From: Actinopolyspora lacussalsi
GTDB taxonomy: Bacteria; Actinomycetota; Actinomycetes; Mycobacteriales; Pseudonocardiaceae
Direction of reading: 5' to 3'
Assembly (NCBI GenBank): GCA_030803735.1
Contig: JAURUC010000001.1
Coordinates: 3,117,501-3,181,500 of the forward strand
Length of the DNA: 64,000 nt
Part shown: positions 1 to 64,000 of the stretch, piece after piece
Layout of the letters: each line of letters opens with the position of its first letter
Position numbering within the stretch: position 1 is the first letter of the stretch
Made by a program: the position numbers and the translations under genes
The notes under the pieces: model-generated
Seen by the model: only the letters and a program-made list of their open reading frames with translations
Told to the model about the DNA's origin: nothing
Database searches by the model: none

Positions 1-41
1 TGCGAGGGTGGTGGGAGCTCTGGCTGCGAGGGTGGTGGGAG
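1..41. repeat. Direct 24-bp-period repeat at window edge
   Basis: The 17-base unit TGCGAGGGTGGTGGGAG occurs at 1-17 and again at 25-41, a period of 24 bases. The array is cut by the window edge, so its true copy number is unknown. Confidence 0.6.
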
Positions 42-158
42 TTTGGCCTGCTAAGCAGCCGGAGCGCGGTCCGCGGGAGTGGTGATTCGGCGCTGCGCGT
101 TGGTGATTTCCGGCCCCGGTGGCCCAAGAACCGCCTGGGCGCAATCGACGTCCGAACT

Positions 159-1217
159 TCAGCGGGCGGGCCGGTCGTGGGCGCGCAGTCTGCGGAACGT
201 GACCGCCAGCTTCACGTCCAGTTCGGCGAGCACATCGGCTATCGGGCAGGCGAATCCGGTACGGCCGTCCGCACTGCCTGCGGTGTGCAGGCCGACCACG
301 CCGCCCTCGCCGTTCACCACCACGGCCCCCGCGTCACCGGCACCGGTGAACGGTTTCTCGCGGGCGGTGACCACTCTGAGCTGCTCACGGCTGGTCCGAA
401 CGCCCAGCGCGTCGCCGTGGTCGATCCGTAGCGTGGCGTCGGTGGAAGCCACCGAACCCCGCGTGATTCCGGTGCCGAACCCGCTCTTGCGCACCGTGTC
501 CCCGACCGCCGCGACCCCCTGACCGGTGACCGAGCCCACCCCCGGGATCATGCGACAGCAGTCGAACGCTTCGTCGATCATGACCGCCGCCGCGTCCACC
601 CTCCCGGACAACGCCGCGCGCGAGAGCTCGGCGTAGCAGCGGCCGGTCTGCGGAGCCAGCATCGCGTCGCCCACCGACCAGGCATCGTCCATGCAGGCCA
701 CGTCGAAAGTGGTCAGTCCCATGGTGAGCACGGCCGAGCCCCGTCCGGCCACGAGGGTTCCCAGTGTTCCGATCCGCCGGTACTCGCCCTCGCCCCGGTA
801 CTGCTCCCGACCCCGGTACCGGCCTTCGGCGGCGGAACTGGCCGGACCGAGTACGACCGGGCGGCATGGCGCTATCCCCACCCCGCCGAACACCGTGGCG
901 GCCGGCGTTGGGACCACCGCCGGAACGAGTTCGTCGAGCGAACAGTGGGCGTGCTGCGGAAACACCCGTTCCTCCACCACATCGGTGGGGATGCCGAGGA
1001 TCATGGGCGGCACGCACTCGCCGACCTCGAGCCGCTCCATCGGTTTCTTGCGTGCGACGGAAACGATGATCACCTGCTGTCCGGTGGGACGGCCGGACGT
1101 CCGCTTCTCGCCGATGTCGACTATCCCCACGCCTGGAAGATCCAGCAGCTGATCCTCCACGGCACGCTTGATCGGACGAATAACCGCCCGGTCGTGTGCT
1201 TCCCTGACGCTAATCAT
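159..1217 (-). CDS. Trypsin-fold protein, probably catalytically inactive
   Basis: 352 aa, no signal peptide or membrane segment. The C-terminal third has the layout of a chymotrypsin/Nal1-like serine peptidase: a segment GDTVRKSGFGTGITRG, then GAGDAGAVVV followed by GGVVGLHTAG. In active relatives the nucleophile motif is GDSG; here the serine is alanine. The usual catalytic-histidine segment (TxxHV) is also not visible; the equivalent stretch reads VLTMGLTTFDVA. I infer a protease-fold protein that has lost activity and may bind ligand or peptide. The start is ATG with GGAGG nine bases upstream; a TTGACT at 1268-1273 (minus strand) could be its -35 box. It lies downstream of murB in the same direction with an 81-base gap, so it probably has its own promoter. 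Confidence 0.7.
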   Translation of the reverse strand: MISVREAHDRAVIRPIKRAVEDQLLDLPGVGIVDIGEKRTSGRPTGQQVIIVSVARKKPMERLEVGECVPPMILGIPTDVVEERVFPQHAHCSLDELVPAVVPTPAATVFGGVGIAPCRPVVLGPASSAAEGRYRGREQYRGEGEYRRIGTLGTLVAGRGSAVLTMGLTTFDVACMDDAWSVGDAMLAPQTGRCYAELSRAALSGRVDAAAVMIDEAFDCCRMIPGVGSVTGQGVAAVGDTVRKSGFGTGITRGSVASTDATLRIDHGDALGVRTSREQLRVVTAREKPFTGAGDAGAVVVNGEGGVVGLHTAGSADGRTGFACPIADVLAELDVKLAVTFRRLRAHDRPAR

Positions 1218-1298
1218 GGCAGCCTCCGCCCACCATTTAACACGCAGGGTGATAATTAGTCACTTAAAGTCAACACAGTGGAGTGTGTCGGGTCCGCA

Positions 1299-2396
1299 TC
1301 AGAGCAGACAGTCCACCAATACGGGTTCCGGAGCCAGCAACACGCCGAAGGCGTCCCACACTCCGTCCCGTACTTCACTCGCGAGGCTGAGCAGATCCAC
1401 GGTGGTGGCCGAACCACGGTTGGTCAACGCCAGAGTGTGCTTGGTGGACAGTCCCACCCGCCCGCCGGGACCGGCGTAGCCCTTGGCGAAACCCGCGCGT
1501 TCGATCAGCCAGGCGGCCGACAGCTTGGCCGCGCCGTCCGCGGCGGGATAACGCGGAATGCGCTGCTGCCCCACCCGTTCCTCGATGCGTTCCAACACGC
1601 CGGGCAGGTGCTCGGCTCCCACGATCGGGTTGGTGAAGAACGAGCCCGCGCTCCAGGTGTCGTGATCACCGCGATCGAGCACCATCCCCTTGCCGCCGCG
1701 AAGCCGAAGCACCGCCTGCCTGGCACGTTCCACCGGGACACGCTCGTCCGGGTCCACTCCCAGCTCACCGGCCAGCTCGCCGTAGCGGACGGGTTCGGAA
1801 AGACCGTCCTCCCGCAGCCGCAACCGCACTCGCAGCACCACCGCTCGATCCGTGCGCTTGAGCACGCTGCTGCGGTAACTCAGCCCCAGCTCCTCGGCGG
1901 GCACCGTGCGCACCTCACCGGTGGGACGATCGAGCAGATCCACCGATATCAGCGGTCCGGAGATCTCCACCCCGTAGGCCCCCACGTTCTGCACCGGGGT
2001 GGCACCGGTCAGGCCGGGAATCCCGGAGAGGCACTCCAGACCGCCCAGGCCGCGACGGACCGTATCGGCGACCACGTCGTCCCAGTCCTCGCCCGCTTCG
2101 GCGGTGAGCCGCACCAGACCGTCCCCCAACCGGTCGTAGGTGACTCCGCTCGTGGCGATGCGCACCGCTTTGCCGTCGAACCCCTCGTCGGAGACGACCA
2201 GATTGGAACCACCGCCGAGCACGAGCAGCCGCGTTCCGGCACGATCGGCGGTACGCACCAGCTCGACCAGCTGTTCGGAGTCGGTGGCGGTGACGAGTTC
2301 GGCCGCGGGGCCACCCAACCGCAGGGTGGTGTGTCGGGCCAGCGAACGGCTGGGGGCGGCGGAAGCCGTGGCCTCCACGGCACCGCCTTCGGACAT
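1299..2396 (-). CDS. murB: UDP-N-acetylmuramate dehydrogenase
   Basis: 365 aa, usual length. MurB reduces UDP-GlcNAc-enolpyruvate to UDP-MurNAc with NADPH and FAD in the cytoplasm, the second committed step of peptidoglycan precursor synthesis. The FAD-binding half shows LGGGSNLV and SGIPGLTGATPVQNVGAYG; the substrate half carries GSFFTNPIV, whose serine is the proton donor of the family, and the C-terminal PEPVLV glutamate. I chose the ATG at 2396 because upstream in-frame codons lie in the divergent gene and lack similarity. The gene is divergent from a DUF2505 gene with only 39 bases between starts, an arrangement also found beside murB in mycobacteria (Rv0481c-Rv0482). Confidence 0.97.
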   Translation of the reverse strand: MSEGGAVEATASAAPSRSLARHTTLRLGGPAAELVTATDSEQLVELVRTADRAGTRLLVLGGGSNLVVSDEGFDGKAVRIATSGVTYDRLGDGLVRLTAEAGEDWDDVVADTVRRGLGGLECLSGIPGLTGATPVQNVGAYGVEISGPLISVDLLDRPTGEVRTVPAEELGLSYRSSVLKRTDRAVVLRVRLRLREDGLSEPVRYGELAGELGVDPDERVPVERARQAVLRLRGGKGMVLDRGDHDTWSAGSFFTNPIVGAEHLPGVLERIEERVGQQRIPRYPAADGAAKLSAAWLIERAGFAKGYAGPGGRVGLSTKHTLALTNRGSATTVDLLSLASEVRDGVWDAFGVLLAPEPVLVDCLL

Positions 2397-2435
2397 CGAG
2401 CTGGAGGTCACGGTCGTCACGGTAACCTGCGCCGC

Positions 2436-2990
2436 ATGACACGCCGCATCGAGCACCACAGCATGTCGCGTTGGCCCGCGGCACGGATCCACGCGGCGCT
2501 GGTCGACGAGGCGTGTCTGCGCGAACGACTGGACGAGCTGGGCGGTGCGGCCGCGCTGTTGGTGTCCCACACGGTCACCGAGCACGACGTCCGGTTCCAG
2601 TTCCGGCAACAGCTTCCCGAGCAGGACCTGCCCGGTGTGATCCGCGGTGTGCTCGGCGGGAGTCCGGTCGTGGACCGCACCGAGACCTGGCGGCGGCGGG
2701 AAGACGGTCATTTCGTGGGCGAGGTGGCCGCCACCCTGCGAGGAGTTCCGAGCACCGTCACCGGCTCACTGTGGCTGCGTGACCTCACACCCGGTGAAGC
2801 GGTGGACACCACCGGCGCGACGGCCGAGGAGCGACCGTGGGCCAGTGAGTTCGTGTTCCGCGGCGAGGTGAGCGTACGGTTGCCGTTCCTGACCGACAGG
2901 GCGGAAGAACTGCTGGCCGATCAGGTGCGGCGCGTGATCGCGCGGGAGCGGAAGTTCCTGGCCGACCGGCTGAGCCGCGAGGACGGGTAG
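2436..2990 (+). CDS. DUF2505 family protein
   Basis: 184 aa, soluble. Recognised by overall sequence and by its place next to murB; DUF2505 proteins have a START/SRPBCC-like predicted fold that could bind a hydrophobic ligand, but no function is established. Conserved-looking stretches are VRFQFRQQLPEQDLPG and the C-terminal helix LLADQVRRVIARERKFL. The ATG at 2436 gives the family length; the open frame extends further upstream through the murB antisense but without family similarity. The 39-base gap to murB must hold both promoters. The stop codon runs straight into a repeat fragment (2986-3049). Confidence 0.85.
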   Translation: MTRRIEHHSMSRWPAARIHAALVDEACLRERLDELGGAAALLVSHTVTEHDVRFQFRQQLPEQDLPGVIRGVLGGSPVVDRTETWRRREDGHFVGEVAATLRGVPSTVTGSLWLRDLTPGEAVDTTGATAEERPWASEFVFRGEVSVRLPFLTDRAEELLADQVRRVIARERKFLADRLSREDG

Positions 2991-3049
2991 GTGGGTTGCC
3001 GTACCCACTCGATGTCGCCCCCGGAGGGGAGCCCACGAGAGGTTCCGCC
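2986..3049. repeat. Partial copy of GAGGTTCCGCC hairpin repeat
   Basis: This stretch contains GTAGGTGGGTTGCCGTACCC (an inverted-repeat core), then GATGTCG, then a stretch ending GAGAGGTTCCGCC. The order matches the copies at 52905-53067 and 60150-60287, although the 5' half is missing here. Confidence 0.55.
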
Positions 3050-3101
3050 GATCGAGAACGGGAGACGACCGAACCGCCGATCTCCTTCTAAACTCCGTGC
3101 C

Positions 3102-3851
3102 ATGAACGACGACCCGAATCACGCACTGTTACGCGAACACGCGACGGCGCTCCGCGAGGCGGCGTCCGGTGCGGGGGCCGACGCGGCCGTACCCACCTGC
3201 CCGGAATGGGACATCCTGCAACTGGTCCGACACCTGGGCAAGGTCTACGACATGGTGGGCCGGGCACTGAAGCTGAGTCCCGATGACTCCCAGCCCAGGC
3301 CCGAGTCGGCTCCCCGCGAGTTCGACGCCGCGCTGAACTGGATGGACGAGCGGTTGACGGACCTGAGCGCACAGCTGGCCACGGACTCACCGGACCGCGC
3401 GGTTTGGTCGTTCTTCCCCGGCGGCACCCCACGGAACTGGGCGAGACGAATGGTGCACGAAACCGCCATTCACCGGCTGGACACCGAGTACGCGCTCTCG
3501 GACGGTGGATCGGACGGCGGCGGGCTGCTGTTCGACGCCGAATTCGCCGCGGACGGGATCGACGAGTTCCTCAACGTGCTGTTCGGGATCGGGCAGGACT
3601 GGTCGACCGATCGGTCCGCCGGACAGCTGCTGCTCCACGCGGTGGATGTGGAGCGGGCGTGGTTGGTGACGTTCGAGGCCGGGCGGTTCCCCACGATCGA
3701 ATGCCGACGTGACACCACGTTCGGTGGCATCGAACCGGAGGCGACGGTCGCGGGCGACGCGGACACGCTCTACCGCCGGGTGTGGGGACGCCCCAACACA
3801 GCGACGACCAACGGGGATCTCGGACTGGCGGAGCTGGTCAACGGCAGGTGA
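3102..3851 (+). CDS. Maleylpyruvate isomerase family mycothiol-dependent protein
   Basis: 249 aa cytosolic protein of the MDMPI/DinB superfamily. The N-terminal four-helix bundle carries the family signature PTCPEWDILQLVRHLGKVY (about residues 30-48), where an acid and histidines usually hold a divalent metal; a second conserved histidine sits in MVHETAIHRLDTEYAL. A C-terminal MDMPI_C-like domain follows. The family uses mycothiol as cofactor, which agrees with an actinobacterial host. The substrate cannot be read from the sequence. The ATG at 3102 is preferred because it starts where family similarity starts. It is monocistronic and convergent with the hydrolase at 4161. Confidence 0.88.
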   Translation: MNDDPNHALLREHATALREAASGAGADAAVPTCPEWDILQLVRHLGKVYDMVGRALKLSPDDSQPRPESAPREFDAALNWMDERLTDLSAQLATDSPDRAVWSFFPGGTPRNWARRMVHETAIHRLDTEYALSDGGSDGGGLLFDAEFAADGIDEFLNVLFGIGQDWSTDRSAGQLLLHAVDVERAWLVTFEAGRFPTIECRRDTTFGGIEPEATVAGDADTLYRRVWGRPNTATTNGDLGLAELVNGR

Positions 3852-3890
3852 CCACTGCGGGGTGCCGACAACTCACCCCCTGCCCCGGCC

Positions 3891-3903
3891 CGCGAAATTG
3901 ACG
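3891..3903. repeat. Half copy of the CGATTTC/GAAATCG palindrome
   Basis: CGCGAAATTGACG matches the right half of the palindrome copy at 13951-13968. The left half is absent. Confidence 0.4.
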
Positions 3904-3950
3904 ACGCCGTCACCGCCCGTCGAAACGCGACCGTGAGCGAGGCAGCGCAG

Positions 3951-4070
3951 GGAACCCCGGTGCGTGAGTCGGATGCATTGCGAGGCCGGGCCGCTCGCCG
4001 CGTAGGTCGCTACTCAAGAGCCGGCCCAACACAGCAAGGCGCCGACTCACGTGCCGGCTACCCGACCACC
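3951..4070. repeat. 110-bp structured dispersed repeat, copy 1
   Basis: Nearly identical to 14021-14140; about five mismatches, all in the right third. The element carries a perfect 10-bp inverted repeat, CGTGAGTCGG at 3963-3972 and CCGACTCACG at 4042-4051, with a second imperfect inner pair (GGGCCGCTC and GAGCCGGCCC). It can fold as a long hairpin in either strand. A minus-strand reading frame runs through both copies but has no recognisable similarity, so I treat it as a non-coding repeat. It lies between two convergent genes. Confidence 0.85.
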
Positions 4071-4097
4071 CCGCCAGAGCAACCGGCCAAACAACAC

Positions 4098-4136
4098 AGC
4101 GAGAGCCGTGCCAGAGGTTCCGCCACGGAACCACCC
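4098..4136. repeat. Short GAGGTTCCGCC repeat fragment
   Basis: GAGAGCCGTGCCAGAGGTTC followed by CGCC and AACCACC. It matches the 3' end of the large copy at 60150-60287 almost base for base. It sits 27 bases after the 110-bp repeat. Confidence 0.6.
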
Positions 4137-4160
4137 TCGAACAACATCGACAGAATCCAA

Positions 4161-4964
4161 CTATCGGTCGTTGAGAAAACCGGTCAGCAGTTTCCGCAAC
4201 TCGGCACGCCTGTCCAGCATGGGCGCGGCGGAGTCGAACACCTCCAGCCGCGCCTCGGGCAGCACGGCCGCGAGCCGTTCGGCGACCGAGCGATCGTGCA
4301 GCGGATCGGAAGCGGCGCCTATCACCAGGGCGGGGGAAGCAACGGCGGAGAGTTCGGCGCTGTCGTCCAGCGGAGCCTGCCGGGGCAGGGCACGCAGGGC
4401 GGGAGCGAGGCGACGCAGTGTGGCCGCGCGCTGCTCGACGTAGTGGCCGACGTCGGCGTCGTCCGGGAGCCCGGACCCCACGATCGCGCGCAGCCACTCG
4501 CCGTCGTCCTCGGCAGCGGCGGCCACACCGGCGGCGAGCCGGTCGAAGACCTCGGTCACCTCACCACCACGCGGCTGGTCCAGCGCGGCGGGAAGCAACA
4601 GGACGAGCCGCTCGAAACGCGCGGGATTCCGCGCGGCTATCCGGGTCAGCGCCCCGGCGCCGAGCGAGACCCCGACCGCCCGTTCGGCACCCACCCGATC
4701 GGCCGCTTCGAGCACGTCGTCGGCCACGCGCTTGTAACTCCAGTAACCGTCCGCCGGGTTCGCGGCACCACCGTGACCGGGCAGCGTGAGGACCACGCGG
4801 GTACCGCGCAGTCCCGAGGCGGGGATGCGGGCCTCGCCCTCGGTGGCGCCGAGGCCGTGCACCACCAGCGTCACCGGCGCACCGCTGCCGTGCACGCGCC
4901 ACGTGGCTCCCGACGCGAGTTCCGGATGGTCGCCGCCGACAGTTCCCGTCGAACCGATCGTCAC
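4161..4964 (-). CDS. Alpha/beta hydrolase
   Basis: 267 aa. An alpha/beta-hydrolase fold is shown by LVVHGLGATEGEAR (oxyanion-hole HG) near residue 30, the nucleophile elbow GVSLGAG near residue 95, an acid in the region of ALVIGAASDPLHDRS, and D-rich strand ends; the usual final histidine is likely in DPLHD or near the C terminus. The substrate is unknown. The start is GTG at 4964, which shares its first base with the stop codon of the DUF2516 gene (TAGTG), so the two are translationally coupled. No signal peptide. The last codon reads into an AT-richer gap before the repeat cluster at 3.9-4.1 kb. Confidence 0.85.
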   Translation of the reverse strand: MTIGSTGTVGGDHPELASGATWRVHGSGAPVTLVVHGLGATEGEARIPASGLRGTRVVLTLPGHGGAANPADGYWSYKRVADDVLEAADRVGAERAVGVSLGAGALTRIAARNPARFERLVLLLPAALDQPRGGEVTEVFDRLAAGVAAAAEDDGEWLRAIVGSGLPDDADVGHYVEQRAATLRRLAPALRALPRQAPLDDSAELSAVASPALVIGAASDPLHDRSVAERLAAVLPEARLEVFDSAAPMLDRRAELRKLLTGFLNDR

Positions 4965-5251
4965 TACCAGGAACTGCCCTTCTGCACCTCGGTAACCCGG
5001 GGACGCACATCCACGATGTAGACCAGCGCGGCGACGAGACCGGCGATCCAGATAATCGTCATGGGTCCCCTGGCCATGAGTATGAGCACCAGCGCACCAG
5101 CGCCGGTGATCCCGAGCCAAATCGGCTTGGACTGCTTGTCCGCAGCCGTGAACGCGTCGGCGCGCTGCATCAGCGCGTGCCCGAACGCGTACACCCCAAC
5201 CGGAATACCCGCTATCCAGAGAGCCGTCACGATCACCTGAGCCAGAAGCAC
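4964..5251 (-). CDS. DUF2516 family small membrane protein
   Basis: 95 aa with three predicted membrane segments: residues 1-20 (LLAQVIVTALWIAGIPVGVY), about 42-58 (LGITGAGALVLILMARG) and about 60-76 (TIIWIAGLVAALVYIVDV). Family DUF2516, function unknown. The start is GTG at 5251: upstream in-frame sequence is proline/arginine-rich and unlike the family. Its position downstream of the HbhA-like gene matches Rv0476 in Mycobacterium tuberculosis. It overlaps the hydrolase start by one base. Confidence 0.8.
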   Translation of the reverse strand: MLLAQVIVTALWIAGIPVGVYAFGHALMQRADAFTAADKQSKPIWLGITGAGALVLILMARGPMTIIWIAGLVAALVYIVDVRPRVTEVQKGSSW

Positions 5252-5427
5252 ACCGCCAGGATACGGGTAATCCTCACGGAAGTCCCGGTCGTGTGTCGGA
5301 AGTGCCGGTCGTGTGCCGAACCGGCGCGGCCGCGGCCGCGTGAGCGCCGGGGCCGCAGCCGGCGGTGGCGGTCTCGGACGTTGGCCGCGCCCGTCCGCGG
5401 TCGTTCCCGCGGGCGGGCGGGTCACCG

Positions 5428-6261
5428 TCAGCGCTGTTCCTTGTTCCGCGCGGCGGACCTGGGCTGCTTCGAGGGGTTGTTCCTGCTGCCGGACGAACCA
5501 CGCTGCCCACCGGAACGGCTCCCGCTGCCGGAGCCACCGCTGGTGGAACCACTACGGCCGCCACTGGCGGAACCACCCCGGCCGTCGCTCTTCGCCGCCG
5601 AGGCGCGGTTGGCGGTGCGTCGTGTCGCGCCGCGGGCCTCCGAGGCGGCTCGTTCCCCGGTCCCACGTACCGTTTCGGCGGTCTCCTCGGCGGCCCTGGC
5701 CGCCTCGGCACCGGCCTCGCGTACCGTCCCGGCGGTCTCCTCGGTCACGGTCCGGGTGGTGCGGGCCGCCTTCTCCCCGAACGAGCGGGTGGTGGTGCTG
5801 ACCCTGCCGAGCACGTCGTCGGCCAGCTCGCGGGCCTCGCCGACGGCTCCCTCGAAACGTTCCTGGGCGTGTTCGACCTGGCTCTTGGCGTGCCGCACTC
5901 CCGGCTGCTCACGAAGCCGCTGCAGTGCGTCCTCACCGCGCTCGCTGAAGTAACCGTAGAGCCTCGCGGCGGAATCGCGATAACCGTCGAGCAGTTCGCG
6001 CACCTCTCCGGAACGGATCCGCTCGCGCAGCTCCCCGAGGTCCGAGGGCAGTTCGCTCACGGTCTCGCGTGCCGATCCGGCGTGCTCGTTGAGCTGCTCC
6101 CGCACCCGGTGCACGCTGTCGGCCACGGCGTGCGCGGCGATCTCACCCGCGCCGAGGGCCGCCACCAGCGGCATCCGAGCCTGCTTGTAGAGGCCTTCGG
6201 CGGCTTGGCCCGCACGACCGCCCGGTTGCTCGGTATCGCTGTTCTCGGTTCGTGTCGCCAT
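5428..6261 (-). CDS. hbhA: Heparin-binding hemagglutinin-like (HbhA-type) protein
   Basis: 277 aa. Residues about 20-175 are heptad-rich helix (coiled coil), and the C-terminal 100 residues are low-complexity Ala/Arg/Ser/Gly with repeated TVREAGAEAARAAEETAETV-type segments and a basic tail rich in R, K and S. This is the layout of mycobacterial HbhA, a surface-associated heparin-binding adhesin also tied to lipid inclusions; here surface location is not shown, since there is no signal peptide (nor in HbhA). It starts at ATG 6261, five bases after the stop of the XRE gene, so they form an operon. The order XRE, hbhA, DUF2516 equals Rv0474-Rv0475-Rv0476. The symbol denotes homology, not proven adhesion. 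Confidence 0.8.
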   Translation of the reverse strand: MATRTENSDTEQPGGRAGQAAEGLYKQARMPLVAALGAGEIAAHAVADSVHRVREQLNEHAGSARETVSELPSDLGELRERIRSGEVRELLDGYRDSAARLYGYFSERGEDALQRLREQPGVRHAKSQVEHAQERFEGAVGEARELADDVLGRVSTTTRSFGEKAARTTRTVTEETAGTVREAGAEAARAAEETAETVRGTGERAASEARGATRRTANRASAAKSDGRGGSASGGRSGSTSGGSGSGSRSGGQRGSSGSRNNPSKQPRSAARNKEQR

Positions 6262-6266
6262 GGTGC

Positions 6267-6734
6267 TCACTCCTCGGATTCGGATCGAACTGCCTCTTGG
6301 ACGGCGGTCTCGTCCCGTAGCTCCGGCTCTTCCCGCGGCTCCGGGTCCCGCACGGGCACCGCCCCGGATGCCGCGTTCTCGCCGCGGAACGAGGTGTAGA
6401 CGTCGAGCAACACCTGTTTCTGCCGGTCGTTCAGCTCGGTGTCGGCCAGAATCGCGTCGACCACCGGCCCACCCGGACGGCTTTCCAGGATCCCGGCCCG
6501 CACGTACAGCGCCTCGGCCGAGATGCGCAGGGCGTTGGCGATCTGCTGCAGGATCTCCGCGCTGGGCTTGCGCAGTCCTCGTTCCACCTGGCTGAGGTAC
6601 GGGTTGGAGACTCCGGCCCGTTTCGCCAACTGTCGCAGCGAGATCTGGGCGGTGGCACGCTGCGCGCGGATGTAGCCCCCCAGGTCGTTGACAGCCCGGT
6701 TCACGGCTTTGACCGGGCGATCCATCCGTTCCAC
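6267..6734 (-). CDS. XRE-family transcriptional regulator (Rv0474-like)
   Basis: 155 aa. A Cro/CI helix-turn-helix occupies residues about 20-75: LRQLAKRAGVSNPYLSQVE with KPSAEILQQIANAL following. The C-terminal half is acidic and unstructured, ending SESEE. It is first in the operon with the HbhA-like gene. ATG at 6734 and ATG at 6725 are both possible starts; the second gives MDRPVKAV. The 5' region (6735-7020) holds one copy of the dispersed palindrome at 6853-6870, shared with the divergent nucleotidyltransferase gene. Confidence 0.88.
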   Translation of the reverse strand: MERMDRPVKAVNRAVNDLGGYIRAQRATAQISLRQLAKRAGVSNPYLSQVERGLRKPSAEILQQIANALRISAEALYVRAGILESRPGGPVVDAILADTELNDRQKQVLLDVYTSFRGENAASGAVPVRDPEPREEPELRDETAVQEAVRSESEE

Positions 6735-6852
6735 GATCGCGCCACCTTTCCCTCACTTCCACGCTAGCAGCGTTGCTAACTATTGCAAGCACAGTGCTCG
6801 CACTCGAACGGGTGAAGGGAGCGGTGGCCGGCACCCCGGGATCGACGGGTGC

Positions 6853-6870
6853 CGATTTCTCGCGAAATCG
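6853..6870. repeat. 18-bp dispersed palindrome, copy A
   Basis: CGATTTCTCGCGAAATCG: perfect 7-bp arms around TCGC. It lies between divergent genes (XRE regulator and nucleotidyltransferase). Confidence 0.75.
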
Positions 6871-7020
6871 CCGTGGCGGGCTCGGTGCTCGCTAAGATCG
6901 AACGCGATGAAGTGGTGATCCGTCGCGGACCGCATCGCGGTCCCGTGTCCTCCGACGCGCTCCGGCCACGCGCGCCGAGAGCGGATTCCTTCCTGTCCAC
7001 TTCATCCGATCGGATTCCCG

Positions 7021-7782
7021 ATGAACGACGACGAGATCTTTCCCGAGCGTGTCGCCGAACGGCTGGCGACACTCTCCGACGTGTGCGCGGTGACGCTGGG
7101 CGGCTCGCGCGCGCTGGGTACCCACACCGCCGAGAGCGACTGGGATTTCGCGCTGTACTACCGCGGTGACTTCGACCCGGCTGAGTTGCGCGAACTCGGC
7201 TGGCCCGGCGAGGTCTCCGGAATCGGTGACTGGGGCGGTGTGTTCAACGGTGGGGCCTGGCTGACGATCGAGGGCAGACACGTGGACGTCCACTACCGCG
7301 ACCTGGACGTCGTGGAACGCGAAGTCGCCGAGGCGAGGCAGGGGCGTTTCCACTGGGAGCCGCTGATGTTCCACCTCGCAGGCATACCCAGCTACCTGCT
7401 GCTCGCGGAACTGGCGCGGAACCGGGTGCTGCGCGGCAGTCCGCCCGATCCCGAATATCCGGAGGCACTGCGTGCGGCGGCACCCCCGGTGTGGCACGAA
7501 CGAGCGATGCTCACGCTCCGGTACGCCGAGGGTGCCTTCGTCCGGCCCGGACGGGCCACCGGATTCGCGGGCGCGCTGGCGACCGCGGCCATGCAGCTGG
7601 CACACGCCGTGCTGGCGGCTCGCGGCGAGTGGGTGACCAACGAGAAGTGGTTGCTGCGGCAGGCCGGCCTGGAAGGCGTGGACGGGATCGTGGCCGGGCT
7701 GGGACCTGCTCCCGAAACGCTGCGACGGGCCTTCGACGAGGCGAACGAACTGTTCGGAACCGTGACCGCGAAGATTCCGTGA
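7021..7782 (+). CDS. Nucleotidyltransferase-domain protein
   Basis: 253 aa. The N terminus has the polymerase-beta-type nucleotidyltransferase signature: LGGSRALGTHTAESDWDFAL (about residues 28-47), i.e. GGS followed by DxD-like SDWDF, plus a third acid in RHVDVHYRD. Such proteins transfer NMP to a protein, RNA or antibiotic. The C-terminal part (residues 130-250) is helical and resembles the accessory domain of stand-alone DUF4037-like or aminoglycoside-type enzymes. No HEPN partner follows, so it is not an obvious MNT/HEPN toxin-antitoxin pair. Substrate unknown. ATG at 7021; no strong ribosome binding site is visible upstream. Confidence 0.8.
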   Translation: MNDDEIFPERVAERLATLSDVCAVTLGGSRALGTHTAESDWDFALYYRGDFDPAELRELGWPGEVSGIGDWGGVFNGGAWLTIEGRHVDVHYRDLDVVEREVAEARQGRFHWEPLMFHLAGIPSYLLLAELARNRVLRGSPPDPEYPEALRAAAPPVWHERAMLTLRYAEGAFVRPGRATGFAGALATAAMQLAHAVLAARGEWVTNEKWLLRQAGLEGVDGIVAGLGPAPETLRRAFDEANELFGTVTAKIP

Positions 7783-7893
7783 CGACCGTGGTGCGGGCGG
7801 CGCCGGTGCCCGTGGGTCTCTCCTGTACCACCGGTACCGGCGTAGTCCCACCGATCGACACGCAGGGCACCGTCGGCCCCGTTCGAGGGACAT

Positions 7894-7911
7894 CGATTTC
7901 CCGAGAAAATC
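7894..7911. repeat. 18-bp dispersed palindrome, copy B (imperfect)
   Basis: CGATTTCCCGAGAAAATC. It is imperfect in the right arm and overlaps the stop codon of the VOC gene, between convergent genes. Confidence 0.55.
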
Positions 7912-8323
7912 AAGCGGGCGGCGGTCCCCAGCACAGGCAGAACGGATGCCCGGCGGGATCCGCGTAGACCCGGAACTTCGAGTCGGCCTCGTCCGCGGGC
8001 TGGGGCAGCCGAGTGGCTCCGGCACGCAGCGCACGGGCCTCGACGGTCTCGAGATCGGTCACCCTGACGTCGAGGTGAGCCTGCTGCTGCGGCGGCGAGT
8101 CGGGCCAACCCGGGGCAATGTAGTGCGGATCCAGCTGGCAGGAGATCCGCGCACCGCCCTCGGGATCGGCCAGTTCCACCCACCGCTCGTCGGACTCCGA
8201 CTCGTCGACCGACCAGCCGAGCAGCTCGCCGTAGAACTCGGCCAGCCCGCGCGGATCGGGACCGTCCAGCACGAAGGAGATCACGCGCAGCGGGGTCGAG
8301 GTGGCGCTTTCGGTTCCTGCCAT
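7910..8323 (-). CDS. VOC/glyoxalase-like protein
   Basis: 137 aa with two beta-alpha-beta-beta-beta modules of the vicinal-oxygen-chelate fold: VISFVLDGPDPRGLAEFYGELLGW in the first and HLDVRVTDLETVEARALRAG in the second, ending with the DPAGHPFCLC turn. Such Glyoxalase-like (PF18029 type) proteins are frequent in actinomycetes; their substrates, often antibiotics or unknown, cannot be inferred here. ATG at 8323. Convergent with the nucleotidyltransferase gene; the palindrome copy B supplies part of its stop codon. Confidence 0.85.
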   Translation of the reverse strand: MAGTESATSTPLRVISFVLDGPDPRGLAEFYGELLGWSVDESESDERWVELADPEGGARISCQLDPHYIAPGWPDSPPQQQAHLDVRVTDLETVEARALRAGATRLPQPADEADSKFRVYADPAGHPFCLCWGPPPA

Positions 8324-8392
8324 CGAAGCTCTCCGTAACTACCGTAACTGTTTCAATGGTTATCAGACGATGATTATGACCTCGCAACCGCG

Positions 8393-8420
8393 TTACCGCA
8401 AGGAATCGCTGGCCTACGAT
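8393..8420 (+). promoter_or_regulatory. Promoter for CGNR gene, leaderless
   Basis: TTACCG (8393-8398) and TACGAT (8415-8420) with 16 bases between them. The GTG start at 8427 begins six bases after the -10 box, where transcription would start, so the mRNA probably has no leader. The AT-rich region 8331-8375 with GTAAC repeats may hold an operator. Confidence 0.6.
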
Positions 8421-8426
8421 GGGACC

Positions 8427-8981
8427 GTGAACAGCAAAGCCGTCGCAGCCGTCGCGCCGAACGGGCTATCAGCGGCGCCCTCCGAGCCCGTCGGGCCCGA
8501 CACGGAACAGGACATCGACCTTCTGCTGGCGTTTCTCAACACCGTCGACGCCGAGACCGGCACTGATGTGCTGGCGGAGACGGAACAATGGCAGCAGTGG
8601 TGCCTGCGGCACACCGGGCAGGCATCCGTGGACACGGCAGCAGCACGCGAGATTCGCGACCTGATGCGCGATTCGATCAGTTGCGGTTCAGGCGAATCAA
8701 CGGCCATACCTCCCGCGACAGCGGAATGGCCGGTGCGCATTCATCTCGAGGAAGGAGTGCCGGTCGCCTCCGGCAGCGATGCACTCGGAGCCGTCCTCGC
8801 GGCGGCCTCCCGCATCGCCACGGTGGGACGCTGGCACCGCATCAAGATCTGTCCCGCGACGAACTGTTTGTGGGCCTTCTACGACCGCTCCAGAAACCGA
8901 TCGCGCACCTGGTGCTCGATGCGGGTCTGCGGCAACCGGGAGAAGGCACGTTCCTGGCGGGAACGCCACACCCCACATTGA
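8427..8981 (+). CDS. CGNR zinc-finger regulator
   Basis: 184 aa. The C terminus is a CGNR zinc finger: CPATNCLWAFYDRSRNRSRT then WCSMRVCGNREKARSWRERH, with four cysteines that would hold zinc and DNA-binding basic residues. The N-terminal part (ABATE-like, LLLAFLNTVDAETGTDVL) is the usual sensing domain of this family. It is likely a transcriptional regulator of unknown ligand, lying between VOC and DUF445 genes. I choose GTG 8427 over upstream ATGs because a near-consensus promoter ends six bases before it; upstream codons would lie inside the promoter. Confidence 0.85.
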   Translation: MNSKAVAAVAPNGLSAAPSEPVGPDTEQDIDLLLAFLNTVDAETGTDVLAETEQWQQWCLRHTGQASVDTAAAREIRDLMRDSISCGSGESTAIPPATAEWPVRIHLEEGVPVASGSDALGAVLAAASRIATVGRWHRIKICPATNCLWAFYDRSRNRSRTWCSMRVCGNREKARSWRERHTPH

Positions 8982-9029
8982 GCACCACCACGACACCGCT
9001 CGGCACAGCCGCGTGGTCACCGCGGGTGG

Positions 9030-10286
9030 TCACAACAACAACTCGGTGACCGTGTGTATGGCCAGTCCGGCCAGCGCACCCACCACCGTGCCGTTGATGC
9101 GGATGAACTGCAGGTCGCGCCCCACCTGTAGCTCGATCCTGCGGGAGGTGTCGGCCGCGTCCCAGCGGTCGACCGTGTCCGTGATCAGCGTGGTTATCTC
9201 GGCACGGTAGTGGTTGACGACGTAACGGGCCGCCTCGCGCAGCCAGCCGTCCACCTTGTCACGCAACTCCGGCTCGGCGGCGAGGCGGCCACCAAGTGAG
9301 ACCAGGCCGTCGCGGACCCGCTGCCGCAGCTCGCTGTCGGGATCCTCGGCGGCTTCCAGCAGCATGCCCTTGGCCGTCGTCCAGGCGTCGGCGATCAGGC
9401 TCCGCACCTCGGGGTGCTCCAGTACCTGCCACTTGATGCGATCGGCTCTGGCCATCGTGGCCGGGTCCTCCCGCAGGTCCCGCGCGAACTCGACCAGGAA
9501 CCGGTCCACCGCCTTGCGCATCTGGTGCTCGGGGTCGGTCTTGACGGCCCAGGCGAAAGCCAGTATCTCGCTGTAGATCTTGTCCGCCACCAGCGAGTCG
9601 AAGAACCTGGGTGACCAGGAGGGAGCACGCTGGTCCACCACCCGCGAAACCGTCTCGTAGTTGTCCCGGACCCAGTCGTAGGCACGATCGCAGACCAGAT
9701 CGACCAGCCCGCGATGCGAGCCGTCCTCGAAGACCCTGCCGAGAACGCGCCCCAACGGCGGTCCCCACGGCTGTTCGACGACCTTGCGCAGCACGGTCTG
9801 TTCCAGCACCTGCCGCACGTCCTCGTCCCGCAGCACCCGCAGCGCACCGCGCAACACCGCTGCCGACTCCGCCGTGACGCGCTCCGCGTGCTCCCGCCGC
9901 GACAGCCACTCGCCGAACCTGCCGGTTATCCCGGCACGGTCCAGCTTGTCCACCACGACCCGCTCGGACAGGAAGTTGGTGCCGACGAAGTCACCGAGGC
10001 TCTGACCGAGCGCGTTCTTGCGGTTGGGGATGATCGCGGTGTGCGGGATGGGCAGCCCCAGCGGTCTGCGGAACAGCGCGGTCACCGCGAACCAGTCGGC
10101 CAGCGCGCCGACCATCCCAGCCTCGGCGGCGGCGTTGACGTACCCGACCCAGCCCGAGCCGTCGGGCACCAACCACCCGGTCCACAGGTAAACGAACGCG
10201 GCCAGCAGGAACAGCCCCGTGGCGACGCCCTTCATGCGGCGCAGCCCGCGCCTGCGGGAAAGCTCGGCCACCGAAGTATCCGACAC
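9030..10286 (-). CDS. DUF445 family membrane protein
   Basis: 418 aa. One membrane segment near the N terminus (GVATGLFLLAAFVYLWTGWL, about 20-40) and one at the C terminus (VVGALAGLAIHTVTELLL) flank a long helical region, as usual for the DUF445/YjiN family. The family motif GALADWFAVTALFRRPLGLP is present at about residues 58-77. Function unknown; possibly envelope-associated. The start is GTG 10286, which follows CACAAT by six bases on the minus strand, so it may be leaderless. It shares a 193-base divergent intergenic region with the aminotransferase gene. Confidence 0.85.
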   Translation of the reverse strand: MSDTSVAELSRRRGLRRMKGVATGLFLLAAFVYLWTGWLVPDGSGWVGYVNAAAEAGMVGALADWFAVTALFRRPLGLPIPHTAIIPNRKNALGQSLGDFVGTNFLSERVVVDKLDRAGITGRFGEWLSRREHAERVTAESAAVLRGALRVLRDEDVRQVLEQTVLRKVVEQPWGPPLGRVLGRVFEDGSHRGLVDLVCDRAYDWVRDNYETVSRVVDQRAPSWSPRFFDSLVADKIYSEILAFAWAVKTDPEHQMRKAVDRFLVEFARDLREDPATMARADRIKWQVLEHPEVRSLIADAWTTAKGMLLEAAEDPDSELRQRVRDGLVSLGGRLAAEPELRDKVDGWLREAARYVVNHYRAEITTLITDTVDRWDAADTSRRIELQVGRDLQFIRINGTVVGALAGLAIHTVTELLL

Positions 10287-10444
10287 CCCACGATTGTGGC
10301 AGCGCTGCCGACCACGGCCGCCACCGCGCTCGCCCCTCGACCCACCGGGGCGAACGCCGCGAGGACTCCCCACGACCCGTACACGTCCCCGACGGGAGGC
10401 ACCCGGAACCGGCGGAAGTTCGTCGGGCGAGCACCACGGAAACC

Positions 10445-10472
10445 TGGTCATCCGAGCTTCCACTAGTAGGGT
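10445..10472 (+). promoter_or_regulatory. Promoter of aminotransferase gene, leaderless type
   Basis: CTGGTC (10445-10450) and TAGGGT (10467-10472), 16 bases apart; GTG starts at 10480, seven bases after the -10 box. No ribosome binding site lies between. Confidence 0.45.
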
Positions 10473-10479
10473 GCGATCC

Positions 10480-11646
10480 GTGCGTACTCCACCCTTGAGC
10501 AGTCGACTGCGCCCGTTCACCTCGACGATCTTCGCCGAGATCACCGAGCTCGCCCGGCGCAACGAAGCCGTCAACCTGGGACAGGGGTTCCCCGACACCG
10601 ACGGCCCAGCGGGCATGCTCCGCGAGGCCGAACGGGCGATCGCGGACGGCACGAACCAGTACCCGCCGGGACCGGGTGAGCCCGAGCTGCGCGCCGCCAT
10701 CGGTGCCCAGCGCGCCGCCGACTACGGCATCGAGCACGATCCGGAGACCGAGATCCTGGTGACCGTCGGTGCCACCGAGGCGATCAGCGCGGCGATGCTC
10801 GGCCTCGTCGAGCCCGGTGACGAGGTGGTGCTGCTGGAGCCCTACTACGACGCCTACCCCGTGGCTGTGTCGCTGGCGGGCGGGACGCGACGCACCGTGC
10901 CACTGCGGGTGACCGGGGAGCGGTTCGAGCTCGACGCCGCGGCCCTACGAGCGGCGGTCGGTCCGAACACCCGCGCGATCGTGCTGAACTCGCCGCACAA
11001 CCCGACCGGCACCGTGTTCACCGAGGCGGAGCTGGCCGAGATCGCGGCGGTCTGCCGGGAGAACGATCTGCTCGCCGTCACCGACGAGGTCTACGAACAC
11101 CTGGTTTACGACGGGCGCGGCCACGTGCCGCTGGCCACGTTCCCGGGAATGGCCGAGCGCACCCTGTCCGTGTCCAGCGCGGGCAAGAGCTTCAACGTCA
11201 CGGGATGGAAGATCGGCTGGGTCTGCGGGCCCCCGGAACTGGTCGCGGCGGTTCGCGCGGCGAAGCAGTTCATGACCTTCGTCGGTGGCGCCCCGTTCCA
11301 ACCCGCCGTGGCCCACGCGCTACGTGAGGAGCGGGACTGGCTGCCGGAACTGCGCGGCCAGCTGCAGCGGAAGCGGGACCGTCTCGGGGCCGGGCTCCGC
11401 TCGGCGGGTTTCGGGGTGCTGGCCTGCGAGGGCACCTACTTCCTGTGTGCCGACATCCGGCCGCTCGGCTATTCCGACGGCGCCGAGTTCTGCCGCGCCT
11501 TACCCGAGCTGGCCGGTGTCGCGGCCATTCCGCTCCAGGTACTCTGCGACGACCCCGAGCCGGTACGCCACCTCGTCCGGTTCGCCTGCTGCAAACGCGA
11601 CGAGGTGATCGACGAGGGAGTCCGGCGACTGCACAAGCTGGGCTGA
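10480..11646 (+). CDS. Class I/II PLP aminotransferase (DapC-like)
   Basis: 388 aa. The PLP lysine lies in SSAGKSFNVTGWKIGW, with the conserved SPHNPTG turn (about residue 170) and VNLGQGFPDTDGP near the N terminus, all typical of the kynurenine aminotransferase / N-succinyl-diaminopimelate aminotransferase subfamily. The closest named actinobacterial relative is Rv0858c (DapC, lysine/DAP pathway); the specific substrate is an inference. GTG 10480 is chosen for the leaderless promoter and because it begins family similarity. Convergent with the small gene at 11870 after a 223-base gap. Confidence 0.88.
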   Translation: MRTPPLSSRLRPFTSTIFAEITELARRNEAVNLGQGFPDTDGPAGMLREAERAIADGTNQYPPGPGEPELRAAIGAQRAADYGIEHDPETEILVTVGATEAISAAMLGLVEPGDEVVLLEPYYDAYPVAVSLAGGTRRTVPLRVTGERFELDAAALRAAVGPNTRAIVLNSPHNPTGTVFTEAELAEIAAVCRENDLLAVTDEVYEHLVYDGRGHVPLATFPGMAERTLSVSSAGKSFNVTGWKIGWVCGPPELVAAVRAAKQFMTFVGGAPFQPAVAHALREERDWLPELRGQLQRKRDRLGAGLRSAGFGVLACEGTYFLCADIRPLGYSDGAEFCRALPELAGVAAIPLQVLCDDPEPVRHLVRFACCKRDEVIDEGVRRLHKLG

Positions 11647-11869
11647 GTGAGTCGCGCCGAGCGGGTTCCCGGCTCCCTCCGGCGTACCCCTTGCCGGACC
11701 TCACCAGCAGCGACCGGAGCTCAACAGCGAATACCCGACTTCACGGGTGGCGACGGGATCACCGCGTCGCCACCGCACCACGGGTGACGCCCCGGTTGGC
11801 CGGGATCCAGGCGAATCCGGCCAACCGAACGCCTCTCCCGGCGCGCTCGCGAAAGCACCGTTCCCCGCG

Positions 11870-12424
11870 TCAGCACACGAACCAGTCGCTGCCCGTGCGA
11901 TGCGTGACGAGCCCGTCCGCTCGCCGGGTGTGCAGCCGCAGACAGATCGGCCCGGCGGGGACGTCGGGCACGGCGAACCCACCGCAGAGGTCCAACTCGC
12001 CCCGGCACTCCCCCTGGCCGTGCCGCACGATCACCGCGCCCGAGGGGCTGGGCTGCCCTGCTCGGCTCAGCACGATGCCGCGGGCGAGGAACTGCCCCTG
12101 CCGCGTGGGGCGCAGTTCCAGCTCGACGAGTCTGCCCGGTGCGGCGAAGCTCAACGTGCGCACCTCGACGGCGCCGGGCGACTCACCCACGGCACCGGGC
12201 GACTCACCGAGGGCGCGGCATCGGACGGCGGAATCGCCGAGTGGTTCCAGCACTCCGACGGAGTCACGCTCGCGGACCAGGCGCCGCGCGGCGCCGTAGG
12301 CCGCGCTGATCGCCCGATCGGGGGTGGGATCCGTTCGACGGAACAGCCTGCCCAACGATCGGAGCTCTTCGGGAATCCCCGTGCTCTCATCGATCTCCGT
12401 GCTCTCATCAATCCCCGTGCTCAC
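11870..12424 (-). CDS. Small protein co-transcribed with ECF sigma factor
   Basis: 184 aa, no membrane segment. The C-terminal half (GELDLCGGFAVPDVPAGPIC) reads like a beta-sandwich of the carboxypeptidase-regulatory/Ig type; the N-terminal part is charged. GTG at 12424 overlaps the sigma stop by four bases (GTGA), so translation is coupled. Such coupling suggests it acts on the sigma factor, perhaps as a regulator, but it has no zinc-binding anti-sigma motif (HxxxCxxC) and no membrane helix, unlike classical anti-sigma factors. I do not recognise a named family with certainty. Confidence 0.7.
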   Translation of the reverse strand: MSTGIDESTEIDESTGIPEELRSLGRLFRRTDPTPDRAISAAYGAARRLVRERDSVGVLEPLGDSAVRCRALGESPGAVGESPGAVEVRTLSFAAPGRLVELELRPTRQGQFLARGIVLSRAGQPSPSGAVIVRHGQGECRGELDLCGGFAVPDVPAGPICLRLHTRRADGLVTHRTGSDWFVC

Positions 12425-13014
12425 ACCGCCACCCCTTCCACGGCCTCCGGGCTCCCGGACGCGAGCATCCGCAGGCGCAGCGCTCGCAGGCATCGCTGCT
12501 TCTTGGGACCGATGGAACCGCGGGCCATCCCCAACGCGGTACAGATCTGCTCGTAACTCGCGTCCGGAGCCACCGCCATGATCCGCAACAGCTGTTGGCA
12601 GCGGTGTGACAACTGCGCGAACGCCTGTGCCATCCGCGCGGCCGACAACGAACGCACCGCGCTGTTCTCCGGAGTCTCGGTGCCGTCGGCGGTTTCGGCC
12701 AGCAGTCCGGCCAGCCCGCTGGGCGATTCCCTGCGTCGTGCCCGCGCCAATCGCATCGACTCGCGACGGGCGGTGGTAACCAGCCACGCGGACACCCCCT
12801 CGGAGTCGCGGAGTCGGTGCAGGTTCTCGGCCAGCAGCAGCCAGGTCGCCTGCCACGCGTCCTCGGCATCGGCCCGGTTGGCCGAGTAGGCGCGAACGGC
12901 TCCCCACACCACACCGCTGTTGCGGTCCACCAGCTCGCGCCAGGCGCGCTCGTCACCGACGGCCAGCCGACTGAGCAACACGGCGGTACCGCAGGATCGC
13001 TCCCGTTCCGTCAC
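12421..13014 (-). CDS. ECF-type sigma-70 family sigma factor
   Basis: 197 aa with both sigma domains and no region 1 or 3. Region 2: WRELVDRNSGVVWGAVRAYS followed by ADAEDAWQATWLLL (the -10 reading and core-binding helix). Region 4: ASYEQICTALGMARGSIGPK, a helix-turn-helix for the -35 box. It recruits RNA polymerase to its own regulon. Start GTG 13014 has GGAAAGG about nine bases upstream. It is first in a two-gene operon with the coupled 184-aa protein. No zinc anti-sigma gene is next to it, so control may depend on the partner gene or on transcription. Confidence 0.88.
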   Translation of the reverse strand: MTERERSCGTAVLLSRLAVGDERAWRELVDRNSGVVWGAVRAYSANRADAEDAWQATWLLLAENLHRLRDSEGVSAWLVTTARRESMRLARARRRESPSGLAGLLAETADGTETPENSAVRSLSAARMAQAFAQLSHRCQQLLRIMAVAPDASYEQICTALGMARGSIGPKKQRCLRALRLRMLASGSPEAVEGVAV

Positions 13015-13522
13015 TGGAACACCTTTCCTACTTCGGGATCGGTCCCGACCCGGGAGCCGTGGGCGTCGAACGGAGCACACGACTCGGGCCGGTTCGCCGA
13101 ATAGGAGACGTCACGGCCGCCGCTGGATTCGCGGTGCGGCCGTAAACCCCCGAACGGGGCAAGAGTTCGAGTAGTACTACGTACCTGCCGCGTAGTCACC
13201 GGGGAGCCACCGGTCCCACCACGGACCGTTCTCATTCACCGCCGGGCGGCATTCGGGAAAAACCAACGAGTCACAACGGGCGATTGTTGGTTCGTAACAC
13301 CGCCTAACCGGGTGATAGGCGGCGTTTGCGGATGCCAATTCGCCGATTACCCGGGAGGATGATGGTCGAACGCGGGCAGCGAGACACGGGGCGGTGATTC
13401 TGATGCAACGGACAGTCCCGAGTGGTGAGGGAACGTCCACATTCACCGAGACCGGACGATCGCCGGTTGGCGCGCTCCGGTTCCCGAAGCACGCCGGGCG
13501 TTTCCGCTCCAGACCGCGGGCA
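13015..13522. other. Intergenic region without a supported gene
   Basis: Holds the sigma operon promoter. A palindrome GTAGTACTAC lies at 13171-13180 and a CCCCGAACGGGG-type inverted repeat at 13148-13159. Open frames here have poor codon use and no similarity; no gene is called. Confidence 0.5.
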
Positions 13523-13620
13523 GCGGACGGCGGCTGACCGAAGGCGCACGGCGAGCGGCCGAGAGCGTCCGGCGAGATTCCGAGAGTGCGCGGCGAGAAG
13601 CCGAAAGCGCACAGCGAGAG
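13523..13620. repeat. 21-bp tandem repeat, about five copies
   Basis: Successive units start at 13523, 13544, 13565, 13586 and 13607, each close to GCGCACGGCGAGNNNCCGAGA. The period is a multiple of three, so each open frame reads a heptapeptide repeat on either strand, but no start or ribosome binding site supports a gene. Confidence 0.7.
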
Positions 13621-13840
13621 TTCGCCGCTATCCCGCCCGGCCCGAACGCCGAGACTTCCGATCCGGTTGCCTGCGCCCGACCGGGTCGGTCGGGGCGCCG
13701 CATCGGGGCGAACCAATCGTCACGAGAGCGGCAGACAGCCCCGCCCCCGGTGTCGCACTGCCCCTGTGACACCGGGTCGAGCGGCCACCCACCGGCACGT
13801 CGAGGGGCCGTGCCGGCGGGTGGCCGAACAGCCATCCCCA

Positions 13841-13865
13841 CGAGAGCCGTGCCGGAGGTTCCGCC
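13841..13865. repeat. Short GAGGTTCCGCC repeat fragment
   Basis: CGAGAGCCGTGCCGGAGGTT then CCGCC; one base different from the fragment at 4098-4136. Confidence 0.55.
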
Positions 13866-13885
13866 GCCCGCCTCCGGAACGGCGT

Positions 13886-13903
13886 CGATTTCCCACGAAA
13901 TCG
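13886..13903. repeat. 18-bp dispersed palindrome, copy C
   Basis: CGATTTCCCACGAAATCG, perfect 7-bp arms around CCAC. Confidence 0.75.
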
Positions 13904-13950
13904 CCGCGCCCGGTGCCGTGGCACGCGGTCAGCACCGCCTGGGTGGGCGT

Positions 13951-13968
13951 CGATTTCTCGCGAAATTG
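13951..13968. repeat. 18-bp dispersed palindrome, copy D
   Basis: CGATTTCTCGCGAAATTG; one mismatch in the right arm. It is only 47 bases after copy C. Confidence 0.7.
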
Positions 13969-14020
13969 ACGGCCCCCGAAACCGTCCTCGTGACGCGACC
14001 ACGCGGCGTCAGCAGCGCGC

Positions 14021-14140
14021 GGAACCCCGGTGCGTGAGTCGGATGCATTGCGAGGCCGGGCCGCTCGCCGCGTAGGTCGCTACTCAAGAGCCGGCCCAAC
14101 GCGGCAAGGCGCCGACTCACGTGACGGCTAACCGACCCAC
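14021..14140. repeat. 110-bp structured dispersed repeat, copy 2
   Basis: Near-identical to 3951-4070. The perfect terminal inverted repeat is CGTGAGTCGG (14033-14042) and CCGACTCACG (14112-14121). It lies downstream of the MocR gene's stop codon (minus strand), so it may also act as a transcription-end structure there. Confidence 0.85.
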
Positions 14141-14165
14141 CCGAAAAAGCTCCGCCATCAGCACC

Positions 14166-15599
14166 CTAAGTAACCAGGTCGGGCGGGTGGGCAGGCCCGA
14201 TCGAGTCGTCGGCTTCGGCGATCAACTCCACGGCCCGCCGCAGCGTTTCCTCCGGCAGGCTGTAGGGCAGTCGGAGACGGTCGTCGAACTCCCCTTCCAC
14301 CGCGAATCTCCCGGAGGAAGCCAGCCGCACGCCTCGTTGTTCGGCGGCCACGGCCAGCCGTCCGGCTCGGCGGGAGCCGATGTGGCACCACAGCGAGAGC
14401 CCACCGCCCGGAGGAGTGAAGGTCCACTGTGGGCGAAGCTCGCGCAGCGCCGCCACCAACCTGTCCCGCTGGTGCAGCAGTCTCGTGCGCTGCCGGTCCA
14501 GTGTGCGATCGGCGTCGTCCAGCAACTCGCTCAGCACGAGCTGCTCGAAAACGGGGCTGCCGAGGTCGATCGCGGCACGACCGACGACGATGCGCTGCAC
14601 GAACTCGTGCGGCGCACGGATCCAGCCGAGCCGCAGACCTCCCCAGAACGACTTGCTCGCCGACCCCACCGTCACCGTCTGCGACTCGGCGAAGGCAGCC
14701 GCGGGAAGCGGAAGCGGCTCCCCGGAGAGATTGATGTCGACCAGCGTCTCGTCCACCACGGCGGTCGTGCGGTGGCGCCGCAGGGCGTGACCCAGTCGTT
14801 CCCGCTCGGCCGCGGTCATCAGCGCGCCGGTGGGGTTCTGGAAGTCGGGAATCAGATACGCCAGCCGCGGCGCCGCCTGCGCCAGGGTCGCCTCCAGCAG
14901 TTCCGGATCCCACCCGCCGTCGACCATGGGCACCGGCAGCGGCCGCGCGTGTACGCCGCGGACGGCTTCCAGCGCGTTCGGGTAGGTGGGGTGTTCCAGC
15001 AGCACCCGCTGCCCGGGAGTGAGCACCGTGCGCAGTACGAGGGCGAAGGCGTGCTGCGCACCGTTGGTGATCAGTATCTGCTCGGGGTCGGTGGGCAGGC
15101 CGCGCTCGGCGAAGCGCCGCGCGATCCGCTCGCGCAGCTCCGGCAGGCCCTGCGTCTGATAGCCGTGCCCGTGGAACCGCGTGGTGAACCGTTCGCTCGC
15201 CCGTTCGAACGCCTCGTACACCTCGGGAGACGCTGCGGGAGTGGCTTGGGCGAAGTTGATGCTCTCGCCGCGCTCCGGCGGGTACCAACCACCCGACTCG
15301 GCGGTGCCGCCGGCCGTGGCGGGCAACCCGATCCAGGAGCCCGCTCCCCGTCTGCTCCGCACGAACCCCTGCTCCCGGAGCCGGTCGAGCGCACCGGTCA
15401 CCAGGTTTCGGCTGGCTCCGATCCGGTCGGCCAGCTCGCGTTCGGCGGGTAGTCGCGTACCGGGCGGCAGTTGCCCCTCCAGCACCAGCTGGCGCAGTGC
15501 CGAGTACAGCGCGTCGGCGCTGGGACGACCATCCCGCGACCAGTTGCCCAACAACCGCGCCAGAGCATTGGCACCCGTTCTTCCCGCTTCCGAAGTCAT
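14166..15599 (-). CDS. yczR: MocR-type (YczR-like) GntR/aminotransferase regulator
   Basis: 477 aa fusion: a GntR winged helix (about 1-80; RLPAERELADRIGASRNLVT) joined to a class-I aminotransferase-like domain with the PLP lysine in SASKSFWGGLRLGW and YLIPDFQNPTG. MocR regulators bind PLP and DNA. The gene is divergent from a YczE-type membrane protein gene, with a palindrome in the 64-base gap; this matches the YczR-yczE pairing described for actinobacteria. I chose the ATG at 15599, where the GntR domain begins. The symbol is assigned by context. Confidence 0.87.
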   Translation of the reverse strand: MTSEAGRTGANALARLLGNWSRDGRPSADALYSALRQLVLEGQLPPGTRLPAERELADRIGASRNLVTGALDRLREQGFVRSRRGAGSWIGLPATAGGTAESGGWYPPERGESINFAQATPAASPEVYEAFERASERFTTRFHGHGYQTQGLPELRERIARRFAERGLPTDPEQILITNGAQHAFALVLRTVLTPGQRVLLEHPTYPNALEAVRGVHARPLPVPMVDGGWDPELLEATLAQAAPRLAYLIPDFQNPTGALMTAAERERLGHALRRHRTTAVVDETLVDINLSGEPLPLPAAAFAESQTVTVGSASKSFWGGLRLGWIRAPHEFVQRIVVGRAAIDLGSPVFEQLVLSELLDDADRTLDRQRTRLLHQRDRLVAALRELRPQWTFTPPGGGLSLWCHIGSRRAGRLAVAAEQRGVRLASSGRFAVEGEFDDRLRLPYSLPEETLRRAVELIAEADDSIGPAHPPDLVT

Positions 15600-15607
15600 C
15601 ACGGGCA

Positions 15608-15625
15608 CCAATATTCCACTATTGG
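15608..15625. promoter_or_regulatory. Operator of YczR-type regulator
   Basis: Perfect inverted repeat CCAATA-N6-TATTGG in the short divergent region between the MocR gene and the YczE gene. Position fits autoregulation and control of both genes. Confidence 0.65.
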
Positions 15626-15663
15626 CTCTGTTCAACCAGCCCAAAACCGAATATCAATCGGGT

Positions 15664-16305
15664 ATGCCCCGAAGAACCGCAACAGTGGACCTCGAACCGA
15701 TACCGGTGACGCACCGCCCCGGCACCCGACTGCTACGGCTGTTCACCGGACTCGCCTGCTACGGCACGAGCATGGCGATGATGGTGCGCGCGGAGCTCGG
15801 ACTCGCGCCGTGGGACGTGCTGCACGACGGCCTGGTGGAACGCACCGGCCTCGGCTTCGGCACCGTGACCGCGATCACCGGCGCTCTGGTGCTGCTGTGC
15901 TGGATACCGCTGCGCCAGCGGCCCGGCATCGGCACCGTCGCGAACGTTTTCATGGTGGCGCTCTCGGTGAGCATCGCGCTGCACCTCATCCCACCGGTCG
16001 AGAACCTGCCGATCCGGGTGGCGCTGCTGCTCGGTGGCGTGCTGTGCAACGGTCTCGCCACCGCGGTCTACGTCGGGGCCCGGCTCGGCCCCGGCCCCCG
16101 CGACGGGCTGATGACCGGTCTGCACGGCACGACGGGGCTCTCGCTGCGCGCCGTCCGCACCTGCGTCGAGCTGTCGGTACTGCTGACGGGCTGGCTGCTG
16201 GGCGGGTCGGTGGGATTCGGAACGGCGCTCTACGCGCTGGCGATCGGCCCGACGGCGCAACTCGCGATGCCCGTTGTGGCGGTGCGGACCCCGAACGCAG
16301 GATAA
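15664..16305 (+). CDS. yczE: YczE/YyaS/YitT-family membrane protein
   Basis: 213 aa with about five hydrophobic segments: LLRLFTGLACYGTSMAMMV, GFGTVTAITGALVLLCWIPL, VANVFMVALSVSIALHLIP, IRVALLLGGVLCNGLATAVY, and a final LSVLLTGWLLGGSVGFGTALY. A conserved YGTSMAMMVRAELGLAPWDV region and GARLGPGPRDGLMTGL fit the YczE family; its transported or sensed molecule is unknown. It is divergent from, and likely controlled by, the MocR gene, with the IR operator 39-56 bases upstream of the start. The PP2C-like gene begins seven bases downstream, so they are probably co-transcribed. Confidence 0.85.
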   Translation: MPRRTATVDLEPIPVTHRPGTRLLRLFTGLACYGTSMAMMVRAELGLAPWDVLHDGLVERTGLGFGTVTAITGALVLLCWIPLRQRPGIGTVANVFMVALSVSIALHLIPPVENLPIRVALLLGGVLCNGLATAVYVGARLGPGPRDGLMTGLHGTTGLSLRAVRTCVELSVLLTGWLLGGSVGFGTALYALAIGPTAQLAMPVVAVRTPNAG

Positions 16306-16312
16306 TCCGGAC

Positions 16313-17167
16313 ATGCCCACTGTCGAGGTAGCCGAACAGGCGGGAACCGAACCCAGCGAGGACGTGGTGCTCACCCTGCCGAACGCGGTGGCGGTGCTGG
16401 ACGGCGCCACCTCGCTGCGCCCCACCGAGCGCACCGGCGGCTGGTACGCCGCCGAGCTCGCCACGGCGCTGCGCCACCGCCTCGACCCGAGCCCCGTCCC
16501 CGATCCGGGTTCCCACCCCGATTCCGGAGCCGCCCCGGACCTGGCCGACTCGCTGGCGTCGGCGATCGAGGAGGTGAGCACGGCCCACGAGCTGCGCCCG
16601 GGGGACTCACCCTCCACCACGGTGTCGATCCTGCGGTGGGACGAGCGGACCGTGGAGGCGCTCGTGCTGGCCGACAGCCCGGTCGTGGTGTTCACCGATT
16701 CGGTGACCGACGCGGTGACCGACGACCGGCTGCACGCCCTGCGCACCACCGGCAAGGGTGACTACCGGCAGCGGCTGCGCGGGGGTGGCGGCTTCGACGA
16801 ACGGCACCACGACGAGCTGCGCGCCGCGGTGGACGCGACCGGCCGTTGGCGCAACGTCGAGGGCGGCTTCTGGGTGGCCGAGGCCGATCCGTCCGCCGCG
16901 CACCGTGCGATCCGACGAAGTTGGCCCAGGTCGGAGGTCCGCTCGGCACTGCTGGCCAGCGACGGTGTCTCCTGCGGTGTCGAGCAGTACGACAGCTACC
17001 GCGACTGGCGGGAACTGCTCGCACACGCCCGTGCGGAATCGGCGCGGGCGGTGCTGGATCGAGTCCGTGCGGCCGAACACGCCGATCCGGACGGCAGTCG
17101 TTGGCCACGCCCCAAGCGACACGACGACCAGGCACTCGCCGTCGTGGAGTTCGCGTCGGACGATTGA
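16313..17167 (+). CDS. PP2C-like protein phosphatase
   Basis: 284 aa. The N terminus has VAVLDGATSL (PP2C metal-site DG) and the C terminus RHDDQALAVVEF (a DD-type metal motif), with SPSTTVSILRWD and EVRSALLASDGVS in between, all typical of PPM Ser/Thr phosphatases that use two Mn/Mg ions. The protein is short of the canonical DGxxxH; it may be divergent in activity. The substrate is unknown. ATG at 16313, seven bases after the YczE gene. Confidence 0.8.
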   Translation: MPTVEVAEQAGTEPSEDVVLTLPNAVAVLDGATSLRPTERTGGWYAAELATALRHRLDPSPVPDPGSHPDSGAAPDLADSLASAIEEVSTAHELRPGDSPSTTVSILRWDERTVEALVLADSPVVVFTDSVTDAVTDDRLHALRTTGKGDYRQRLRGGGGFDERHHDELRAAVDATGRWRNVEGGFWVAEADPSAAHRAIRRSWPRSEVRSALLASDGVSCGVEQYDSYRDWRELLAHARAESARAVLDRVRAAEHADPDGSRWPRPKRHDDQALAVVEFASDD

Positions 17168-17204
17168 GAGCACTCGACCGCTCGTTCCCGCGGAGGTGTC
17201 CGGC

Positions 17205-18233
17205 ATGGTGCTGGCAGACAGCGTCATCTACGTGAACGGCAGATCGCGGCAGCGCTGCGGGACGATCGAGCAGACGCTGCGCGAACTGCGGCGCGGCTCC
17301 GACTCCGACCGCACGTTCGGGTGGATCGACCTGTCCGAACCGGACAGGGACGAGCTGACGACGCTGGGAACCGAGTTCGAGCTGCACCACCTGGCGCTGG
17401 AGGACGCCACGGTCGCGCACCAGCGGCCGAAGCTCGACCGCTACGGCGAGACGCTGTTCATGGTGCTGCGTTCCGCGCTGTACGAGGAAGCGACCGAGAA
17501 CGTGGCGCTCGGTGAGGTGCACGCGTTCATCGGCACGGACTTCGTCATCACCTCGCGGCGGAGTGACCGGCCCGACCTCGACGCGGTGCGAGAACGGCTG
17601 GAGAACCAGCCGGAGCTGCTGGCGCACGGCCCGCCCGCCGTGCTCTACGCCCTCGTGGACCGGGTGGTGGACGACTTCCTGCCGGTGGAGCGCGAGTTGC
17701 AGAACGACCTGGACGAGATCGAGACCGAGGTGTTCGGCGGCGAGTCCACAGTGTCCAAGCGGATCTACCGGCTCTCCCGCGAGGTGATCGAGTTCCAGCG
17801 GGCGACCGGCCCGCTCATGGAAGTGCTGGACGGCATGGAGCAGACGTTCCACGAGTTGCGCGACGGCGTGGAGCTGAAACGCCACCTGCGGGACGTCCGG
17901 GACCACGCGGCGGACGTGGCGGAGCGCGTCGAGTCGCACCGGCAACTGCTGGCGAACATCCTGCTGGTGAACTCCTCGCTGCACTCGCAGCGCCAGAACG
18001 AGCAGGCCACCAGGCTCACCGAGACGAGCCTGCGGCAGAACGAGCAGGTGAAGCGCATCTCCTCGTGGGCGGCGATCCTGTTCACTCCCACGCTGGTGGG
18101 AACGGTCTACGGCATGAACTTCACGCACATGCCGGAGCTGGACTGGCCGTCGGGATACCCGCTGTCGCTGCTGCTGATGCTGCTGGTGGCGGTAACGCTG
18201 TACGCGGTGTTTCGGAGGCGCGACTGGTTGTGA
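17205..18233 (+). CDS. corA: CorA-family divalent cation channel
   Basis: 342 aa. The N-terminal 270 residues form the cytosolic alpha/beta funnel and long helices; two C-terminal membrane segments follow (SSWAAILFTPTLVGTVYGMN and YPLSLLLMLLVAVTLYAVF). The YGMNF motif at the end of the first segment is the CorA selectivity filter for Mg2+/Co2+. The usual C-terminal basic tail RRRDWL is present. Start ATG 17205 has GGAGG nine bases upstream. It follows the PP2C-like gene after 37 bases and may be in the same transcript. Confidence 0.93.
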   Translation: MVLADSVIYVNGRSRQRCGTIEQTLRELRRGSDSDRTFGWIDLSEPDRDELTTLGTEFELHHLALEDATVAHQRPKLDRYGETLFMVLRSALYEEATENVALGEVHAFIGTDFVITSRRSDRPDLDAVRERLENQPELLAHGPPAVLYALVDRVVDDFLPVERELQNDLDEIETEVFGGESTVSKRIYRLSREVIEFQRATGPLMEVLDGMEQTFHELRDGVELKRHLRDVRDHAADVAERVESHRQLLANILLVNSSLHSQRQNEQATRLTETSLRQNEQVKRISSWAAILFTPTLVGTVYGMNFTHMPELDWPSGYPLSLLLMLLVAVTLYAVFRRRDWL

Positions 18234-18630
18234 CCAACCGAATCCGCCCAAAAAAGATCTCTTCCCCTAGAGACATCTGCGGCACTGTTTAGTAACCTGG
18301 GCGACGTCCACCTGACCCCCAGGGGTGGACTTGGCGCCCCCGCACTCCCGGTGACCCCCAGGCCGGTTGAGAGCGGGGGCGCACCTTTCTTTCGTGTGTC
18401 ACCTTTCCGGCTGACTCGTGCCGTGAGCTCCCGATTCGCCGAGTGCGGCCGAACGGCTCGTGCGATGCTCCGATTCGAGGGACCGCCACGCATCGGAGCA
18501 GGGGCGAACACCGGTACGGCCACCCGCACCGGTGCCCGTTCATTGCTCCGTTCGGGTGAAAAAGCGGAACCAAACCCGAGACCTAATCGTCAGTAATAAA
18601 AGCCGGAGGTTTTTCACACGGAGGCACGCC
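18234..18630. other. Intergenic region without a supported gene
   Basis: Holds CCTGACCCCCAGGGGTGG near 18310-18330, an imperfect palindrome, and an AT-rich stretch 18570-18605 leading to the small gene's ribosome binding site. No coding region is supported. Confidence 0.5.
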
Positions 18631-18858
18631 ATGAACCTGCACGCCCGCATCGAGCTGTACGGCGGTCCTGAAGACGGCCGCGAGATCACGCTTCCCGTCA
18701 GCGGCGAGGGTGAGCCGCTGTCCCCACTCCCCGTACCGCGTGCCTCGGAGGAGAACGAAGGCGTCGCCTGGTACGAGCGGGACCAGCACATGGGGCGGGG
18801 ATTCTGGGTCTACAAGTACGCCGACTCGCAGTCGGCGGAGCACCCCCAGGCGGGCTGA
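18631..18858 (+). CDS. Small conserved-looking hypothetical protein
   Basis: 75 aa. The start ATG has ACGGAGG upstream. It begins ARIELYGGPEDGREITLPV; LYGGPEDGRE-type openings occur in small actinobacterial and phage proteins of unknown role. No membrane segment or catalytic motif. Confidence 0.65.
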   Translation: MNLHARIELYGGPEDGREITLPVSGEGEPLSPLPVPRASEENEGVAWYERDQHMGRGFWVYKYADSQSAEHPQAG

Positions 18859-18970
18859 CCGGGCTTCGCCGGGCCGGACTCCGGGAACGCTCGCCGCAGG
18901 GGACACCGTTCGCGAGCCGGAGGCCGCGACGTGGCGCCGCGTCGGACAACGGTGTCGGACAGCGGGGACG

Positions 18971-19246
18971 GTGGACTACCGGGAGGTCCGCTCCGTGCGG
19001 TTGCCGTCGACCTTCCGAGTGCCGGACGACTCCTCGTGGTCGCCGTGCGGTGACGCCGGGGAACTGCCGCAGGTAGAGGGCACGGTCGTGGACACGACCG
19101 ACGGAACGCGCTACGCGGGGCGGGAAACGGTCGGACTGCGGCGCATGCGCGCCGATCCACGGGGTGCGACCTCGAACGGTGACGGTCGCGGTTCACCGAT
19201 GGGCGCCGTCCGCCGTCAGCGGGCGAGTACGTCGGTCAGCTCGTAG
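18971..19246 (+). CDS. Possible small protein, low confidence
   Basis: 91 aa frame with high GC3 (VDYREVRSVRLPSTFRVPDD near its start), but GTG start, no clear ribosome binding site, and 31 bases of antisense overlap with the flavoprotein gene. The alternative is plain intergenic sequence. Confidence 0.25.
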   Translation: MDYREVRSVRLPSTFRVPDDSSWSPCGDAGELPQVEGTVVDTTDGTRYAGRETVGLRRMRADPRGATSNGDGRGSPMGAVRRQRASTSVSS

Positions 19247-19617
19247 TGCAGGGTCCTGGTGCGCATGAGCCGGTGGAGGATCGGCACGAGGACGCCGTGC
19301 AGCAGGGGATACTTGCGCGTGAGGAGTTGGGCCGCTGTTCGGGCCTCGGCACCGTCCAGGCGCCGAGCGCGGGCCCACACCTTCGGGCCGGTGGGCTTGC
19401 CCAGCCACGTCGAGGGACAGAACCACACCTCCGGGAAGTTCCGCAGCCGGTTGCGCTTGCCGGACTTGCCGTAGGTACGGATGTAGGCGCGGTCGCCGCG
19501 CACGACGATGTTGACAGGGGTGTCGACCCAGCTCCCGTCGCGTTTCCTGGTCCGCAGTAGGACCGTCCCCTGCCGGACGAACGGGCGCAGCACCGCAGGC
19601 ACCGATGTCTCGGTCAT
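19216..19617 (-). CDS. PPOX-class F420-dependent oxidoreductase-like protein
   Basis: 133 aa. Split-barrel flavin/F420-binding fold of the PPOX (Rv2074-like) group: GTVLLRTRKRDGSWVDTPVN, VVRGDRAYIRTYGKSGKRNR and NFPEVWFCPSTWLGKPTGPK. F420 would fit an actinobacterium, but the cofactor is inferred from the family. The start is ATG 19617, which has GGTGGG six bases upstream; the ATG at 19626 is less well placed. Confidence 0.85.
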   Translation of the reverse strand: MTETSVPAVLRPFVRQGTVLLRTRKRDGSWVDTPVNIVVRGDRAYIRTYGKSGKRNRLRNFPEVWFCPSTWLGKPTGPKVWARARRLDGAEARTAAQLLTRKYPLLHGVLVPILHRLMRTRTLHYELTDVLAR

Positions 19618-19752
19618 GATGCCCACCTTTCGAGCGAAAAAGCGGCTCGTCGCCCAGTCTCACGCGCGAGGGGCCTTCGCACCCGGTGACGGACCGGGAG
19701 TGGTTCGGCCGTTCGGCAGTGGTTCCCTGCGGTCAACGGTCCCGAAGAACGG

Positions 19753-20136
19753 TCAGCGCAACCCGGCGGCACGGAAGATCCGGTCGTAGATCTCGCGGAC
19801 GACGCGCTCCTTGCGGACGTTGTAGTCCATGACGTGCCCGCCGCCGGGGATCGCGGCTCGTTTCGCGGCCTCGTAACGGGCGCGGTCCTCCGGGTGTTGG
19901 CGCAGCCAGTCGCGGAACATGCGCTGCCGGACTGTCTCGGGGCAGTCCGGGCCGAACACGTGCAGGTTCACGCGCGGATTCGACAGCCGCAGGCACCGGT
20001 GCTCGTGGAAGGAGGGCTGCCGGGCCGTGCGGACGTGGCCCAGCTCCGCCAGCGCGGGGACGTACGCTCGCTCGTCCCGTGGGTCGGCCACGGTGAGGTT
20101 GATGTCGACGAGGTCCTTCGCCGCGAGCCCCGCCAC
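19753..20136 (-). pseudogene. GrpB-family protein, N-terminally truncated
   Basis: The frame runs MAGLAAKDLVDINLTVADPR to the C terminus with the GrpB/UPF0157 pattern FHEHRCLRLSNPRVNLHVFG and FRDWLRQHPEDRARYEAAK. The sequence upstream in the same frame still codes GrpB-like residues (GEVSLGIGHVGSTAVAG), but no ATG, GTG or TTG is available between an in-frame TGA near 20236 and the GTG at 20136. About 50 N-terminal residues (the DPAW segment in full-length relatives) are missing, so the gene is probably broken. Confidence 0.6.
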
Positions 20137-20397
20137 CGCCGTGGAGCCGACGTGCCCGATGCCGAGCGATACCTCGCCGAGAGCCGCGACGATGTCGGCG
20201 GCGTTTCCGGCTCGATCTCCGACACCGAGCCGGGCATTTCACTACACTGCGAGCAACCACGACAACCAGCCGTGTCGCGACGCACCCTCGAATCCGGTCT
20301 CGAACTATTCCACCACTCGAAACGACTGTCGGAGACAGCGACGGTTCCGTAGTCCTCCGTGATGAGCGGCAGCGCAGAGTTGGCCGAGGAGCCCTGT

Positions 20398-21633
20398 ATG
20401 ACCACACCAGACACCACGATCACCGTCGGCAGCCCGGAGTTCCTCGCCGACCCGCACGCGCACTACGCGTGGCTGCGTACGAACGCCCCGGTCCACAGAG
20501 GACGGATGGCCTACATGGGCGAACAGGACGTGTGGCTGGTCTCCCGGTACGAGGATTGCCGTCTGATGCTGGCCGATGACCGGTTCCTGCGTTCTCCGGG
20601 AGGGCAGGTCCCGGCGATGCTCGCGGGGTTTCCGGACTCGGTCCGCGAACCGATACGACTGATGACGACCAGCAACATGATCCTGATGGACGACCCGGGG
20701 CATCGACGCCTGCGCAAGCTGGTTGCCAAACCCTTCACCCCCCGGGCGATCGAGCGCATCAGCGGGCGAGTCGACGAACTGTCGCACGGGCTGCTCGACG
20801 AGCTGGAACCCCTTGGTCGAGTCGAGCTGCGCGAGCGGTTCGCGCTGCCCGTCCCCGCTACGGTGATCAACGAGATGGTCGGAGTGCCGCACGTCGACCG
20901 GGAGCGCTTCGGTCGGGGGATGAATGCCCTCGTGACGGGCATGGCGCGGCTCGGCCAGGAGAGTTGGGCCCGGGAGATGAACGCCCTGACCGAGCTCGTG
21001 CGCGAGCTGATCGAGCACAAGCGATCCGAACCCGGCGAGGACATCCTGACCGGTCTGATCCAGGCCGAGGAGGACGGGGAGCGCCTCTCCGAAGACGAAC
21101 TGGTCGCGATGGTCTTTCTGCTGGTCACCGCGGGTTACGAGACCACATACAATCTGATCACCAACGCGGTGCTCACGCTGTTGGATCACCCCGACCAGCT
21201 CGCGCGGCTGCGCGCCGCACCCGACGACGAGGCGCTGTGGTGGAGCGCGGTGGAGGAACTCGTGCGCTACGGCGGGCCGATCGGCGGAACCAAACCATCC
21301 ACCACAGTCGAGGACGTCACCTGGCACGACACGACGATCCCGGCCGGTGCGACGGTGATTCCCGTGTTGGCCGCGGCCAACCGGGATCCCGCCGCGTTCG
21401 ACGACCCGGACACCTTCGACATCGACCGCCGCCCCAACGCCCACCTCGGATTCGGCCACGGAGTGCACTTCTGCCTCGGCGCCAACCTGGCCCGCATGGA
21501 AACCCGCGTCGCACTGCGAGCCCTCGTACGACGCAACCCGAACCTGCGGCTGGCAGTCGACCGCTCCGAACTCGCGCTCGAACCGATGCCGTTCTGGACA
21601 CGCTACGAGGAGCTGCCCGTTCACCTCGGCTGA
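20398..21633 (+). CDS. Cytochrome P450
   Basis: 411 aa soluble bacterial P450. Heme-thiolate motif FGHGVHFCLGANLARME (about residue 350-366), I-helix VTAGYETTYN for oxygen activation, K-helix EELVR (ExxR). Bacterial class I, so it needs a ferredoxin and ferredoxin reductase, neither of which is next to it. The substrate is unknown; similar CYP107/CYP105-type enzymes act on macrolides, steroids or fatty acids. ATG 20398 has GAGGAG nine bases upstream. Confidence 0.95.
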   Translation: MTTPDTTITVGSPEFLADPHAHYAWLRTNAPVHRGRMAYMGEQDVWLVSRYEDCRLMLADDRFLRSPGGQVPAMLAGFPDSVREPIRLMTTSNMILMDDPGHRRLRKLVAKPFTPRAIERISGRVDELSHGLLDELEPLGRVELRERFALPVPATVINEMVGVPHVDRERFGRGMNALVTGMARLGQESWAREMNALTELVRELIEHKRSEPGEDILTGLIQAEEDGERLSEDELVAMVFLLVTAGYETTYNLITNAVLTLLDHPDQLARLRAAPDDEALWWSAVEELVRYGGPIGGTKPSTTVEDVTWHDTTIPAGATVIPVLAAANRDPAAFDDPDTFDIDRRPNAHLGFGHGVHFCLGANLARMETRVALRALVRRNPNLRLAVDRSELALEPMPFWTRYEELPVHLG

Positions 21634-21703
21634 CACTCGGAAACAGCGACTGGCGCGGACTCCACTACCGGCGCGGCGCGGTAGCGGGCACGACGTCGGC
21701 GCG

Positions 21704-22120
21704 CTACGCCTCGATCCCCCGGTAGGTGCCGAATGTCCACAGGTTGCCCTCCGGGTCCCGCACCATGAGCGCGTACGAACCGGCTCCCGAGCCGAACTCG
21801 GTGTGGTGCGGCGCCTCGACGACGTCGCCCCCTGCCTCCTTCACTCGGAAGTGGACGGCGTCCACCTCCTCGGTGGCGATGTAGACGGCGCTGCTTCCGG
21901 CTCGCATCCGGCCGTGCACACCGTCGGTGTGCTTCGTCGATCCGAAGACCAGCGCACCACCGCCGGGCCAGCGCAGCTCGGCGTGCACGATGTCGCCCTC
22001 CTCGTCCGGCACCGCGAGCACCTCGTGGAAGCCCAGGACATCGACGAGGAAGCGCAGCGCGGCACGCGTGTCGTCGTAGTGCAGGATCGGCCAGACCGAG
22101 GACGCCGAGCTGTCAGTCAT
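21704..22120 (-). CDS. VOC/glyoxalase-like protein
   Basis: 138 aa. One VOC repeat pair: PILHYDDTRAALRFLVDVLG and AVYIATEEVDAVHFRVKEAG, ending with YALMVRDPEGNLWTFGTY. The metal-ligand positions H and E are present, so it may be an active VOC enzyme or a resistance protein of unknown target. ATG 22120. It is the last gene before the tRNA-fragment boundary and sits just outside the genomic island. Confidence 0.85.
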   Translation of the reverse strand: MTDSSASSVWPILHYDDTRAALRFLVDVLGFHEVLAVPDEEGDIVHAELRWPGGGALVFGSTKHTDGVHGRMRAGSSAVYIATEEVDAVHFRVKEAGGDVVEAPHHTEFGSGAGSYALMVRDPEGNLWTFGTYRGIEA

Positions 22121-22209
22121 GGCCCCAACATAGCGGTGTCTCCGGGTCTGGCACACGCAAACGGTGCCGCCGCATCCGGTGAGGGCCGTGCTCGCTGGTC
22201 GTTCCGTGC

Positions 22210-22250
22210 GGCCAGGGGCGGGGTCGAACCGCCGACCTTCCGCTTTTCAG
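22210..22250 (-). repeat. tRNA-Phe 3'-half remnant, left boundary of island
   Basis: 41 bases identical to 31941-31981, the part of the tRNA-Phe gene running from the anticodon loop to the 3' end. The 30 bases to the left (22180-22209) are also closely similar to the sequence downstream of the intact tRNA, including half of its terminator, so the duplication is about 70 bases. This is the expected product of tyrosine-integrase insertion into a tRNA 3' end. Confidence 0.8.
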
Positions 22251-22453
22251 ATCACGAATACCGGGTTCAGCGAGGACCGTCGCAGTCCTCCAACGCAGAT
22301 CAGCGGCAATGCCGGAACATCGGGGGACAGTGTGAACGGGAGCGAACTGAGCCCCGAGCTGAGGCCTTCCTGGTGGTTCCACCATTGATTTGGCTACTCG
22401 CAAGAGCGAGCTTAATCGGGATCAGTGCCATCTTCAATGACTGCTATTACTTC
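22251..22453. other. Island left end, no supported gene
   Basis: Contains the unmatched right side of the att remnant (ATCACGAATACCGGG onward). No integrase remnant was seen on either strand. Confidence 0.5.
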
Positions 22454-24142
22454 CTACTCGCGAACGATTTCACCCCACCGCTCTCCACTACCGTCCTCGA
22501 AATAAAACTCTCGTATTACCCAACCAGTAGGCCATGCGGATTCAAAATAAGAATCGTAATCGAGTCGTGCATACGTCTCGCTGAACTCAACATTATTTTG
22601 CAATTTTTCCTTGACTGGATCAATTGATTTATCGTTTTTATCCCTACCAAAAAGAGCGGCGCCATGGAACCAACCAAGAGCAAAATTAGCCGACCCCAAG
22701 AAAAAAGCCTCCACAAAATCTGCATCACGATAAAACCGAGACTCAACAAAACCTGCGTTTTTATAAAACTGCGCAAACGTAAACATGGACTGCCCGAAAA
22801 ATTTTGCACTATCAAACACAGCTACATCGTAAAATCGTGTAGCAACAAATGCAGCCGAGGAGTCAAATTGCACCTCTTCAAAGGAAGCAGATCCATCGAA
22901 ATGTGTTGCGACAAATTCCGCCTCGTCATGAAATCGAGCACCCGAAAAAGTGGCCGCTCCATCCAGTTTCGCTCTTGAAAAATCGGCACTTCCATAGAAA
23001 TTGGCACTTGCAAATTCAACACGAGACACCTGGCAGTAACTGAAATCCCAATCAAACAGTGCGGCATCTGCGAGATTGACGATCATCCCCTCCCAAAATT
23101 CACCGTTGGCACGTTCCCCTTCTTTTCTTAGCTGGGGATGTAAATGATGCACCAACAATCGTTGAGCAGTAAGGCGGACCTGCAACTCCTGCCGCTGGTA
23201 ATCGTCATCGGTGAGCTGACTACCCGCCGCCGCCAAAGTAGGCGCGAGCGTGAGCAACGTGGCCAATGGTGAAGAGCCCTGCCGAACTCGTTCGGGACTA
23301 CGCAGCCCCAATCGCCTGGCCTGTCCGCTTTCTTGTTGAGAGCTGGTCTCTTCGACATCGGGCGGGGTGTAGGGCATCCGCAGATACGCGCAGAACAGAT
23401 TCACGATCGTCTGCCGATGATCCGGATTGTTCTGGCCCAGCCGGGACAGGGCATACAGCCCGGCCATGCGCACCGGCGCGTTCTCGGACGCCAACTGCTG
23501 CGCGGCAGCGGTGTAGAGCTCGGTGACGCGCCGCTCGTCGGCGTCATGCTTGGCCTGCTCCGCCTTGCGCTCCTGCAACCGCTGCGCCTGTTCCTGCTGG
23601 ATCACCCCCAGCTCGGTCGCGCGCTGCTTACGAGCGGCCAACACCAGCGCCGCCGCCCCACCGGTCCCCACCGCGATACTGCCCGCCAGCTTGATCGCGT
23701 CCAACCGGACCCTGTCCTGCTCGCTACCGCTACCGAAAGCCGACACCAGCAGCACGGCGGCAGCAGCCCCCACCGTCACCAGGACAGCCAATCCCACCCA
23801 GATCGCCCACCCCGGAATCGGCCGCACCGGCGCACCGGACAGTTCGGAAGCGTTGTCCGCCGGATTGCGCTGCCGAAGCCGGGTCCGTAGACGGGAGGCA
23901 GCGAGCGCGATCAATAGGATCCCGCTGACCAGAGTGATTAGTCCGGGCAGGCGGAACAGTCCCGAGGAGGTCAGGGTTCCCACCGCGTGCGCGAGCAACC
24001 CCAGCGCGTTCACCGGAGTCCAAGACAGTATCCCGGCGGCGAACACCACGGCAATGCCGACGATCGTCCAGCTCGACCCTCGAAGCCGATCGATCCCGCG
24101 CCGTGCGCGCACGATTCGGCTTTCCTCCGTCTGCCCAGCCAC
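22454..24142 (-). CDS. Membrane-anchored pentapeptide-repeat protein
   Basis: 562 aa. The N-terminal half has four hydrophobic segments (SWTIVGIAVVFAAGILSW, LPGLITLVSGILLIALAA, IPGWAIWVGLAVLVTVGAAA, and one near 165-185), then a helical/coiled stretch rich in Q and E. The C-terminal part is a pentapeptide-repeat solenoid of the form A(D/N)F with F/L at every fifth position (ASANFYGSADFSRAKLDGAA). The base composition of the solenoid is much more A/T-rich than the neighbours, a sign of transfer. Pentapeptide solenoids can mimic DNA or act as scaffolds; the function here is unknown. It sits at the left end of the island. Confidence 0.82.
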   Translation of the reverse strand: MAGQTEESRIVRARRGIDRLRGSSWTIVGIAVVFAAGILSWTPVNALGLLAHAVGTLTSSGLFRLPGLITLVSGILLIALAASRLRTRLRQRNPADNASELSGAPVRPIPGWAIWVGLAVLVTVGAAAAVLLVSAFGSGSEQDRVRLDAIKLAGSIAVGTGGAAALVLAARKQRATELGVIQQEQAQRLQERKAEQAKHDADERRVTELYTAAAQQLASENAPVRMAGLYALSRLGQNNPDHRQTIVNLFCAYLRMPYTPPDVEETSSQQESGQARRLGLRSPERVRQGSSPLATLLTLAPTLAAAGSQLTDDDYQRQELQVRLTAQRLLVHHLHPQLRKEGERANGEFWEGMIVNLADAALFDWDFSYCQVSRVEFASANFYGSADFSRAKLDGAATFSGARFHDEAEFVATHFDGSASFEEVQFDSSAAFVATRFYDVAVFDSAKFFGQSMFTFAQFYKNAGFVESRFYRDADFVEAFFLGSANFALGWFHGAALFGRDKNDKSIDPVKEKLQNNVEFSETYARLDYDSYFESAWPTGWVIREFYFEDGSGERWGEIVRE

Positions 24143-24401
24143 CCCATGATAATCGCAGAAGCGATCACACTGCTGGGCCAGTAAGCGGGATCGCCTCCGA
24201 TTCGGTCAGCGTGACAGGGCACCACAGCCGGATCAGAACGCGCTGAATCAGTCTCGATGCCGTGGTGGGTAGGTGGCGTTCGCGGTCGTTCTACTGGTGG
24301 CAGGACTGCCGACAGTGACAGTCAACCTTCTCGCGTCAGTTTCTTCTCTCCGCCGGCTGCGTCGTCGCTACGACGATGTTCGTGACCAGTCAGCTCACCA
24401 G

Positions 24402-24734
24402 TCACAACTTATCCACCAGGTTCGCAGCCTCCACGAGCGGCACCTCCGGGATATCCCGACGCACTTGACGAACGGCCCGCACTTTTCCTTCGTTGTCACG
24501 CAGTTCTCGAATTTTCTCACGATCCAGAGACCGAGCCACATCATCCGACGTCGGAAATCTATCGCGGAATTCGGCGTGAATTTTTCGGCGACGAACCGAG
24601 GAAACAACGGATCCCACTACTGTCCACGCCAGCAGGACGCACCCGGCAATAAGATAATTTCCCGACACGGCGAGAAAAATACTTCCCAGCAGTACAATGA
24701 GGCCAACTATCCACATGACCATGACATGTAGCAT
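24402..24734 (-). CDS. Small membrane protein with bL12-like C-terminal domain
   Basis: 110 aa. Two hydrophobic segments at the N terminus (MWIVGLIVLLGSIFLAVSG, YLIAGCVLLAWTVVGSVVSS), then a charged linker and a C-terminal segment GKVRAVRQVRRDIPEVPLVE that resembles the helix of the ribosomal bL12 C-terminal domain. Proteins with a membrane anchor plus a bL12-like tail occur in actinobacteria, function unknown. ATG 24734; another in-frame ATG lies at 24722. It is upstream of the pentapeptide gene, same strand. Confidence 0.65.
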   Translation of the reverse strand: MLHVMVMWIVGLIVLLGSIFLAVSGNYLIAGCVLLAWTVVGSVVSSVRRRKIHAEFRDRFPTSDDVARSLDREKIRELRDNEGKVRAVRQVRRDIPEVPLVEAANLVDKL

Positions 24735-24765
24735 GAAATCACCTAATCATTCAATGTGAATCTCG

Positions 24766-24948
24766 CTACCACTGTCCAACCGGGTGATTCACGAGAAACA
24801 GCGCGTTCGAACGCTCGCGTATGACCGAGCCGGGAGGAACCGTGGAGACGACAGGGCCACCGTGATAAAGACGCAGCCACACCGCGTCAACTCCAGCCTG
24901 CCATGAAACCACGACGAACCCGTCCGAACACCTCGACGAGGCGAACAA
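24766..24948 (-). CDS. Small unknown protein, 60 aa
   Basis: TTG start one base after the TGA of the 392-aa gene, so translation would be coupled (CTGAATTG). Sequence has a beta-rich look (FVVVSWQAGVDAVWLRLYHG). No family recognised. Confidence 0.45.
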   Translation of the reverse strand: MFASSRCSDGFVVVSWQAGVDAVWLRLYHGGPVVSTVPPGSVIRERSNALFLVNHPVGQW

Positions 24949-24949
24949 T

Positions 24950-26128
24950 TCAGTTCCGGTCGAGCAATGCCCTTCGGTGCTGCCAGGCCAGGTTCATCGC
25001 GGCCGAGGCTCCGGGCGAGAGTTGGCCCAGTTCGTGAAGACGGCTGATGGTGTTGGCCTCGAACGGCAGGTGCCGGGCGGGAATGCGGCCCTCGTCGTTG
25101 GTGGTGACGGCCGCACCGAACAGCTCGTCGTAGGTGTCGGGCTCGATCACCGCCACGGTGAGGATGTCGCCGGACAGCGTGAGCGCGTCGAGCGTGACGC
25201 CGAGGTAGTAGACCCGAATCCGCCCCTCGCCACGAGCGCGATCCATCCCCGCGAACGGTTCGCGGTTCTCGTAGTCGATCGGCCTGCCGCTGCCGTCGTA
25301 CTCGACGTGCCCGAGTAGCTCCTCGGCGAACTCGCGTTGCATGTTCCGCCAGATCGAGAAGTCGTTCTGCACGGCTTCGGGGATGACGCTCGACGGCTGG
25401 AAGATGCCCGCGGGCAGCAGGTGCGCCATCCCGCCGCCACCGGCCACGCGGCCGCCGTCCCGCTGGTGCAGCACCATGCTCGGGCTCTCCCCCGCCCGAA
25501 TCGTCAACGTGCCGATCGCGCCCATCAAGGGCCGCTGGGAGAGGTCGAACGGATCACCGACGTGCTTGCGGAAGGTCAGCCGCCGCCACGACGCACGACC
25601 GACACCGAGCTCGCCGTGCCGGTCGCGAACGAGATGATGTGCGGCCATCTCGTGCGCCAGGGCTTCGTTCGTGTCGATCGAGTCGAAAAACCCCATCGTG
25701 CCAAACTGCAACCGCAGGTTCGGTTGCGAGCGATCGAGAGCGGTCAGGCGGAAGCACAGGCGGTTCTCGAACAGGCGTGGCGCGGCCAGGTCCCGCACCG
25801 CGTGGCTGTAGCGGTGGTAGCGCTGCTCGGCCGACGCCAGGGGGCGTACGCCCGCGCTCTGCCGCTCCGAACCATCGACAGCCGGAACCGCGGAGTCGTC
25901 CGTGTCGAGTTCGAGCCCCAGCTCCGACAACGGCACCGGGACGCTCGGGAGCCAATCCGTTCCGGCAATCACGCCGCTCCCTTCGGAGCCCGGCACCGTC
26001 GAATCCGGATAGAGCCGCTCGGCTTCGACGGCCAACCCCCGCCGGAACGTGCCCAGCACCGCGCGAGTGTCCTTCCACTCCTGTTGATCCTTGTCCACGC
26101 GCGGATCGACCGTAACTCTGATGCCCAC
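24950..26128 (-). CDS. Large island protein with a Nudix-box-like segment
   Basis: 392 aa, unknown function. A Nudix-like segment is visible at about residues 265-275: MQREFAEELLG matches the REUXEEXGU half of the Nudix box, but the preceding G-x5-E part has a longer insertion, so hydrolase activity is uncertain. Other features: HLLPAGIFQPSS, and DTYDELFGAAV. No membrane segment. GTG 26128 is the preferred start, as the frame upstream lacks family-like residues; ATG-less. It is in the same direction as, and likely co-transcribed with, the XRE/TPR regulator. Confidence 0.55.
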   Translation of the reverse strand: MGIRVTVDPRVDKDQQEWKDTRAVLGTFRRGLAVEAERLYPDSTVPGSEGSGVIAGTDWLPSVPVPLSELGLELDTDDSAVPAVDGSERQSAGVRPLASAEQRYHRYSHAVRDLAAPRLFENRLCFRLTALDRSQPNLRLQFGTMGFFDSIDTNEALAHEMAAHHLVRDRHGELGVGRASWRRLTFRKHVGDPFDLSQRPLMGAIGTLTIRAGESPSMVLHQRDGGRVAGGGGMAHLLPAGIFQPSSVIPEAVQNDFSIWRNMQREFAEELLGHVEYDGSGRPIDYENREPFAGMDRARGEGRIRVYYLGVTLDALTLSGDILTVAVIEPDTYDELFGAAVTTNDEGRIPARHLPFEANTISRLHELGQLSPGASAAMNLAWQHRRALLDRN

Positions 26129-26266
26129 ACGCCCATGATCGCAACGCAGACATGCTCGATGGGTCAATCAGCGGAAGCAACCCTCTACTCCTGTGGACAC
26201 AGTTCGACACCACCACCGGAACCACCACGGAACCGCTGGGAACAGCGAAAAAGAGGTCCAGCAACC

Positions 26267-27490
26267 TCACTGGCGAAGGTCGCGGAGTTGTTCCAGGTAA
26301 GACTCGGTTTCTTCCTCTCCCGCGTACTGACTGTTCAGTACTTGCGCCAGATCTTGAGAGACCATCGCCAGCGATGGCAGTGATTTACGGTCGCCTGTGA
26401 TGGCTCGGCGGCCGTACGTGACAGCGCTCTCAAGGTCACCTTCACGAGCAGCTACTACGCCGAGCGTGATCTGCGCTTCGGCTATCCGCATCGGCCAGCG
26501 TTCGTAGCCGTTGAAGTCGGTACTCGCCCGGATCACTTCGTCGGAAAGCTCTCGCGCAAGCCGACTCTCTCCGATGTGACGGTAGCAGTCCATCACGTAG
26601 AAATCATACTTGGAAGGGTCAACCACGAAATGATTGTCCACGTTTTCAGGATAAGGCATTCCTTCAAGAAGAACGCGCCCTTTTTCCAAGGCGTTTTGCA
26701 TTTCGTTCTTCTTGCCCATGCGCGCCCACGCCTTGGCTTCCTGAGCGATGATCTGTACGGCGACACTGTGACTCCCTGAAGCCTCACGCCCTGCTTCAGT
26801 AGCCGCTACCACTCCCCGATAGTAACCCGATGTCAGCGCGAACCAGGCACGCATTTCGTGAGCCCATCCGACGATTCCCGGGTTCCCCACCTCTTGGCCG
26901 AGACTCAGAGCAGAACGCCGTGTTGCCTCCGCCGACCGCTGGTCACCAAGATCGTATTCGAGACAGCCAACCAGGAGCGTAAGCCATCCGGCGAGTTCAA
27001 GCGTCTCCCGCCGCTGGCGAAAGCTGAGGCGCTGTTCTTGCATCTCGACCAAGCGTCGAAGCCACTGACGGCTTTCGAAGATCAACCCTTGCGCCGGAAG
27101 CCGCGAATAGTCGGAGCAGAGCTTGTCAACGGTGATACGAACGGCTTCAAGAGTCGCATCGTTCACGTCTGAGGCTTGGAGACGACCAACGATTTCAAGC
27201 GTGTTCATCCCCGTGGCGTTCAACAACTCCAGATCGTTGTTCGTTCGCTCCGGCGGAAACAGCGAATCGCTCACCGTTCCGAGGGTCGATGCGATGATCT
27301 TCGTGTAGAAATCGCTGGGCTTGTTCTCCCCCAGCTCCCATGACTTCCACCGCCGCAATAGATGGGTAGCGTCCGGCAGTTGCTTCTCCGAGTGGTGTCG
27401 CATGTTCTCGGCGGCTTCCGCCTGTGACCATCCGCGGGCCTCACGCATCGATCGGATACGACGCGCCCACGTCGGTAGATCCTTACCCAT
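26267..27490 (-). CDS. XRE/TPR transcriptional regulator of the island
   Basis: 407 aa. Cro/CI-type helix-turn-helix at residues 5-45 (WARRIRSMREARGWSQAEAA) followed by a long TPR-like helical domain typical of BldR-like and AICE regulators (GWLTLLVGCLEYDLGDQRSA, ALSLGQEVGNPGIVGWAHEM, LAREL and ALEKG repeats). Start ATG 27490 with GGAGG eight bases upstream. A perfect palindrome and a second half-site lie in its promoter region (27541-27583), indicating autoregulation. It is likely the master switch of the island; effector unknown. Confidence 0.85.
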   Translation of the reverse strand: MGKDLPTWARRIRSMREARGWSQAEAAENMRHHSEKQLPDATHLLRRWKSWELGENKPSDFYTKIIASTLGTVSDSLFPPERTNNDLELLNATGMNTLEIVGRLQASDVNDATLEAVRITVDKLCSDYSRLPAQGLIFESRQWLRRLVEMQEQRLSFRQRRETLELAGWLTLLVGCLEYDLGDQRSAEATRRSALSLGQEVGNPGIVGWAHEMRAWFALTSGYYRGVVAATEAGREASGSHSVAVQIIAQEAKAWARMGKKNEMQNALEKGRVLLEGMPYPENVDNHFVVDPSKYDFYVMDCYRHIGESRLARELSDEVIRASTDFNGYERWPMRIAEAQITLGVVAAREGDLESAVTYGRRAITGDRKSLPSLAMVSQDLAQVLNSQYAGEEETESYLEQLRDLRQ

Positions 27491-27540
27491 GCTGCCTCCA
27501 ACTCGTTGCCCCCTCGAACACCAGTGTGGCACCGAAAAGA

Positions 27541-27583
27541 GGTGATACGAGAGATGTGAAGTAGGTGATACGCCCGTATCACC
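27541..27583. promoter_or_regulatory. Operators of the XRE/TPR regulator
   Basis: A perfect 20-bp palindrome GGTGATACG-CC-CGTATCACC at 27564-27583 and a half-site GGTGATACG at 27541-27549, 23 bases apart (two helical turns). They lie between the XRE gene start and the divergent small genes, so both directions could be controlled. Confidence 0.75.
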
Positions 27584-27668
27584 GCACCACCCAGGCAACA
27601 CCAACAACGACACTATGAACCGAGTCTCATGGTGATCAGTGTTGGAGACATGGCCACGAGAACGGAAA

Positions 27669-27905
27669 TCAGTACGGTCCTGGAGACTCCTGAACCAGCG
27701 AAGACACCTGCTCGCTGGACATCTCCGCAGGAAGGTTCTCGAACGCCTGGGAGCCGTCGAGAACTTCGGCGGGAACAAAGAGGAGATCCGCCTCCCCTCC
27801 CGGTGAACTTGCCCGCTCGACCGGATGGCTGTGCACCCAGGAGCCCTCACCGTGGGCACTCACGATCAGTATCTCTTCGCGGAGCACTTTCAGGGAGCTC
27901 TGCAC
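27669..27905 (-). CDS. Possible small protein, 78 aa
   Basis: Codon use is good on the minus strand, but start GTG 27905 has no clear ribosome binding site and the other strand has a frame that also looks coding. It does not match a known family. Confidence 0.3.
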   Translation of the reverse strand: MQSSLKVLREEILIVSAHGEGSWVHSHPVERASSPGGEADLLFVPAEVLDGSQAFENLPAEMSSEQVSSLVQESPGPY

Positions 27906-27970
27906 GGGACCGGCCGAAAGCGAAGTTGGCGCACCGGCCGGGGCGGGACATCGAAGTATTGGAACTCTCG

Positions 27971-28228
27971 ATGCGAGAGCAGCCTATCGGAATGTCGCGG
28001 GTCGAGGCAGTAACCGAACGATTCGACGTCTCGGTGCACACGACCTGTCGAGCTACCGATTCCGGCGATCTGCGGACCTTGAGGATCGGTACCGGTAAGG
28101 GCACGTCGGGAAGTCCCGAGTCGACTCTTGCCACCTACGAAGACCCCTGTGAACAGGCCACGCACGAGATGTACATGACCGGCGACGCCTCCGCGGTCGA
28201 GGAAGACATCCCGGGAGAGGTGATCTGA
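27971..28228 (+). CDS. Small protein of the island operon, 85 aa
   Basis: GC-ending codons throughout; the sequence contains IEVLELSMREQPIGMSRVEA upstream and EQATHEMYMTGDASAVEEDI near its end. ATG 27971; the stop is two bases before the next gene. The coding signal may extend further upstream and be interrupted there by a frameshift. No family recognised. Confidence 0.5.
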   Translation: MREQPIGMSRVEAVTERFDVSVHTTCRATDSGDLRTLRIGTGKGTSGSPESTLATYEDPCEQATHEMYMTGDASAVEEDIPGEVI

Positions 28229-28230
28229 TC

Positions 28231-28632
28231 ATGCTCACTCCCACAGTCACCGCCACCGGTGAAATCGGCACTTCCGGCCCCGTGGAGTTCATCCCGACAC
28301 TGCGTGAGGACGCCGAACAACCGGCCACAGTGAACCTGTCGATGCGACTGGAAATCAGCCTCGAAGACGCCACGGCCGCACTGTGGCTCGCCCTACGCGA
28401 CGGACTCGAACTCTCCGCACTGGACGACGAATACCTCGTCCACGAGATGGTGCTGGAAAAGCTACTCGCCGAAGGCGGAAACGCCATAGCCGCCGCTCGC
28501 GACGAGATGAACCAGCAGAAACCCGGCACGCACGAAGCCCGTACCACCCAGGCACTGCGCACGATCACCACCCGGCTCTACGGCACCGCCGGCAAGTCCG
28601 GGGCGACTGGAACAGCTCAGGAGGGACTATGA
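28231..28632 (+). CDS. Hypothetical protein of the island operon, 133 aa
   Basis: High GC3; helical in the middle (LEISLEDATAALWLALRDGL, EYLVHEMVLEKLLAEGGNAI). No membrane segment or motif. Its stop overlaps the start of the GNAT gene by ATGA, so translation is coupled. Part of an operon 27971-28231-28629-29088. Confidence 0.65.
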   Translation: MLTPTVTATGEIGTSGPVEFIPTLREDAEQPATVNLSMRLEISLEDATAALWLALRDGLELSALDDEYLVHEMVLEKLLAEGGNAIAAARDEMNQQKPGTHEARTTQALRTITTRLYGTAGKSGATGTAQEGL

Positions 28633-29119
28633 ATTCGATCGAGATCATCGATGGCACGCGAACCCATGTCGATGCCGCGGCCCAAGTCTGGACCATCGCC
28701 ACCCGCGACGGCGACGCGACACCCCCTCCCCCTGGAAGAAGCGCGGCCACTCATCCAACAGGTCGTCGGGGCGCCGGGGGCACCCTGCTCGTAGCGAGCA
28801 CGACCACCGAAACGGTCGGATTCCTCGCCGCCAAACCACGAGGCAACGGCTGTCCGAGCGACGAAGCCGAGGTTCGCTATCTGGGCGTCGCTCCGCACGT
28901 TTGGGGCGAGCGCATCGGCAGTCGACTCGCCCAGGCACTGCCCGAACATCTGGGGCCAGAGGATTCACCCGAGCACCGCTCACGGCCTACACCGACAACG
29001 AACCGGCCGCCCGGTTGAGCACCTATCCCCACTCGCCCGACCGGGCGGCATTTACCCACTTCCATTTGGTTCGTAAGGAAGCGACCGATGCTTTACGAAG
29101 TGAGTGTCCAGCAACGTGA
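28629..29119 (+). pseudogene. Frameshifted GNAT acetyltransferase
   Basis: The open frame from 28629 starts like a GNAT (MNSIEIIDGTRTHVDAAAQ), then three single-base shifts are needed to keep GNAT similarity: an extra C in the C-runs at 28722-28732, a missing G at 28776-28780, and a missing G at 28952-28955. With them corrected the order reads LEEARPLIQQVVGAP, GTLLVASTTTETVGFLAAKP, LGVAPHVWGERIGSRLAQAL, then GFTRAPLTAYTDNEPAARLS, i.e. the whole GNAT fold. All three lie in homopolymer runs, so a sequencing or assembly error is as possible as real decay. Confidence 0.6.
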
Positions 29120-29593
29120 AATCAGCGACACCACGACCGTGCTCACGATCATGTTCGACCAGTACCGCCGGTCACATCACGCCTACACAGCTGAGGAAAT
29201 CGCTACTCTTCTCGACCACGTGGTCACCTCACCGAATCCACCGAGGGAAACCGCACCACGCTGGTCACCGTGTGGGACCGACCGGCCCGCTCCCATCACG
29301 ACGACGGTCAACCCGAGTACCCACCCGCCTACCTCCGAGTCGCCGTCGATCCCGACACGGGTTGGGGCGCGATGACCTGGATCGACCTCACTGCGGGCGA
29401 AGTGCTCGACACCTTCGACCCGGCCGGGCCGGACGACCGTCCCGCCCTGGTGTTCGCCGCCGACGAGCCCAGCTACCTCCCCAACTCCGCGTCCCTGCCG
29501 CTCGAACGGATACACCACGCCCTGTACGAATACGCCGAGACCGGCACACGCCCCACCACCGTGCGGTGGCAGCAGGGATACCTCGTCCTCTGA
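29088..29593 (+). pseudogene. Imm1-like immunity protein gene with one frameshift
   Basis: Two frames join with a missing G near 29221-29224. The first (MLYEVSVQQREISDTTTVLT...) and the second (LTESTEGNRTTLVTVWDRPA, GAMTWIDLTAGEVLDTFDPA, ERIHHALYEYAETGTRPTTV) together look like an Imm1-type immunity protein that would bind a deaminase toxin. The frameshift lies in a short G run, so an error is possible. No toxin gene is recognised nearby. Confidence 0.55.
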
Positions 29594-29774
29594 AGATGAC
29601 TCCGTACTCGGAACACGCCGGATTTCAAATCGCGGTTCCGCTCGCCGGTGCCGCATCCGAGCGCGGTCCGAAGATCGTAAGGCGACCCCGAATCGCCGCG
29701 AAACGACACCAACAGCACGTCCCCGATGCCCTGGTCGAACGACCGCTTCTCGTCGCCCGGAGAACCGGGCAGCT

Positions 29775-30299
29775 CTAGCCAGCGGAACCGTCCACTTTGC
29801 GCCCGACGAACACCACGTCCTGAACCACGCCGCCACCCAGATCGGCCACGGCGGGCAACCGACCCCACTCCTGGAAGCCGTGCGAGCGGAACAGGCGCAG
29901 ACTGGCCCGGTTGCTGCCGAAGATCGTGGTGGCCAGCGTGCGCACGCCGAGCTTCGGAGCATGGGCCACGGCCTCACCCAGCAGGTAAGTTCCCTGCCCC
30001 CGACCACGGTGCTCGGGATGCAGGTACAGCGCCACGTCCGAGGTCACGTCGTATCCCGGCCGACCGTTCAGAAAGGGGTCGAAGCTCAGATAGCCGGTCA
30101 CGGCACGCGGCTCGTCCGCCTCGTAGCCGACCCAGATCGGGCGAAAATCCGGCCCCGAGGACTCGAACCACCCCTCGCGGGAAGCGACGCTGACGGATTC
30201 CAGGTCGCAGGTGCTCGCCTTCTCCAGGATCGCGGCGTTGTAGATGTCCACAATAGCGGGCAGATCCGCACGCGTGGCGAGACGATGGCGGTACCCCAA
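29775..30299 (-). CDS. GNAT acetyltransferase (phosphinothricin-acetyltransferase-like)
   Basis: 174 aa. Full GNAT fold: RLATRADLPAIVDIYNAAIL, VALYLHPEHRGRGQGTYLLG (acetyl-CoA motif Q/RxxGxG) and a FGSNRASLRLFRSHGFQEWG C-terminal part, all similar to Pat/Bar-type enzymes that acetylate small amines. Substrate not certain. Start TTG 30299 with AAGGGAG upstream is preferred because upstream codons are not family-like. Confidence 0.75.
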   Translation of the reverse strand: MGYRHRLATRADLPAIVDIYNAAILEKASTCDLESVSVASREGWFESSGPDFRPIWVGYEADEPRAVTGYLSFDPFLNGRPGYDVTSDVALYLHPEHRGRGQGTYLLGEAVAHAPKLGVRTLATTIFGSNRASLRLFRSHGFQEWGRLPAVADLGGGVVQDVVFVGRKVDGSAG

Positions 30300-30450
30300 G
30301 AGATCGCTCCCTTCCCGGTTCTGCTGCCCGCACCGAGGCAAACATGGTCGTTACGGCTCCGGAGAGTACGAGCGGTGCGAGTCGATATCCAGGACATCGC
30401 GGAAAGTCGACCGTACTTTTCACCGCGCGACCATTACTGCTGCTTTCCCG

Positions 30451-31251
30451 TCAGCTCGGATCTTTGTGCGCCACGAGATGAAAGGCGCGACTGAGTTGAC
30501 GGTAGGGGTCTCGTCGACTGGCTTCGAGTTCGACCGCAACCGCCTTTGCCATCTCCCGCGAGTCGTTGGGATCCAGCTCGACTCCACTGAATTCCAACCA
30601 ATCGACGAACAGCCACACCCCGTACCAGCACAGTGGTTCCAAGCTGCGGTTCCGCACGAGCTCGCTGAGCTCCTCCACTGTGTCTGCTCGGCTCCGCACT
30701 CCCAGCACGTTCGTCTCGGTCCGGTCGTCGAACGCCGCCAGGGCGTCATCCCACCGACGTTCCAACGCGGGGCGTACCGCCATAGCCCCGGCGTTGCCGG
30801 TCATGATCGAAAGCACGCCGTCGGCGGCAGTGCACCGGCACAGCTGATCGACGAGCGGCTCCGGCCGCTCCAGGTATCCGAGTACGCCGTGGCACAACAC
30901 AGCGGCGAATCGTCCGCCGTTCACCGCCTCGTGCGCGCGCTCACCATCGGCCCGCACGAACGTCACCCGCCGCCGCTCCTGCTCGGTCAACCGCTCGAGT
31001 CGCTGCTCCGCCTTGTCCAACATCGCCTGCGAAGGCTCGAGCAACGTAACTTCGTAACCGGCTCGGACCAGCGGGAACGAGTGATGCCCCGCACCACCGC
31101 CGACGTCGAGAACCGTCGCCGGAGCCGGTGGTAGGTGATCCAGCAGTTGCTGATGCAGCACGTAACTACGCACGTAGCCCTTCGCCGAGGCGAAGGCATC
31201 TTCGGCATAGTGGTCGGCCAGGTCGGTGCCTTCCCACGTGTTCCCATCCAT
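30451..31251 (-). CDS. Class I SAM-dependent methyltransferase
   Basis: 266 aa. SAM motif I VLDVGGGAGHH at about residues 46-56, then motif II-like LLEPSQAMLDKAEQRL and FVRADGERAHE, and a helical C terminus. Similar to the CmoM/SmtA type (tRNA or small-molecule methyltransferases); the target is not shown. ATG 31251. Inside the island, near its right end. Confidence 0.85.
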   Translation of the reverse strand: MDGNTWEGTDLADHYAEDAFASAKGYVRSYVLHQQLLDHLPPAPATVLDVGGGAGHHSFPLVRAGYEVTLLEPSQAMLDKAEQRLERLTEQERRRVTFVRADGERAHEAVNGGRFAAVLCHGVLGYLERPEPLVDQLCRCTAADGVLSIMTGNAGAMAVRPALERRWDDALAAFDDRTETNVLGVRSRADTVEELSELVRNRSLEPLCWYGVWLFVDWLEFSGVELDPNDSREMAKAVAVELEASRRDPYRQLSRAFHLVAHKDPS

Positions 31252-31410
31252 CGCCCCACGGTATCCAGTTTGTAACCAGCAACTTAGCGGCTATGGCTGC
31301 GCGAATCGGGGGCCGCACGGTGCGTCGATCGAGGAGATCACACATGAGCTGGGGATTCCGAAGCAACCGCACTTCCAGACAAACGCTGGTCCTCATGGTT
31401 GCCTGGCGTT

Positions 31411-31812
31411 GTGCGTCTTGAGCAGCTGACTCTGATCATCGACGACTACGACGAGGCGATCCGGTTCTTCCTGGACGCACTGGAGTTCGAGCTCGTCGAG
31501 GATTCGCCGTCCTTGACCAACGACGGGCGCGAGAAGCGGTGGGTCGTCGTACGACCGCCCGGCGTCGCCACGGGCCTACTGCTCGCACGAGCTGACGGTG
31601 AGCGGCAGGAGCGAGTGGTGGGCGAACAGTTCGCGGCTCGGGTCGGCCTGTTCCTGCGCGTCGACGACTTCCAGGAGTCCTACGCCCGGATGCGCGCGGC
31701 GGGGGTCGAGTTCGTCACCGAGCCGCGCCGGGAACCCTACGGCGATGTCGCGGTCTTCCTCGACATCGCGGGCAACCGCTGGGACTTGCTTGGCCCACGA
31801 CCGTCTCAGTGA
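31411..31812 (+). CDS. VOC/glyoxalase-like protein
   Basis: 133 aa. VOC modules RLEQLTLIIDDYDEAIRFFL and GLFLRVDDFQESYARMRAAG with the terminal DIAGNRWDLLGPR. The start is GTG 31411 (TTG 31399 is also in frame). Last gene before the tRNA-Phe terminator. Confidence 0.75.
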   Translation: MRLEQLTLIIDDYDEAIRFFLDALEFELVEDSPSLTNDGREKRWVVVRPPGVATGLLLARADGERQERVVGEQFAARVGLFLRVDDFQESYARMRAAGVEFVTEPRREPYGDVAVFLDIAGNRWDLLGPRPSQ

Positions 31813-31886
31813 TCACCCCCACAGCGAGGCGGGGCCGGAAGCCACCGGACCAACAACCGAGACCGGAACTGAGACTAACCACGCAC

Positions 31887-31924
31887 GAGAACGGCCCCCA
31901 CCGTTCCCGGTGGGGGCCGTTCTC
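31887..31924 (-). terminator. Rho-independent-type terminator of tRNA operon
   Basis: Perfect 16-bp stem: GAGAACGGCCCCCACC (31887-31902), loop GTTCCC, GGTGGGGGCCGTTCTC (31909-31924). It lies 16 bases downstream of tRNA-Phe on the minus strand. Half of this hairpin is also found at the left island boundary. Confidence 0.8.
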
Positions 31925-31939
31925 GCTGGTCGTTCCGCG

Positions 31940-32013
31940 TGGCCAGGGGCGGGGTCGAACCGCCGACCTTCCGCTTTTCAGGCGGACGCTCGTACCAACT
32001 GAGCTACCTGGCC
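31940..32013 (-). tRNA. tRNA-Phe (GAA)
   Basis: Cloverleaf with acceptor stem GGCCAGG/CCTGGCC, D-arm GCTCAGTTGGTACGAGC, anticodon loop CTGAAAA (anticodon GAA), T-arm GGCGGTTCGACCCCGCC. The 3' CCA is not encoded. It is the attachment site of the island; its 3' end lies on the island side. Confidence 0.95.
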
Positions 32014-32041
32014 GTGCAACCCGGCTCATGGCCGATCGCGC

Positions 32042-32118
32042 TGGCGACCCAGACGGGACTCGAACCCGCGACCTCCGCCGTGACAGGGCGGCGCGCTAAC
32101 CAACTGCGCCACTGGGCC
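32042..32118 (-). tRNA. tRNA-Asp (GTC)
   Basis: Acceptor stem GGCCCAG/CTGGGTC (one G-U pair), anticodon stem-loop CCGCCCTGTCACGGCGG with anticodon GTC, T-arm GCGGGTTCGAGTCCCGT. Discriminator G and an encoded CCA (32042-32044). Confidence 0.95.
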
Positions 32119-32130
32119 ATGTGTTGTTGT

Positions 32131-32148
32131 CACCGGACGAGTCCGGTG
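32131..32148 (-). other. Hairpin between tRNA genes
   Basis: CACCGGAC-GA-GTCCGGTG: perfect 8-bp arms, overlapping the CCA of tRNA-Glu; a processing or pause hairpin. Confidence 0.5.
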
Positions 32149-32222
32149 GTACCCCCAACGGGATTCGAACCCGCGTTACCGCCTTGAAAGGGCGGCGTCC
32201 TAGGCCTCTAGACGATGGGGGC
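32147..32222 (-). tRNA. tRNA-Glu (TTC)
   Basis: Acceptor GCCCCCA/TGGGGGT, anticodon loop CTTTCAA (anticodon TTC), T-arm GCGGGTTCGAATCCCGT, discriminator A with encoded CCA (32147-32149). First gene of the three-tRNA operon. Confidence 0.95.
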
Positions 32223-32579
32223 TTGGTCGACCAGATGCCTGCTCGGCCTTGCCTCCAACCGGCTTTCCGTTGTCGGATGCCCCGTTGGGAACGATTAAAA
32301 GCTTACGTCATGCCTTCGGAGAGTCGTAAACGGGGGGTCCCTATCGACACGAACCCTCCCCACGCGGCCGAGCGAACCCGGCCACCCACACCGACGTTAC
32401 ACCGTTGAGCTGCTGCTTCGACCGACGAAGCCACGACGTCCGACACGCCGGGGCCACCCCGCACCAGTGCCGAACACCCCCATCGAGCCCCCGATCACCC
32501 ACCCGAGGTGATTTTGTGACGCCGGTCTCAACATCGACCGGAAATCGGACGTGCCGCTCCGCGGGGAATCCCGAACGGC
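32223..32579. other. tRNA-operon promoter region, no gene
   Basis: Only the upstream region of the tRNA operon (minus strand). AT-rich around 32293-32310. No coding frame supported. Confidence 0.5.
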
Positions 32580-33185
32580 TCAGCGAGCCTTCCGGTTGCT
32601 CAACCACTCGGGACTGGCGGCCCCCTGCAAGGTGATCCGCCAGGTCTCCTCCATACGCACGGCAGTCCCCGGCCCCGCCCCGGGACCGAGCACCCGCGCA
32701 CCGACCAGCCCGGCGTAGGCGACGCGGGCGACCGCCTCCGGATCCACTCCGGGCCGCAGCATCCCGCCCGCCGAGGCCCTGCGGAGCAGATCGAGCAGCA
32801 GAGCTTCCCAGTCCGGCTCGGAGTCGATGTCCTCGCCCTCGGCGATCCGGTGCCGAGCGAGCCCCGTCCCGGCGCGGAGCACGACGTCGTGCTCGAGCAG
32901 CCGCGCCGCCTCGTTGAGCATCCCCACCGCGATCGACAGCGGGTCGAGCTCGCGCCGCAGCCAGTCGCCACGCACTCTGGGCCAGCGCCGCGCCTGCGAT
33001 TCGACGAGCGCCAGGGCCAGCTCCTCCTTGGAGGCGAAGTGGAAGTAGAACGCCCCCTTGGTGATTCCGCCGCGACGCAGGATCGCGCTCAACGGGGTGG
33101 CGTCATAACCCGTTCTGTCGAACTCCTCGGCTGCCGCGACCACGATCGCGTGACGAGTCAGTTGGGCACGACGTTGCTGAGGCAT
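32580..33185 (-). CDS. TetR family regulator, ScbR/ArpA (gamma-butyrolactone receptor)-like
   Basis: 201 aa. TetR helix-turn-helix RGGITKGAFYFHFASKEELA (about residues 40-59), which is the typical ScbR/CprB-type signature, with a helical ligand-binding domain downstream. Butyrolactone receptors repress antibiotic and differentiation genes until the signal binds. No AfsA-type synthase is in the window, so this receptor is orphan here. Start ATG 33185; a CAACT-N5-AGTTG inverted repeat lies upstream at 33273-33287. Confidence 0.82.
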   Translation of the reverse strand: MPQQRRAQLTRHAIVVAAAEEFDRTGYDATPLSAILRRGGITKGAFYFHFASKEELALALVESQARRWPRVRGDWLRRELDPLSIAVGMLNEAARLLEHDVVLRAGTGLARHRIAEGEDIDSEPDWEALLLDLLRRASAGGMLRPGVDPEAVARVAYAGLVGARVLGPGAGPGTAVRMEETWRITLQGAASPEWLSNRKAR

Positions 33186-33272
33186 GTGTACGCGGCTCCA
33201 ACGGGTGCCGGCGGACGAACAGTCAGCACGCTCAGTAACAGAGCGAACAGCTGCCACCCACGAACGGATGAT

Positions 33273-33287
33273 CAACTTTACGAGTTG
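33273..33287. promoter_or_regulatory. Possible operator of ScbR-like regulator
   Basis: CAACT-TTACG-AGTTG, perfect 5-bp arms, 88 bases upstream of the regulator's ATG and in the intergenic gap. The half-site differs from the long ARE consensus, so this is a candidate only. Confidence 0.4.
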
Positions 33288-33434
33288 AAGTTACCGCGCG
33301 TGGGCAAATTTCATCCCATCGGCCCAACCCGCACCGAACCCGATGGCCGACCGAACGACAGGGGAGACCTGGTGAACACCCAAAAGAGACTCACGGGTAG
33401 GTTTTCGGTGTGGCCGCACGGCCGCCCGCCGATG

Positions 33435-33475
33435 CCCCGCGAGACGCTCCACCGGGGGGTGTGCGTCTCGCGGGG
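33435..33475 (-). terminator. Terminator hairpin of 79-aa gene
   Basis: CCCCGCGAGACGC (33435-33447) and GCGTCTCGCGGGG (33463-33475) form a perfect 13-bp stem with a 15-base loop, downstream of the minus-strand gene 33613-33852. Confidence 0.7.
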
Positions 33476-33612
33476 TCGGATTCACGAGAGCCCGGGGCAC
33501 GTTCGGCGTAATTCCGGGGAGAGAGCGGCGTGGTCTCCGCGCGCCAGGACGCGCGGGCCTCACCGGAACGAGCAGCGCGTTCCGGCCGTGTCCGAGTGGA
33601 TCAGCGCGGTGG

Positions 33613-33852
33613 TCAGTCCTCCCGCGCGGACTCCTCGTTGTCGTCGGTGAGTCCGAGCATCGCCAGCAGCATCCGGCAGTCCTCATGATTCCGCGCGCCA
33701 CGTGCGACCGCGAGACGCGCCCGGTGCAGCTGCTCGGGAGAGAGCCCGCCGGTGTCTCCGTCGCGCTGCGCCGGAACCGCGGCGGCCGCGGACCTGGGGG
33801 AAGCTCTGTCCTGCAACGCCAGGAACTTGCGTACGTCGAGTGACCCGTCCAT
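33613..33852 (-). CDS. Small hypothetical protein, 79 aa
   Basis: ATG 33852 with GGGAGGGG upstream. Helical, no motif (LSPEQLHRARLAVARGARNH). Followed by a strong terminator hairpin. Confidence 0.6.
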   Translation of the reverse strand: MDGSLDVRKFLALQDRASPRSAAAAVPAQRDGDTGGLSPEQLHRARLAVARGARNHEDCRMLLAMLGLTDDNEESARED

Positions 33853-34066
33853 AACCCCTCCCCGACTAGGGTGTCGCCGCAGGTTATCCACCCATCGGCT
33901 TCAAACATAGCCCCCTGCGGAGTGATTCGCGAACACGAAGAGTGTTTGCTATACAACCGAGGGGAAACACATCCGACACAACTCCGAACGCGCCCACCGG
34001 ATTCCCGATCGCGGACAGCGGCAATCCGAAACCGGACAACAGTGACCCGGCTCATCCCCGAGCACT

Positions 34067-34081
34067 TACCCCCCTGGGGTA
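34067..34081. promoter_or_regulatory. CsoR-type copper operator upstream of copZ
   Basis: TACCCC-CCT-GGGGTA, arms of 6 with 3 bases between. It resembles the pseudopalindromic GC-rich sites of CsoR repressors and lies 45 bases before the copZ start. Confidence 0.55.
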
Positions 34082-34125
34082 TTTTCGGGGTCGAGGACAA
34101 CGACACTCGCCACGAAGGAGCCGCG

Positions 34126-34344
34126 ATGTCCACGCAAACCTTCAAGGTCGCCGGAATGACCTGCCAGCACTGCGTCGCCTCGGTCCAGGAGGAGCTGGGG
34201 GAGCTGCCCGAGGTGACGAACGTCGAGGTCTCCCTGGACAGCGGGGACGTGACCGTCACCTCGGAGAACGGGATCAGCAAGGAGGCCGCCGACGCCGCCG
34301 TGCAGGAGGCCGGCTACACCGTGGCCGAGTGGTCCCGGACCTAA
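34126..34344 (+). CDS. copZ: Copper chaperone CopZ-like, heavy-metal-associated domain
   Basis: 72 aa, single HMA domain with GMTCQHC (MxCxxC variant MTCQHC) at about residue 10. It binds Cu(I) in the cytoplasm and hands it to a CopA ATPase. No copA or csoR is next to it. AAGGAG precedes the ATG, and a CsoR-type box lies upstream. Confidence 0.93.
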   Translation: MSTQTFKVAGMTCQHCVASVQEELGELPEVTNVEVSLDSGDVTVTSENGISKEAADAAVQEAGYTVAEWSRT

Positions 34345-34685
34345 CGGACAAAAACGAAAAACCCTCGCGACACTCCCCAACGGGCACCTCGGCGTGCCAC
34401 AATCGAATCGCTGACACACCCCCGGTCAGCAGCTGTGGAGATCGGCATTGCGTTGGCCCCCGCGCTCTTCCCCCGACGCGGGGGCCGACTCTTGGAATCC
34501 CTCCCCGGAGTCCTTCGCGGTGTTCGTTCGTCCCGCCGAGAACCGGCCCCACGAAAAAGCCGCCGAGGCCTCACGAACTCTCCACCAGCCGTGCGACGGG
34601 GCCCGTCGCTCCCCGATCGGCTCGGCACGCCGTGATCGCCCCCACATCCGCCGTCACTGCGGTGTGGAACCGTTATCGTGTCCGG
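34345..34685. other. Intergenic region, promoter of RHH gene
   Basis: Holds the TATCGT box (34674-34679) six bases before the GTG start of the ribbon-helix-helix gene. No other signal supported. Confidence 0.5.
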
Positions 34686-35276
34686 GTGGTGCTAGGACGG
34701 GCGAAGAGCGGACGCAGGCAACGTACGGACGACGCGGAACAGCGGCCGGCCGAGTCGGACCAGGAGCTGGACTCCTACCTGGCGGCGCTCTCACCGGACG
34801 CGGATCCGGAGACGACCGGGACCGGACGCAGCTTCGGCGGCTCCGAGGTGCATCAGCTGCGGCTGCCGCTGATGGCCAACGAACGGCTCAAGGAGCTGGC
34901 GGCCGAGCAGGGCACGTCGCCGAGCGCGCTGGCGCGGGACTGGGTGCTGCAACACCTGCAGGAGATCCCGGAGGAACCGCCGCGGCCCGCGGAATCACCT
35001 CGGCCGGAGTGGCCGAGCGGCGAGGAGCAGCGGCCCGCGCACGCACGCCCCGAGGAGGAGACCGACGACGTGCGGGACCCGGGACTCTACGGGGGTGAGC
35101 TGTACGGCACCGAGTACGGCGACGAGGGCTTTCCCACCGAGTTCCAGGACGGCCCGCCGGACGAGTACCCCACCACGGCCTTCTCCGAAGGCCCGAAGCA
35201 CGGTGGCGGGGACGGCAACACCTCGGAAACCGAGACCGAGATCACCATCCCGCACGGGCAGTACCGCTACTACTGA
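34686..35276 (+). CDS. Ribbon-helix-helix-like protein, 196 aa
   Basis: The middle (about residues 60-95) reads VHQLRLPLMANERLKELAAE then SPSALARDWVLQHLQ, a CopG/Arc-type ribbon-helix-helix. The C-terminal 90 residues are acidic and rich in G, Y, E and P. GTG 34686 (a second GTG follows directly) has TATCGT six bases upstream. It may be an antitoxin-type or chromosome-binding regulator; no toxin follows. Confidence 0.7.
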   Translation: MVLGRAKSGRRQRTDDAEQRPAESDQELDSYLAALSPDADPETTGTGRSFGGSEVHQLRLPLMANERLKELAAEQGTSPSALARDWVLQHLQEIPEEPPRPAESPRPEWPSGEEQRPAHARPEEETDDVRDPGLYGGELYGTEYGDEGFPTEFQDGPPDEYPTTAFSEGPKHGGGDGNTSETETEITIPHGQYRYY

Positions 35277-35454
35277 GTTCCGGACGGCAACCCCCGACAG
35301 CCGCTGCCGGCCCCGGACGCGAGCCGCCGTCCGGTCCCGCACGTCAGGTTCCGAACCGGCAACGGGGACCGCTGCGGGGGTTTTCGGCCGGGGCTTCCGG
35401 TACTGGACACGTCGAATCCACGTCCCCGCACGACCGCCCGCGGGCTCTCCCGCG

Positions 35455-35485
35455 CCGTGCTCTCGCGAGGACGGCCCGAGCAGTG
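35455..35485. repeat. Fragment of GAGGTTCCGCC-type repeat (5' part)
   Basis: CCGTGCTCTCGCGAGGACGG matches the copy at 52905-53067 (GTGCTCTCGCGAGGACGG); the hairpin and 3' end are missing. Confidence 0.4.
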
Positions 35486-35520
35486 AAACCAGCAAGGACC
35501 ACTACATGGAAATCAGCTGA

Positions 35521-36420
35521 TCACTCCAGCTCCCATTCCATTTCTTCATTGACTTTGTTGAAGTAGTGAGCCGTGTGCGCCCCCAGTCCACTCAGGATCA
35601 GCATGGGGTGGAAAACTCCCAGCCGGCAGCCCGTGACGAGCGCGGGAACGAACCGCTCCGCGATGGCCGTGACGTCGTCTTCCGGAGCGCCGAGGACGAC
35701 TTTCTCCAACGCTTCGAAGACCTTCGCCCGGCTCGATCGGTCGATCTCGCGGAAGTCGCGGACGAACTCGGCGGCCATGTTCTCGACCCGGTGCTGCAGG
35801 TCGTAGTCGGGTTCGGCGCTCCTCGTTTCCGTTGACGTGTCCAGCAGTCGGTCGTCGGCGTTCGCCAGGCGATCGCAGGATTCCCGCAGCAGCGCCACGG
35901 CGGCACCCGCGGGTTGTGGCTCGGGAGGAGCCCGTAACGTCATCCAGTAGGGGACCGCCGCTCTCGTTTGCGTGTTCCAGAGCTTGATGTAGTGCCGCGA
36001 CTCCTCGCCGAGCTCGTGCCAGACGGCCGCCAGGTCGAAGTCACGGTAATCGTAGGCACTGACAAGGGCTTCGAGGAAGCCGGTGGCCACAGCATTCTGC
36101 TCGTCTTCGGCGCCGGAAACGAGCACCTCCTCCAGGAGTCCGAGCAACCGCTCCCGCTGCCGGGCGCTCATCCGGTCCGCCCGAGCGGCGAACGAGGACC
36201 CCAACGCGGCCAGCCGCAACAGCACCGGGTATTCGTCCTCCGCGTCGGTCTCCTCCGAAGCACCGTCCGCCTCATCCGCGAGCCAGGCCTCCTCCCCGTC
36301 AGAGCTCTCCGAATCACCATCCCCTCCACCCGCGTGCCAGGCGTCCACGGCCGCCCTGTCCGCGGCGGCCAGCTCGGAACTGATACCGGGCAGTTCGTCC
36401 CACAGCCGCGAAATCGACAT
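35521..36420 (-). CDS. Two-domain helical protein with internal duplication (DUF7674-like)
   Basis: 299 aa. Two homologous segments: residues about 95-150 (RERLLGLLEEVLVSGAEDEQ ... FLEALVSAYDYRDFDLA) and about 230-285 (AKVFEALEKVVLGAPEDDVT ... FVPALVTGCRLGVFHPML). The repeat is shared by proteins of the DUF7674 type often found in immunity or stress contexts; I cannot assign a partner. The start ATG 36420 has GGAAGGA upstream. The upstream flank is AT-rich (36490-36580). Confidence 0.6.
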   Translation of the reverse strand: MSISRLWDELPGISSELAAADRAAVDAWHAGGGDGDSESSDGEEAWLADEADGASEETDAEDEYPVLLRLAALGSSFAARADRMSARQRERLLGLLEEVLVSGAEDEQNAVATGFLEALVSAYDYRDFDLAAVWHELGEESRHYIKLWNTQTRAAVPYWMTLRAPPEPQPAGAAVALLRESCDRLANADDRLLDTSTETRSAEPDYDLQHRVENMAAEFVRDFREIDRSSRAKVFEALEKVVLGAPEDDVTAIAERFVPALVTGCRLGVFHPMLILSGLGAHTAHYFNKVNEEMEWELE

Positions 36421-36910
36421 CACATTCCTTCCAACGCGTTCCTCAAATCGCTGATGACTCGCCGCGCGGCATCCCGGTCACTGTTCACCGTTCGAGGATT
36501 ATCTCCAAGTCAATTCAGAAATGATCTTATCACATTTCGAACATTTTCGTCATGATATTTTCCGGTACGCGCACTCCGCAAATAATGGGCCGCGATGCGA
36601 GATTCGGTCGCGCTACGCGCGGATTCGGTGCGCGACCGCATGCGACTCGCCACGGATAGCCGTCGAGTTCGGGAACGCATGGCGCGGTGCCGGCCGTCAC
36701 AATGTCGCATCGTAGTAACGACGTTGCCGGAATGGCTCGCGGCCAACGTAACCACCGGCCTCCAACAGCTGAATCCAAAAACCCATCGGCGGTAAAAAGC
36801 ACTTTCGCACGTGGCTGTGGAGTGTAGGGTCGCCTCGTGACGGCTGGTGCGACAGGCGACGGCAGCGGCCGTGATCGTAGGATCGACCCGAATCCACTGT
36901 TCCGGGGAAG
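36421..36910. other. AT-rich intergenic region, no supported gene
   Basis: Unusually AT-rich around 36490-36580 and with arginine/serine-coding repeats on both strands at 36590-36700, but no start site or similarity supports a gene. Confidence 0.4.
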
Positions 36911-37501
36911 GTGCGGTTGCGTCAGCTGACCTATTTCGTGGCAGCAACGATCGACGGGTTCATCGCCGGCCCGGACGGATCGGATCCGTCGGGCCCGGAC
37001 GGTTTCTTCGTGGCCGAGGGCGGCCACATGGAGGCGATCTTCGCCGACTACCCGGACATCGTCCCGGCACCGGTACGCACCGCCCTGAACACGCATCCCG
37101 CGAACAAGGTGTTCGACACCGTCCTCGAAGGACGCGGCTCCTACGAGGTAGGGCTGCGAGCCGGAGTCACGAATGCCTATCCACACCTGCGGCACTACGT
37201 CTTCTCCCGCACCATGCCCCAAGCTCCCGATCCGGGCGTGGCGATCGTCTCGACCGACCCGGTCGAGACGGTCCGCGAACTCAAACGCGAGGACGGGAAG
37301 AGGATCTGGCTGTGCGGTGGAGCGCGACTCGCCGCCACCCTGCGTTCGGAAATCGACGAACTGATCGTGAAGCTCCACCCCGTGGTGGCCGGGGCGGGGA
37401 TTCCCCTGTTCGACGGTGAGTTCTCCCCGCAGCGATTCACGCTGTCGGAAACGCAACGCTACGACAGCGGCGTGCTGCACCTGACGTATCGGAAACGATA
37501 G
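36911..37501 (+). CDS. Dihydrofolate reductase-like (RibD C-terminal) protein
   Basis: 196 aa. RibD_C/DHFR-like fold: YFVAATIDGFIAGPDGSDPS, GRGSYEVG, then GGARLAATLRSEIDELIVKL and PVVAGAGIPLFDG. Uses NADPH in the family; substrate unknown. GTG 36911 is in frame with TTG 36917, whose spacing to GGGGAAGG is better, so the exact start is uncertain. Confidence 0.8.
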   Translation: MRLRQLTYFVAATIDGFIAGPDGSDPSGPDGFFVAEGGHMEAIFADYPDIVPAPVRTALNTHPANKVFDTVLEGRGSYEVGLRAGVTNAYPHLRHYVFSRTMPQAPDPGVAIVSTDPVETVRELKREDGKRIWLCGGARLAATLRSEIDELIVKLHPVVAGAGIPLFDGEFSPQRFTLSETQRYDSGVLHLTYRKR

Positions 37502-37699
37502 GCCGACCGGCTGTTCTGTCTCGTGAGGTCGGGACGAACCGATCGGTGAGCTTATCGACATCGTCCCCGAGCACTCACGGAGAACCAGCCGCTTCGCGGA
37601 TATCCGCACTGTGGCGCTCCATGACGTGCTCGGGCACGAGCGGCGGTCGCCCCTCGACACTCACTCGCCCGCGTGGTTCTCAGGGACGCCGATACCTGT

Positions 37700-38728
37700 T
37701 CAGCGGGAGTGTCGAAGTGGTGCGCCGACGGCGTGCAGGTGGCGCAGGACCTCGGCGTAGGAGTGCAGCAGGCCGCACTGGCTGTAGGAGATGCCTCGTT
37801 GGATGCAGAACTCGCGGATGAGCGGTTGGGCGCGGCGCAGGTTGGGACGCGGCATACCGGGGAACAGATGGTGTTCGATCTGGTAGTTCAGGCCCCCGAG
37901 CAGGAAGTCCACCCCGCGTCCTCCGATCACGTTGCGGGAGGTGAGCACCTGTTTGCGCAGGTAGTCCAGCTTTTCGCCCTCCTCCAGGACGGGCATGCCC
38001 TTGTGATTGGGAGCGAAGGAACATCCCAGGTACACGCCCATCAGCCCCTGGTGCACGACGATGAACACCACCGCTTTGCCCGGGGAGAGCACGAGGAACA
38101 CCGCGACCAGGTATCCGAGTATGTGGGCGGTGAGCAGCCCCGCTTCCAGCTTGACGGAATCGATCTCGCGTCGCAGTACGGCCTGGACGCTGCGGACACG
38201 CAGCATCACCGCCTCGACCAGCAGCATCGGAAAGAACAGGAACGCCTGGTACTTGGCCACGTACCGGAACAGTCCGCGCTTGGTTTGGGACTGCTCGTGG
38301 CTGAACGCGAGCGCGGCGATCTCGATGTCGGGGTCTTCCTCCTCGTGGTTGGGGTTGGCGTGGTGCCGGTTGTGCTTGCCGACCCACCACTCGTAGCTGA
38401 TCCCGGTGATGGCGCTGTGCGCCTGCCCGACGAGATTGTTACCACGCCGACTGTTGAGGATCTGCCGGTGTCCGGCGTCGTGACCGATGAACGCGGACTG
38501 GGTGAACATCACGGCGAGGAACGCGGCGGTGAACAACTGCCACCAGGAGTCGCCGAGGAGCACGAACGCGACGGCTCCCGCGGCGAGCAACAGGACGTTG
38601 ACCGTGATACGCACCGCGTAGTAGGTGTAGCGCCGTTGGAGCAGCCCGGCACGTTTGGCCGACCGGGCCAGTTTCGCGAAGTCGCTGCCGAGCTTGTCGT
38701 CCGAAGAGTGTGCTGGGGATGCGGTCAT
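37700..38728 (-). CDS. Membrane fatty acid desaturase
   Basis: 342 aa. Three His boxes: HDAGHR, KHNRHHANPN and QIEHHLFPGMP, which bind the di-iron centre. Hydrophobic segments near residues 45-75, 90-110 and around 190-225. Acyl-lipid desaturases of this type need ferredoxin or a fused cytochrome b5; none is visible next door. It may shape membrane fluidity. ATG 38728. Confidence 0.92.
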   Translation of the reverse strand: MTASPAHSSDDKLGSDFAKLARSAKRAGLLQRRYTYYAVRITVNVLLLAAGAVAFVLLGDSWWQLFTAAFLAVMFTQSAFIGHDAGHRQILNSRRGNNLVGQAHSAITGISYEWWVGKHNRHHANPNHEEEDPDIEIAALAFSHEQSQTKRGLFRYVAKYQAFLFFPMLLVEAVMLRVRSVQAVLRREIDSVKLEAGLLTAHILGYLVAVFLVLSPGKAVVFIVVHQGLMGVYLGCSFAPNHKGMPVLEEGEKLDYLRKQVLTSRNVIGGRGVDFLLGGLNYQIEHHLFPGMPRPNLRRAQPLIREFCIQRGISYSQCGLLHSYAEVLRHLHAVGAPLRHSR

Positions 38729-39385
38729 GGTGAGAAAAGCTCTTTCGTGATAGCGGGCCGGTCGGGCTCGGCGGCCGGTGTCACTCCGGTGCGGCTACGC
38801 CGCTGCTGGGGAACCGGCCGATGAGGTTGCCGGACTCCTGTCGCACAGGAGTGGGCAGAATCGGACGACCAACGCGGCACGCCCGAACACCGAGGGGAAC
38901 GCCATCGTGCCGCTGGTCCTGGCCCGAGTCACAGCAGCAGGCGCGCTCGTGTCAGGACGACACGCCGCAGGAGCATGGGGCCTTGTTGTGGTCTCTTCGC
39001 TCGTGTGGCCGACGTCGTCGGCGCCGTGAGGCTGAATATGATGGCAGCTTCCCTCTTCCCCCCTCACATCACGCGGGTGGCCGGGTCGGCGCTGGAACGT
39101 CCGAACTCGCACCCGGCGACAGGGTCGTTTCGGGGTGCGCTTCGCGTGCTGCCGCCGAGGCCGAGGGACGAAGCGGGTCCTGGTATCGCGCACCGGGTAT
39201 GCTCCGGCGATACCCACTCGCGGCGGAGTTCACACGTCGAGTCCCGCGTTCGACCGCTGGACGTGCCCGAATCGGTGCGCGCCGGGGTGTTCAGTTCCTC
39301 TCGGAGACAGCGAGTCCACCCGAAAGCAACGGACACCCCGAGGACCGTGTTTCGTGGTGTCCGGGTTTCCCACCCGGCCCCGGGT
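38729..39385. other. 657-bp intergenic region, no supported gene
   Basis: No open frame with coding properties or similarity. Holds the desaturase promoter. No repeat family seen here. Confidence 0.5.
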
Positions 39386-40546
39386 TCACTCGGCGGGCAG
39401 CCCGAGCTCCCGCGCGATCAGCATCCGCTGCACCTCGCTGGTTCCCTCCCCGATCTCCAGGATCTTGGCGTCCCGGTAGAACCGGCCGACCGGGCTCTCG
39501 TTCATGAAGCCGTACCCGCCGAAGATCTGGGTGGCGTCGCGGGAGTTGTCCATCGCCGCGTTGGACGAGGCGAGCTTCGCGATCGCCGCCTGCTTCTGGT
39601 ACGGCTCGCCGCGCAGCATCCGGGCGGCGGCGTCGTAGTAGGCCAGCCTGGCGGTGTGGGTGCGCAGCTCCATGTCGGCGAGCTTGAACTGGATCGCCTG
39701 GTTCTCACCGATCCTGCGGCCGAAGGCGCTGCGCTCCTCGACGTAGCGCAGGCACTCGTCCACGCAGCCCTGCGCCAGCCCCACGCCGAGCGCGGCGATG
39801 GCGACGCGCCCCTCGGTCAGCGTGGCCAGGAACTGCGCGTAGCCGCGACCGCGCTCCCCCAGCAAGTTCTCCGCCGGGACCCGGCAGTCGTCGAACGCGA
39901 GCTCGTGGGTGTCCGAGGCGTTCCAGCCCACTTTGGAGTACTTGGGCGCCACGGTCAGTCCCGGCGTTCCGGCGGGCACGATGATGGTGGAGATCTCGTT
40001 GCGGCCGTCGGGTTTGGTGCCGGTGACGGCGGTGACGGTGATGAGTCCGGTTATGTCGGTCCCCGAGTTGGTGATGAACGCCTTGGAACCGTTGATCACC
40101 CATTCCGACCCCTGCAGCTCGGCGGTGGTGCGGGTGGCCCCCGCGTCGGAACCGCCGCCCGGTTCGGTGAGGCCGAACGCACCGAGGATCTCGCCGGAGG
40201 CCAGCCTGGGCAGCCATTGCTCCCGCTGCCGCTGGTCGCCGAACCGGTAGATCGGCATCACCCCGAGCGAGACCCCGGCTTCCAGGGTCACCGCCACCGA
40301 GGAGTCCACGCGGGCCAGTTCCTCCAGCACGACGCACAGCGCGAGGTAGTCGCCGCCCATGCCGCCGTACTCCTCGGGCACGGGCAGCCCGAACAGCCCC
40401 ATCCGCCCCATACCGGCCACGATGGAGTAGGGGAACTCCTCGCGTTCGTAGTGCTCACCGATGACCGGTGCCACTTCCTTCTGGGCGAAGGAGCGCGCGG
40501 CCAGCCGCAGCTGTTCGTGCTCGTCGTTGAGTCGATAGTCCACCAT
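39386..40546 (-). CDS. Acyl-CoA dehydrogenase (branched-chain/isovaleryl type)
   Basis: 386 aa flavoprotein. FAD-binding GLTEPGGGSDAGATRTTAEL and VINGSKAFITNSG, catalytic glutamate in EIGEGTSEVQR, ARELG end. It oxidises acyl-CoA to enoyl-CoA and passes electrons to ETF. The neighbours (carboxylase alpha and beta) resemble the leucine-catabolic FadE19-AccA1-AccD1 set. ATG 40546 with AGGAGG upstream. The gap from the carboxylase stop is 63 bases. Confidence 0.93.
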   Translation of the reverse strand: MVDYRLNDEHEQLRLAARSFAQKEVAPVIGEHYEREEFPYSIVAGMGRMGLFGLPVPEEYGGMGGDYLALCVVLEELARVDSSVAVTLEAGVSLGVMPIYRFGDQRQREQWLPRLASGEILGAFGLTEPGGGSDAGATRTTAELQGSEWVINGSKAFITNSGTDITGLITVTAVTGTKPDGRNEISTIIVPAGTPGLTVAPKYSKVGWNASDTHELAFDDCRVPAENLLGERGRGYAQFLATLTEGRVAIAALGVGLAQGCVDECLRYVEERSAFGRRIGENQAIQFKLADMELRTHTARLAYYDAAARMLRGEPYQKQAAIAKLASSNAAMDNSRDATQIFGGYGFMNESPVGRFYRDAKILEIGEGTSEVQRMLIARELGLPAE

Positions 40547-40609
40547 GCCGACCTCCTGGGGGCGGGACACGGCAGGTAGTGCCGTGTCGATTCGACTCGC
40601 GGGGGAGGA

Positions 40610-42847
40610 TCACTCCCCGCGCGAGGTGTCCTCGTCCGCGGTCACCACCGCGAGCGACTGTTCCAGATCGACGGTCTGTCCAGCCGTGACGCGCACCTCG
40701 GTGACGGTGCCGTCGACCGGGGAAACGACGGTGTGCTCCATCTTCATCGCCTCGACCACGAACAGCGGCTGCCCGCTCGCCACCCGCTGCTCCGGCTCGA
40801 CGTTGCTGACCAGCACGGTTCCCGGCATCGGGCTGACCACCGCGCCGTCGGAGGCGCCGGTGTCGCGGGCCGCGTCGGCCAGCAGGGTGTGCTCGGTCAG
40901 CGCCCAGTAGGCACCGCCGGCGGCCAGGTGCACGGTGCCCTCGTGCACCACGTGGTCGTAGCTGCGGGTTCGGTCGTCCAACGTGACCGTGAGGACCCGC
41001 CCGTTGCGGTCGGCGCGCAGCCGGTGGCGGGGCGAGAGCTCCCCGCCGGGGTCGACCACCACCTCGGCCGCGCCGGAACCACCCCGGATCCACACCGTGG
41101 TGCGGTCACCGTCCACCGCGAACCGCCAGTTCATCCAACCCGGCCCGCCGAGCCGCCAACCGGCCAGCGTGTCCCAGGGATCGCCGGACTCGGCAGCGGT
41201 CTCCTTGGCCAGCAGCAGCGCCGCGGCGGCGGCGATCAGCACGTCTTCCGGTGGGCGCTCGCGCGTCCCTTCGGTGCCGACGAGGTTCGCCAGCTCCCGG
41301 TCGACCAGCCCGGTGTCCAGCTCGCCGGAGCGCACCTCGGGCCGATTCAGCAGGGCGCGCAGGAAGACCAGGTTGCTGACCGGCCCCAGCAGCGAGGTCC
41401 CGGCCAGCGCGCCGTCGAGTCGGCGCAGCGCCTCGGACCTGTTCGAGGCGTGGGTTATCACCTTGGCCAGCATCGGGTCGTAGTCGGAGCCGACAACGCT
41501 GCCCGTGGCGATGCCGGAGTCCACCCGGACACCGGTGCCGCCCGGTTCGCGGAGGTGCAGGATCTCGCCACCTGTGGGCAGGAAGCCGCGTGCCGGGTCC
41601 TCGGCGTAGACGCGGGCCTCGACGGCGTGCCCAGTCATGCCCAGCTCGTGCTGCTCGTAGGGGAACGGCTCGCCCTCGGCGACGCGGACCTGCCACGCCA
41701 CCAGGTCGATTCCCGCCCCGTCCTCGGCCGGTCGGGTTCCGGAGCGCTCGGGCAGCACGGTGACCAGTTCGGTTACCGGGTGCTCCACCTGCAGCCGGGT
41801 GTTCATCTCCATGAAGAAGAACTCGTCCGGGCGGTCGGCCGAGACGATGAACTCCACCGTGCCGGCGCCCACGTATCCGACCGCTTTGGCGGCGTCCACT
41901 GCCGCGCCGCCGATGCGCGCTCTTGTCCCGGCGTCCAGCAGCGGGGAGGGGGCCTCCTCGATGATCTTCTGGTGGCGGCGCTGCAGGCTGCACTCCCGCT
42001 CGCCGAGGTGCACCACGTGGCCGTGGGAATCGCCCAGGATCTGCACCTCGATGTGGCGCGGGCGCGTCACGAACCGCTCCACGAACATGGTGTCGTCGCC
42101 GAAGGCGGCGCGGGACTCCCGGCGGGCCGCGGTGATGGCCTGGTCGAGCTCGTGCTCGTGGTGCACCAGCCGCATCCCCTTGCCGCCGCCCCCGGCCGAG
42201 GGTTTGAACAGCACCGGCAGCCCGGTCTCCAGCGCCGCGCGGCGGAGCCCCTCGTCCGTGGCCCCTTCTTCGGCGCTGCCCGGCACCAGCGGAACACCGG
42301 CCTCGGCGACCGTGCGCTTGGCGCTGATCTTGTCGCCCATGGACTCGATGGCGCTCGCCGAGGGGCCGATGAACACCAGCCCCGCCTCGGCGCAGGCGGC
42401 GGCGAAGGCCGCGCTCTCGGACAGGAACCCGTAGCCGGGGTGAACGGCCTGGGCACCGCAGGAGACGGCGGCTTCGATGACACGGTCGATGTTCAGGTAG
42501 CTTTCTGCCGCCGCACGTGGGCCGATGCGCACGGCGGCGTCGGCCTCGGCGACGTGCCGGGCGGTGGTGTCGGCGTCGCTGTGGACCGCGACCGCGCGGA
42601 TGCCCAGTTCGCGCAGGGTGCGGATGACGCGCACCGCGATCTCGCCTCGGTTGGCGACCAGCACGGTGTCGAAGCGCCGCACCCCCGACGAGTCGCTCTC
42701 CGGCCGCCCGGGTCGTACCGGTGGGCTCGCTGCCTGCTGGTTCGTCGCCGGCTGCTGGTTCGTCCCTGCCTGTGGGGTCGCTGCCTGTGGGGTCGCTGCC
42801 TGTGAGTTCACTGCCCGCCGGGTTGGTGACGGCTGGTTGTCGGCCAT
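40610..42847 (-). CDS. accA1: Biotin-dependent acyl-CoA carboxylase alpha subunit
   Basis: 745 aa. Biotin carboxylase domain: VLVANRGEIAVRVIRTLREL, HPGYGFLSE, FKPSAGGGGKGMRLV and MEMNTRLQVEHPVTE; C-terminal biotinyl domain with EAMKMEH, whose Lys carries biotin. ATP-dependent carboxylation of biotin, then transfer by the beta subunit, likely on methylcrotonyl-CoA. The N terminus has a 55-residue Q/A/T-rich low-complexity extension coded by 15-bp repeats, so the native start could be further in (near VRRFDTVLVANRGE), but ATG 42847 has AAGGAC upstream. Symbol by homology. Confidence 0.9.
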   Translation of the reverse strand: MADNQPSPTRRAVNSQAATPQAATPQAGTNQQPATNQQAASPPVRPGRPESDSSGVRRFDTVLVANRGEIAVRVIRTLRELGIRAVAVHSDADTTARHVAEADAAVRIGPRAAAESYLNIDRVIEAAVSCGAQAVHPGYGFLSESAAFAAACAEAGLVFIGPSASAIESMGDKISAKRTVAEAGVPLVPGSAEEGATDEGLRRAALETGLPVLFKPSAGGGGKGMRLVHHEHELDQAITAARRESRAAFGDDTMFVERFVTRPRHIEVQILGDSHGHVVHLGERECSLQRRHQKIIEEAPSPLLDAGTRARIGGAAVDAAKAVGYVGAGTVEFIVSADRPDEFFFMEMNTRLQVEHPVTELVTVLPERSGTRPAEDGAGIDLVAWQVRVAEGEPFPYEQHELGMTGHAVEARVYAEDPARGFLPTGGEILHLREPGGTGVRVDSGIATGSVVGSDYDPMLAKVITHASNRSEALRRLDGALAGTSLLGPVSNLVFLRALLNRPEVRSGELDTGLVDRELANLVGTEGTRERPPEDVLIAAAAALLLAKETAAESGDPWDTLAGWRLGGPGWMNWRFAVDGDRTTVWIRGGSGAAEVVVDPGGELSPRHRLRADRNGRVLTVTLDDRTRSYDHVVHEGTVHLAAGGAYWALTEHTLLADAARDTGASDGAVVSPMPGTVLVSNVEPEQRVASGQPLFVVEAMKMEHTVVSPVDGTVTEVRVTAGQTVDLEQSLAVVTADEDTSRGE

Positions 42848-42939
42848 GTCCTTGCCTCCGAGGGGCCACCGGGGTTCGGGTGGCCGTGGTCGTGTCGGCG
42901 GGATCTCCGCCGGTCGGCACGCCTTCCGGGTGGTCGCGG

Positions 42940-44553
42940 TCACATGCGGAACACGCCGTTGTCCACCTGCTCCAGCGGCGCGTTCGCCGCCACCGACAGC
43001 GAAAGCCCGAGCACGTCCCTGGTCTGCTTCGGGTCGATCACACCGTCGTCCCACAGCCTGGCCGTGGAGTAGTAGGGGTGCCCCTGCTGCTCGTACTGCT
43101 CCCGCACCGGCTGCTTGAACTCCTCCTCGTCGGCCGCCGACCAGTGCTCGCCGCGTTCCTCGAACTGGTCGCGACGGACGGTGGCCAGCACCGAGGCGGC
43201 CTGCTCGCCGCCCATCACCGAGATCCGGGCGTTCGGCCACATCCACAGGAACCGCGGGGAGTAGGCCCGGCCGCACATGGAATAGTTGCCCGCACCGAAC
43301 GAACCCCCGATGACCACGGTCAGCTTGGGGACGCGGGCGCAGGCAACGGCGGTGACCATCTTGGCGCCGTGCTTGGCGATACCACCGGCCTCGTACTCCT
43401 TGCCCACCATGAACCCCGAGATGTTCTGCAGGAAGACCAGCGGTATCCGGCGCCGGTCGCAGAGCTGCACGAAGTGGGCGCCCTTGAGTGCCGACTCGCC
43501 GAACAGGATGCCGTTGTTGGCCACGATCCCCACGGGGTGACCGTGGATCCGGGCGAAGCCGGTCACCAGCGTTGTGCCGTACTCGGCCTTGAACTCCGAG
43601 AACCTGCTGCCGTCGACCACGCGGGCGATGACCTCGCGCACGTCGTACGGGGTGCGGCTGTCGGTGGGCACCACGCCGTAGAGCTGCTCGGGATCGGCGG
43701 CGGGTGCCTCCACCTCGGCGACCCGCCACGGCCGCTCGGGCGCGGGCGGCAGAGTGCTGACGATGGAGCGCACCATGCGCAGCGCGTCGGCGTCGTCGGC
43801 CGCGAGGTGGTCGGTGACGCCGGAGGTCTGGGCGTGCAGCCTGCCGCCGCCGAGCTCCTCGGCGGTCACCTCGGCACCGGTCGCGGCCTTCACCAGCGGG
43901 GGACCGCCCAGGAAGATGGTCCCCTGCTCACGGACGATCACGGCCTCGTCGCTCATGGCGGGAACATAGGCGCCACCGGCGGTGCAGGAGCCGAGCACCG
44001 CAGCGATCTGGGGGATGCCGCGTGCGGACATAGTCGCCTGGTTGTAGAAGATCCGGCCGAAGTGCTCCCGGTCCGGGAAGACCTCGTCCTGCTTCGGCAG
44101 GAAGGCACCGCCGGAGTCGACCAGGTAGACGCAGGGCAGGTTGTTGTGCAGTGCCACTTCCTGGGCACGCAGGTGCTTCTTGACGGTGATCGGGTAGTAG
44201 GTACCGCCCTTGACCGTGGCGTCGTTGGCGACGATCACGCATTCCCGGCCGGATATCCTTCCGATGCCGGTGATGATTCCCGCCGCGGGAGCCTCGTCGT
44301 CGTAGAGCCCGTGGGCGGCCATCGGGGACAGCTCCAGCAACGGGGAACCGCGGTCCAGCAGCGTTTCCACCCGGTCGCGCGGCAGCAGTTTGCCGCGTTC
44401 GACGTGACGGCGCCTGGTCTTCTCCGGACCGCCCGCCCGGACCTGTTCGAGGCGGGTGTTGAGGTCAGCCACGAGTGCGGTGTGTTCCGAGGCGTAACGC
44501 TCGTAGGACTCGGCCGCGGGGTCCACGTTGGTGGACAGCACCGGTGCATCCAT
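42940..44553 (-). CDS. accD1: Acyl-CoA carboxylase beta (carboxyltransferase) subunit
   Basis: 537 aa. Carboxyltransferase with two crotonase-like domains: [60 protein letters not shown], then a second half with [20 protein letters not shown] and [20 protein letters not shown]. It moves CO2 from biotin to the acyl-CoA, most likely 3-methylcrotonyl-CoA. Upstream of accA1 and the dehydrogenase, in one operon on the minus strand. ATG 44553. Divergent from a TetR gene with operators between. Confidence 0.92.
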
Positions 44554-44629
44554 CTCGCTACCCGTACCTTCCGTTCGGGCGCGGCCGCGCCGGGAGACGC
44601 CGATCGGCACCACCGGCACGACCAATGTA

Positions 44630-44669
44630 GTTAATGATCGTTAACGTAGCGATGTTAACGCTGACTAAC
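44630..44669. promoter_or_regulatory. Double operator between accD1 and TetR gene
   Basis: GTTAATGATCGTTAAC (44630-44645) and GTTAACGCTGACTAAC (44654-44669), two similar boxes 24 bases apart. They lie before both divergent genes and fit a TetR autoregulatory site. Confidence 0.6.
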
Positions 44670-44693
44670 CAGATTCGTCTAGTATCGGAGCCG

Positions 44694-45314
44694 ATGACGA
44701 ACGATGTCCCCGACGGAACCGGACGTGGCAATGCCCCGTCCAGACGCGAACAGCTCCTGAGCGCGGCCGCGGAACTGTTCGCCAGATACGGGTTCCACGG
44801 GGTCGGCATAGACGACATCGGCGCGGCTGTAGGAATCTCCGGACCCGCGCTGTATCGGCACTTCCGGGGCAAGGACGCGATGCTCGGCGAGATGCTGACC
44901 GGCATCAGCGAACGGCTGCTCCACGGCGGACGGGCCAGAACGGTGAACACCCCCGACCCGATCACCGCGCTCGAAGCCCTGGTCGCCTGGCACGTGGAGT
45001 TCGCGCTGACGAACTCGGCACTGATCACGGTGCACCTGCGCGACCTGGACAGCCTCGCCGAGCCCGACCGCCACCGGGTCCGGGAGTTGCAGCGCGGCTA
45101 CGTCGAGGTCTGGGTCGAGACCCTGCTGCAGTGCCGCCCCGACCTCTCCGAGCACACCGCGCGCGCATCGGCCCACGCGGTGCTCGGGCTGATCAACTCC
45201 ACCCCGCACAGCGCGCGACTCGACCCCACGAGGATGTCGGAGCTGCTGCACCGGATGGCGATGAACGCACTGCTGGTCGACCGGCGGGACGGAGACGAAG
45301 CCGACAGGGCGTGA
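44694..45314 (+). CDS. TetR family regulator of the acyl-CoA carboxylase operon
   Basis: 206 aa. Helix-turn-helix IDDIGAAVGISGPALYRHFR (about residues 38-57), helical effector domain after it. Divergent from accD1-accA1-fadE, so it probably represses it; similar SACE_7040-type TetR genes sit next to such genes. ATG 44694; TAGTAT box at 44680-44685 is only eight bases before, and CGGAG could be a weak ribosome site. Confidence 0.85.
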   Translation: MTNDVPDGTGRGNAPSRREQLLSAAAELFARYGFHGVGIDDIGAAVGISGPALYRHFRGKDAMLGEMLTGISERLLHGGRARTVNTPDPITALEALVAWHVEFALTNSALITVHLRDLDSLAEPDRHRVRELQRGYVEVWVETLLQCRPDLSEHTARASAHAVLGLINSTPHSARLDPTRMSELLHRMAMNALLVDRRDGDEADRA

Positions 45315-45325
45315 CGGCGGCGCTC

Positions 45326-45440
45326 CGGGATCCGGCCTCGGGGATCCGGTCGACCGGATCCCGGTTGGCCGGATCCCGATGGACCCGGCCTCGGGGATCG
45401 GACTTCGGGAGACCGGATCTCAGGAGACCGGATCTCAGGA
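45326..45440. repeat. Palindrome and short tandem repeats between convergent genes
   Basis: Includes a perfect 22-bp palindrome GGGATCCGGTCGACCGGATCCC at 45341-45362 and tandem copies of GGAGACCGGATCTCA up to 45436. The last copy reaches the DUF427 stop codon. Likely a transcription end region. Confidence 0.65.
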
Positions 45441-46235
45441 GACCGGGGTGCCGTCCACCGTGGTCGTCACACCTTCCGCCAGGAAGCAGTACCGTCCCGC
45501 TATCCCGGCCGACTCCGGCAACGGATCCTCGTAGCGGAACACCGCGTCCGGCAGGTCCAGGCCCTCGCCACGCACCGAACGATAAGTGGCGGTCCCCTTG
45601 TAGGGGCAGACCGTGGTCGTGGCGCTGGTCTCCAGCAGCTCGGTGCGCACGTCCTCGGCGGGCAGGTAGAACCGGTTGGGCAGACCCGTCTCGGACAGCA
45701 GCTTGGCCCGGCCGCTCTCGGCCAGCACCACGCCGCCACTGCTCACCCGGACGTGACGAGCGGTGTCCCGGACGTCCACCCGGTGGTAGGGATCGCGGAG
45801 GTGCCCGAGCACCTCCTCTTCCTCGTCCAGCCACTGGTCCATCGCCTCCCAGCTGACGGACAGGTGCCCGGCCAGCCAGGACGCGTCCTCGACGGGAGCG
45901 GGATACCGCCACACCGCGCTCTCCGCGACCCGGTCGCCCACCCGCACCGACTGGTACTCGGCATCACCCTTGAACGGGCAGTGCGTGTGCCGCGTGCTCG
46001 GTTCGAGCAGTTCCGCGCGGACGTCCTCGACCGGCACGTAGAGCTGCGGCAGCAGGTTGCTCTCGTGCAACAACTTGCCCCGCGAGCTGTCCAGCACGGT
46101 CTCGCCCGCGAACCGCGCCCGCACGCGCCGCGGGAAGTCCTGCCAGAGCAGTCGGTGTGCGGGACCGTCGATGCGGTAGTTCACCGTTTCCGGCGGCCTG
46201 CTGGTGAGCGGACCGTCGCCCAGGGTCAGAGCCAC
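45435..46235 (-). CDS. DUF427 family protein, two copies of the domain
   Basis: 266 aa, two DUF427 modules, each with a VEDVRAELLEPS or AEDVRTELLETS segment and a CPFKGDAEY or CPYKGTATY motif (TH...CPFKG). Function is unknown; family members occur in many actinomycetes. GTG 46235 has GAGG nine bases upstream. Divergent from ctaD. Confidence 0.88.
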   Translation of the reverse strand: MALTLGDGPLTSRPPETVNYRIDGPAHRLLWQDFPRRVRARFAGETVLDSSRGKLLHESNLLPQLYVPVEDVRAELLEPSTRHTHCPFKGDAEYQSVRVGDRVAESAVWRYPAPVEDASWLAGHLSVSWEAMDQWLDEEEEVLGHLRDPYHRVDVRDTARHVRVSSGGVVLAESGRAKLLSETGLPNRFYLPAEDVRTELLETSATTTVCPYKGTATYRSVRGEGLDLPDAVFRYEDPLPESAGIAGRYCFLAEGVTTTVDGTPVS

Positions 46236-46567
46236 TGCGATAACCTCGCCCTTTCTCGGAATTCGTTTCGCAACCGGTGCCCGGCCCCGTGTGGACCCGA
46301 CCTCACACGAGTCACGGACTCGCCGGAACAGGACACCGCCGAGTCGAGCCACGGCCCCGTTCCGATCCGTCGCCTCCCGTGCCCCACGGCGTGAACCCGT
46401 GGCGGCCCACCCGTCGCTCACACACCGGTGACAACACTCCCCCACTCGCAGCATGCTCCCGGAACGCACCAACATCAACCCATCGGGTTAAGAACACGTT
46501 TTGCGAGGTGACGACAGCGGCGCAAGACTGGACGGGTTCGGCCGCCGAGCCGAGGGAGGCAGGCAGG
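46236..46567. other. Divergent promoter region, DUF427 and ctaD
   Basis: Contains promoters for both genes; no clear -35/-10 pair or coding frame identified. Confidence 0.4.
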
Positions 46568-48271
46568 ATGGCTACGCCCGAGACACAGCCCACACCCGTC
46601 CCGACGCGCGCATCCGGCCGACAGCGGGCCAGGAAGGGTTCGGTGCTGGTCGCGCTGACCCACACCACCGATCCGAAGCGGATCGGCATGCTCTACCTCG
46701 CCACGGCCTTCGCCTTCTTCCTGATCGGCGGGCTGATGGCGATGTTCATCCGCGCCGAACTCGCCGCACCCGGTATCCAGGTGATCTCGCAGGAGCAGTA
46801 CAACCAGCTGTTCACCATGCACGGCACGATCATGCTGCTGCTGTTCGCCACACCGATCCTGTTCGGGTTCGCCAACGTGATACTTCCACTGCAGATCGGC
46901 GCGCCCGACGTGGCCTTTCCCAGGCTGAACGCGCTGTCCTACTGGTTGTTCCTGTTCGGCGGGATAACCGTGATCGCGGGGTTCGTCGCCCCGGACGGCG
47001 CGGCCGACTTCGGCTGGACCGGCTATCCACCGCTTTCGGAGTTCAACGAAGGAATCGGTGGCAACCTGTGGATCACCGGGCTGATCGTCTCCGGCCTGGG
47101 CACGATCCTCGGCGCGGTCAACATGATCACTTCGGTGGTCTGCATGCGCGCGCCCGGCATGACGATGTGGCGGATGCCGATCTTCACGTGGAACATCCTG
47201 GTCACCAGCGTGCTGATCCTGATGGCGTTCCCGATCCTGACCGCCGCGCTGTTCGGGCTGCTGGCCGACCGGCACCTCGGTGCCCACGTGTTCGACCCGG
47301 CCAACGGCGGCGCGGTGCTGTGGCAGCATCTGTTCTGGTTCTTCGGCCACCCCGAGGTCTACATCGTCGCGCTGCCGTTCTTCGGGATCATCACGGAGAT
47401 CCTGCCGGTGTTCTCCCGCAAGCCGCTGTTCGGCTACACCGGGCTGGTGTACGCCACCTGGACCATCGGGTTCCTGTCCGTGGTCGTCTGGGCCCACCAC
47501 ATGTTCGTCACCGGGGCGGTGCTGCTGCCGTTCTTCTCCTTCACCACGTTCCTGATCGCGGTGCCCACCGGAATCAAGTTCTTCAACTGGATCGGCACCA
47601 TGTGGCGCGGACAGCTGACCTTCGAGTCACCGATGCTGTTCAGCGTCGGCTTCCTGATCACTTTCCTGTTCGGTGGGCTGACCGGTGTGCTGCTGGCCTC
47701 ACCACCACTGGACTTCCACGTCTCGGACACCTACTTCGTGGTGGCGCACTTCCACTACGTGCTGTTCGGCACGATCGTGTTCGCGGTGTTCGCGGGCATC
47801 TACTTCTGGTTCCCCAAGATGGCCGGCCGGATGATGGACGAACGGCTGGCGAAGGCGCACTTCTGGCTGACCTTCATCGGCTTCCACGTCACGTTCCTGG
47901 TGCAGCACTGGCTGGGCAACGAGGGGATGCCCCGGCGCTACGCCGACTACCTGCCGACCGACGGGTTCACCACGCTCAACGTGATCTCCAGCGCCGGGGC
48001 GTTCCTGCTGGGAGCCTCGATGCTGCCGTTCCTGTACAACGTGTTCAAGAGCTACCGGTACGGCGCGCGGGTCCACGTGGACGATCCCTGGGGGCACGGC
48101 AACTCGCTGGAATGGGCGACCTCCTGCCCGCCGCCGCGGCACAACTTCTACGAGCTGCCCCGGATCCGCTCCAACCGGCCCGCCTTCGAACTGCACTACC
48201 CGCACATGTCGGAGCGCATGGAGCTGGAGGCCCACGTCACCGGCTCCAAGTCCGGGCGCCGCGAGGAATGA
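46568..48271 (+). CDS. ctaD: Cytochrome c oxidase subunit I
   Basis: 567 aa, about 12 membrane segments. Heme-a ligand in [25 protein letters not shown] (Cu_B His-Tyr link), [10 protein letters not shown] (Cu_B HH), [12 protein letters not shown] (heme ligands). It is the catalytic subunit of aa3 oxidase in the membrane. Other subunits are not in the window. ATG 46568 with GGGAGG upstream. The ctaD start may alternatively be a GTG upstream, but similarity starts here. Confidence 0.97.
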
Positions 48272-48316
48272 GCGCCGCGAACAGCCAGACATCGCCGCAT
48301 CCGCTGTTCCCGCTGG

Positions 48317-48922
48317 TCAACCGCGTTCCGGTGCCGCCTCCTCGGGCTCCTGCTCCTCGCCCACCGCGCTCGGCGCCGGCATCTCCACCCCGGCTTCCTC
48401 GAAACGGGAGGGGTGCGACCTGTTGTTGGACAACGGCTGCACCTTGTTGCCGGTGCTGGAGACACAGCCCTTACCCGGCGAAGCCCGGCACACCGGACAC
48501 TTGACCTGCAGCACCTGCCGCCGGGCCTTGATGTCCTGAATCGCCTCGTCGGGATCCTGCCCCTTCGCCTCCAGCAGTGCGGCGGTGGCCCGTTCCCAAC
48601 CACGCAACGACTCGGCCGCGGAGGGACGGGGCTTGGACTTGATCTCCGCGCTCTCGGCCTTCTGGATCTGCTGGTTGCGGTACTCCACCCACTCCCGGTG
48701 GATCACGCTGGTGGAAATCGACACCGAGTTCCTGCGGTAGTGCTCCACCACGACGGACTTGGCGAAGTCGGCGGGGACGTCTCCCAGCGCCGCCGCCCAC
48801 GACTCCGCGGTCAGATCGGCCTTGCCCTGCTGCTGCTCGGTCTTGGGGTAGGCGAACCCCTCGAACGACCTGTCGTAACTCGCGGCGAGTTGGAACAGCT
48901 CGGGGAGTTCGTAGGTTTCCAT
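48317..48922 (-). CDS. Phage-replication-like protein with zinc-binding C terminus
   Basis: 201 aa. The N terminus (YPKTEQQQGKADLTAESWAA, HYRRNSVSISTSVIHREWVE) resembles the small helicase-loader/replisome proteins of actinophages. The C terminus holds CPVCRASPGKGCVSSTG followed by NNRSHPSRF, a CxxC...C...H zinc-binding motif of the actinophage type. Start ATG 48922 shares one base with the stop of the upstream gene (TGATG), so translation is coupled. Its role in the chromosome is unknown. Confidence 0.65.
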   Translation of the reverse strand: METYELPELFQLAASYDRSFEGFAYPKTEQQQGKADLTAESWAAALGDVPADFAKSVVVEHYRRNSVSISTSVIHREWVEYRNQQIQKAESAEIKSKPRPSAAESLRGWERATAALLEAKGQDPDEAIQDIKARRQVLQVKCPVCRASPGKGCVSSTGNKVQPLSNNRSHPSRFEEAGVEMPAPSAVGEEQEPEEAAPERG

Positions 48923-49953
48923 CAGGCTTCCTCCTCGTCCTGCGGGCCGTCGATGTCGATGACCGAGCCGTTCTCGGGTTGGTCGTGCTCGACCTTCTCT
49001 CGCATCCGCCGCTTGTTCTGGGCGGCGACGTAGTGCGCCTGCCTGGGCAGATCGAAGGCTCGACGACCGAAGGCCGGTTCCGGCAGACAGTCGGGGCACT
49101 TGCGCAGCTTCCCGTCGCTCTGTTCGATGTAACCGCTGTCGCACCCGGCATTACCACAGTGCCCCGGCAGGGGGCGGGTGGACGCGCCGACCGCCTTCTC
49201 CTTGGACTCCGGCAGTGAGAGGTGCCGCGGCCGCGGGCTCGCACGCTCGGCCGGTGGTTCCTTGGCGACGGCGGTGTTCGGCGAGGAGCCGTCGTAGACG
49301 TCCCGCGCCGACCGCTGCAGCGCTTCCCCGTAGCACTCGGAGAACCTGCTCGGCGAGGTCTTCTTGTCGCGCCAGATGTTGAGCGCCGCGATGAGGTCTC
49401 CGGTGTTGGCCAGCGGCGACATCTCGCGCTTGGCCCTGATCTCGCCCGCCAGTCGCTCCAGGATCCGGTCGGGTATCGGGTTCTTCTGCTGCTCGGCCCA
49501 CTGCCGAACCAGGGTTTCCGTGTTCATGGTGTTGCCGGACCCGCCGTTCGAGCCGGCCCCGCCGCCGGAACCCGACCCGTTGTTGGAGCCGGAACCCGTG
49601 TTCGCCGCCGAGGGGCGTTCGGTTTCCCGCGAGGCCGTCGACCTGGAAACCGGGGCCGTGGCCTCCTTCGCCAACGTGGTCCGTTCGGCGGGGGCGACGG
49701 CACGGGCGTGCAGGGTCCACTGCACCCCGGCCTCCGCCGAGGAACCGGTCAACCAGCCGTAGCGCTCCAGCTCGGCGATCACCTCGATGGGATCCGAGGC
49801 CCCCGCGGAGGCCAGGTCACTCAACCGCACCCGCCCCTTGGCCTGGATGAGTGTGAAGGCCGCTCTGGCCTGCAGGCTCATGGAGTTGTCCTGAGCCAGT
49901 TCGGCCGGGACCGCTATCCACCCGTCCCAGCCGGCAGACAGCGCACCATCCAT
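48922..49953 (-). CDS. Phage-replication-like protein with winged helix and zinc ribbon
   Basis: 343 aa. N terminus GWIAVPAELAQDNSMSLQAR and LSDLASAGASDPIEVIAELE is a winged-helix-like region, a Gly/Ser/Asn-rich linker follows (about 110-145), then a helical segment WAEQQKNPIPDRILERLAGE and a zinc ribbon CGNAGCDSGYIEQSDGKLRK with CPDC. Replication initiators and loaders of actinophages have similar layouts. Coupled to the 201-aa gene downstream. No integrase, terminase or capsid genes nearby. ATG 49953. Confidence 0.6.
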   Translation of the reverse strand: MDGALSAGWDGWIAVPAELAQDNSMSLQARAAFTLIQAKGRVRLSDLASAGASDPIEVIAELERYGWLTGSSAEAGVQWTLHARAVAPAERTTLAKEATAPVSRSTASRETERPSAANTGSGSNNGSGSGGGAGSNGGSGNTMNTETLVRQWAEQQKNPIPDRILERLAGEIRAKREMSPLANTGDLIAALNIWRDKKTSPSRFSECYGEALQRSARDVYDGSSPNTAVAKEPPAERASPRPRHLSLPESKEKAVGASTRPLPGHCGNAGCDSGYIEQSDGKLRKCPDCLPEPAFGRRAFDLPRQAHYVAAQNKRRMREKVEHDQPENGSVIDIDGPQDEEEA

Positions 49954-50358
49954 CGAACGACTCCTCCATCGGTGTCACACGCCGTGCCCGGACAAGGCTA
50001 TACCGCCCGACGGCGCACCCGGACAGCGTGCGCCGCCCCCCGCGCGGAACCGCCGAGCCGGTCACGTGGGCGTAGTTTCGGGAGGATTGCGGACACACCG
50101 AGTGACCCGCCTGCTCTTTTCGGGTGGAACCACCGTCGCCCCGAAGTGGCGCCTTTCATAATCGATGCAGGAACAGAGCCCGCGAACTGTAACGTTGTGC
50201 GGTGCGGGTCGCTTGAACAGGCGCCACCCGACCGGGCAACGAAGCCCACGCATCGATCGACCGTTCCCGAACTCTTGACCGTCCGCGAAGCCGGAACACC
50301 GGCTCGCGTCCACCGGAAACTTGACGGCGTGTCCGCGCTACACCGCAAGGAGAAAGCG
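49954..50358. other. Divergent promoter region, MFS and replication-like genes
   Basis: Contains CATAAT at 50157-50162 and TTGACC at 50276-50281, but no pair with fitting spacing was clear. No gene supported. Confidence 0.4.
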
Positions 50359-51690
50359 TTGCCTGTTGCCCTGTTGGCACTCGCCATCGCGGCATTCGGA
50401 ATCGGTACCACGGAATTCGTGATGATGGGGCTGCTGCCCGAGGTCGCCACCGACATGAACGTGTCGATCTCGGCCGCGGGCGGCTACATCTCGCTGTACG
50501 CACTGGGGGTCGTCATCGGCGCGCCGCTGCTGACGATCGCGGGGATGCGCGTACGCAGAAAAACCATGCTGCTGAGCATGCTGGGGTTGTTCATCGCGGG
50601 CAACCTGCTGTCCGCGATCGCGCCGACACACGAGTCGCTGCTGGCGGCCCGGTTCGTGGCGGGGCTGCCGCACGGCACGTTCTTCGGCATCGGTGCCGTC
50701 GTGGCCGCGAGCCTGGTGAGCCGGGACAAGCGCGGTCGGGCGATCTCGATGATGTTCGTGGGGCTGACCGTGGCCAACATCGTCGGTGTGCCGGTGGGCA
50801 CGCTGCTCGGCCAGGCGATCGACTGGCGCTGGACCTTCGGACTGGTGGCACTGATCGGAGCGGTGGCGCTGGCCGCGGTGAGCGCGCTGGTCCCGCGCCA
50901 GGCCAAACCGACCGAGGTCAGCGTGCGGGGCGAGCTGTCGGCCTTCCGGCGCCCGCAGGTGTGGCTGGCCTTCGCGGTGGTGGTGTTCGGTTTCGCTGCC
51001 ACGTTCTCGTTCTACAGCTACATCAAGCCGCTGCTCGTCCAGGTGAGCGGCTACACACCGCTGGCCGCCACCGTGCTGCTCGCGCTGTTCGGCACCGGCA
51101 TGACCCTGGGCACCGTGATCGGCGGGAGGCTGGCGGACCGCTCCCCGATGCGTACGCTCTACGTCTTCCTGACCGCGCTGGCCGTGGTGCTGACGATGTT
51201 CACCTTCACCGCGCACAACACGGTGCTGGTGGCGGTCAACGTGTTCCTGGTCGGCGTCACCGGTTTCGCCGCCATCCCGAGCATCCAGGCCAGGATCCTG
51301 GACCAGGCCAAGGAGGCGCCCTCGCTGGGCTCGGCCAGCATCCAGTCCACTTTCAACATCGCCAACTCCCTGGGCGCCTATCTGGGCGGGCTGGTCATCG
51401 CCGCCGGATTCGGTCTGATCTCGCCGAGCTGGGTCGGAGCGGTGCTGGCCCTGGTGGGGCTGGGCTTCGCGGTGCTCTCCGGCAGGCTCGACCGTCGTGG
51501 TTCCTGGGACGGCTCCGGCGACAACAATCGTTCCGATGGCGGGGATCATTCCGGTGGCAGGGATCGTTCCGATGGCGAGGATCGTTCCGAGGGCAGGACC
51601 CGCTCCGGTGGCTCAGGGACCGCCACCGGAGAAACAGCGCCAGCGGGAGTGGCGGACTCGACGGGTTCGAGGGCCGCGCACGCGCACTGA
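50359..51690 (+). CDS. DHA1-type MFS transporter
   Basis: 443 aa, twelve predicted membrane segments; AIAAFGIGTTEFVMMGLLPE and GLPHGTFFGIGAVVAASLVS are family (AraJ/PbuE) signatures. It likely exports small molecules such as drugs or nucleosides by proton antiport. Start TTG 50359 with AAGGAG 5-7 bases upstream is preferred over the GTG at 50330. The C-terminal 60 residues are hydrophilic and come from 18-bp tandem repeats (RSDGGDHSGGRDRSDGEDRS). Confidence 0.88.
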   Translation: MPVALLALAIAAFGIGTTEFVMMGLLPEVATDMNVSISAAGGYISLYALGVVIGAPLLTIAGMRVRRKTMLLSMLGLFIAGNLLSAIAPTHESLLAARFVAGLPHGTFFGIGAVVAASLVSRDKRGRAISMMFVGLTVANIVGVPVGTLLGQAIDWRWTFGLVALIGAVALAAVSALVPRQAKPTEVSVRGELSAFRRPQVWLAFAVVVFGFAATFSFYSYIKPLLVQVSGYTPLAATVLLALFGTGMTLGTVIGGRLADRSPMRTLYVFLTALAVVLTMFTFTAHNTVLVAVNVFLVGVTGFAAIPSIQARILDQAKEAPSLGSASIQSTFNIANSLGAYLGGLVIAAGFGLISPSWVGAVLALVGLGFAVLSGRLDRRGSWDGSGDNNRSDGGDHSGGRDRSDGEDRSEGRTRSGGSGTATGETAPAGVADSTGSRAAHAH

Positions 51691-51800
51691 TCCGAGGGCA
51701 CCTCGCCGGGTGCCGAGGCCGCGCCTGGCGAGTCCGCCCCGCTCGTGATGCAATCTCCCCGGTCGGGAATGCTTGATCGATTCCACTGGTTGCACGGAAC

Positions 51801-51833
51801 GGCGTGCTTCCCCTGAAAAGGGGATGAGACGCC
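51801..51833 (+). other. Hairpin in the leader of the aldo-keto reductase gene
   Basis: GGCGT...ACGCC outer pair with TCCCC-TGAAAA-GGGGA inside. It ends 50 bases before the ATG; it may end MFS transcription or regulate the reductase mRNA. Confidence 0.45.
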
Positions 51834-51883
51834 GTCCGATTGGTGGCCGTGTTACGAGTCGACATTCGTGAAGGGAACACCAG

Positions 51884-52714
51884 ATGAGCCAGGTTCCGAA
51901 CATCACGCTCAACACCGGCGCGAAGATGCCGCAGCTGGGTTTCGGCGTCTTCCAGATCCCCTCCGAGGAGGTCGTGGAGCCGGTCAGGGCCGCCCTGGAA
52001 GCGGGCTATCGCAGTATCGACACCGCGGCCGTCTACGGCAACGAGGAAGGCGTCGGCAAGGCGATCGCGGAGTCGGGCATCCCGCGTGAGGAACTGTTCG
52101 TCACCACCAAGCTGTGGAACGACAGGCAGGGCTACGACGAGACGTTCCGCGCGTTCGACGAGAGCCTCAACAAGCTGGGGCTGGACTACGTGGATCTCTA
52201 CCTGATCCACTGGCCGATGCCCGGTCAGGACACCTACGTGCAGACCTGGCAGGCGTTCGAGAAGCTCCACTCCGAGGGCAGGGCCAAGTCCATCGGGGTG
52301 TCGAACTTCCACACCGCGCACCTGCGCAGGCTGTTCGAGGAGACCAACGTGGTCCCCGCGGTGAACCAGATCGAGCTGCACCCCAACCTGCCCCAGGCCG
52401 AGCTGCGGGCGTTCCACGCCGAGCACGGCATCGCCACCGAGGCGTGGAGCCCGATCGGGCAGGGTAAGGGGCTGCTGGAGGACTCCCGGCTGCAGGGACT
52501 GGCCGAGAAGTACGGCAAGTCCCCGGCACAGGTGGTGCTGCGCTGGCAGATCCAGCTGGGCAACGTGACCATCCCGAAGTCCGCCACGCCGTCGCGTGTT
52601 CGGGAGAACCTCGAACTGTTCGACTTCGAACTCAGCGAGGACGACATGAAGTCCATCGGCGAGCTGGACAACGGTGGCCGGGTCGGTCCCAACCCGGACG
52701 TCTTCGGCGCGTGA
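51884..52714 (+). CDS. Aldo/keto reductase
   Basis: 276 aa (beta/alpha)8 NADPH reductase. Catalytic tetrad: D in RSIDTAAVYG, Y in the same stretch (VYGNEEG), K in FVTTKLWN, H in YLIHWPMPG; NADP motifs IPKSATPSRVRENL. Substrate specificity not shown; the 2,5-diketo-D-gluconate reductase group is the closest by length. ATG 51884, AAGGG upstream. Confidence 0.95.
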   Translation: MSQVPNITLNTGAKMPQLGFGVFQIPSEEVVEPVRAALEAGYRSIDTAAVYGNEEGVGKAIAESGIPREELFVTTKLWNDRQGYDETFRAFDESLNKLGLDYVDLYLIHWPMPGQDTYVQTWQAFEKLHSEGRAKSIGVSNFHTAHLRRLFEETNVVPAVNQIELHPNLPQAELRAFHAEHGIATEAWSPIGQGKGLLEDSRLQGLAEKYGKSPAQVVLRWQIQLGNVTIPKSATPSRVRENLELFDFELSEDDMKSIGELDNGGRVGPNPDVFGA

Positions 52715-52762
52715 CCGAGCGGTGAGTCGCCGCTCACCCTGGTTGAGGCGCCGCCGCCGTGG

Positions 52763-52789
52763 GTGGGAGGCACCGGGTGTGCCTCCCAC
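52763..52789. terminator. Terminator hairpin after the aldo-keto reductase gene
   Basis: GTGGGAGGCAC (52763-52773), loop of five, GTGCCTCCCAC (52779-52789). It serves the reductase gene, and may act for the convergent monooxygenase gene too. Confidence 0.75.
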
Positions 52790-52818
52790 ACCGCCCCGTC
52801 CGGGGCGACGGACTCCGT

Positions 52819-52836
52819 CGATTTCCCGCGAAATCG
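52819..52836. repeat. 18-bp dispersed palindrome, copy E
   Basis: CGATTTCCCGCGAAATCG, perfect 7-bp arms around CCGC, between convergent genes. Confidence 0.75.
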
Positions 52837-52904
52837 CCGCGCCGGTGCGGCGGTGTGTCCTCGGGCTCCGTCAAATTCGCGGGTGTGTTCTGGGCTGCTC
52901 GCAG

Positions 52905-53067
52905 GGCCGAGCTCCCACCACTCCCGCAGGCCGCACTCCGAGCACCCTCGCAGGCCGCACCGCCGTGGGTTCTCTCGTGGTGCTCTCGCGAGGACGGTCC
53001 CGACGTTGTGTAGGTCGGCTACCCGATGTCGGGCCTCCCGGAGCGAGAGCCCGCGAGAGGTTCCGCC
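52905..53067. repeat. GAGGTTCCGCC-type hairpin repeat, large copy X
   Basis: Shares, in order, GAGCTCCCACCA.., GGGTTCTCTCGTGGTGC, GCTCTCGCGAGGACGG, the hairpin CCCGAC...GTCGGG (52999-53033, with inner GTAG/CTAC) and GAGCCCGCGAGAGGTTCC with copy Y (60150-60287). The hairpin loop differs between copies while the stem is kept. Confidence 0.75.
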
Positions 53068-53104
53068 GCTCGACCGTCCACGCAGCCCACGCGGCCGACA
53101 GCGA

Positions 53105-54262
53105 TCACGCGATGCCTACGGAGACCGCGGGTGGGGTAAGACCGCGGAGTATGTTGCTGCCGGAGCGCAGCGAGATCACCTGGCTGCGAGTGGCGATCCA
53201 GCGTGGAAACTTGCCGATGCGCTGCAGCGGGGTACGACGCTGCGCCGAGGTCAGCGCCGCGGTGCGCGAAACCTTGGCGACCCGGGGCCTGCGCTGCTGT
53301 TCGTAGTCCCGCAACATCGGTTCGGGGTGTCTTCCTTCGTCATGGGCGAGTGAGCAGGAGAGCAGCCAGGCGTCTTCCATCGTCTGGTTGGCGGCCTGCG
53401 CCACAGCAGGCGGCATCGCGTGCGCGGCGTCACCGATCAGGGTGGTTCGCGGCCCACCCCAGACCTTCGGCACCTGGTGCCGGATGTGCGGGAAGAACCC
53501 CAGGTCCTCATCGGACACCGATGCCAGCAGCTCCTCGACGGGTTCCGGCCAGCCCGTGAAAACGGACCGCAGGTCCGCCACGGTCAACTCGGCCTGGTCC
53601 TCCCGCCACGGCATGTCGAACCACCAGTGCAGCAGTCCTTCACCCGCCGGTATGAGCCCGCAGTGGCCGTCACGTCCCGCGATGTTGAGCGTCTGGTACC
53701 CGTAGGCGATCGGTAGATCGCTGCGGGTCAGACCCTGCCAGCTCGCCCAGCCCGTCGGCCGCGCCGGTTCGCCCCCCAGCACCGTGCGGCGCACCATCGA
53801 GCGCTGCCCGTCCGCTCCGACGACGACATCACCGGTTTCCGAGCTGCCATCGGCGAAGTCGGCCACGGCGTGATCGGCGAACTCCCGGACACCGACGCAC
53901 CGCTTACCGAACCGGAAGATGTCACTCGGCAGCGCTTCGGCCATGCGATACAGCAGCTCCTGCCGAGGGATCTCGACAGTGGGAGATCCGAGGCGTTCCG
54001 TCACCTCGTCCAGATCCGCTTCCCAGAGCAGCCTGCCGGTCGCGGTCATCGCACGCAGACTGTGCAGCTGGCGTCCGACGCCTTGCAGCGGGATCCCCAG
54101 CCCGCGCAACGCGGCGGTTCCGTTGCTCCACACCGTGACCCCGGCACCGCCGTCCCGAAGTCGCTCGGCGTGCTCGTAGATCCTTACCCGGTGACCGTTG
54201 TCGAGCAGGCCCTTGGCCACGGCGAGTCCTCCCAAGCCTCCCCCGATGACCAGAACCCGCAT
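53105..54262 (-). CDS. FAD-dependent monooxygenase
   Basis: 385 aa of the PHBH/UbiH type. Dinucleotide motif VIGGGLGGLAVAKGLLDNG at the N terminus, GADGQRSMVRR, and LIGDAAHAMPPAVAQAANQT. It hydroxylates an aromatic or polyketide substrate with NAD(P)H and O2; the substrate is unknown. ATG 54262. Confidence 0.92.
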   Translation of the reverse strand: MRVLVIGGGLGGLAVAKGLLDNGHRVRIYEHAERLRDGGAGVTVWSNGTAALRGLGIPLQGVGRQLHSLRAMTATGRLLWEADLDEVTERLGSPTVEIPRQELLYRMAEALPSDIFRFGKRCVGVREFADHAVADFADGSSETGDVVVGADGQRSMVRRTVLGGEPARPTGWASWQGLTRSDLPIAYGYQTLNIAGRDGHCGLIPAGEGLLHWWFDMPWREDQAELTVADLRSVFTGWPEPVEELLASVSDEDLGFFPHIRHQVPKVWGGPRTTLIGDAAHAMPPAVAQAANQTMEDAWLLSCSLAHDEGRHPEPMLRDYEQQRRPRVAKVSRTAALTSAQRRTPLQRIGKFPRWIATRSQVISLRSGSNILRGLTPPAVSVGIA

Positions 54263-54465
54263 GTCTCCGTCCGTTTCGTCACCGGCGCCCCACGTGCGGG
54301 AGCGCGACCAGCAGAACCGTCCTCGCTACGACGCTGCACCTCGGGTGCATTTTATCCGGAACTCAACCGGAACGGGACTTACGATTACTCACATCGGGAT
54401 CATCCGTTGACCAGCACGATCATCGACCGAAAGCCCCGGCACGCACGGGCCGACCATTACCCCGG

Positions 54466-54666
54466 TCAGGCCGCGCGTTCGAGGAAGCGGCCCGCGACCA
54501 GGCCGGGCTCCTCGTCTCCGTCGAAACGGACCCACAGCACGGGACCGTCGAAGACGTCCGGCAGACCGGTCGCGGCCTCGACCACGGTTCCCGTCTGATC
54601 CTGAAAACGGCCGAAGGAAGCGCGCACCCTCGTGCCTGGTTCCAACGGACTCGATGACTGCTCCAT
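54466..54666 (-). CDS. Small hypothetical protein, 66 aa
   Basis: ATG 54666. Sequence with a KOW/SH3-like beta character (RVRASFGRFQDQTGTVVEAA, PVLWVRFDGDEEPGLV). No family named. Confidence 0.6.
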   Translation of the reverse strand: MEQSSSPLEPGTRVRASFGRFQDQTGTVVEAATGLPDVFDGPVLWVRFDGDEEPGLVAGRFLERAA

Positions 54667-54935
54667 GAGAGTGGACGGTACGTGCCCGGCTGGCGGCACG
54701 AAAAATCACTCCCACCGGTATCCACCCACGAAAGCGTGTGCAGGTGCTATCAACGCCGGTTACCGGGCGTGCCCGAGATCACACCGGTTTTCGGGTGAGC
54801 GTTGTCACCACTGCCGTCGGAACCGGAGCCACCGTGCGGAGTCGGTTCGCCACTGCTGGGGCTCACGGTGACGGCCCGCACGGCGCTTCGGGCGCGGGAG
54901 GGCCGCACCGCCCCTTCTCCGGTAGGAAGGAGGGC

Positions 54936-55556
54936 ATGCGCACGATCCGACAGGCGGGTTCGGCAGAGCTCGTGGCGAAGAAATCCCGCTTTCTGTGTGT
55001 GCTGCGACGCGTCGATTCCGAGTCGCGGGCACGGGAGTTCGTGGCGCGATGCCGCAAGGAGCACCCGAACGCCAGGCACCACTGCTACGCCTACGTGGTG
55101 GGCGACGACGCCGAGGTGCAGAAGTCCAACGACGACGGGGAACCGTCCGGAACCGCCGGGATGCCGATCCTGCGGGCGCTGCACCACAACGAGCTGACCA
55201 ACACCGCGGCCGTGGTGGTGCGCTATTTCGGCGGCGTACTGCTGGGGTCGGGTGGCCTGATCCGCGCGTACGGCACGGCCACCGGCCGAGCACTGGAAGA
55301 GGTCGGGCTGGTCCGGCGGGAGCCCGCCCGGATGGTTTCGATCGCCGTGGATCACTCCACCGCTGGAAGGCTGGACAACGAGCTGCGCGCTGCCGGGTAC
55401 GAACCCGCGGACACGCGTTACGGGGCTCTCGTGGAGTTCGACGTGGCGGTGCCGGAACCGGACACCGCCGCCTTCGAGCGCTGGATCGGCGAAGCGGCTG
55501 GCGGCGACGCCCGCGTCAGCCCTGGGGAACGAACCTTCCTTGAAGTGGCGGAGTGA
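54936..55556 (+). CDS. IMPACT/YigZ family protein
   Basis: 206 aa. Family signature AYVVGDDAEVQKSNDDGEPS, TAGMPILRALHHNELTNTAA and VVVRYFGGVLLGSGGL. C-terminal DUF1949-like domain. Role in bacteria is unclear; eukaryotic IMPACT modulates translation. ATG 54936 with AGGAGG upstream. Confidence 0.93.
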   Translation: MRTIRQAGSAELVAKKSRFLCVLRRVDSESRAREFVARCRKEHPNARHHCYAYVVGDDAEVQKSNDDGEPSGTAGMPILRALHHNELTNTAAVVVRYFGGVLLGSGGLIRAYGTATGRALEEVGLVRREPARMVSIAVDHSTAGRLDNELRAAGYEPADTRYGALVEFDVAVPEPDTAAFERWIGEAAGGDARVSPGERTFLEVAE

Positions 55557-55716
55557 CGGTCCCCCCGACTTCCGGGAGAGCATAGCGAAAACCCCATATC
55601 GGGCGAAAGCGTCAGTGAGAAGATCAACATTGCCGTGTTCACCCGGATCCGCTGCGTGATAAGCACACCCACGAGGGGAGTTGGCACACGCAACACGACG
55701 CGCCGAAAGGAACCGG

Positions 55717-55923
55717 ATGACCGACATCGAAGACAAGCTCGTCAAGGCTTACGAGGGCAAGCCGCTCAGCGAGCTTCCCGATGCTCCCGTGGCGGCACTG
55801 CAGGGAGTCAGCGAAAGCGACGCCGAACAGCTGGAGCAGGCCTTCGGCATCCGCACGATCAGGGACCTGGGCAACAACAAGTACTTCCGCTGGGCGCAGG
55901 CGATCAACCAGCTCGCCGAGTGA
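55717..55923 (+). CDS. Small conserved actinobacterial protein, HhH-like
   Basis: 68 aa. MTDIEDKLVKAYEGKPLSEL start, then a helix-hairpin-helix-like ALQGVSESDAEQLEQAFGIR and LGNNKYFRWAQAI. No known role. ATG 55717, GAAAGGA upstream. Confidence 0.75.
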   Translation: MTDIEDKLVKAYEGKPLSELPDAPVAALQGVSESDAEQLEQAFGIRTIRDLGNNKYFRWAQAINQLAE

Positions 55924-55980
55924 TTCGGAGTTCACCGGACTCCACTGTCGCGAACACTGTGAACGGTGTCGCGGCGACAC

Positions 55981-56008
55981 GGGGCTCCCGGCGCGTTCCG
56001 GGAGCCCC
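55981..56008 (+). terminator. Terminator hairpin after the 68-aa gene
   Basis: GGGGCTCCCGG (55981-55991), loop CGCGTT, CCGGGAGCCCC (55998-56008), perfect 11-bp stem. Confidence 0.8.
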
Positions 56009-56099
56009 GCTCGGAGGCTCAGTTGTCCCCCCGCCATGCCCACCGGGAGCCGGCTCGGCGCGGAGTCTTCGAAGCGCGTTCGCACTCAACCCCGCGCGG

Positions 56100-56117
56100 C
56101 GATTTCGCGAGAAATCG
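56100..56117. repeat. 18-bp dispersed palindrome, copy F (inverse orientation)
   Basis: CGATTTCGCGAGAAATCG, perfect 7-bp arms around GCGA, the opposite orientation from copies A-E. Confidence 0.75.
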
Positions 56118-56304
56118 ACAGTCGGCCCGCCGTCGGCGACTCCGGACTTACGGGACTTTCCAGTCAAGATGCGGTAACGATCGAACCGGACAACGCCAAC
56201 ACGGAAACCACATCGGCGGCAGCATCGTCGCACGGGCGAGAGCACGTGGCACCCCCCGAACCGGCGGGAGTCGCGGAAACGGTCGGCGATGAAGGGATCG
56301 CGCG

Positions 56305-57246
56305 GTGTTCAAACGCATGTTGCAGGCAGTGGGAATCGGTGGCCCCTCGGTGGACACAGTGCTGCAGGGGGAGGCTTGCCAACCGGGCGGTCAGGTCGCG
56401 GGGGAGGTCCGCATCGGAGGAGCGAGCGGGACCGCCGAGATCCAGCGGATCGACCTGATCCTGGTGGCCGAGGTGGAAACCTCCGACGACCGCAAAGGGG
56501 CGATGGAGTTCCAGCGTCACACGGTGAGCGGGGAGTTCACGCTGGAGGCCGAGCAGTACTCCACGATTCCGTTCGAACTGCCGCTGCCGTGGGAACTACC
56601 GATCACGGCACTGCGCGGCCAGCCACTGCACGGCATGCGGCTCGGCGTCCGCACCGAGGTCGCGGTGGCCAAGGCGGTGGACACCGGCGACATGGACCCG
56701 CTGCACGTCGAACCACTGCCGTCACAGCAGCCGGTGATCGAGGCACTGCTGAACATGGGCGCACCGCTGAAAAGCGCCGATGTCGAGCACGGAGCGCTGC
56801 ACGGCATCGCACAGCAGTACCCCTTCTACCAGGAGATCGAGTTCTTCGCGCCGCCGCAGTTCGCGGGCGGTATCAACGAGATCGAGCTGACCTTCGTGGC
56901 GCGTCCCGACAGCTTGGACGTGGTGCTGGAGGCGGACAAGCGGGGTGGCCTGTTCACGTCCGGTGGCGACGTGCTGGGGCGCATCCACCGTAGCCATGAG
57001 GAAGCGCTGCACACCGACTGGACCTCCGAGATCCAGAACTGGTTGCAGGCGGTGTCGCGGTCCTCGGGCGGCTTCTTCGGCGGTGGGCACGGTCACCACG
57101 GTCACGGTTCGAAGCACTCCGGTTCCGGCCTGGGCGGTGCGGTCGCCGGTGGAGTGGCGGGCGCCGCGGCAGGCGTTCTCGGCGGCATGATGCTCGGCGA
57201 GATGCTGGAGGGCGAAGACGAGGAGGGGGAAGACGAGGAAGGCTGA
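56305..57246 (+). CDS. Spo0M family sporulation-control protein
   Basis: 313 aa. Spo0M-type arrestin-like fold: MFKRMLQAVGIGGPSVDTVL, RIGGASGTAEIQRIDLILVA, PFELPLPWELPITALRG. The C-terminal tail is Gly/His-rich (GGFFGGGHGHHGHGSKH), then a hydrophobic Gly/Ala segment and an acidic end (EGEDEEGEDEE). In Bacillus, Spo0M affects sporulation; here the role is open. GTG 56305. Confidence 0.9.
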   Translation: MFKRMLQAVGIGGPSVDTVLQGEACQPGGQVAGEVRIGGASGTAEIQRIDLILVAEVETSDDRKGAMEFQRHTVSGEFTLEAEQYSTIPFELPLPWELPITALRGQPLHGMRLGVRTEVAVAKAVDTGDMDPLHVEPLPSQQPVIEALLNMGAPLKSADVEHGALHGIAQQYPFYQEIEFFAPPQFAGGINEIELTFVARPDSLDVVLEADKRGGLFTSGGDVLGRIHRSHEEALHTDWTSEIQNWLQAVSRSSGGFFGGGHGHHGHGSKHSGSGLGGAVAGGVAGAAAGVLGGMMLGEMLEGEDEEGEDEEG

Positions 57247-57416
57247 TCTCTCCAGCTCCGTGTTCGGTGCTTCCGGGCCGGTTCCGAAGAACTACCGTGG
57301 CGCGGGGACGGGGTTCGTGGACAGCCACCCAGCGCTGACCGGTCGGACGCCACCCGAACCGGTTCGGGTCGTTGCCGTGGGGCGGTCGGAGGGATGCATT
57401 CGGCCGCCCCGCTCGT

Positions 57417-57435
57417 ACATTTCGCGAGAAATCGA
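57417..57435. repeat. 18-bp dispersed palindrome, copy G
   Basis: ACATTTCGCGAGAAATCGA, inverse orientation, one mismatch in the left arm. It lies in the convergent gap between spo0M and paaE. Confidence 0.65.
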
Positions 57436-57452
57436 CGCTCGGGGAAGAGAGC

Positions 57453-58547
57453 TCAGACGTCGTAGTCCACCGCGACCTCCTCGGTGACCGGGATCGACTG
57501 GCAGGTGAGCACGAACCCGGACTCCACCTCGGAGTCCTCCAGCGCGAAATTGCGGCGCATCCGCACCTGTCCCTCGGTGATCCTGGCACGGCAGGTGCCG
57601 CAGACCCCGCCCTTGCAGGCGAACGGCAGATCCGAACGAACCCGCTGGGCCGCGTCGAGCACCGGGGTGTCGGTGGGCAGCGCGACCTCGGTGGTGCGAC
57701 CGTCCAGCGTCACCCGTCCCCGGCTCACCTCGCCCTCGTAGTCGCCCTCCTCGTGCCGCACCGGCTCGGGAGGAACGTCGTCGACGTAGAACAGCTCGCG
57801 GTGCACCCGCTCACCCGGCACACCGAGTTCGGCCAGCACCGCCCCGGCGTCCTCGACCATGCCGTACGGGCCGCACAACCACCACTGTTCCGAACCGTCG
57901 AGCGGCACCAGCGTACCCAGCAGGCCGCGCAGCCGCTCGGCGTCCAACCGCCCGCTGACGAGTTCGGACTCGCGGGGTTCCCTGGAGAGCACGTGCACCA
58001 GTTCGAAGCGGCTCGGATGACGATCCTTGAGGTCGGCGAGCTCGTCGGCGAACATCACGGTGTCGCTGCGCCGGTTGCCGTAGATCACCGTGACCGCCGA
58101 ATCCGTCTCGGCCAGCAGCGTGGCCGCGATGGACAGCACCGGGGTGATCCCCGACCCAGCCGCGATCAGCACGTGCCTGCCCCCGACCGTCAGATCCGGG
58201 GTGAACCGTCCGGTGGGCGGCATCACCTCGATCTCGTCACCGACCTCGAGCCCCCCGGTCAACCACCCGGAGAACAACCCCTCCGGCACCAGCCGCACTC
58301 CGATGCGGGGCGGGGTTCCCCGCGCGGAACAGATCGAGTAGGAACGCCGGTGCTCACCGTCGTCCTCGCACCGCCGCAGGGTCAGCGACTGGCCGGGCAG
58401 GAAGTCGAACTCGGCGGCCAGCTCCGAGGGGACGTCGAGAGTCACCGCGACCGCGTCGTCGCACAGCCGCTCGACCTCGGCCACCCGGAGGGTGTGGAAG
58501 GAGTTGTCCGCGCGGCGCCTCGGCGCGGTAGCCGTCGGGGTGGACAC
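57453..58547 (-). CDS. paaE: Phenylacetyl-CoA epoxidase reductase, PaaE
   Basis: 364 aa. FNR-type FAD/NAD domain (RRSYSICSARGTPPRIGVRL, GITPVLSIAATLL) and a C-terminal plant-type 2Fe-2S domain with CKGGVCGTCRAR and a distal Cys (TCQS). It passes NADPH electrons to the PaaABC(D) oxygenase. GTG 58547, one base after the PaaD stop. Last gene of the operon. Confidence 0.95.
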   Translation of the reverse strand: MSTPTATAPRRRADNSFHTLRVAEVERLCDDAVAVTLDVPSELAAEFDFLPGQSLTLRRCEDDGEHRRSYSICSARGTPPRIGVRLVPEGLFSGWLTGGLEVGDEIEVMPPTGRFTPDLTVGGRHVLIAAGSGITPVLSIAATLLAETDSAVTVIYGNRRSDTVMFADELADLKDRHPSRFELVHVLSREPRESELVSGRLDAERLRGLLGTLVPLDGSEQWWLCGPYGMVEDAGAVLAELGVPGERVHRELFYVDDVPPEPVRHEEGDYEGEVSRGRVTLDGRTTEVALPTDTPVLDAAQRVRSDLPFACKGGVCGTCRARITEGQVRMRRNFALEDSEVESGFVLTCQSIPVTEEVAVDYDV

Positions 58548-58548
58548 G

Positions 58549-59085
58549 TCAGATCTCCTTGAAGTACTCGAAGGGCTCCCGGCAGTCCAGGCAGCGATAC
58601 AACGCCTTGCACGCGGTGGCGCTGAACTCGGAGGTCCGTTCGGTGGCGGTGGAATCGCACCGCGGGCAGCGGATCTCCCGGCGCGGCGGTTCCAGGGTCA
58701 GCGGGACCGGGCCGTCACCACCGTTTCCGGGGGCCCACTCACCGGCCCGCTCGTCAGGTGGGTGTATGCCGTGTTCGGCGAGTCTGCGCCTGCCGCGCTC
58801 GGTGATCCACGAACTGCTCCACGGCGGGGAGAGCTCGGTGCGGATCCGCACGTCGGTGTAGCCCGCCTCGGTCAGCCCGCGGTGCAGATCGGTACGCATC
58901 TCGGTCAGCGCCGGGCAGCCGGAGTAGGTGGGCGTGATCGTGACGACCACGCCGCCGGTACCGGTGACGGTCACCTCGCGCAGCACCCCGAGGTCGGCGA
59001 GGGTGAGCATGGGGAGTTCCGGATCGGTCACCGACTCCGCGACCTCGGCGGCCACGGTCCGATCGCGTTCGGTACGGGTCACCAT
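58549..59085 (-). CDS. paaD: Phenylacetyl-CoA epoxidase subunit PaaD
   Basis: 178 aa. The N-terminal part is a DUF59/MIP18-like Fe-S assembly domain (VTDPELPMLTLADLGVLREV, TYSGCPALTEM), and the C terminus has a CxxC zinc motif pair (CPRCDS..CLDC). Needed for epoxidase maturation. ATG 59085 overlaps PaaC's stop by seven bases. Confidence 0.95.
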   Translation of the reverse strand: MVTRTERDRTVAAEVAESVTDPELPMLTLADLGVLREVTVTGTGGVVVTITPTYSGCPALTEMRTDLHRGLTEAGYTDVRIRTELSPPWSSSWITERGRRRLAEHGIHPPDERAGEWAPGNGGDGPVPLTLEPPRREIRCPRCDSTATERTSEFSATACKALYRCLDCREPFEYFKEI

Positions 59086-59969
59086 GTCGCCTCCGGATCA
59101 GCGCGCGCCAGGCTCTGCATCTCCGCGAGCAGGTAGCCGAAGTGTTCGGTGTGGACGCCGTCGCGGCCCGCGAGGCCACCGACCGAGCCCACCCGGTTCA
59201 CCTCGGGCAGCCGCAGCAGCGCCTGCTCGACGACCTGGGCCAACACGCCGTCGAACTCCTCCCGCAGCTCGGTGCTGTCCACGGCCACTCCCGCCGCGGC
59301 CAGTCGCCGCTCCACGGCGTGCCCGGTGAACAGTTCGTCGACCAGTGGCAGCACGTCGGCGAACCCGTTCCGCAGCCGCTCGGCGGAGTAGTCGGTGCCG
59401 TCACCGAGCCGGACGGCCCAGCGTGCGGCGTACTCGCGGTGGTAGGTGACCTCCTTGACCGCTTTCGCGGCGATCGCGGAGAGCACCGGATCCGCCGAGG
59501 CGACCAGCCGGTTGAGCAGCGCCAACCGCCAGGTGGACAACACCAGCAGCGCGGCGATGGTCCTGCCGAAGTCACCGCCGGGCAGCTCGACCAGCCGCAC
59601 GTTGCGGAACTCCGGTTCGGACCGGAAGTAGGCCAGCGTGTCCTCGTCACGGCCGAGGCCCTCGACCGAACCCGCGCGGGAGAGCAGCATCCTCGCCTGC
59701 CCGAGCAGGTCCAGGGCGATGTTGGCCAGCGCCACCTCGTCCTCCAGCTCGTGAGCGCACGTCACCCACTCGGTGAGCCGTTGCGAGAGGATCAGCGCGT
59801 CGTCGCCGAGCATCAGGCAGTAGGCCGCGAGGTCGGCGGTGTCGACACCGGCGGGCACCGTTGTGTCCACTCCGGACAGCGGATCGTCGAATCCGGTGCC
59901 GAACGCCCAGCGCGCGTCCCCCTCGGGATGTGTCTCGGCGATTGCCTCGTAGGCGTTGTCGAACGACAT
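59079..59969 (-). CDS. paaC: Phenylacetyl-CoA epoxidase subunit PaaC
   Basis: 296 aa, ferritin-like structural subunit. DDALILSQRLTEWVTCAHEL, DLLGQARMLLSRAGS, and KEVTYHREYAARWAVRLGDG are family regions. ATG 59969. It is preceded by a 354-base gap with repeats that separates it from paaB. Confidence 0.95.
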   Translation of the reverse strand: MSFDNAYEAIAETHPEGDARWAFGTGFDDPLSGVDTTVPAGVDTADLAAYCLMLGDDALILSQRLTEWVTCAHELEDEVALANIALDLLGQARMLLSRAGSVEGLGRDEDTLAYFRSEPEFRNVRLVELPGGDFGRTIAALLVLSTWRLALLNRLVASADPVLSAIAAKAVKEVTYHREYAARWAVRLGDGTDYSAERLRNGFADVLPLVDELFTGHAVERRLAAAGVAVDSTELREEFDGVLAQVVEQALLRLPEVNRVGSVGGLAGRDGVHTEHFGYLLAEMQSLARADPEATW

Positions 59970-59998
59970 GGGAATTACCTCACCGGTTGCGAATGTGG

Positions 59999-60300
59999 CC
60001 GCCGAACCGCCGCGGCACGACTTGTCGAGTGCGGGGACTCCACGACAGGTTCCGCCACCGGACCACCCCGGTAGCTCGACGGTTCGGGCGTCCCCGCAGT
60101 CCCGTTGTTGACCCGGGTGCTCAGCCCTGCCAAGCCGGGCAACCGTGCTGCGCGGAACTCCCACCACGCCCGCGGTCGGCACCGCCGCGGGTTCTCTGGT
60201 GCGGCTCTCGTGAGGAAGGCCCGACGTTGTGTAGTACCTACCCGATGTCGGGCCTCCCGGAGCGGGAGCCGTGCCAGAGGTTCCGCCAAGCAACCACCCA
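59999..60300. repeat. Repeat cluster between paaB and paaC (copy Y plus S3)
   Basis: Contains a short ACAGGTTCCGCCACC copy (60043-60060) inside a TGCGGGGAC/GTCCCCGCA stem (60030-60038, 60090-60098), and the large copy Y (60150-60287) with CCCGAC...GTCGGG hairpin at 60220-60252 and GAGGTTCCGCC at the end. PaaB-PaaC genes usually abut or overlap. Confidence 0.75.
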
Positions 60301-60323
60301 GGCAAGCCGTGCTGTGCGGAATT

Positions 60324-60668
60324 CTAAATATGTGGGACATCGTCGGGGATCTCGTAGAACGTGGGGTGCCGATAGACCTTGTCCCCGTTCGGTGCGAAGA
60401 ACGGGTCCTTCTCGTCCGGGCTGGAGGCGGTGATGTCGGCCGCACGCACCACCCAGATGCTCACGCCCTCGTTGCGCCGGGTGTAGAGGTTGCGCGCGTT
60501 GTGCAGCGCCATCTCCTCGTCGGCGGCGTGCAGCGAGCCCACGTGCACGTGGTTGAGCCCCCGCTTTCCCCTGACGAAGACCTCGAACAACGGCCATGCC
60601 GTGCTGGGCCGTTCCACCTCGCCCGTCGCGTCCCGGCCGTTCTCGCCGGTTCCGGATGGTGTGCTCAT
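60324..60668 (-). CDS. paaB: Phenylacetyl-CoA epoxidase subunit PaaB
   Basis: 114 aa, usual length. [20 protein letters not shown] and [20 protein letters not shown] are family signatures. It bridges PaaA/PaaC heterodimers. ATG 60668 overlaps the PaaA stop (ATGA). Confidence 0.96.
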
Positions 60669-61633
60669 ACCGCGGCCCTCCCGCGTTCCGCCTGCTTCGC
60701 CGCGTGCGCCGCCGCTGCCTCGCGTACCCAGGAGCCGCCCTCGTGCGCGGCGCGCCGCCGTTCGACGCGCTGCGTGTTGCACGGCCCCTCGCCCGCCAAC
60801 ACCCGGTGGAACTCCTCCCAGTCCGGTTCGGAGAAGTCGTAGTGCTCGCGCTCGGCGTTGTAGCTCAGCCCGGCGTCGGGCAGAGTTACTCCCAGCGCAT
60901 CCGCCTGCGGCACGGTCATGTCCACGAACTTCTGCCGCAGCTGGTCGTTGGTGTGCCGCTTGATTCCCCAGGCCATCGACTGCTGGGTGTTGGGCGAGTC
61001 CCCGTCCGGCGGCCCGAACATCATCAGCGAGGGCCACCACCAGCGGTCGACGGCGTCCCGCACGTCCCGCCGCTGCCGCTCGGAACCGTTCATCATGGTC
61101 AGCAGCAGTTCGTAGCCCTGCCGCTGGTGGAAGGACTCCTCCTTGCAGATGCGGATCATCGCCCGGGCGTAGGGCCCGTAGGAGCACCGGCACAGCGGCA
61201 CCTGGTTCACGATCGCGGCTCCGTCCACCAGCCAACCGATCACCCCGATGTCGGCGAAGGTCAGCGCCGGGTAGTTGAAGATGGAGGAGTACTTCTGGCG
61301 TCGTGCGACGAGTTTCTCGGTCAGGTCGGAGCGCTCGACGCCGAGCGTCTCGGCCGCCGAGTACAGGTAGAGCCCGTGCCCGGCTTCGTCCTGCACCTTG
61401 GCGAGCAGGATCGCCTTGCGGCGCAGGCTCGGAGCGCGGGTCAGCCAGTTGCCCTCCGGCTGCATTCCGATGATCTCGGAGTGCGCGTGCTGGGCGATCT
61501 GGCGCACCAAAGTCTTGCGGTAGCCCTCGGGCATCCAGTCCCTCGGCTCGACGCGCTGGTCGTGCTCGACGGTCGCCTCGAACCGCTCGTATAACCGCTC
61601 CTCGTCGGTGATCGTGGCTTCATCGGTGCTCAC
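60665..61633 (-). CDS. paaA: Phenylacetyl-CoA epoxidase catalytic subunit PaaA
   Basis: 322 aa. Di-iron ligands in [28 protein letters not shown] and [16 protein letters not shown]. It epoxidises phenylacetyl-CoA at C1-C2 with O2. Start GTG 61633 has GGGGAGGAGG eight bases upstream; the GTG at 61642 lies too close to it. Confidence 0.96.
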
Positions 61634-61744
61634 GCCACTCACCTCCTCCCCGAATTCTTCCGTTTCGCGCTGCCGGGACGCTCGCTCGGCGGAACCTCCC
61701 GGGGGCTCTCACCCCGGCGGGCCCCGCTTCCGTTGGATGACGCC

Positions 61745-63787
61745 TCATTCCGGTGGGTTCTCCTTCGCCACGAGCGTGAGGACGTCGTACTTGGCGACGG
61801 ACTCACCGTCCTGGTTGGTCACGTCCGCGTCCCAGCGCACCTCGCCGTAGTCGGCGTTGTGCCGGGGTGTGATGCGCTTGGCGGTCAGCGTGACCGTGAT
61901 CTCGTCGCCCGGATAGGTGGGAGTCAGGAAGCGCAGGTTCTCCAGGCCGTAGTTGGCCAGCACCGGCCCGGACTCGGGAGCGACGAACAACCCCGCGGCG
62001 AACGAGACGACGAGGTAACCGTGCGCCACCAGCCCTCCGAAGAACGGGTTGGCGGCGGCCGCCTCCTCGTCGGTGTGCGCGTAGAACTCGTCCCCGGTGA
62101 ACTCGGCGAAGCGCCGCACGTCCTCCCGGGTGACGGTGCGGGGGCCGCCGACCACGCTGTCCCCGACGCGCAACCGCTCCAGGTGCTTGCGGAACGGGTG
62201 AACCGCCGTGGTCTCGCGGGCGCTGCCCGGCATCCACTGCCGGGTCAGCGAGGTGAGGGTGTCCGGGTCCGCCTGCACGGCGGTGCGCTGCATGTGGTGC
62301 AGCACGCCGCGCAACCCGGCCATCTCCTCGCCACCACCGGCCCGGCCGGGACCGCCGTGCGCCAGCTGCGGCAGCGGTGAACCGTGACCGGTGGACTCCG
62401 CGGAATCGTGGCGGTTGAGCACGAGCATGCGACCGTGCTGGGAGGCGGCACCGGTCACGACGGTGCGGACGAAGTCGGGGTCTGCGGAGACGACCGAACC
62501 GACCAGGCTGCCGTGGCCACGACGTGCCAGCTCCACGGCGTGCTCGGCGTCGCGGTAGGGCATGATCGTGCTCACCGGGCCGAACGCCTCCACCTCGTGC
62601 GGCTGCGGCAGCTCCGGATCGTCGCAGCGCAGCAGCATGGGCGGCACGAAGGCGCCCTGCTCGTAGTCGGCGTCGACGAGTTCGAACGGCGTGTTCGGGT
62701 CCCCGTGCACCAGTCGGCACGACTCCAACAACGCCTTCAGCGAGCGGCGGACCTCCTCGCGCTGTTCCGGATCCGCCAGCGCCCCCATGTCGACCTCGCC
62801 GGAGGAGGGGTCGCCGACCCTGATGTCGGCGAGTCGCCGCCGGACGGCCTCGGTCACCTCGTCGGCGAGCTCCGCCGGGACGAACGCCCTGCGAACGGCG
62901 GTGCACTTCTGGCCCGCCTTGACGGTCATCTCGGTGACCAGCTCGCGCACGAACAGCTGGAACTCCGGGCTCTCCGGGGTGGCGTCCGGCCCGAGGATCG
63001 AGCAGTTCAGCGAGTCGGCCTCGGCGTTGAACCGCACGCCGCACCGAACCACGTTCTCGTGCGCGCGGAGGCGCCGTGCCGTGGCGGCCGAGCCGGTGAA
63101 CGAGAGCGTGTCCTGCTCCGTCAGGTGGTCGAGCAGATCGCCGGGATCGCCGCACAACAGCTGGACCGATCCCTCCGGCAGGATGCCGGACTCGACGATC
63201 AGCTCCACCAGGCGGTGTGTCAGGTAGGCGGTCTGCGGAGCTGGTTTGATCAGGGTCGGCATCCCGGCGACGAACGCGGGGGCGAGCTTCTCCAGCGGTC
63301 CCCAGACCGGGAAGTTGAACGCGTTGATCTGCACCGCCACCCCTCGCAGCGGGGTGGCGATGTGCTGACCGAGGAAGGTCCCCTGCTTGCTCAGCGGTTC
63401 CGTGGCACCTTCCACGTAGACGGTGTCGTCGGGCATCTCGCGCCTGCCCTTGCTGGAGTAGCTGAACAGCACGCCGATGCCGCCGTCGATGTCGAACTTG
63501 GAGTCGCCCTTGGTGGCGCCGGTCCGGGCCGAGAGCGAGTAGAGCTCGTGGCGGTGTTCGCGCAGGTGCGAGGCCAGAGTTTTGAGCAGCGCGGCCCGCT
63601 GGTGGAAGGTGAGCTCGCGCAACGCGGGACCGACGCTCTCCCTGCCGTAGGCGAGCGCGGCGGCGGGGTCCAGCCCGGAGGTGGAGATCCGCGTGACCTC
63701 CTGCCCGGTCGCGGCGTCGTGCAACGGCGTTCCGGCCGCGTCGGGTCGCTGCCACCGTCCCGCGAGGTAGCTGCGCAATGGCTCCAT
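61745..63787 (-). CDS. paaZ: Bifunctional aldehyde dehydrogenase / enoyl-CoA hydratase PaaZ
   Basis: 680 aa fusion. N-terminal ALDH domain with catalytic Cys in [11 protein letters not shown] and Glu in [11 protein letters not shown]-terminal MaoC/hydratase domain with the D-x4-H site in [14 protein letters not shown] and [13 protein letters not shown]. It cleaves the ring and oxidises the semialdehyde. First gene of the operon. ATG 63787, 86 bases downstream of a PaaR-like palindrome. Confidence 0.97.
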
Positions 63788-63873
63788 CGTCGCGATCTCC
63801 CTGGGTTAGTCCGCCTGCTGTCCGAGTGCCCGTACCGCCCGCCGTGGCGCGCTCGGGCAACCGAGTTCGCTTA

Positions 63874-63895
63874 TTACTGACCAATCGGTCGGTAA
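63874..63895. promoter_or_regulatory. PaaR-like operator of the phenylacetate operon
   Basis: TTACTGACC-AATC-GGTCGGTAA: 9-bp arms with one mismatch, 4-base centre. It overlaps a -10-like TAATAA on the minus strand. The fit to PaaR boxes of actinobacteria is by pattern. Confidence 0.65.
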
Positions 63896-64000
63896 AGCAT
63901 TGTGACGCAGAACAAGCTCGTGCACAATCACCTGACCGACAGTTGCCCACGAAAAACCATCGAAGACCGGCAGCGCGGCGCGCGAGGTAACCACGGCGAC

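Follow-up and report, generated by a model that had tools for sequence, protein, structure and literature searches.

What occupies the 3' side of the tRNA-Phe gene of Actinopolyspora lacussalsi, where half of that gene recurs at the far end of an interval with no apparent integrase gene? In the window, by which we mean the whole stretch of 64,000 nucleotides that was analysed, the first-pass annotation had read this interval as one integrated element that had lost, or never had, its integrase. The features discussed below are the following, att cores being the two copies of the repeat.

22167-22209: tRNA-Phe terminator, decayed copy, interpreted as the original terminator that integration displaced
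22210-22250: far att core, identical to the 3' half of tRNA-Phe
22251-22363: element left arm adjoining the far core, similar to G008:C21 and G006
22454-24142, minus strand: pentapeptide-repeat protein, 562 aa, cargo (Pfam PF13576, E 3e-17)
24402-24734, minus strand: probable membrane protein, 110 aa, cargo, also in G004, G007 and G008
24950-26113, minus strand: P405, cargo protein, about 387 aa (the frame stays open as far as 26167)
26267-27490, minus strand: XRE/TPR regulator, 407 aa (NCBIfam NF053720, NsdA family)
27564-27583: predicted palindromic operator, GGTGATAC-N4-GTATCACC, a perfect palindrome upstream of the XRE/TPR gene
27629-28228, plus strand: HTH_17-like element protein, homology in the C-terminal 88 residues
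28231-28632, plus strand: 133-aa element protein (label DUF133), 61% identical to a G008 element gene
28629-29018, plus strand: GNAT acetyltransferase ORF, open, apparently damaged (partial Pfam match, profile positions 30-87 of 116)
29088-29593, plus strand: Imm1-family immunity gene, split over two frames (PF14430, E 2e-12 on 29270-29593)
29775-30341, minus strand: GNAT acetyltransferase (Pfam)
30451-31251, minus strand: SAM methyltransferase (Pfam)
31399-31812, plus strand: glyoxalase-fold protein (Pfam)
31898-31940: island-side terminator of tRNA-Phe, strong hairpin (-53.2 kcal/mol)
31939-32013, minus strand: tRNA-Phe(GAA), with the near att core at 31941-31981

Boundaries at the tRNA-Phe gene

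Comparison of the window with itself confirmed that 41 nt of the tRNA-Phe 3' half (31941-31981) recur exactly at 22210-22250; judged by its letters, the repeat is a piece of this tRNA gene, with chance excluded. Ungapped similarity around the cores covers 84 nt (22167-22250 and 31898-31981, 90%), and thus the repeat reaches 43 nt into the terminator: the similarity that had been described there is present, its extent being larger than the approximately 30 nt claimed. The tRNA gene lies on the minus strand and its 3' end does face the island, as had been stated, so that the window shows a feature characteristic of AICEs, direct repeats from insertion at the 3' end of a tRNA gene. Relatives with one tRNA-Phe and joined flanks had been predicted, and we found two such empty sites. 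In a strain of the same species (G041), the sequences matching 19981-22250 (95.6%) and 31883-35403 (97.9%) overlap on one tRNA-Phe, and neither P405 nor the 133-aa protein has a match in this genome; in G003, the left flank is likewise joined to one tRNA-Phe. Neither cargo-free relatives keeping both cores nor collinearity in all relatives, which the annotation had named as arguments against integration, was observed, as G041 and G003 have a single core each. The repeat and the empty sites together uphold an element integrated at the tRNA-Phe 3' end.

The tRNA-proximal terminator and those of the two empty sites (-46.4 and -48.6 kcal/mol) fold strongly; the far terminator, folded over 75 nt, gives -22.0 kcal/mol, comparable to 210 random pieces of island DNA (mean -24.6, sd 6.8 kcal/mol), and differs from four compared copies in 12-15 of 59 columns. 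Between the far and near copies, the core has 0 differences in 41 positions and the terminator 14 in 59 (Fisher p 0.0003). The pattern suggests that, with its new 3' half, the tRNA also gains a new terminator, and that the one displaced decays. The divergence of the far terminator also exceeds the expectation from the 4% difference of the flank, an observation that counts against the explanation preferred below.

An AICE-like left part and a passenger block

The most useful relative is the tRNA-Phe element of A. xinjiangensis DSM 46732 (G008). On its contig C16, the gene for a 440-aa integrase stops some 80 bp short of the tRNA-Phe core and follows genes for NUDIX, XRE, HTH_17, the 133-aa protein, an AAA_25 protein that is also primase/helicase-like, and an excisionase-like HTH_17 protein. 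Contig C21 has the passenger genes and an intact core, together with the chromosomal left flank and a left arm resembling that of the window; the two contigs are unjoined in the assembly, their adjacency being deduced from shared repeats and flanks.

Such comparisons show that, from 22251 up to approximately 29006, the island is similar to the left half of Pseudonocardiaceae AICE-type elements. Terminator, core and arm (22167-22363) match positions 1217-1021 of G008:C21 at 85% over 197 bp, and 22252-22380 has a weaker match in G006 (73%). In locus L158, a pentapeptide-repeat relative (31%) is located about 0.5 kb away from the far core, and three tRNA-Phe islands that have an integrase carry relatives of P405 at 0.6-2.1 kb from that core. 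P405 has matches in 69 of 150 family genomes, its own counted (E <= 0.001); the Pfam search gave no family for it, the PDB search a single match at E 1.1, and its structure model was uninformative (mean pLDDT 31.7). An XRE neighbour was seen at 5 of 26 P405 loci, the window included, most loci reaching at most 1.5 kb past the gene. The Pif protein of pSAM2 is a Nudix-like immunity factor, and by this analogy we had considered the same role for P405, an idea that was dropped in view of these results, the protein having just part of a Nudix motif.

The XRE/TPR regulator that the annotation had seen with an operator is indeed kept, together with the perfect palindrome. The protein is 77% identical to its relative in G060:C27 and 74% to that of pCM32, both of which also carry an integrase, HTH_17 and the operator, and the comparison supports assigning regulator and predicted operator to AICE-type elements. 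Within 10 genomes of the genus, the palindrome is the sole match at one mismatch or fewer; it recurs at the matching place with 1 change in G060:C27 and 2 in pCM32, and was not found in G252/L151. An XRE-type control region, which in AICEs is presumably KorSA-like, is therefore present in the window. Across the operator, the HTH_17-like protein has no Pfam match itself and is 56% identical over 79 aa to a G008 HTH_17 protein that has one; it matches the upstream G008 HTH gene only, not the excisionase-like one beside the integrase. The 133-aa protein occurs in 12 of 150 family genomes, its own included; outside the genus it was found in 9 genomes, in 8 of which a relative of the G008 integrase lies within about 5 kb of each copy. 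Since the nearest relatives of the XRE protein lie in elements whose att is, by eye, apparently a tRNA-Ser, and those of the 133-aa and HTH proteins in a tRNA-Phe element, the left part, as far as similarity tells, is itself a mosaic.

Beyond it lies a passenger block of Imm1, GNAT, methyltransferase and glyoxalase genes; in relatives, parts of this block also adjoin this tRNA gene. The GNAT ORF at 28629 begins within the end of the 133-aa gene, its ATG overlapping the stop codon there (28629-28632); compared with G008:C21, its DNA is 91% identical and its protein just 46%, GNAT-like pieces lie by eye in different frames, and the gene looks damaged. By its reading frames the window's Imm1 gene is broken; in G007 it occupies one intact frame.

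The search for mobility functions agreed with the claimed lack of a visible integrase. We listed 75 island ORFs (at least 60 aa, overlapping 22210-31981); in the 71 covered by the Pfam scan, four across the island ends lying outside it, no integrase, resolvase, recombinase, relaxase or replication domain was detected (E <= 0.01). Accordingly, the features of an AICE that we did not find are a site-specific integrase gene in the window and, in the same scan, a replication initiator or Prim-Pol and an FtsK/TraB-type DNA translocase. The nearest of 11 PF00589 matches in the genome (G000:C1:3204401) is some 55 kb away, on the right side of the island. A cognate integrase elsewhere was sought with our own integrase profile in 10 stretches spanning all 11 matches: none of the 7 ORFs matching the profile is close to the G008 clade, the best being 39% identical to the integrase of another tRNA-Phe island type (L145), and the genome has no match to the G008 integrase at E <= 1e-60. 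The suggestion of a defence cargo found no support either. In a PADLOC search of 10 proteins, which revealed no known defence-system genes, the methyltransferase alone matched (residues 276-416 of the 492-residue mads_2, E 7e-16), a partial match that is no evidence of a system, and we rejected this role.

Origin of the island

Taken together, the island is most probably a relic, itself non-autonomous, of two or more mobile elements that were stacked at the att site in tRNA-Phe. The rep-xis-int genes of the G008 type are missing, and A. mzabensis has a decayed internal att (L034:6803-6872, E 1.4e-19) directly before sequence matching window position 29007, ahead of the passenger block; for these reasons we prefer a tandem composite to one element. 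Of the annotation's reading, integration and the lack of an integrase thus stand, and the single element gives way to a composite without rep-xis-int. An AICE with a pSE211-type tyrosine integrase would have inserted beside a block that was already there and bounded by att sites, and every such arrival would have provided the tRNA with another 3' end and terminator. A deletion, a step itself unseen, would have removed the internal att and rep-xis-int, and the island would then have been passed on vertically without an integrase. The XRE protein probably still represses the divergent HTH/133-aa transcript through the predicted palindrome, with no excision machinery left to control. In G007 and G004 the cargo follows the left flank with the far core absent, and G007 is continuous over 29126-35340 (97% identical), so that the history was not one simple gain. 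These observations count against the preferred explanation, as do a 90-bp stretch matching 28501-28590 that persists in G001, the mosaic left part, the unrecognisable relationship of the A. xinjiangensis XRE protein, the unjoined contigs and the unseen deletion.

A different reading, which we hold to be unlikely, sees an integrase-less AICE satellite that an incoming tRNA-Phe-specific AICE excises and moves in trans or in tandem, as with CIMEs. The identity of the cores beside a decayed far terminator would fit this, and in A. xinjiangensis an integrase-bearing element appears to adjoin the same passenger genes. The family survey bears on it in two ways. Across 297 genomes of the family, 40 pairs of tRNA-Phe cores share a contig, and 8 of these pairs have no detectable tyrosine integrase (4 of the 34 pairs over 4 kb), giving three other islands of this size with two cores and an undetected integrase. 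Yet unchanged cores beside diverged terminators are usual in the family, and this weakens the contrast seen in the window: 30 of 35 spans, most of them integrase-bearing, have 0 core differences and the remaining 5 have 1. These spans derive from the 40 intervals, window included (four split over two loci were omitted, and two of L150 count as one), and were picked by core similarity, which biases the set. Core conservation is weak evidence of mobility, and we rejected it as proof. The broken Imm1 gene, the far core lost in G004 and G007, and a genome whose integrase-like ORFs are at most 39% identical to integrases of tRNA-Phe islands speak further against a satellite. Were it one, with its perfect cores, an att that includes the terminator, and a repressor gene that is intact and has its operator, it would be an actinobacterial counterpart of CIMEs, carried by any tRNA-Phe-specific AICE that enters.

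Decay of the integrase in one element whose gene order is otherwise original, as two clean boundaries around one continuous interval might suggest, is disfavoured and very improbable given the internal att remnant of A. mzabensis and the passenger genes that G001 and G002 carry beside the tRNA, in the stretches fetched, with no hits to P405, to XRE or to the greater part of the 133-aa gene.

Comparison with known systems

The stacked relic that we favour can be set beside several known elements. The sequence pCM32 of Saccharopolyspora endophytica YIM 61095 (NZ_KM260754.1, 14.6 kb), which we take to be an AICE, shares with the window the XRE protein, the operator at the matching place and an HTH protein across it (49% over 59 aa). 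It differs in having Prim-Pol, HTH_17 and integrase genes and a tRNA-like att of another kind, apparently Ser by eye; the 133-aa protein found no counterpart there at E <= 1e-3. The A. xinjiangensis element on C16 has the att site, left arm, HTH and 133-aa genes in common with the window; unlike the window, it has a complete rep-xis-int, an XRE protein with no recognisable relationship to the window's, and a NUDIX gene beside XRE in the place of P405. The 17.2-kb tRNA-Phe island of G020, whose integrase is 68% identical to that of G008, is presumably a pSE211-type AICE; the tRNA-Phe core and the tRNA 3' end facing the island are alike, whereas integrase, replication and transfer domains were not found in the window.

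The CIMEs of streptococci are cis-mobilisable elements flanked by att sites. Like them, the island has two att cores without recombinase or transfer genes, an att site in common with an integrative element of the same species group (the integrase element of A. xinjiangensis), and signs of tandem accretion with related elements; the mobilisation typical of CIMEs would have a counterpart here only on the satellite reading. The island illustrates a known phenomenon clearly and is not a new kind of system. Among strains of Actinopolyspora the site is seen empty, occupied by an element that has its integrase, marked by a leftover internal att, or holding a stranded composite, and one genus thus lays out the stacking and decay of elements at a single tRNA gene.

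Boundaries, gene content and empty sites

The exact repeat claimed by the first-pass annotation is present, embedded in an 84-nt ungapped similarity at 90%, and ARAGORN places tRNA-Phe(GAA) over one copy, with tRNA-Asp and tRNA-Glu adjacent; what is repeated is therefore the 3' half of the tRNA together with its terminator. From left to right, the features are:

22210-22250, far copy of the 41-nt core, identical to the near copy
pentapeptide protein
110-aa membrane-like protein
P405, a ~387-aa protein assigned to no family by domain searches
26267-27490, minus strand, XRE/TPR regulator
HTH-like protein
28231-28632, plus strand, 133-aa protein
GNAT ORF, its ATG overlapping the stop of the 133-aa gene (28629-28632)
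Imm1, GNAT, methyltransferase and glyoxalase (the passenger block)
31941-31981, near copy of the core
31939-32013, minus strand, tRNA-Phe(GAA)

The GC content of the island is 61.9% versus 67.6% for the window, and falls to 48% within the pentapeptide gene, in its 3' part. A search of 71 of the 75 island-overlapping ORFs of at least 60 aa yielded no domain typical of integrases, recombinases, relaxases, translocases or replication proteins, in agreement with the absence of a visible integrase noted earlier. Although its frame is open, the GNAT ORF at 28629 seems damaged: it is 91% identical to the A. xinjiangensis copy as DNA and only 46% as protein. Imm1 is split over two frames in the window, whereas A. 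alba (G007) has it intact in a single frame.

The genus comparison set comprised 10 genomes, and the empty site predicted for close relatives was seen in G041 and G003. In G041, of the same species, window positions 19981-22250 (95.6%) and 31883-35403 (97.9%) are contiguous at one tRNA-Phe, a single core occurs genome-wide (pattern with up to 3 mismatches), and neither P405 nor the 133-aa protein has a match; G003 likewise has its flanks joined at one tRNA-Phe and one core genome-wide (up to 3 mismatches). The island genes are absent from the stretch fetched for G005, and this site may also be empty. Several of them are present in G004, G007 and G008, and G006 carries short left-arm pieces next to the tRNA, with a relative of the pentapeptide protein ~12 kb away. 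Cargo-less relatives with both cores, or universal collinearity, had been named as contrary evidence; both were looked for and neither was seen.

Folding energies are -53.2 kcal/mol for the island-side terminator and -46.4 and -48.6 kcal/mol for those of the two empty sites, whereas the far terminator (-22.0 kcal/mol) is at background (mean -24.6, sd 6.8; 210 random 75-mers); we take this to mean that the native terminator decayed once it had been displaced. Between the far and near copies the core shows 0/41 differences and the terminator 14/59 (p 0.0003). Control spans mostly show the same contrast (0 core differences in 30 of 35, 1 in five, the terminators alongside mostly diverged), and the unchanged core is thus not proof of ongoing mobility.

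AICE-type relatives of the left part

In A. xinjiangensis (G008), the gene for a 440-aa tyrosine integrase stops ~80 bp short of the tRNA-Phe core; ahead of it lie genes for NUDIX, XRE, HTH_17, the 133-aa protein, AAA_25 (primase/helicase-like by PHROGs) and an excisionase-like HTH_17. The HTH and 133-aa proteins of the window are 56% and 61% identical to those of this element; its XRE has no recognisable relationship to the window XRE. Twelve of the 150 family genomes searched, the window's own among them, encode the 133-aa protein, and in eight of the nine outside the genus a relative of the G008 integrase lies within ~5 kb of each copy; the ninth, G165, has none at E<=1e-60.

The window XRE is closest to those of contig G060:C27 (77%) and of pCM32 (74%), an element of Saccharopolyspora endophytica YIM 61095 which we take to be an AICE. 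The palindrome upstream of the gene is retained in both, with one and two changes respectively, which supports the operator proposed earlier; it was not found by the L151 XRE (50% identical). G060:C27 (L128), a 9.28-kb contig with HTH, 133-aa, HTH_17 and integrase genes and ends that overlap in a fragment of a tRNA 3' end, has the appearance of a complete integrative element in circularly permuted form. A 6.5-kb tRNA-Phe island (L146) in this genome showed no integrase.

The G008 integrase has no match in the window genome at E<=1e-60, and the seven integrase-like ORFs recovered around its 11 PF00589 matches include no close relative of the G008 clade. In 14 of the 30 loci from the integrase search, the tRNA-Phe core lies beside or within ~0.8 kb of the integrase gene. 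An integrase in G093, 83% identical to the tRNA-Phe one, adjoins tRNA-Thr instead, so that the target cannot be predicted from integrase similarity alone. The G093 element (L125, L126) recurs at 7.8-kb intervals on small contigs, the pattern expected from assembly of a tandem array or a high-copy circle. In the window genome, a short 214-aa integrase frame adjoins tRNA-Lys ~55 kb from the island (L172, G000:C1:3203500-3206500), possibly another element relic.

The passenger block and a probable composite structure

Of the island genes, G001 and G002 have only passenger genes, beside tRNA-Phe. G001 has the glyoxalase gene and also keeps 90 bp (28501-28590); G002 has the methyltransferase gene and part of the GNAT gene, and also keeps a 127-bp piece (29006-29132). 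In A. xinjiangensis, an intact core closes the passenger genes, and next come a left arm resembling window 22251-22363 and repeats common to the integrase contig; the integrase element thus seems to lie between the passenger block and the tRNA, the two contigs being unjoined in the assembly. In A. mzabensis (G004), the 133-aa gene and the Imm1 block are separated by a decayed terminator and core (86% over 70 nt, with changes in 12 of the 41 core columns), which directly precede sequence that matches window 29007.

Given the passenger genes beside the tRNA in relatives and this internal att, the island is best read, from sequence comparison, as core, AICE left part, deletion, passenger block and core/tRNA, the deletion junction presumably falling between 28632 and ~29007. 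The earlier view of an integrated element at tRNA-Phe without an integrase holds, but the island is better read as composite than as a single element.

tRNA-Phe islands in the family and known systems

The core pattern (up to 3 mismatches) was sought in 297 family genomes, 28 of which were re-listed, and at least 44 carry it more than once on the same strand. Among the matches listed, the copies share a contig in 38 genomes (40 intervals); the remaining six, with copies on different contigs, were excluded. A profile built from 30 integrases detected a tyrosine integrase or a fragment in 32 of these 40 intervals, among the matches listed; serine integrases were sought in the window island only. 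The eight without a tyrosine integrase by profile are those of the window, G241, G217 and G060 (6-10 kb) and four of 0.45-1.8 kb, and integrase-less tRNA-Phe islands are therefore the less common kind, though not rare. Across the family, the integrases of tRNA-Phe islands come in at least three layouts (L130-L166): the G008 clade, a ~26%-identical group, and integrases at the opposite island end, reading away from the tRNA. Three tRNA-Phe islands that carry an integrase (L129, L141, L148) have a P405 relative at a distance of 0.6-2.1 kb from the far core, suggesting a left-end cargo slot.

The island is not an AICE by membership, because integrase, replication and transfer genes were sought in it and not found. 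The known systems taken as background are pSE211, CIME, KorSA and Pif; the island itself is what remains of AICE-type elements, composite and non-autonomous, with a CIME-like anatomy.
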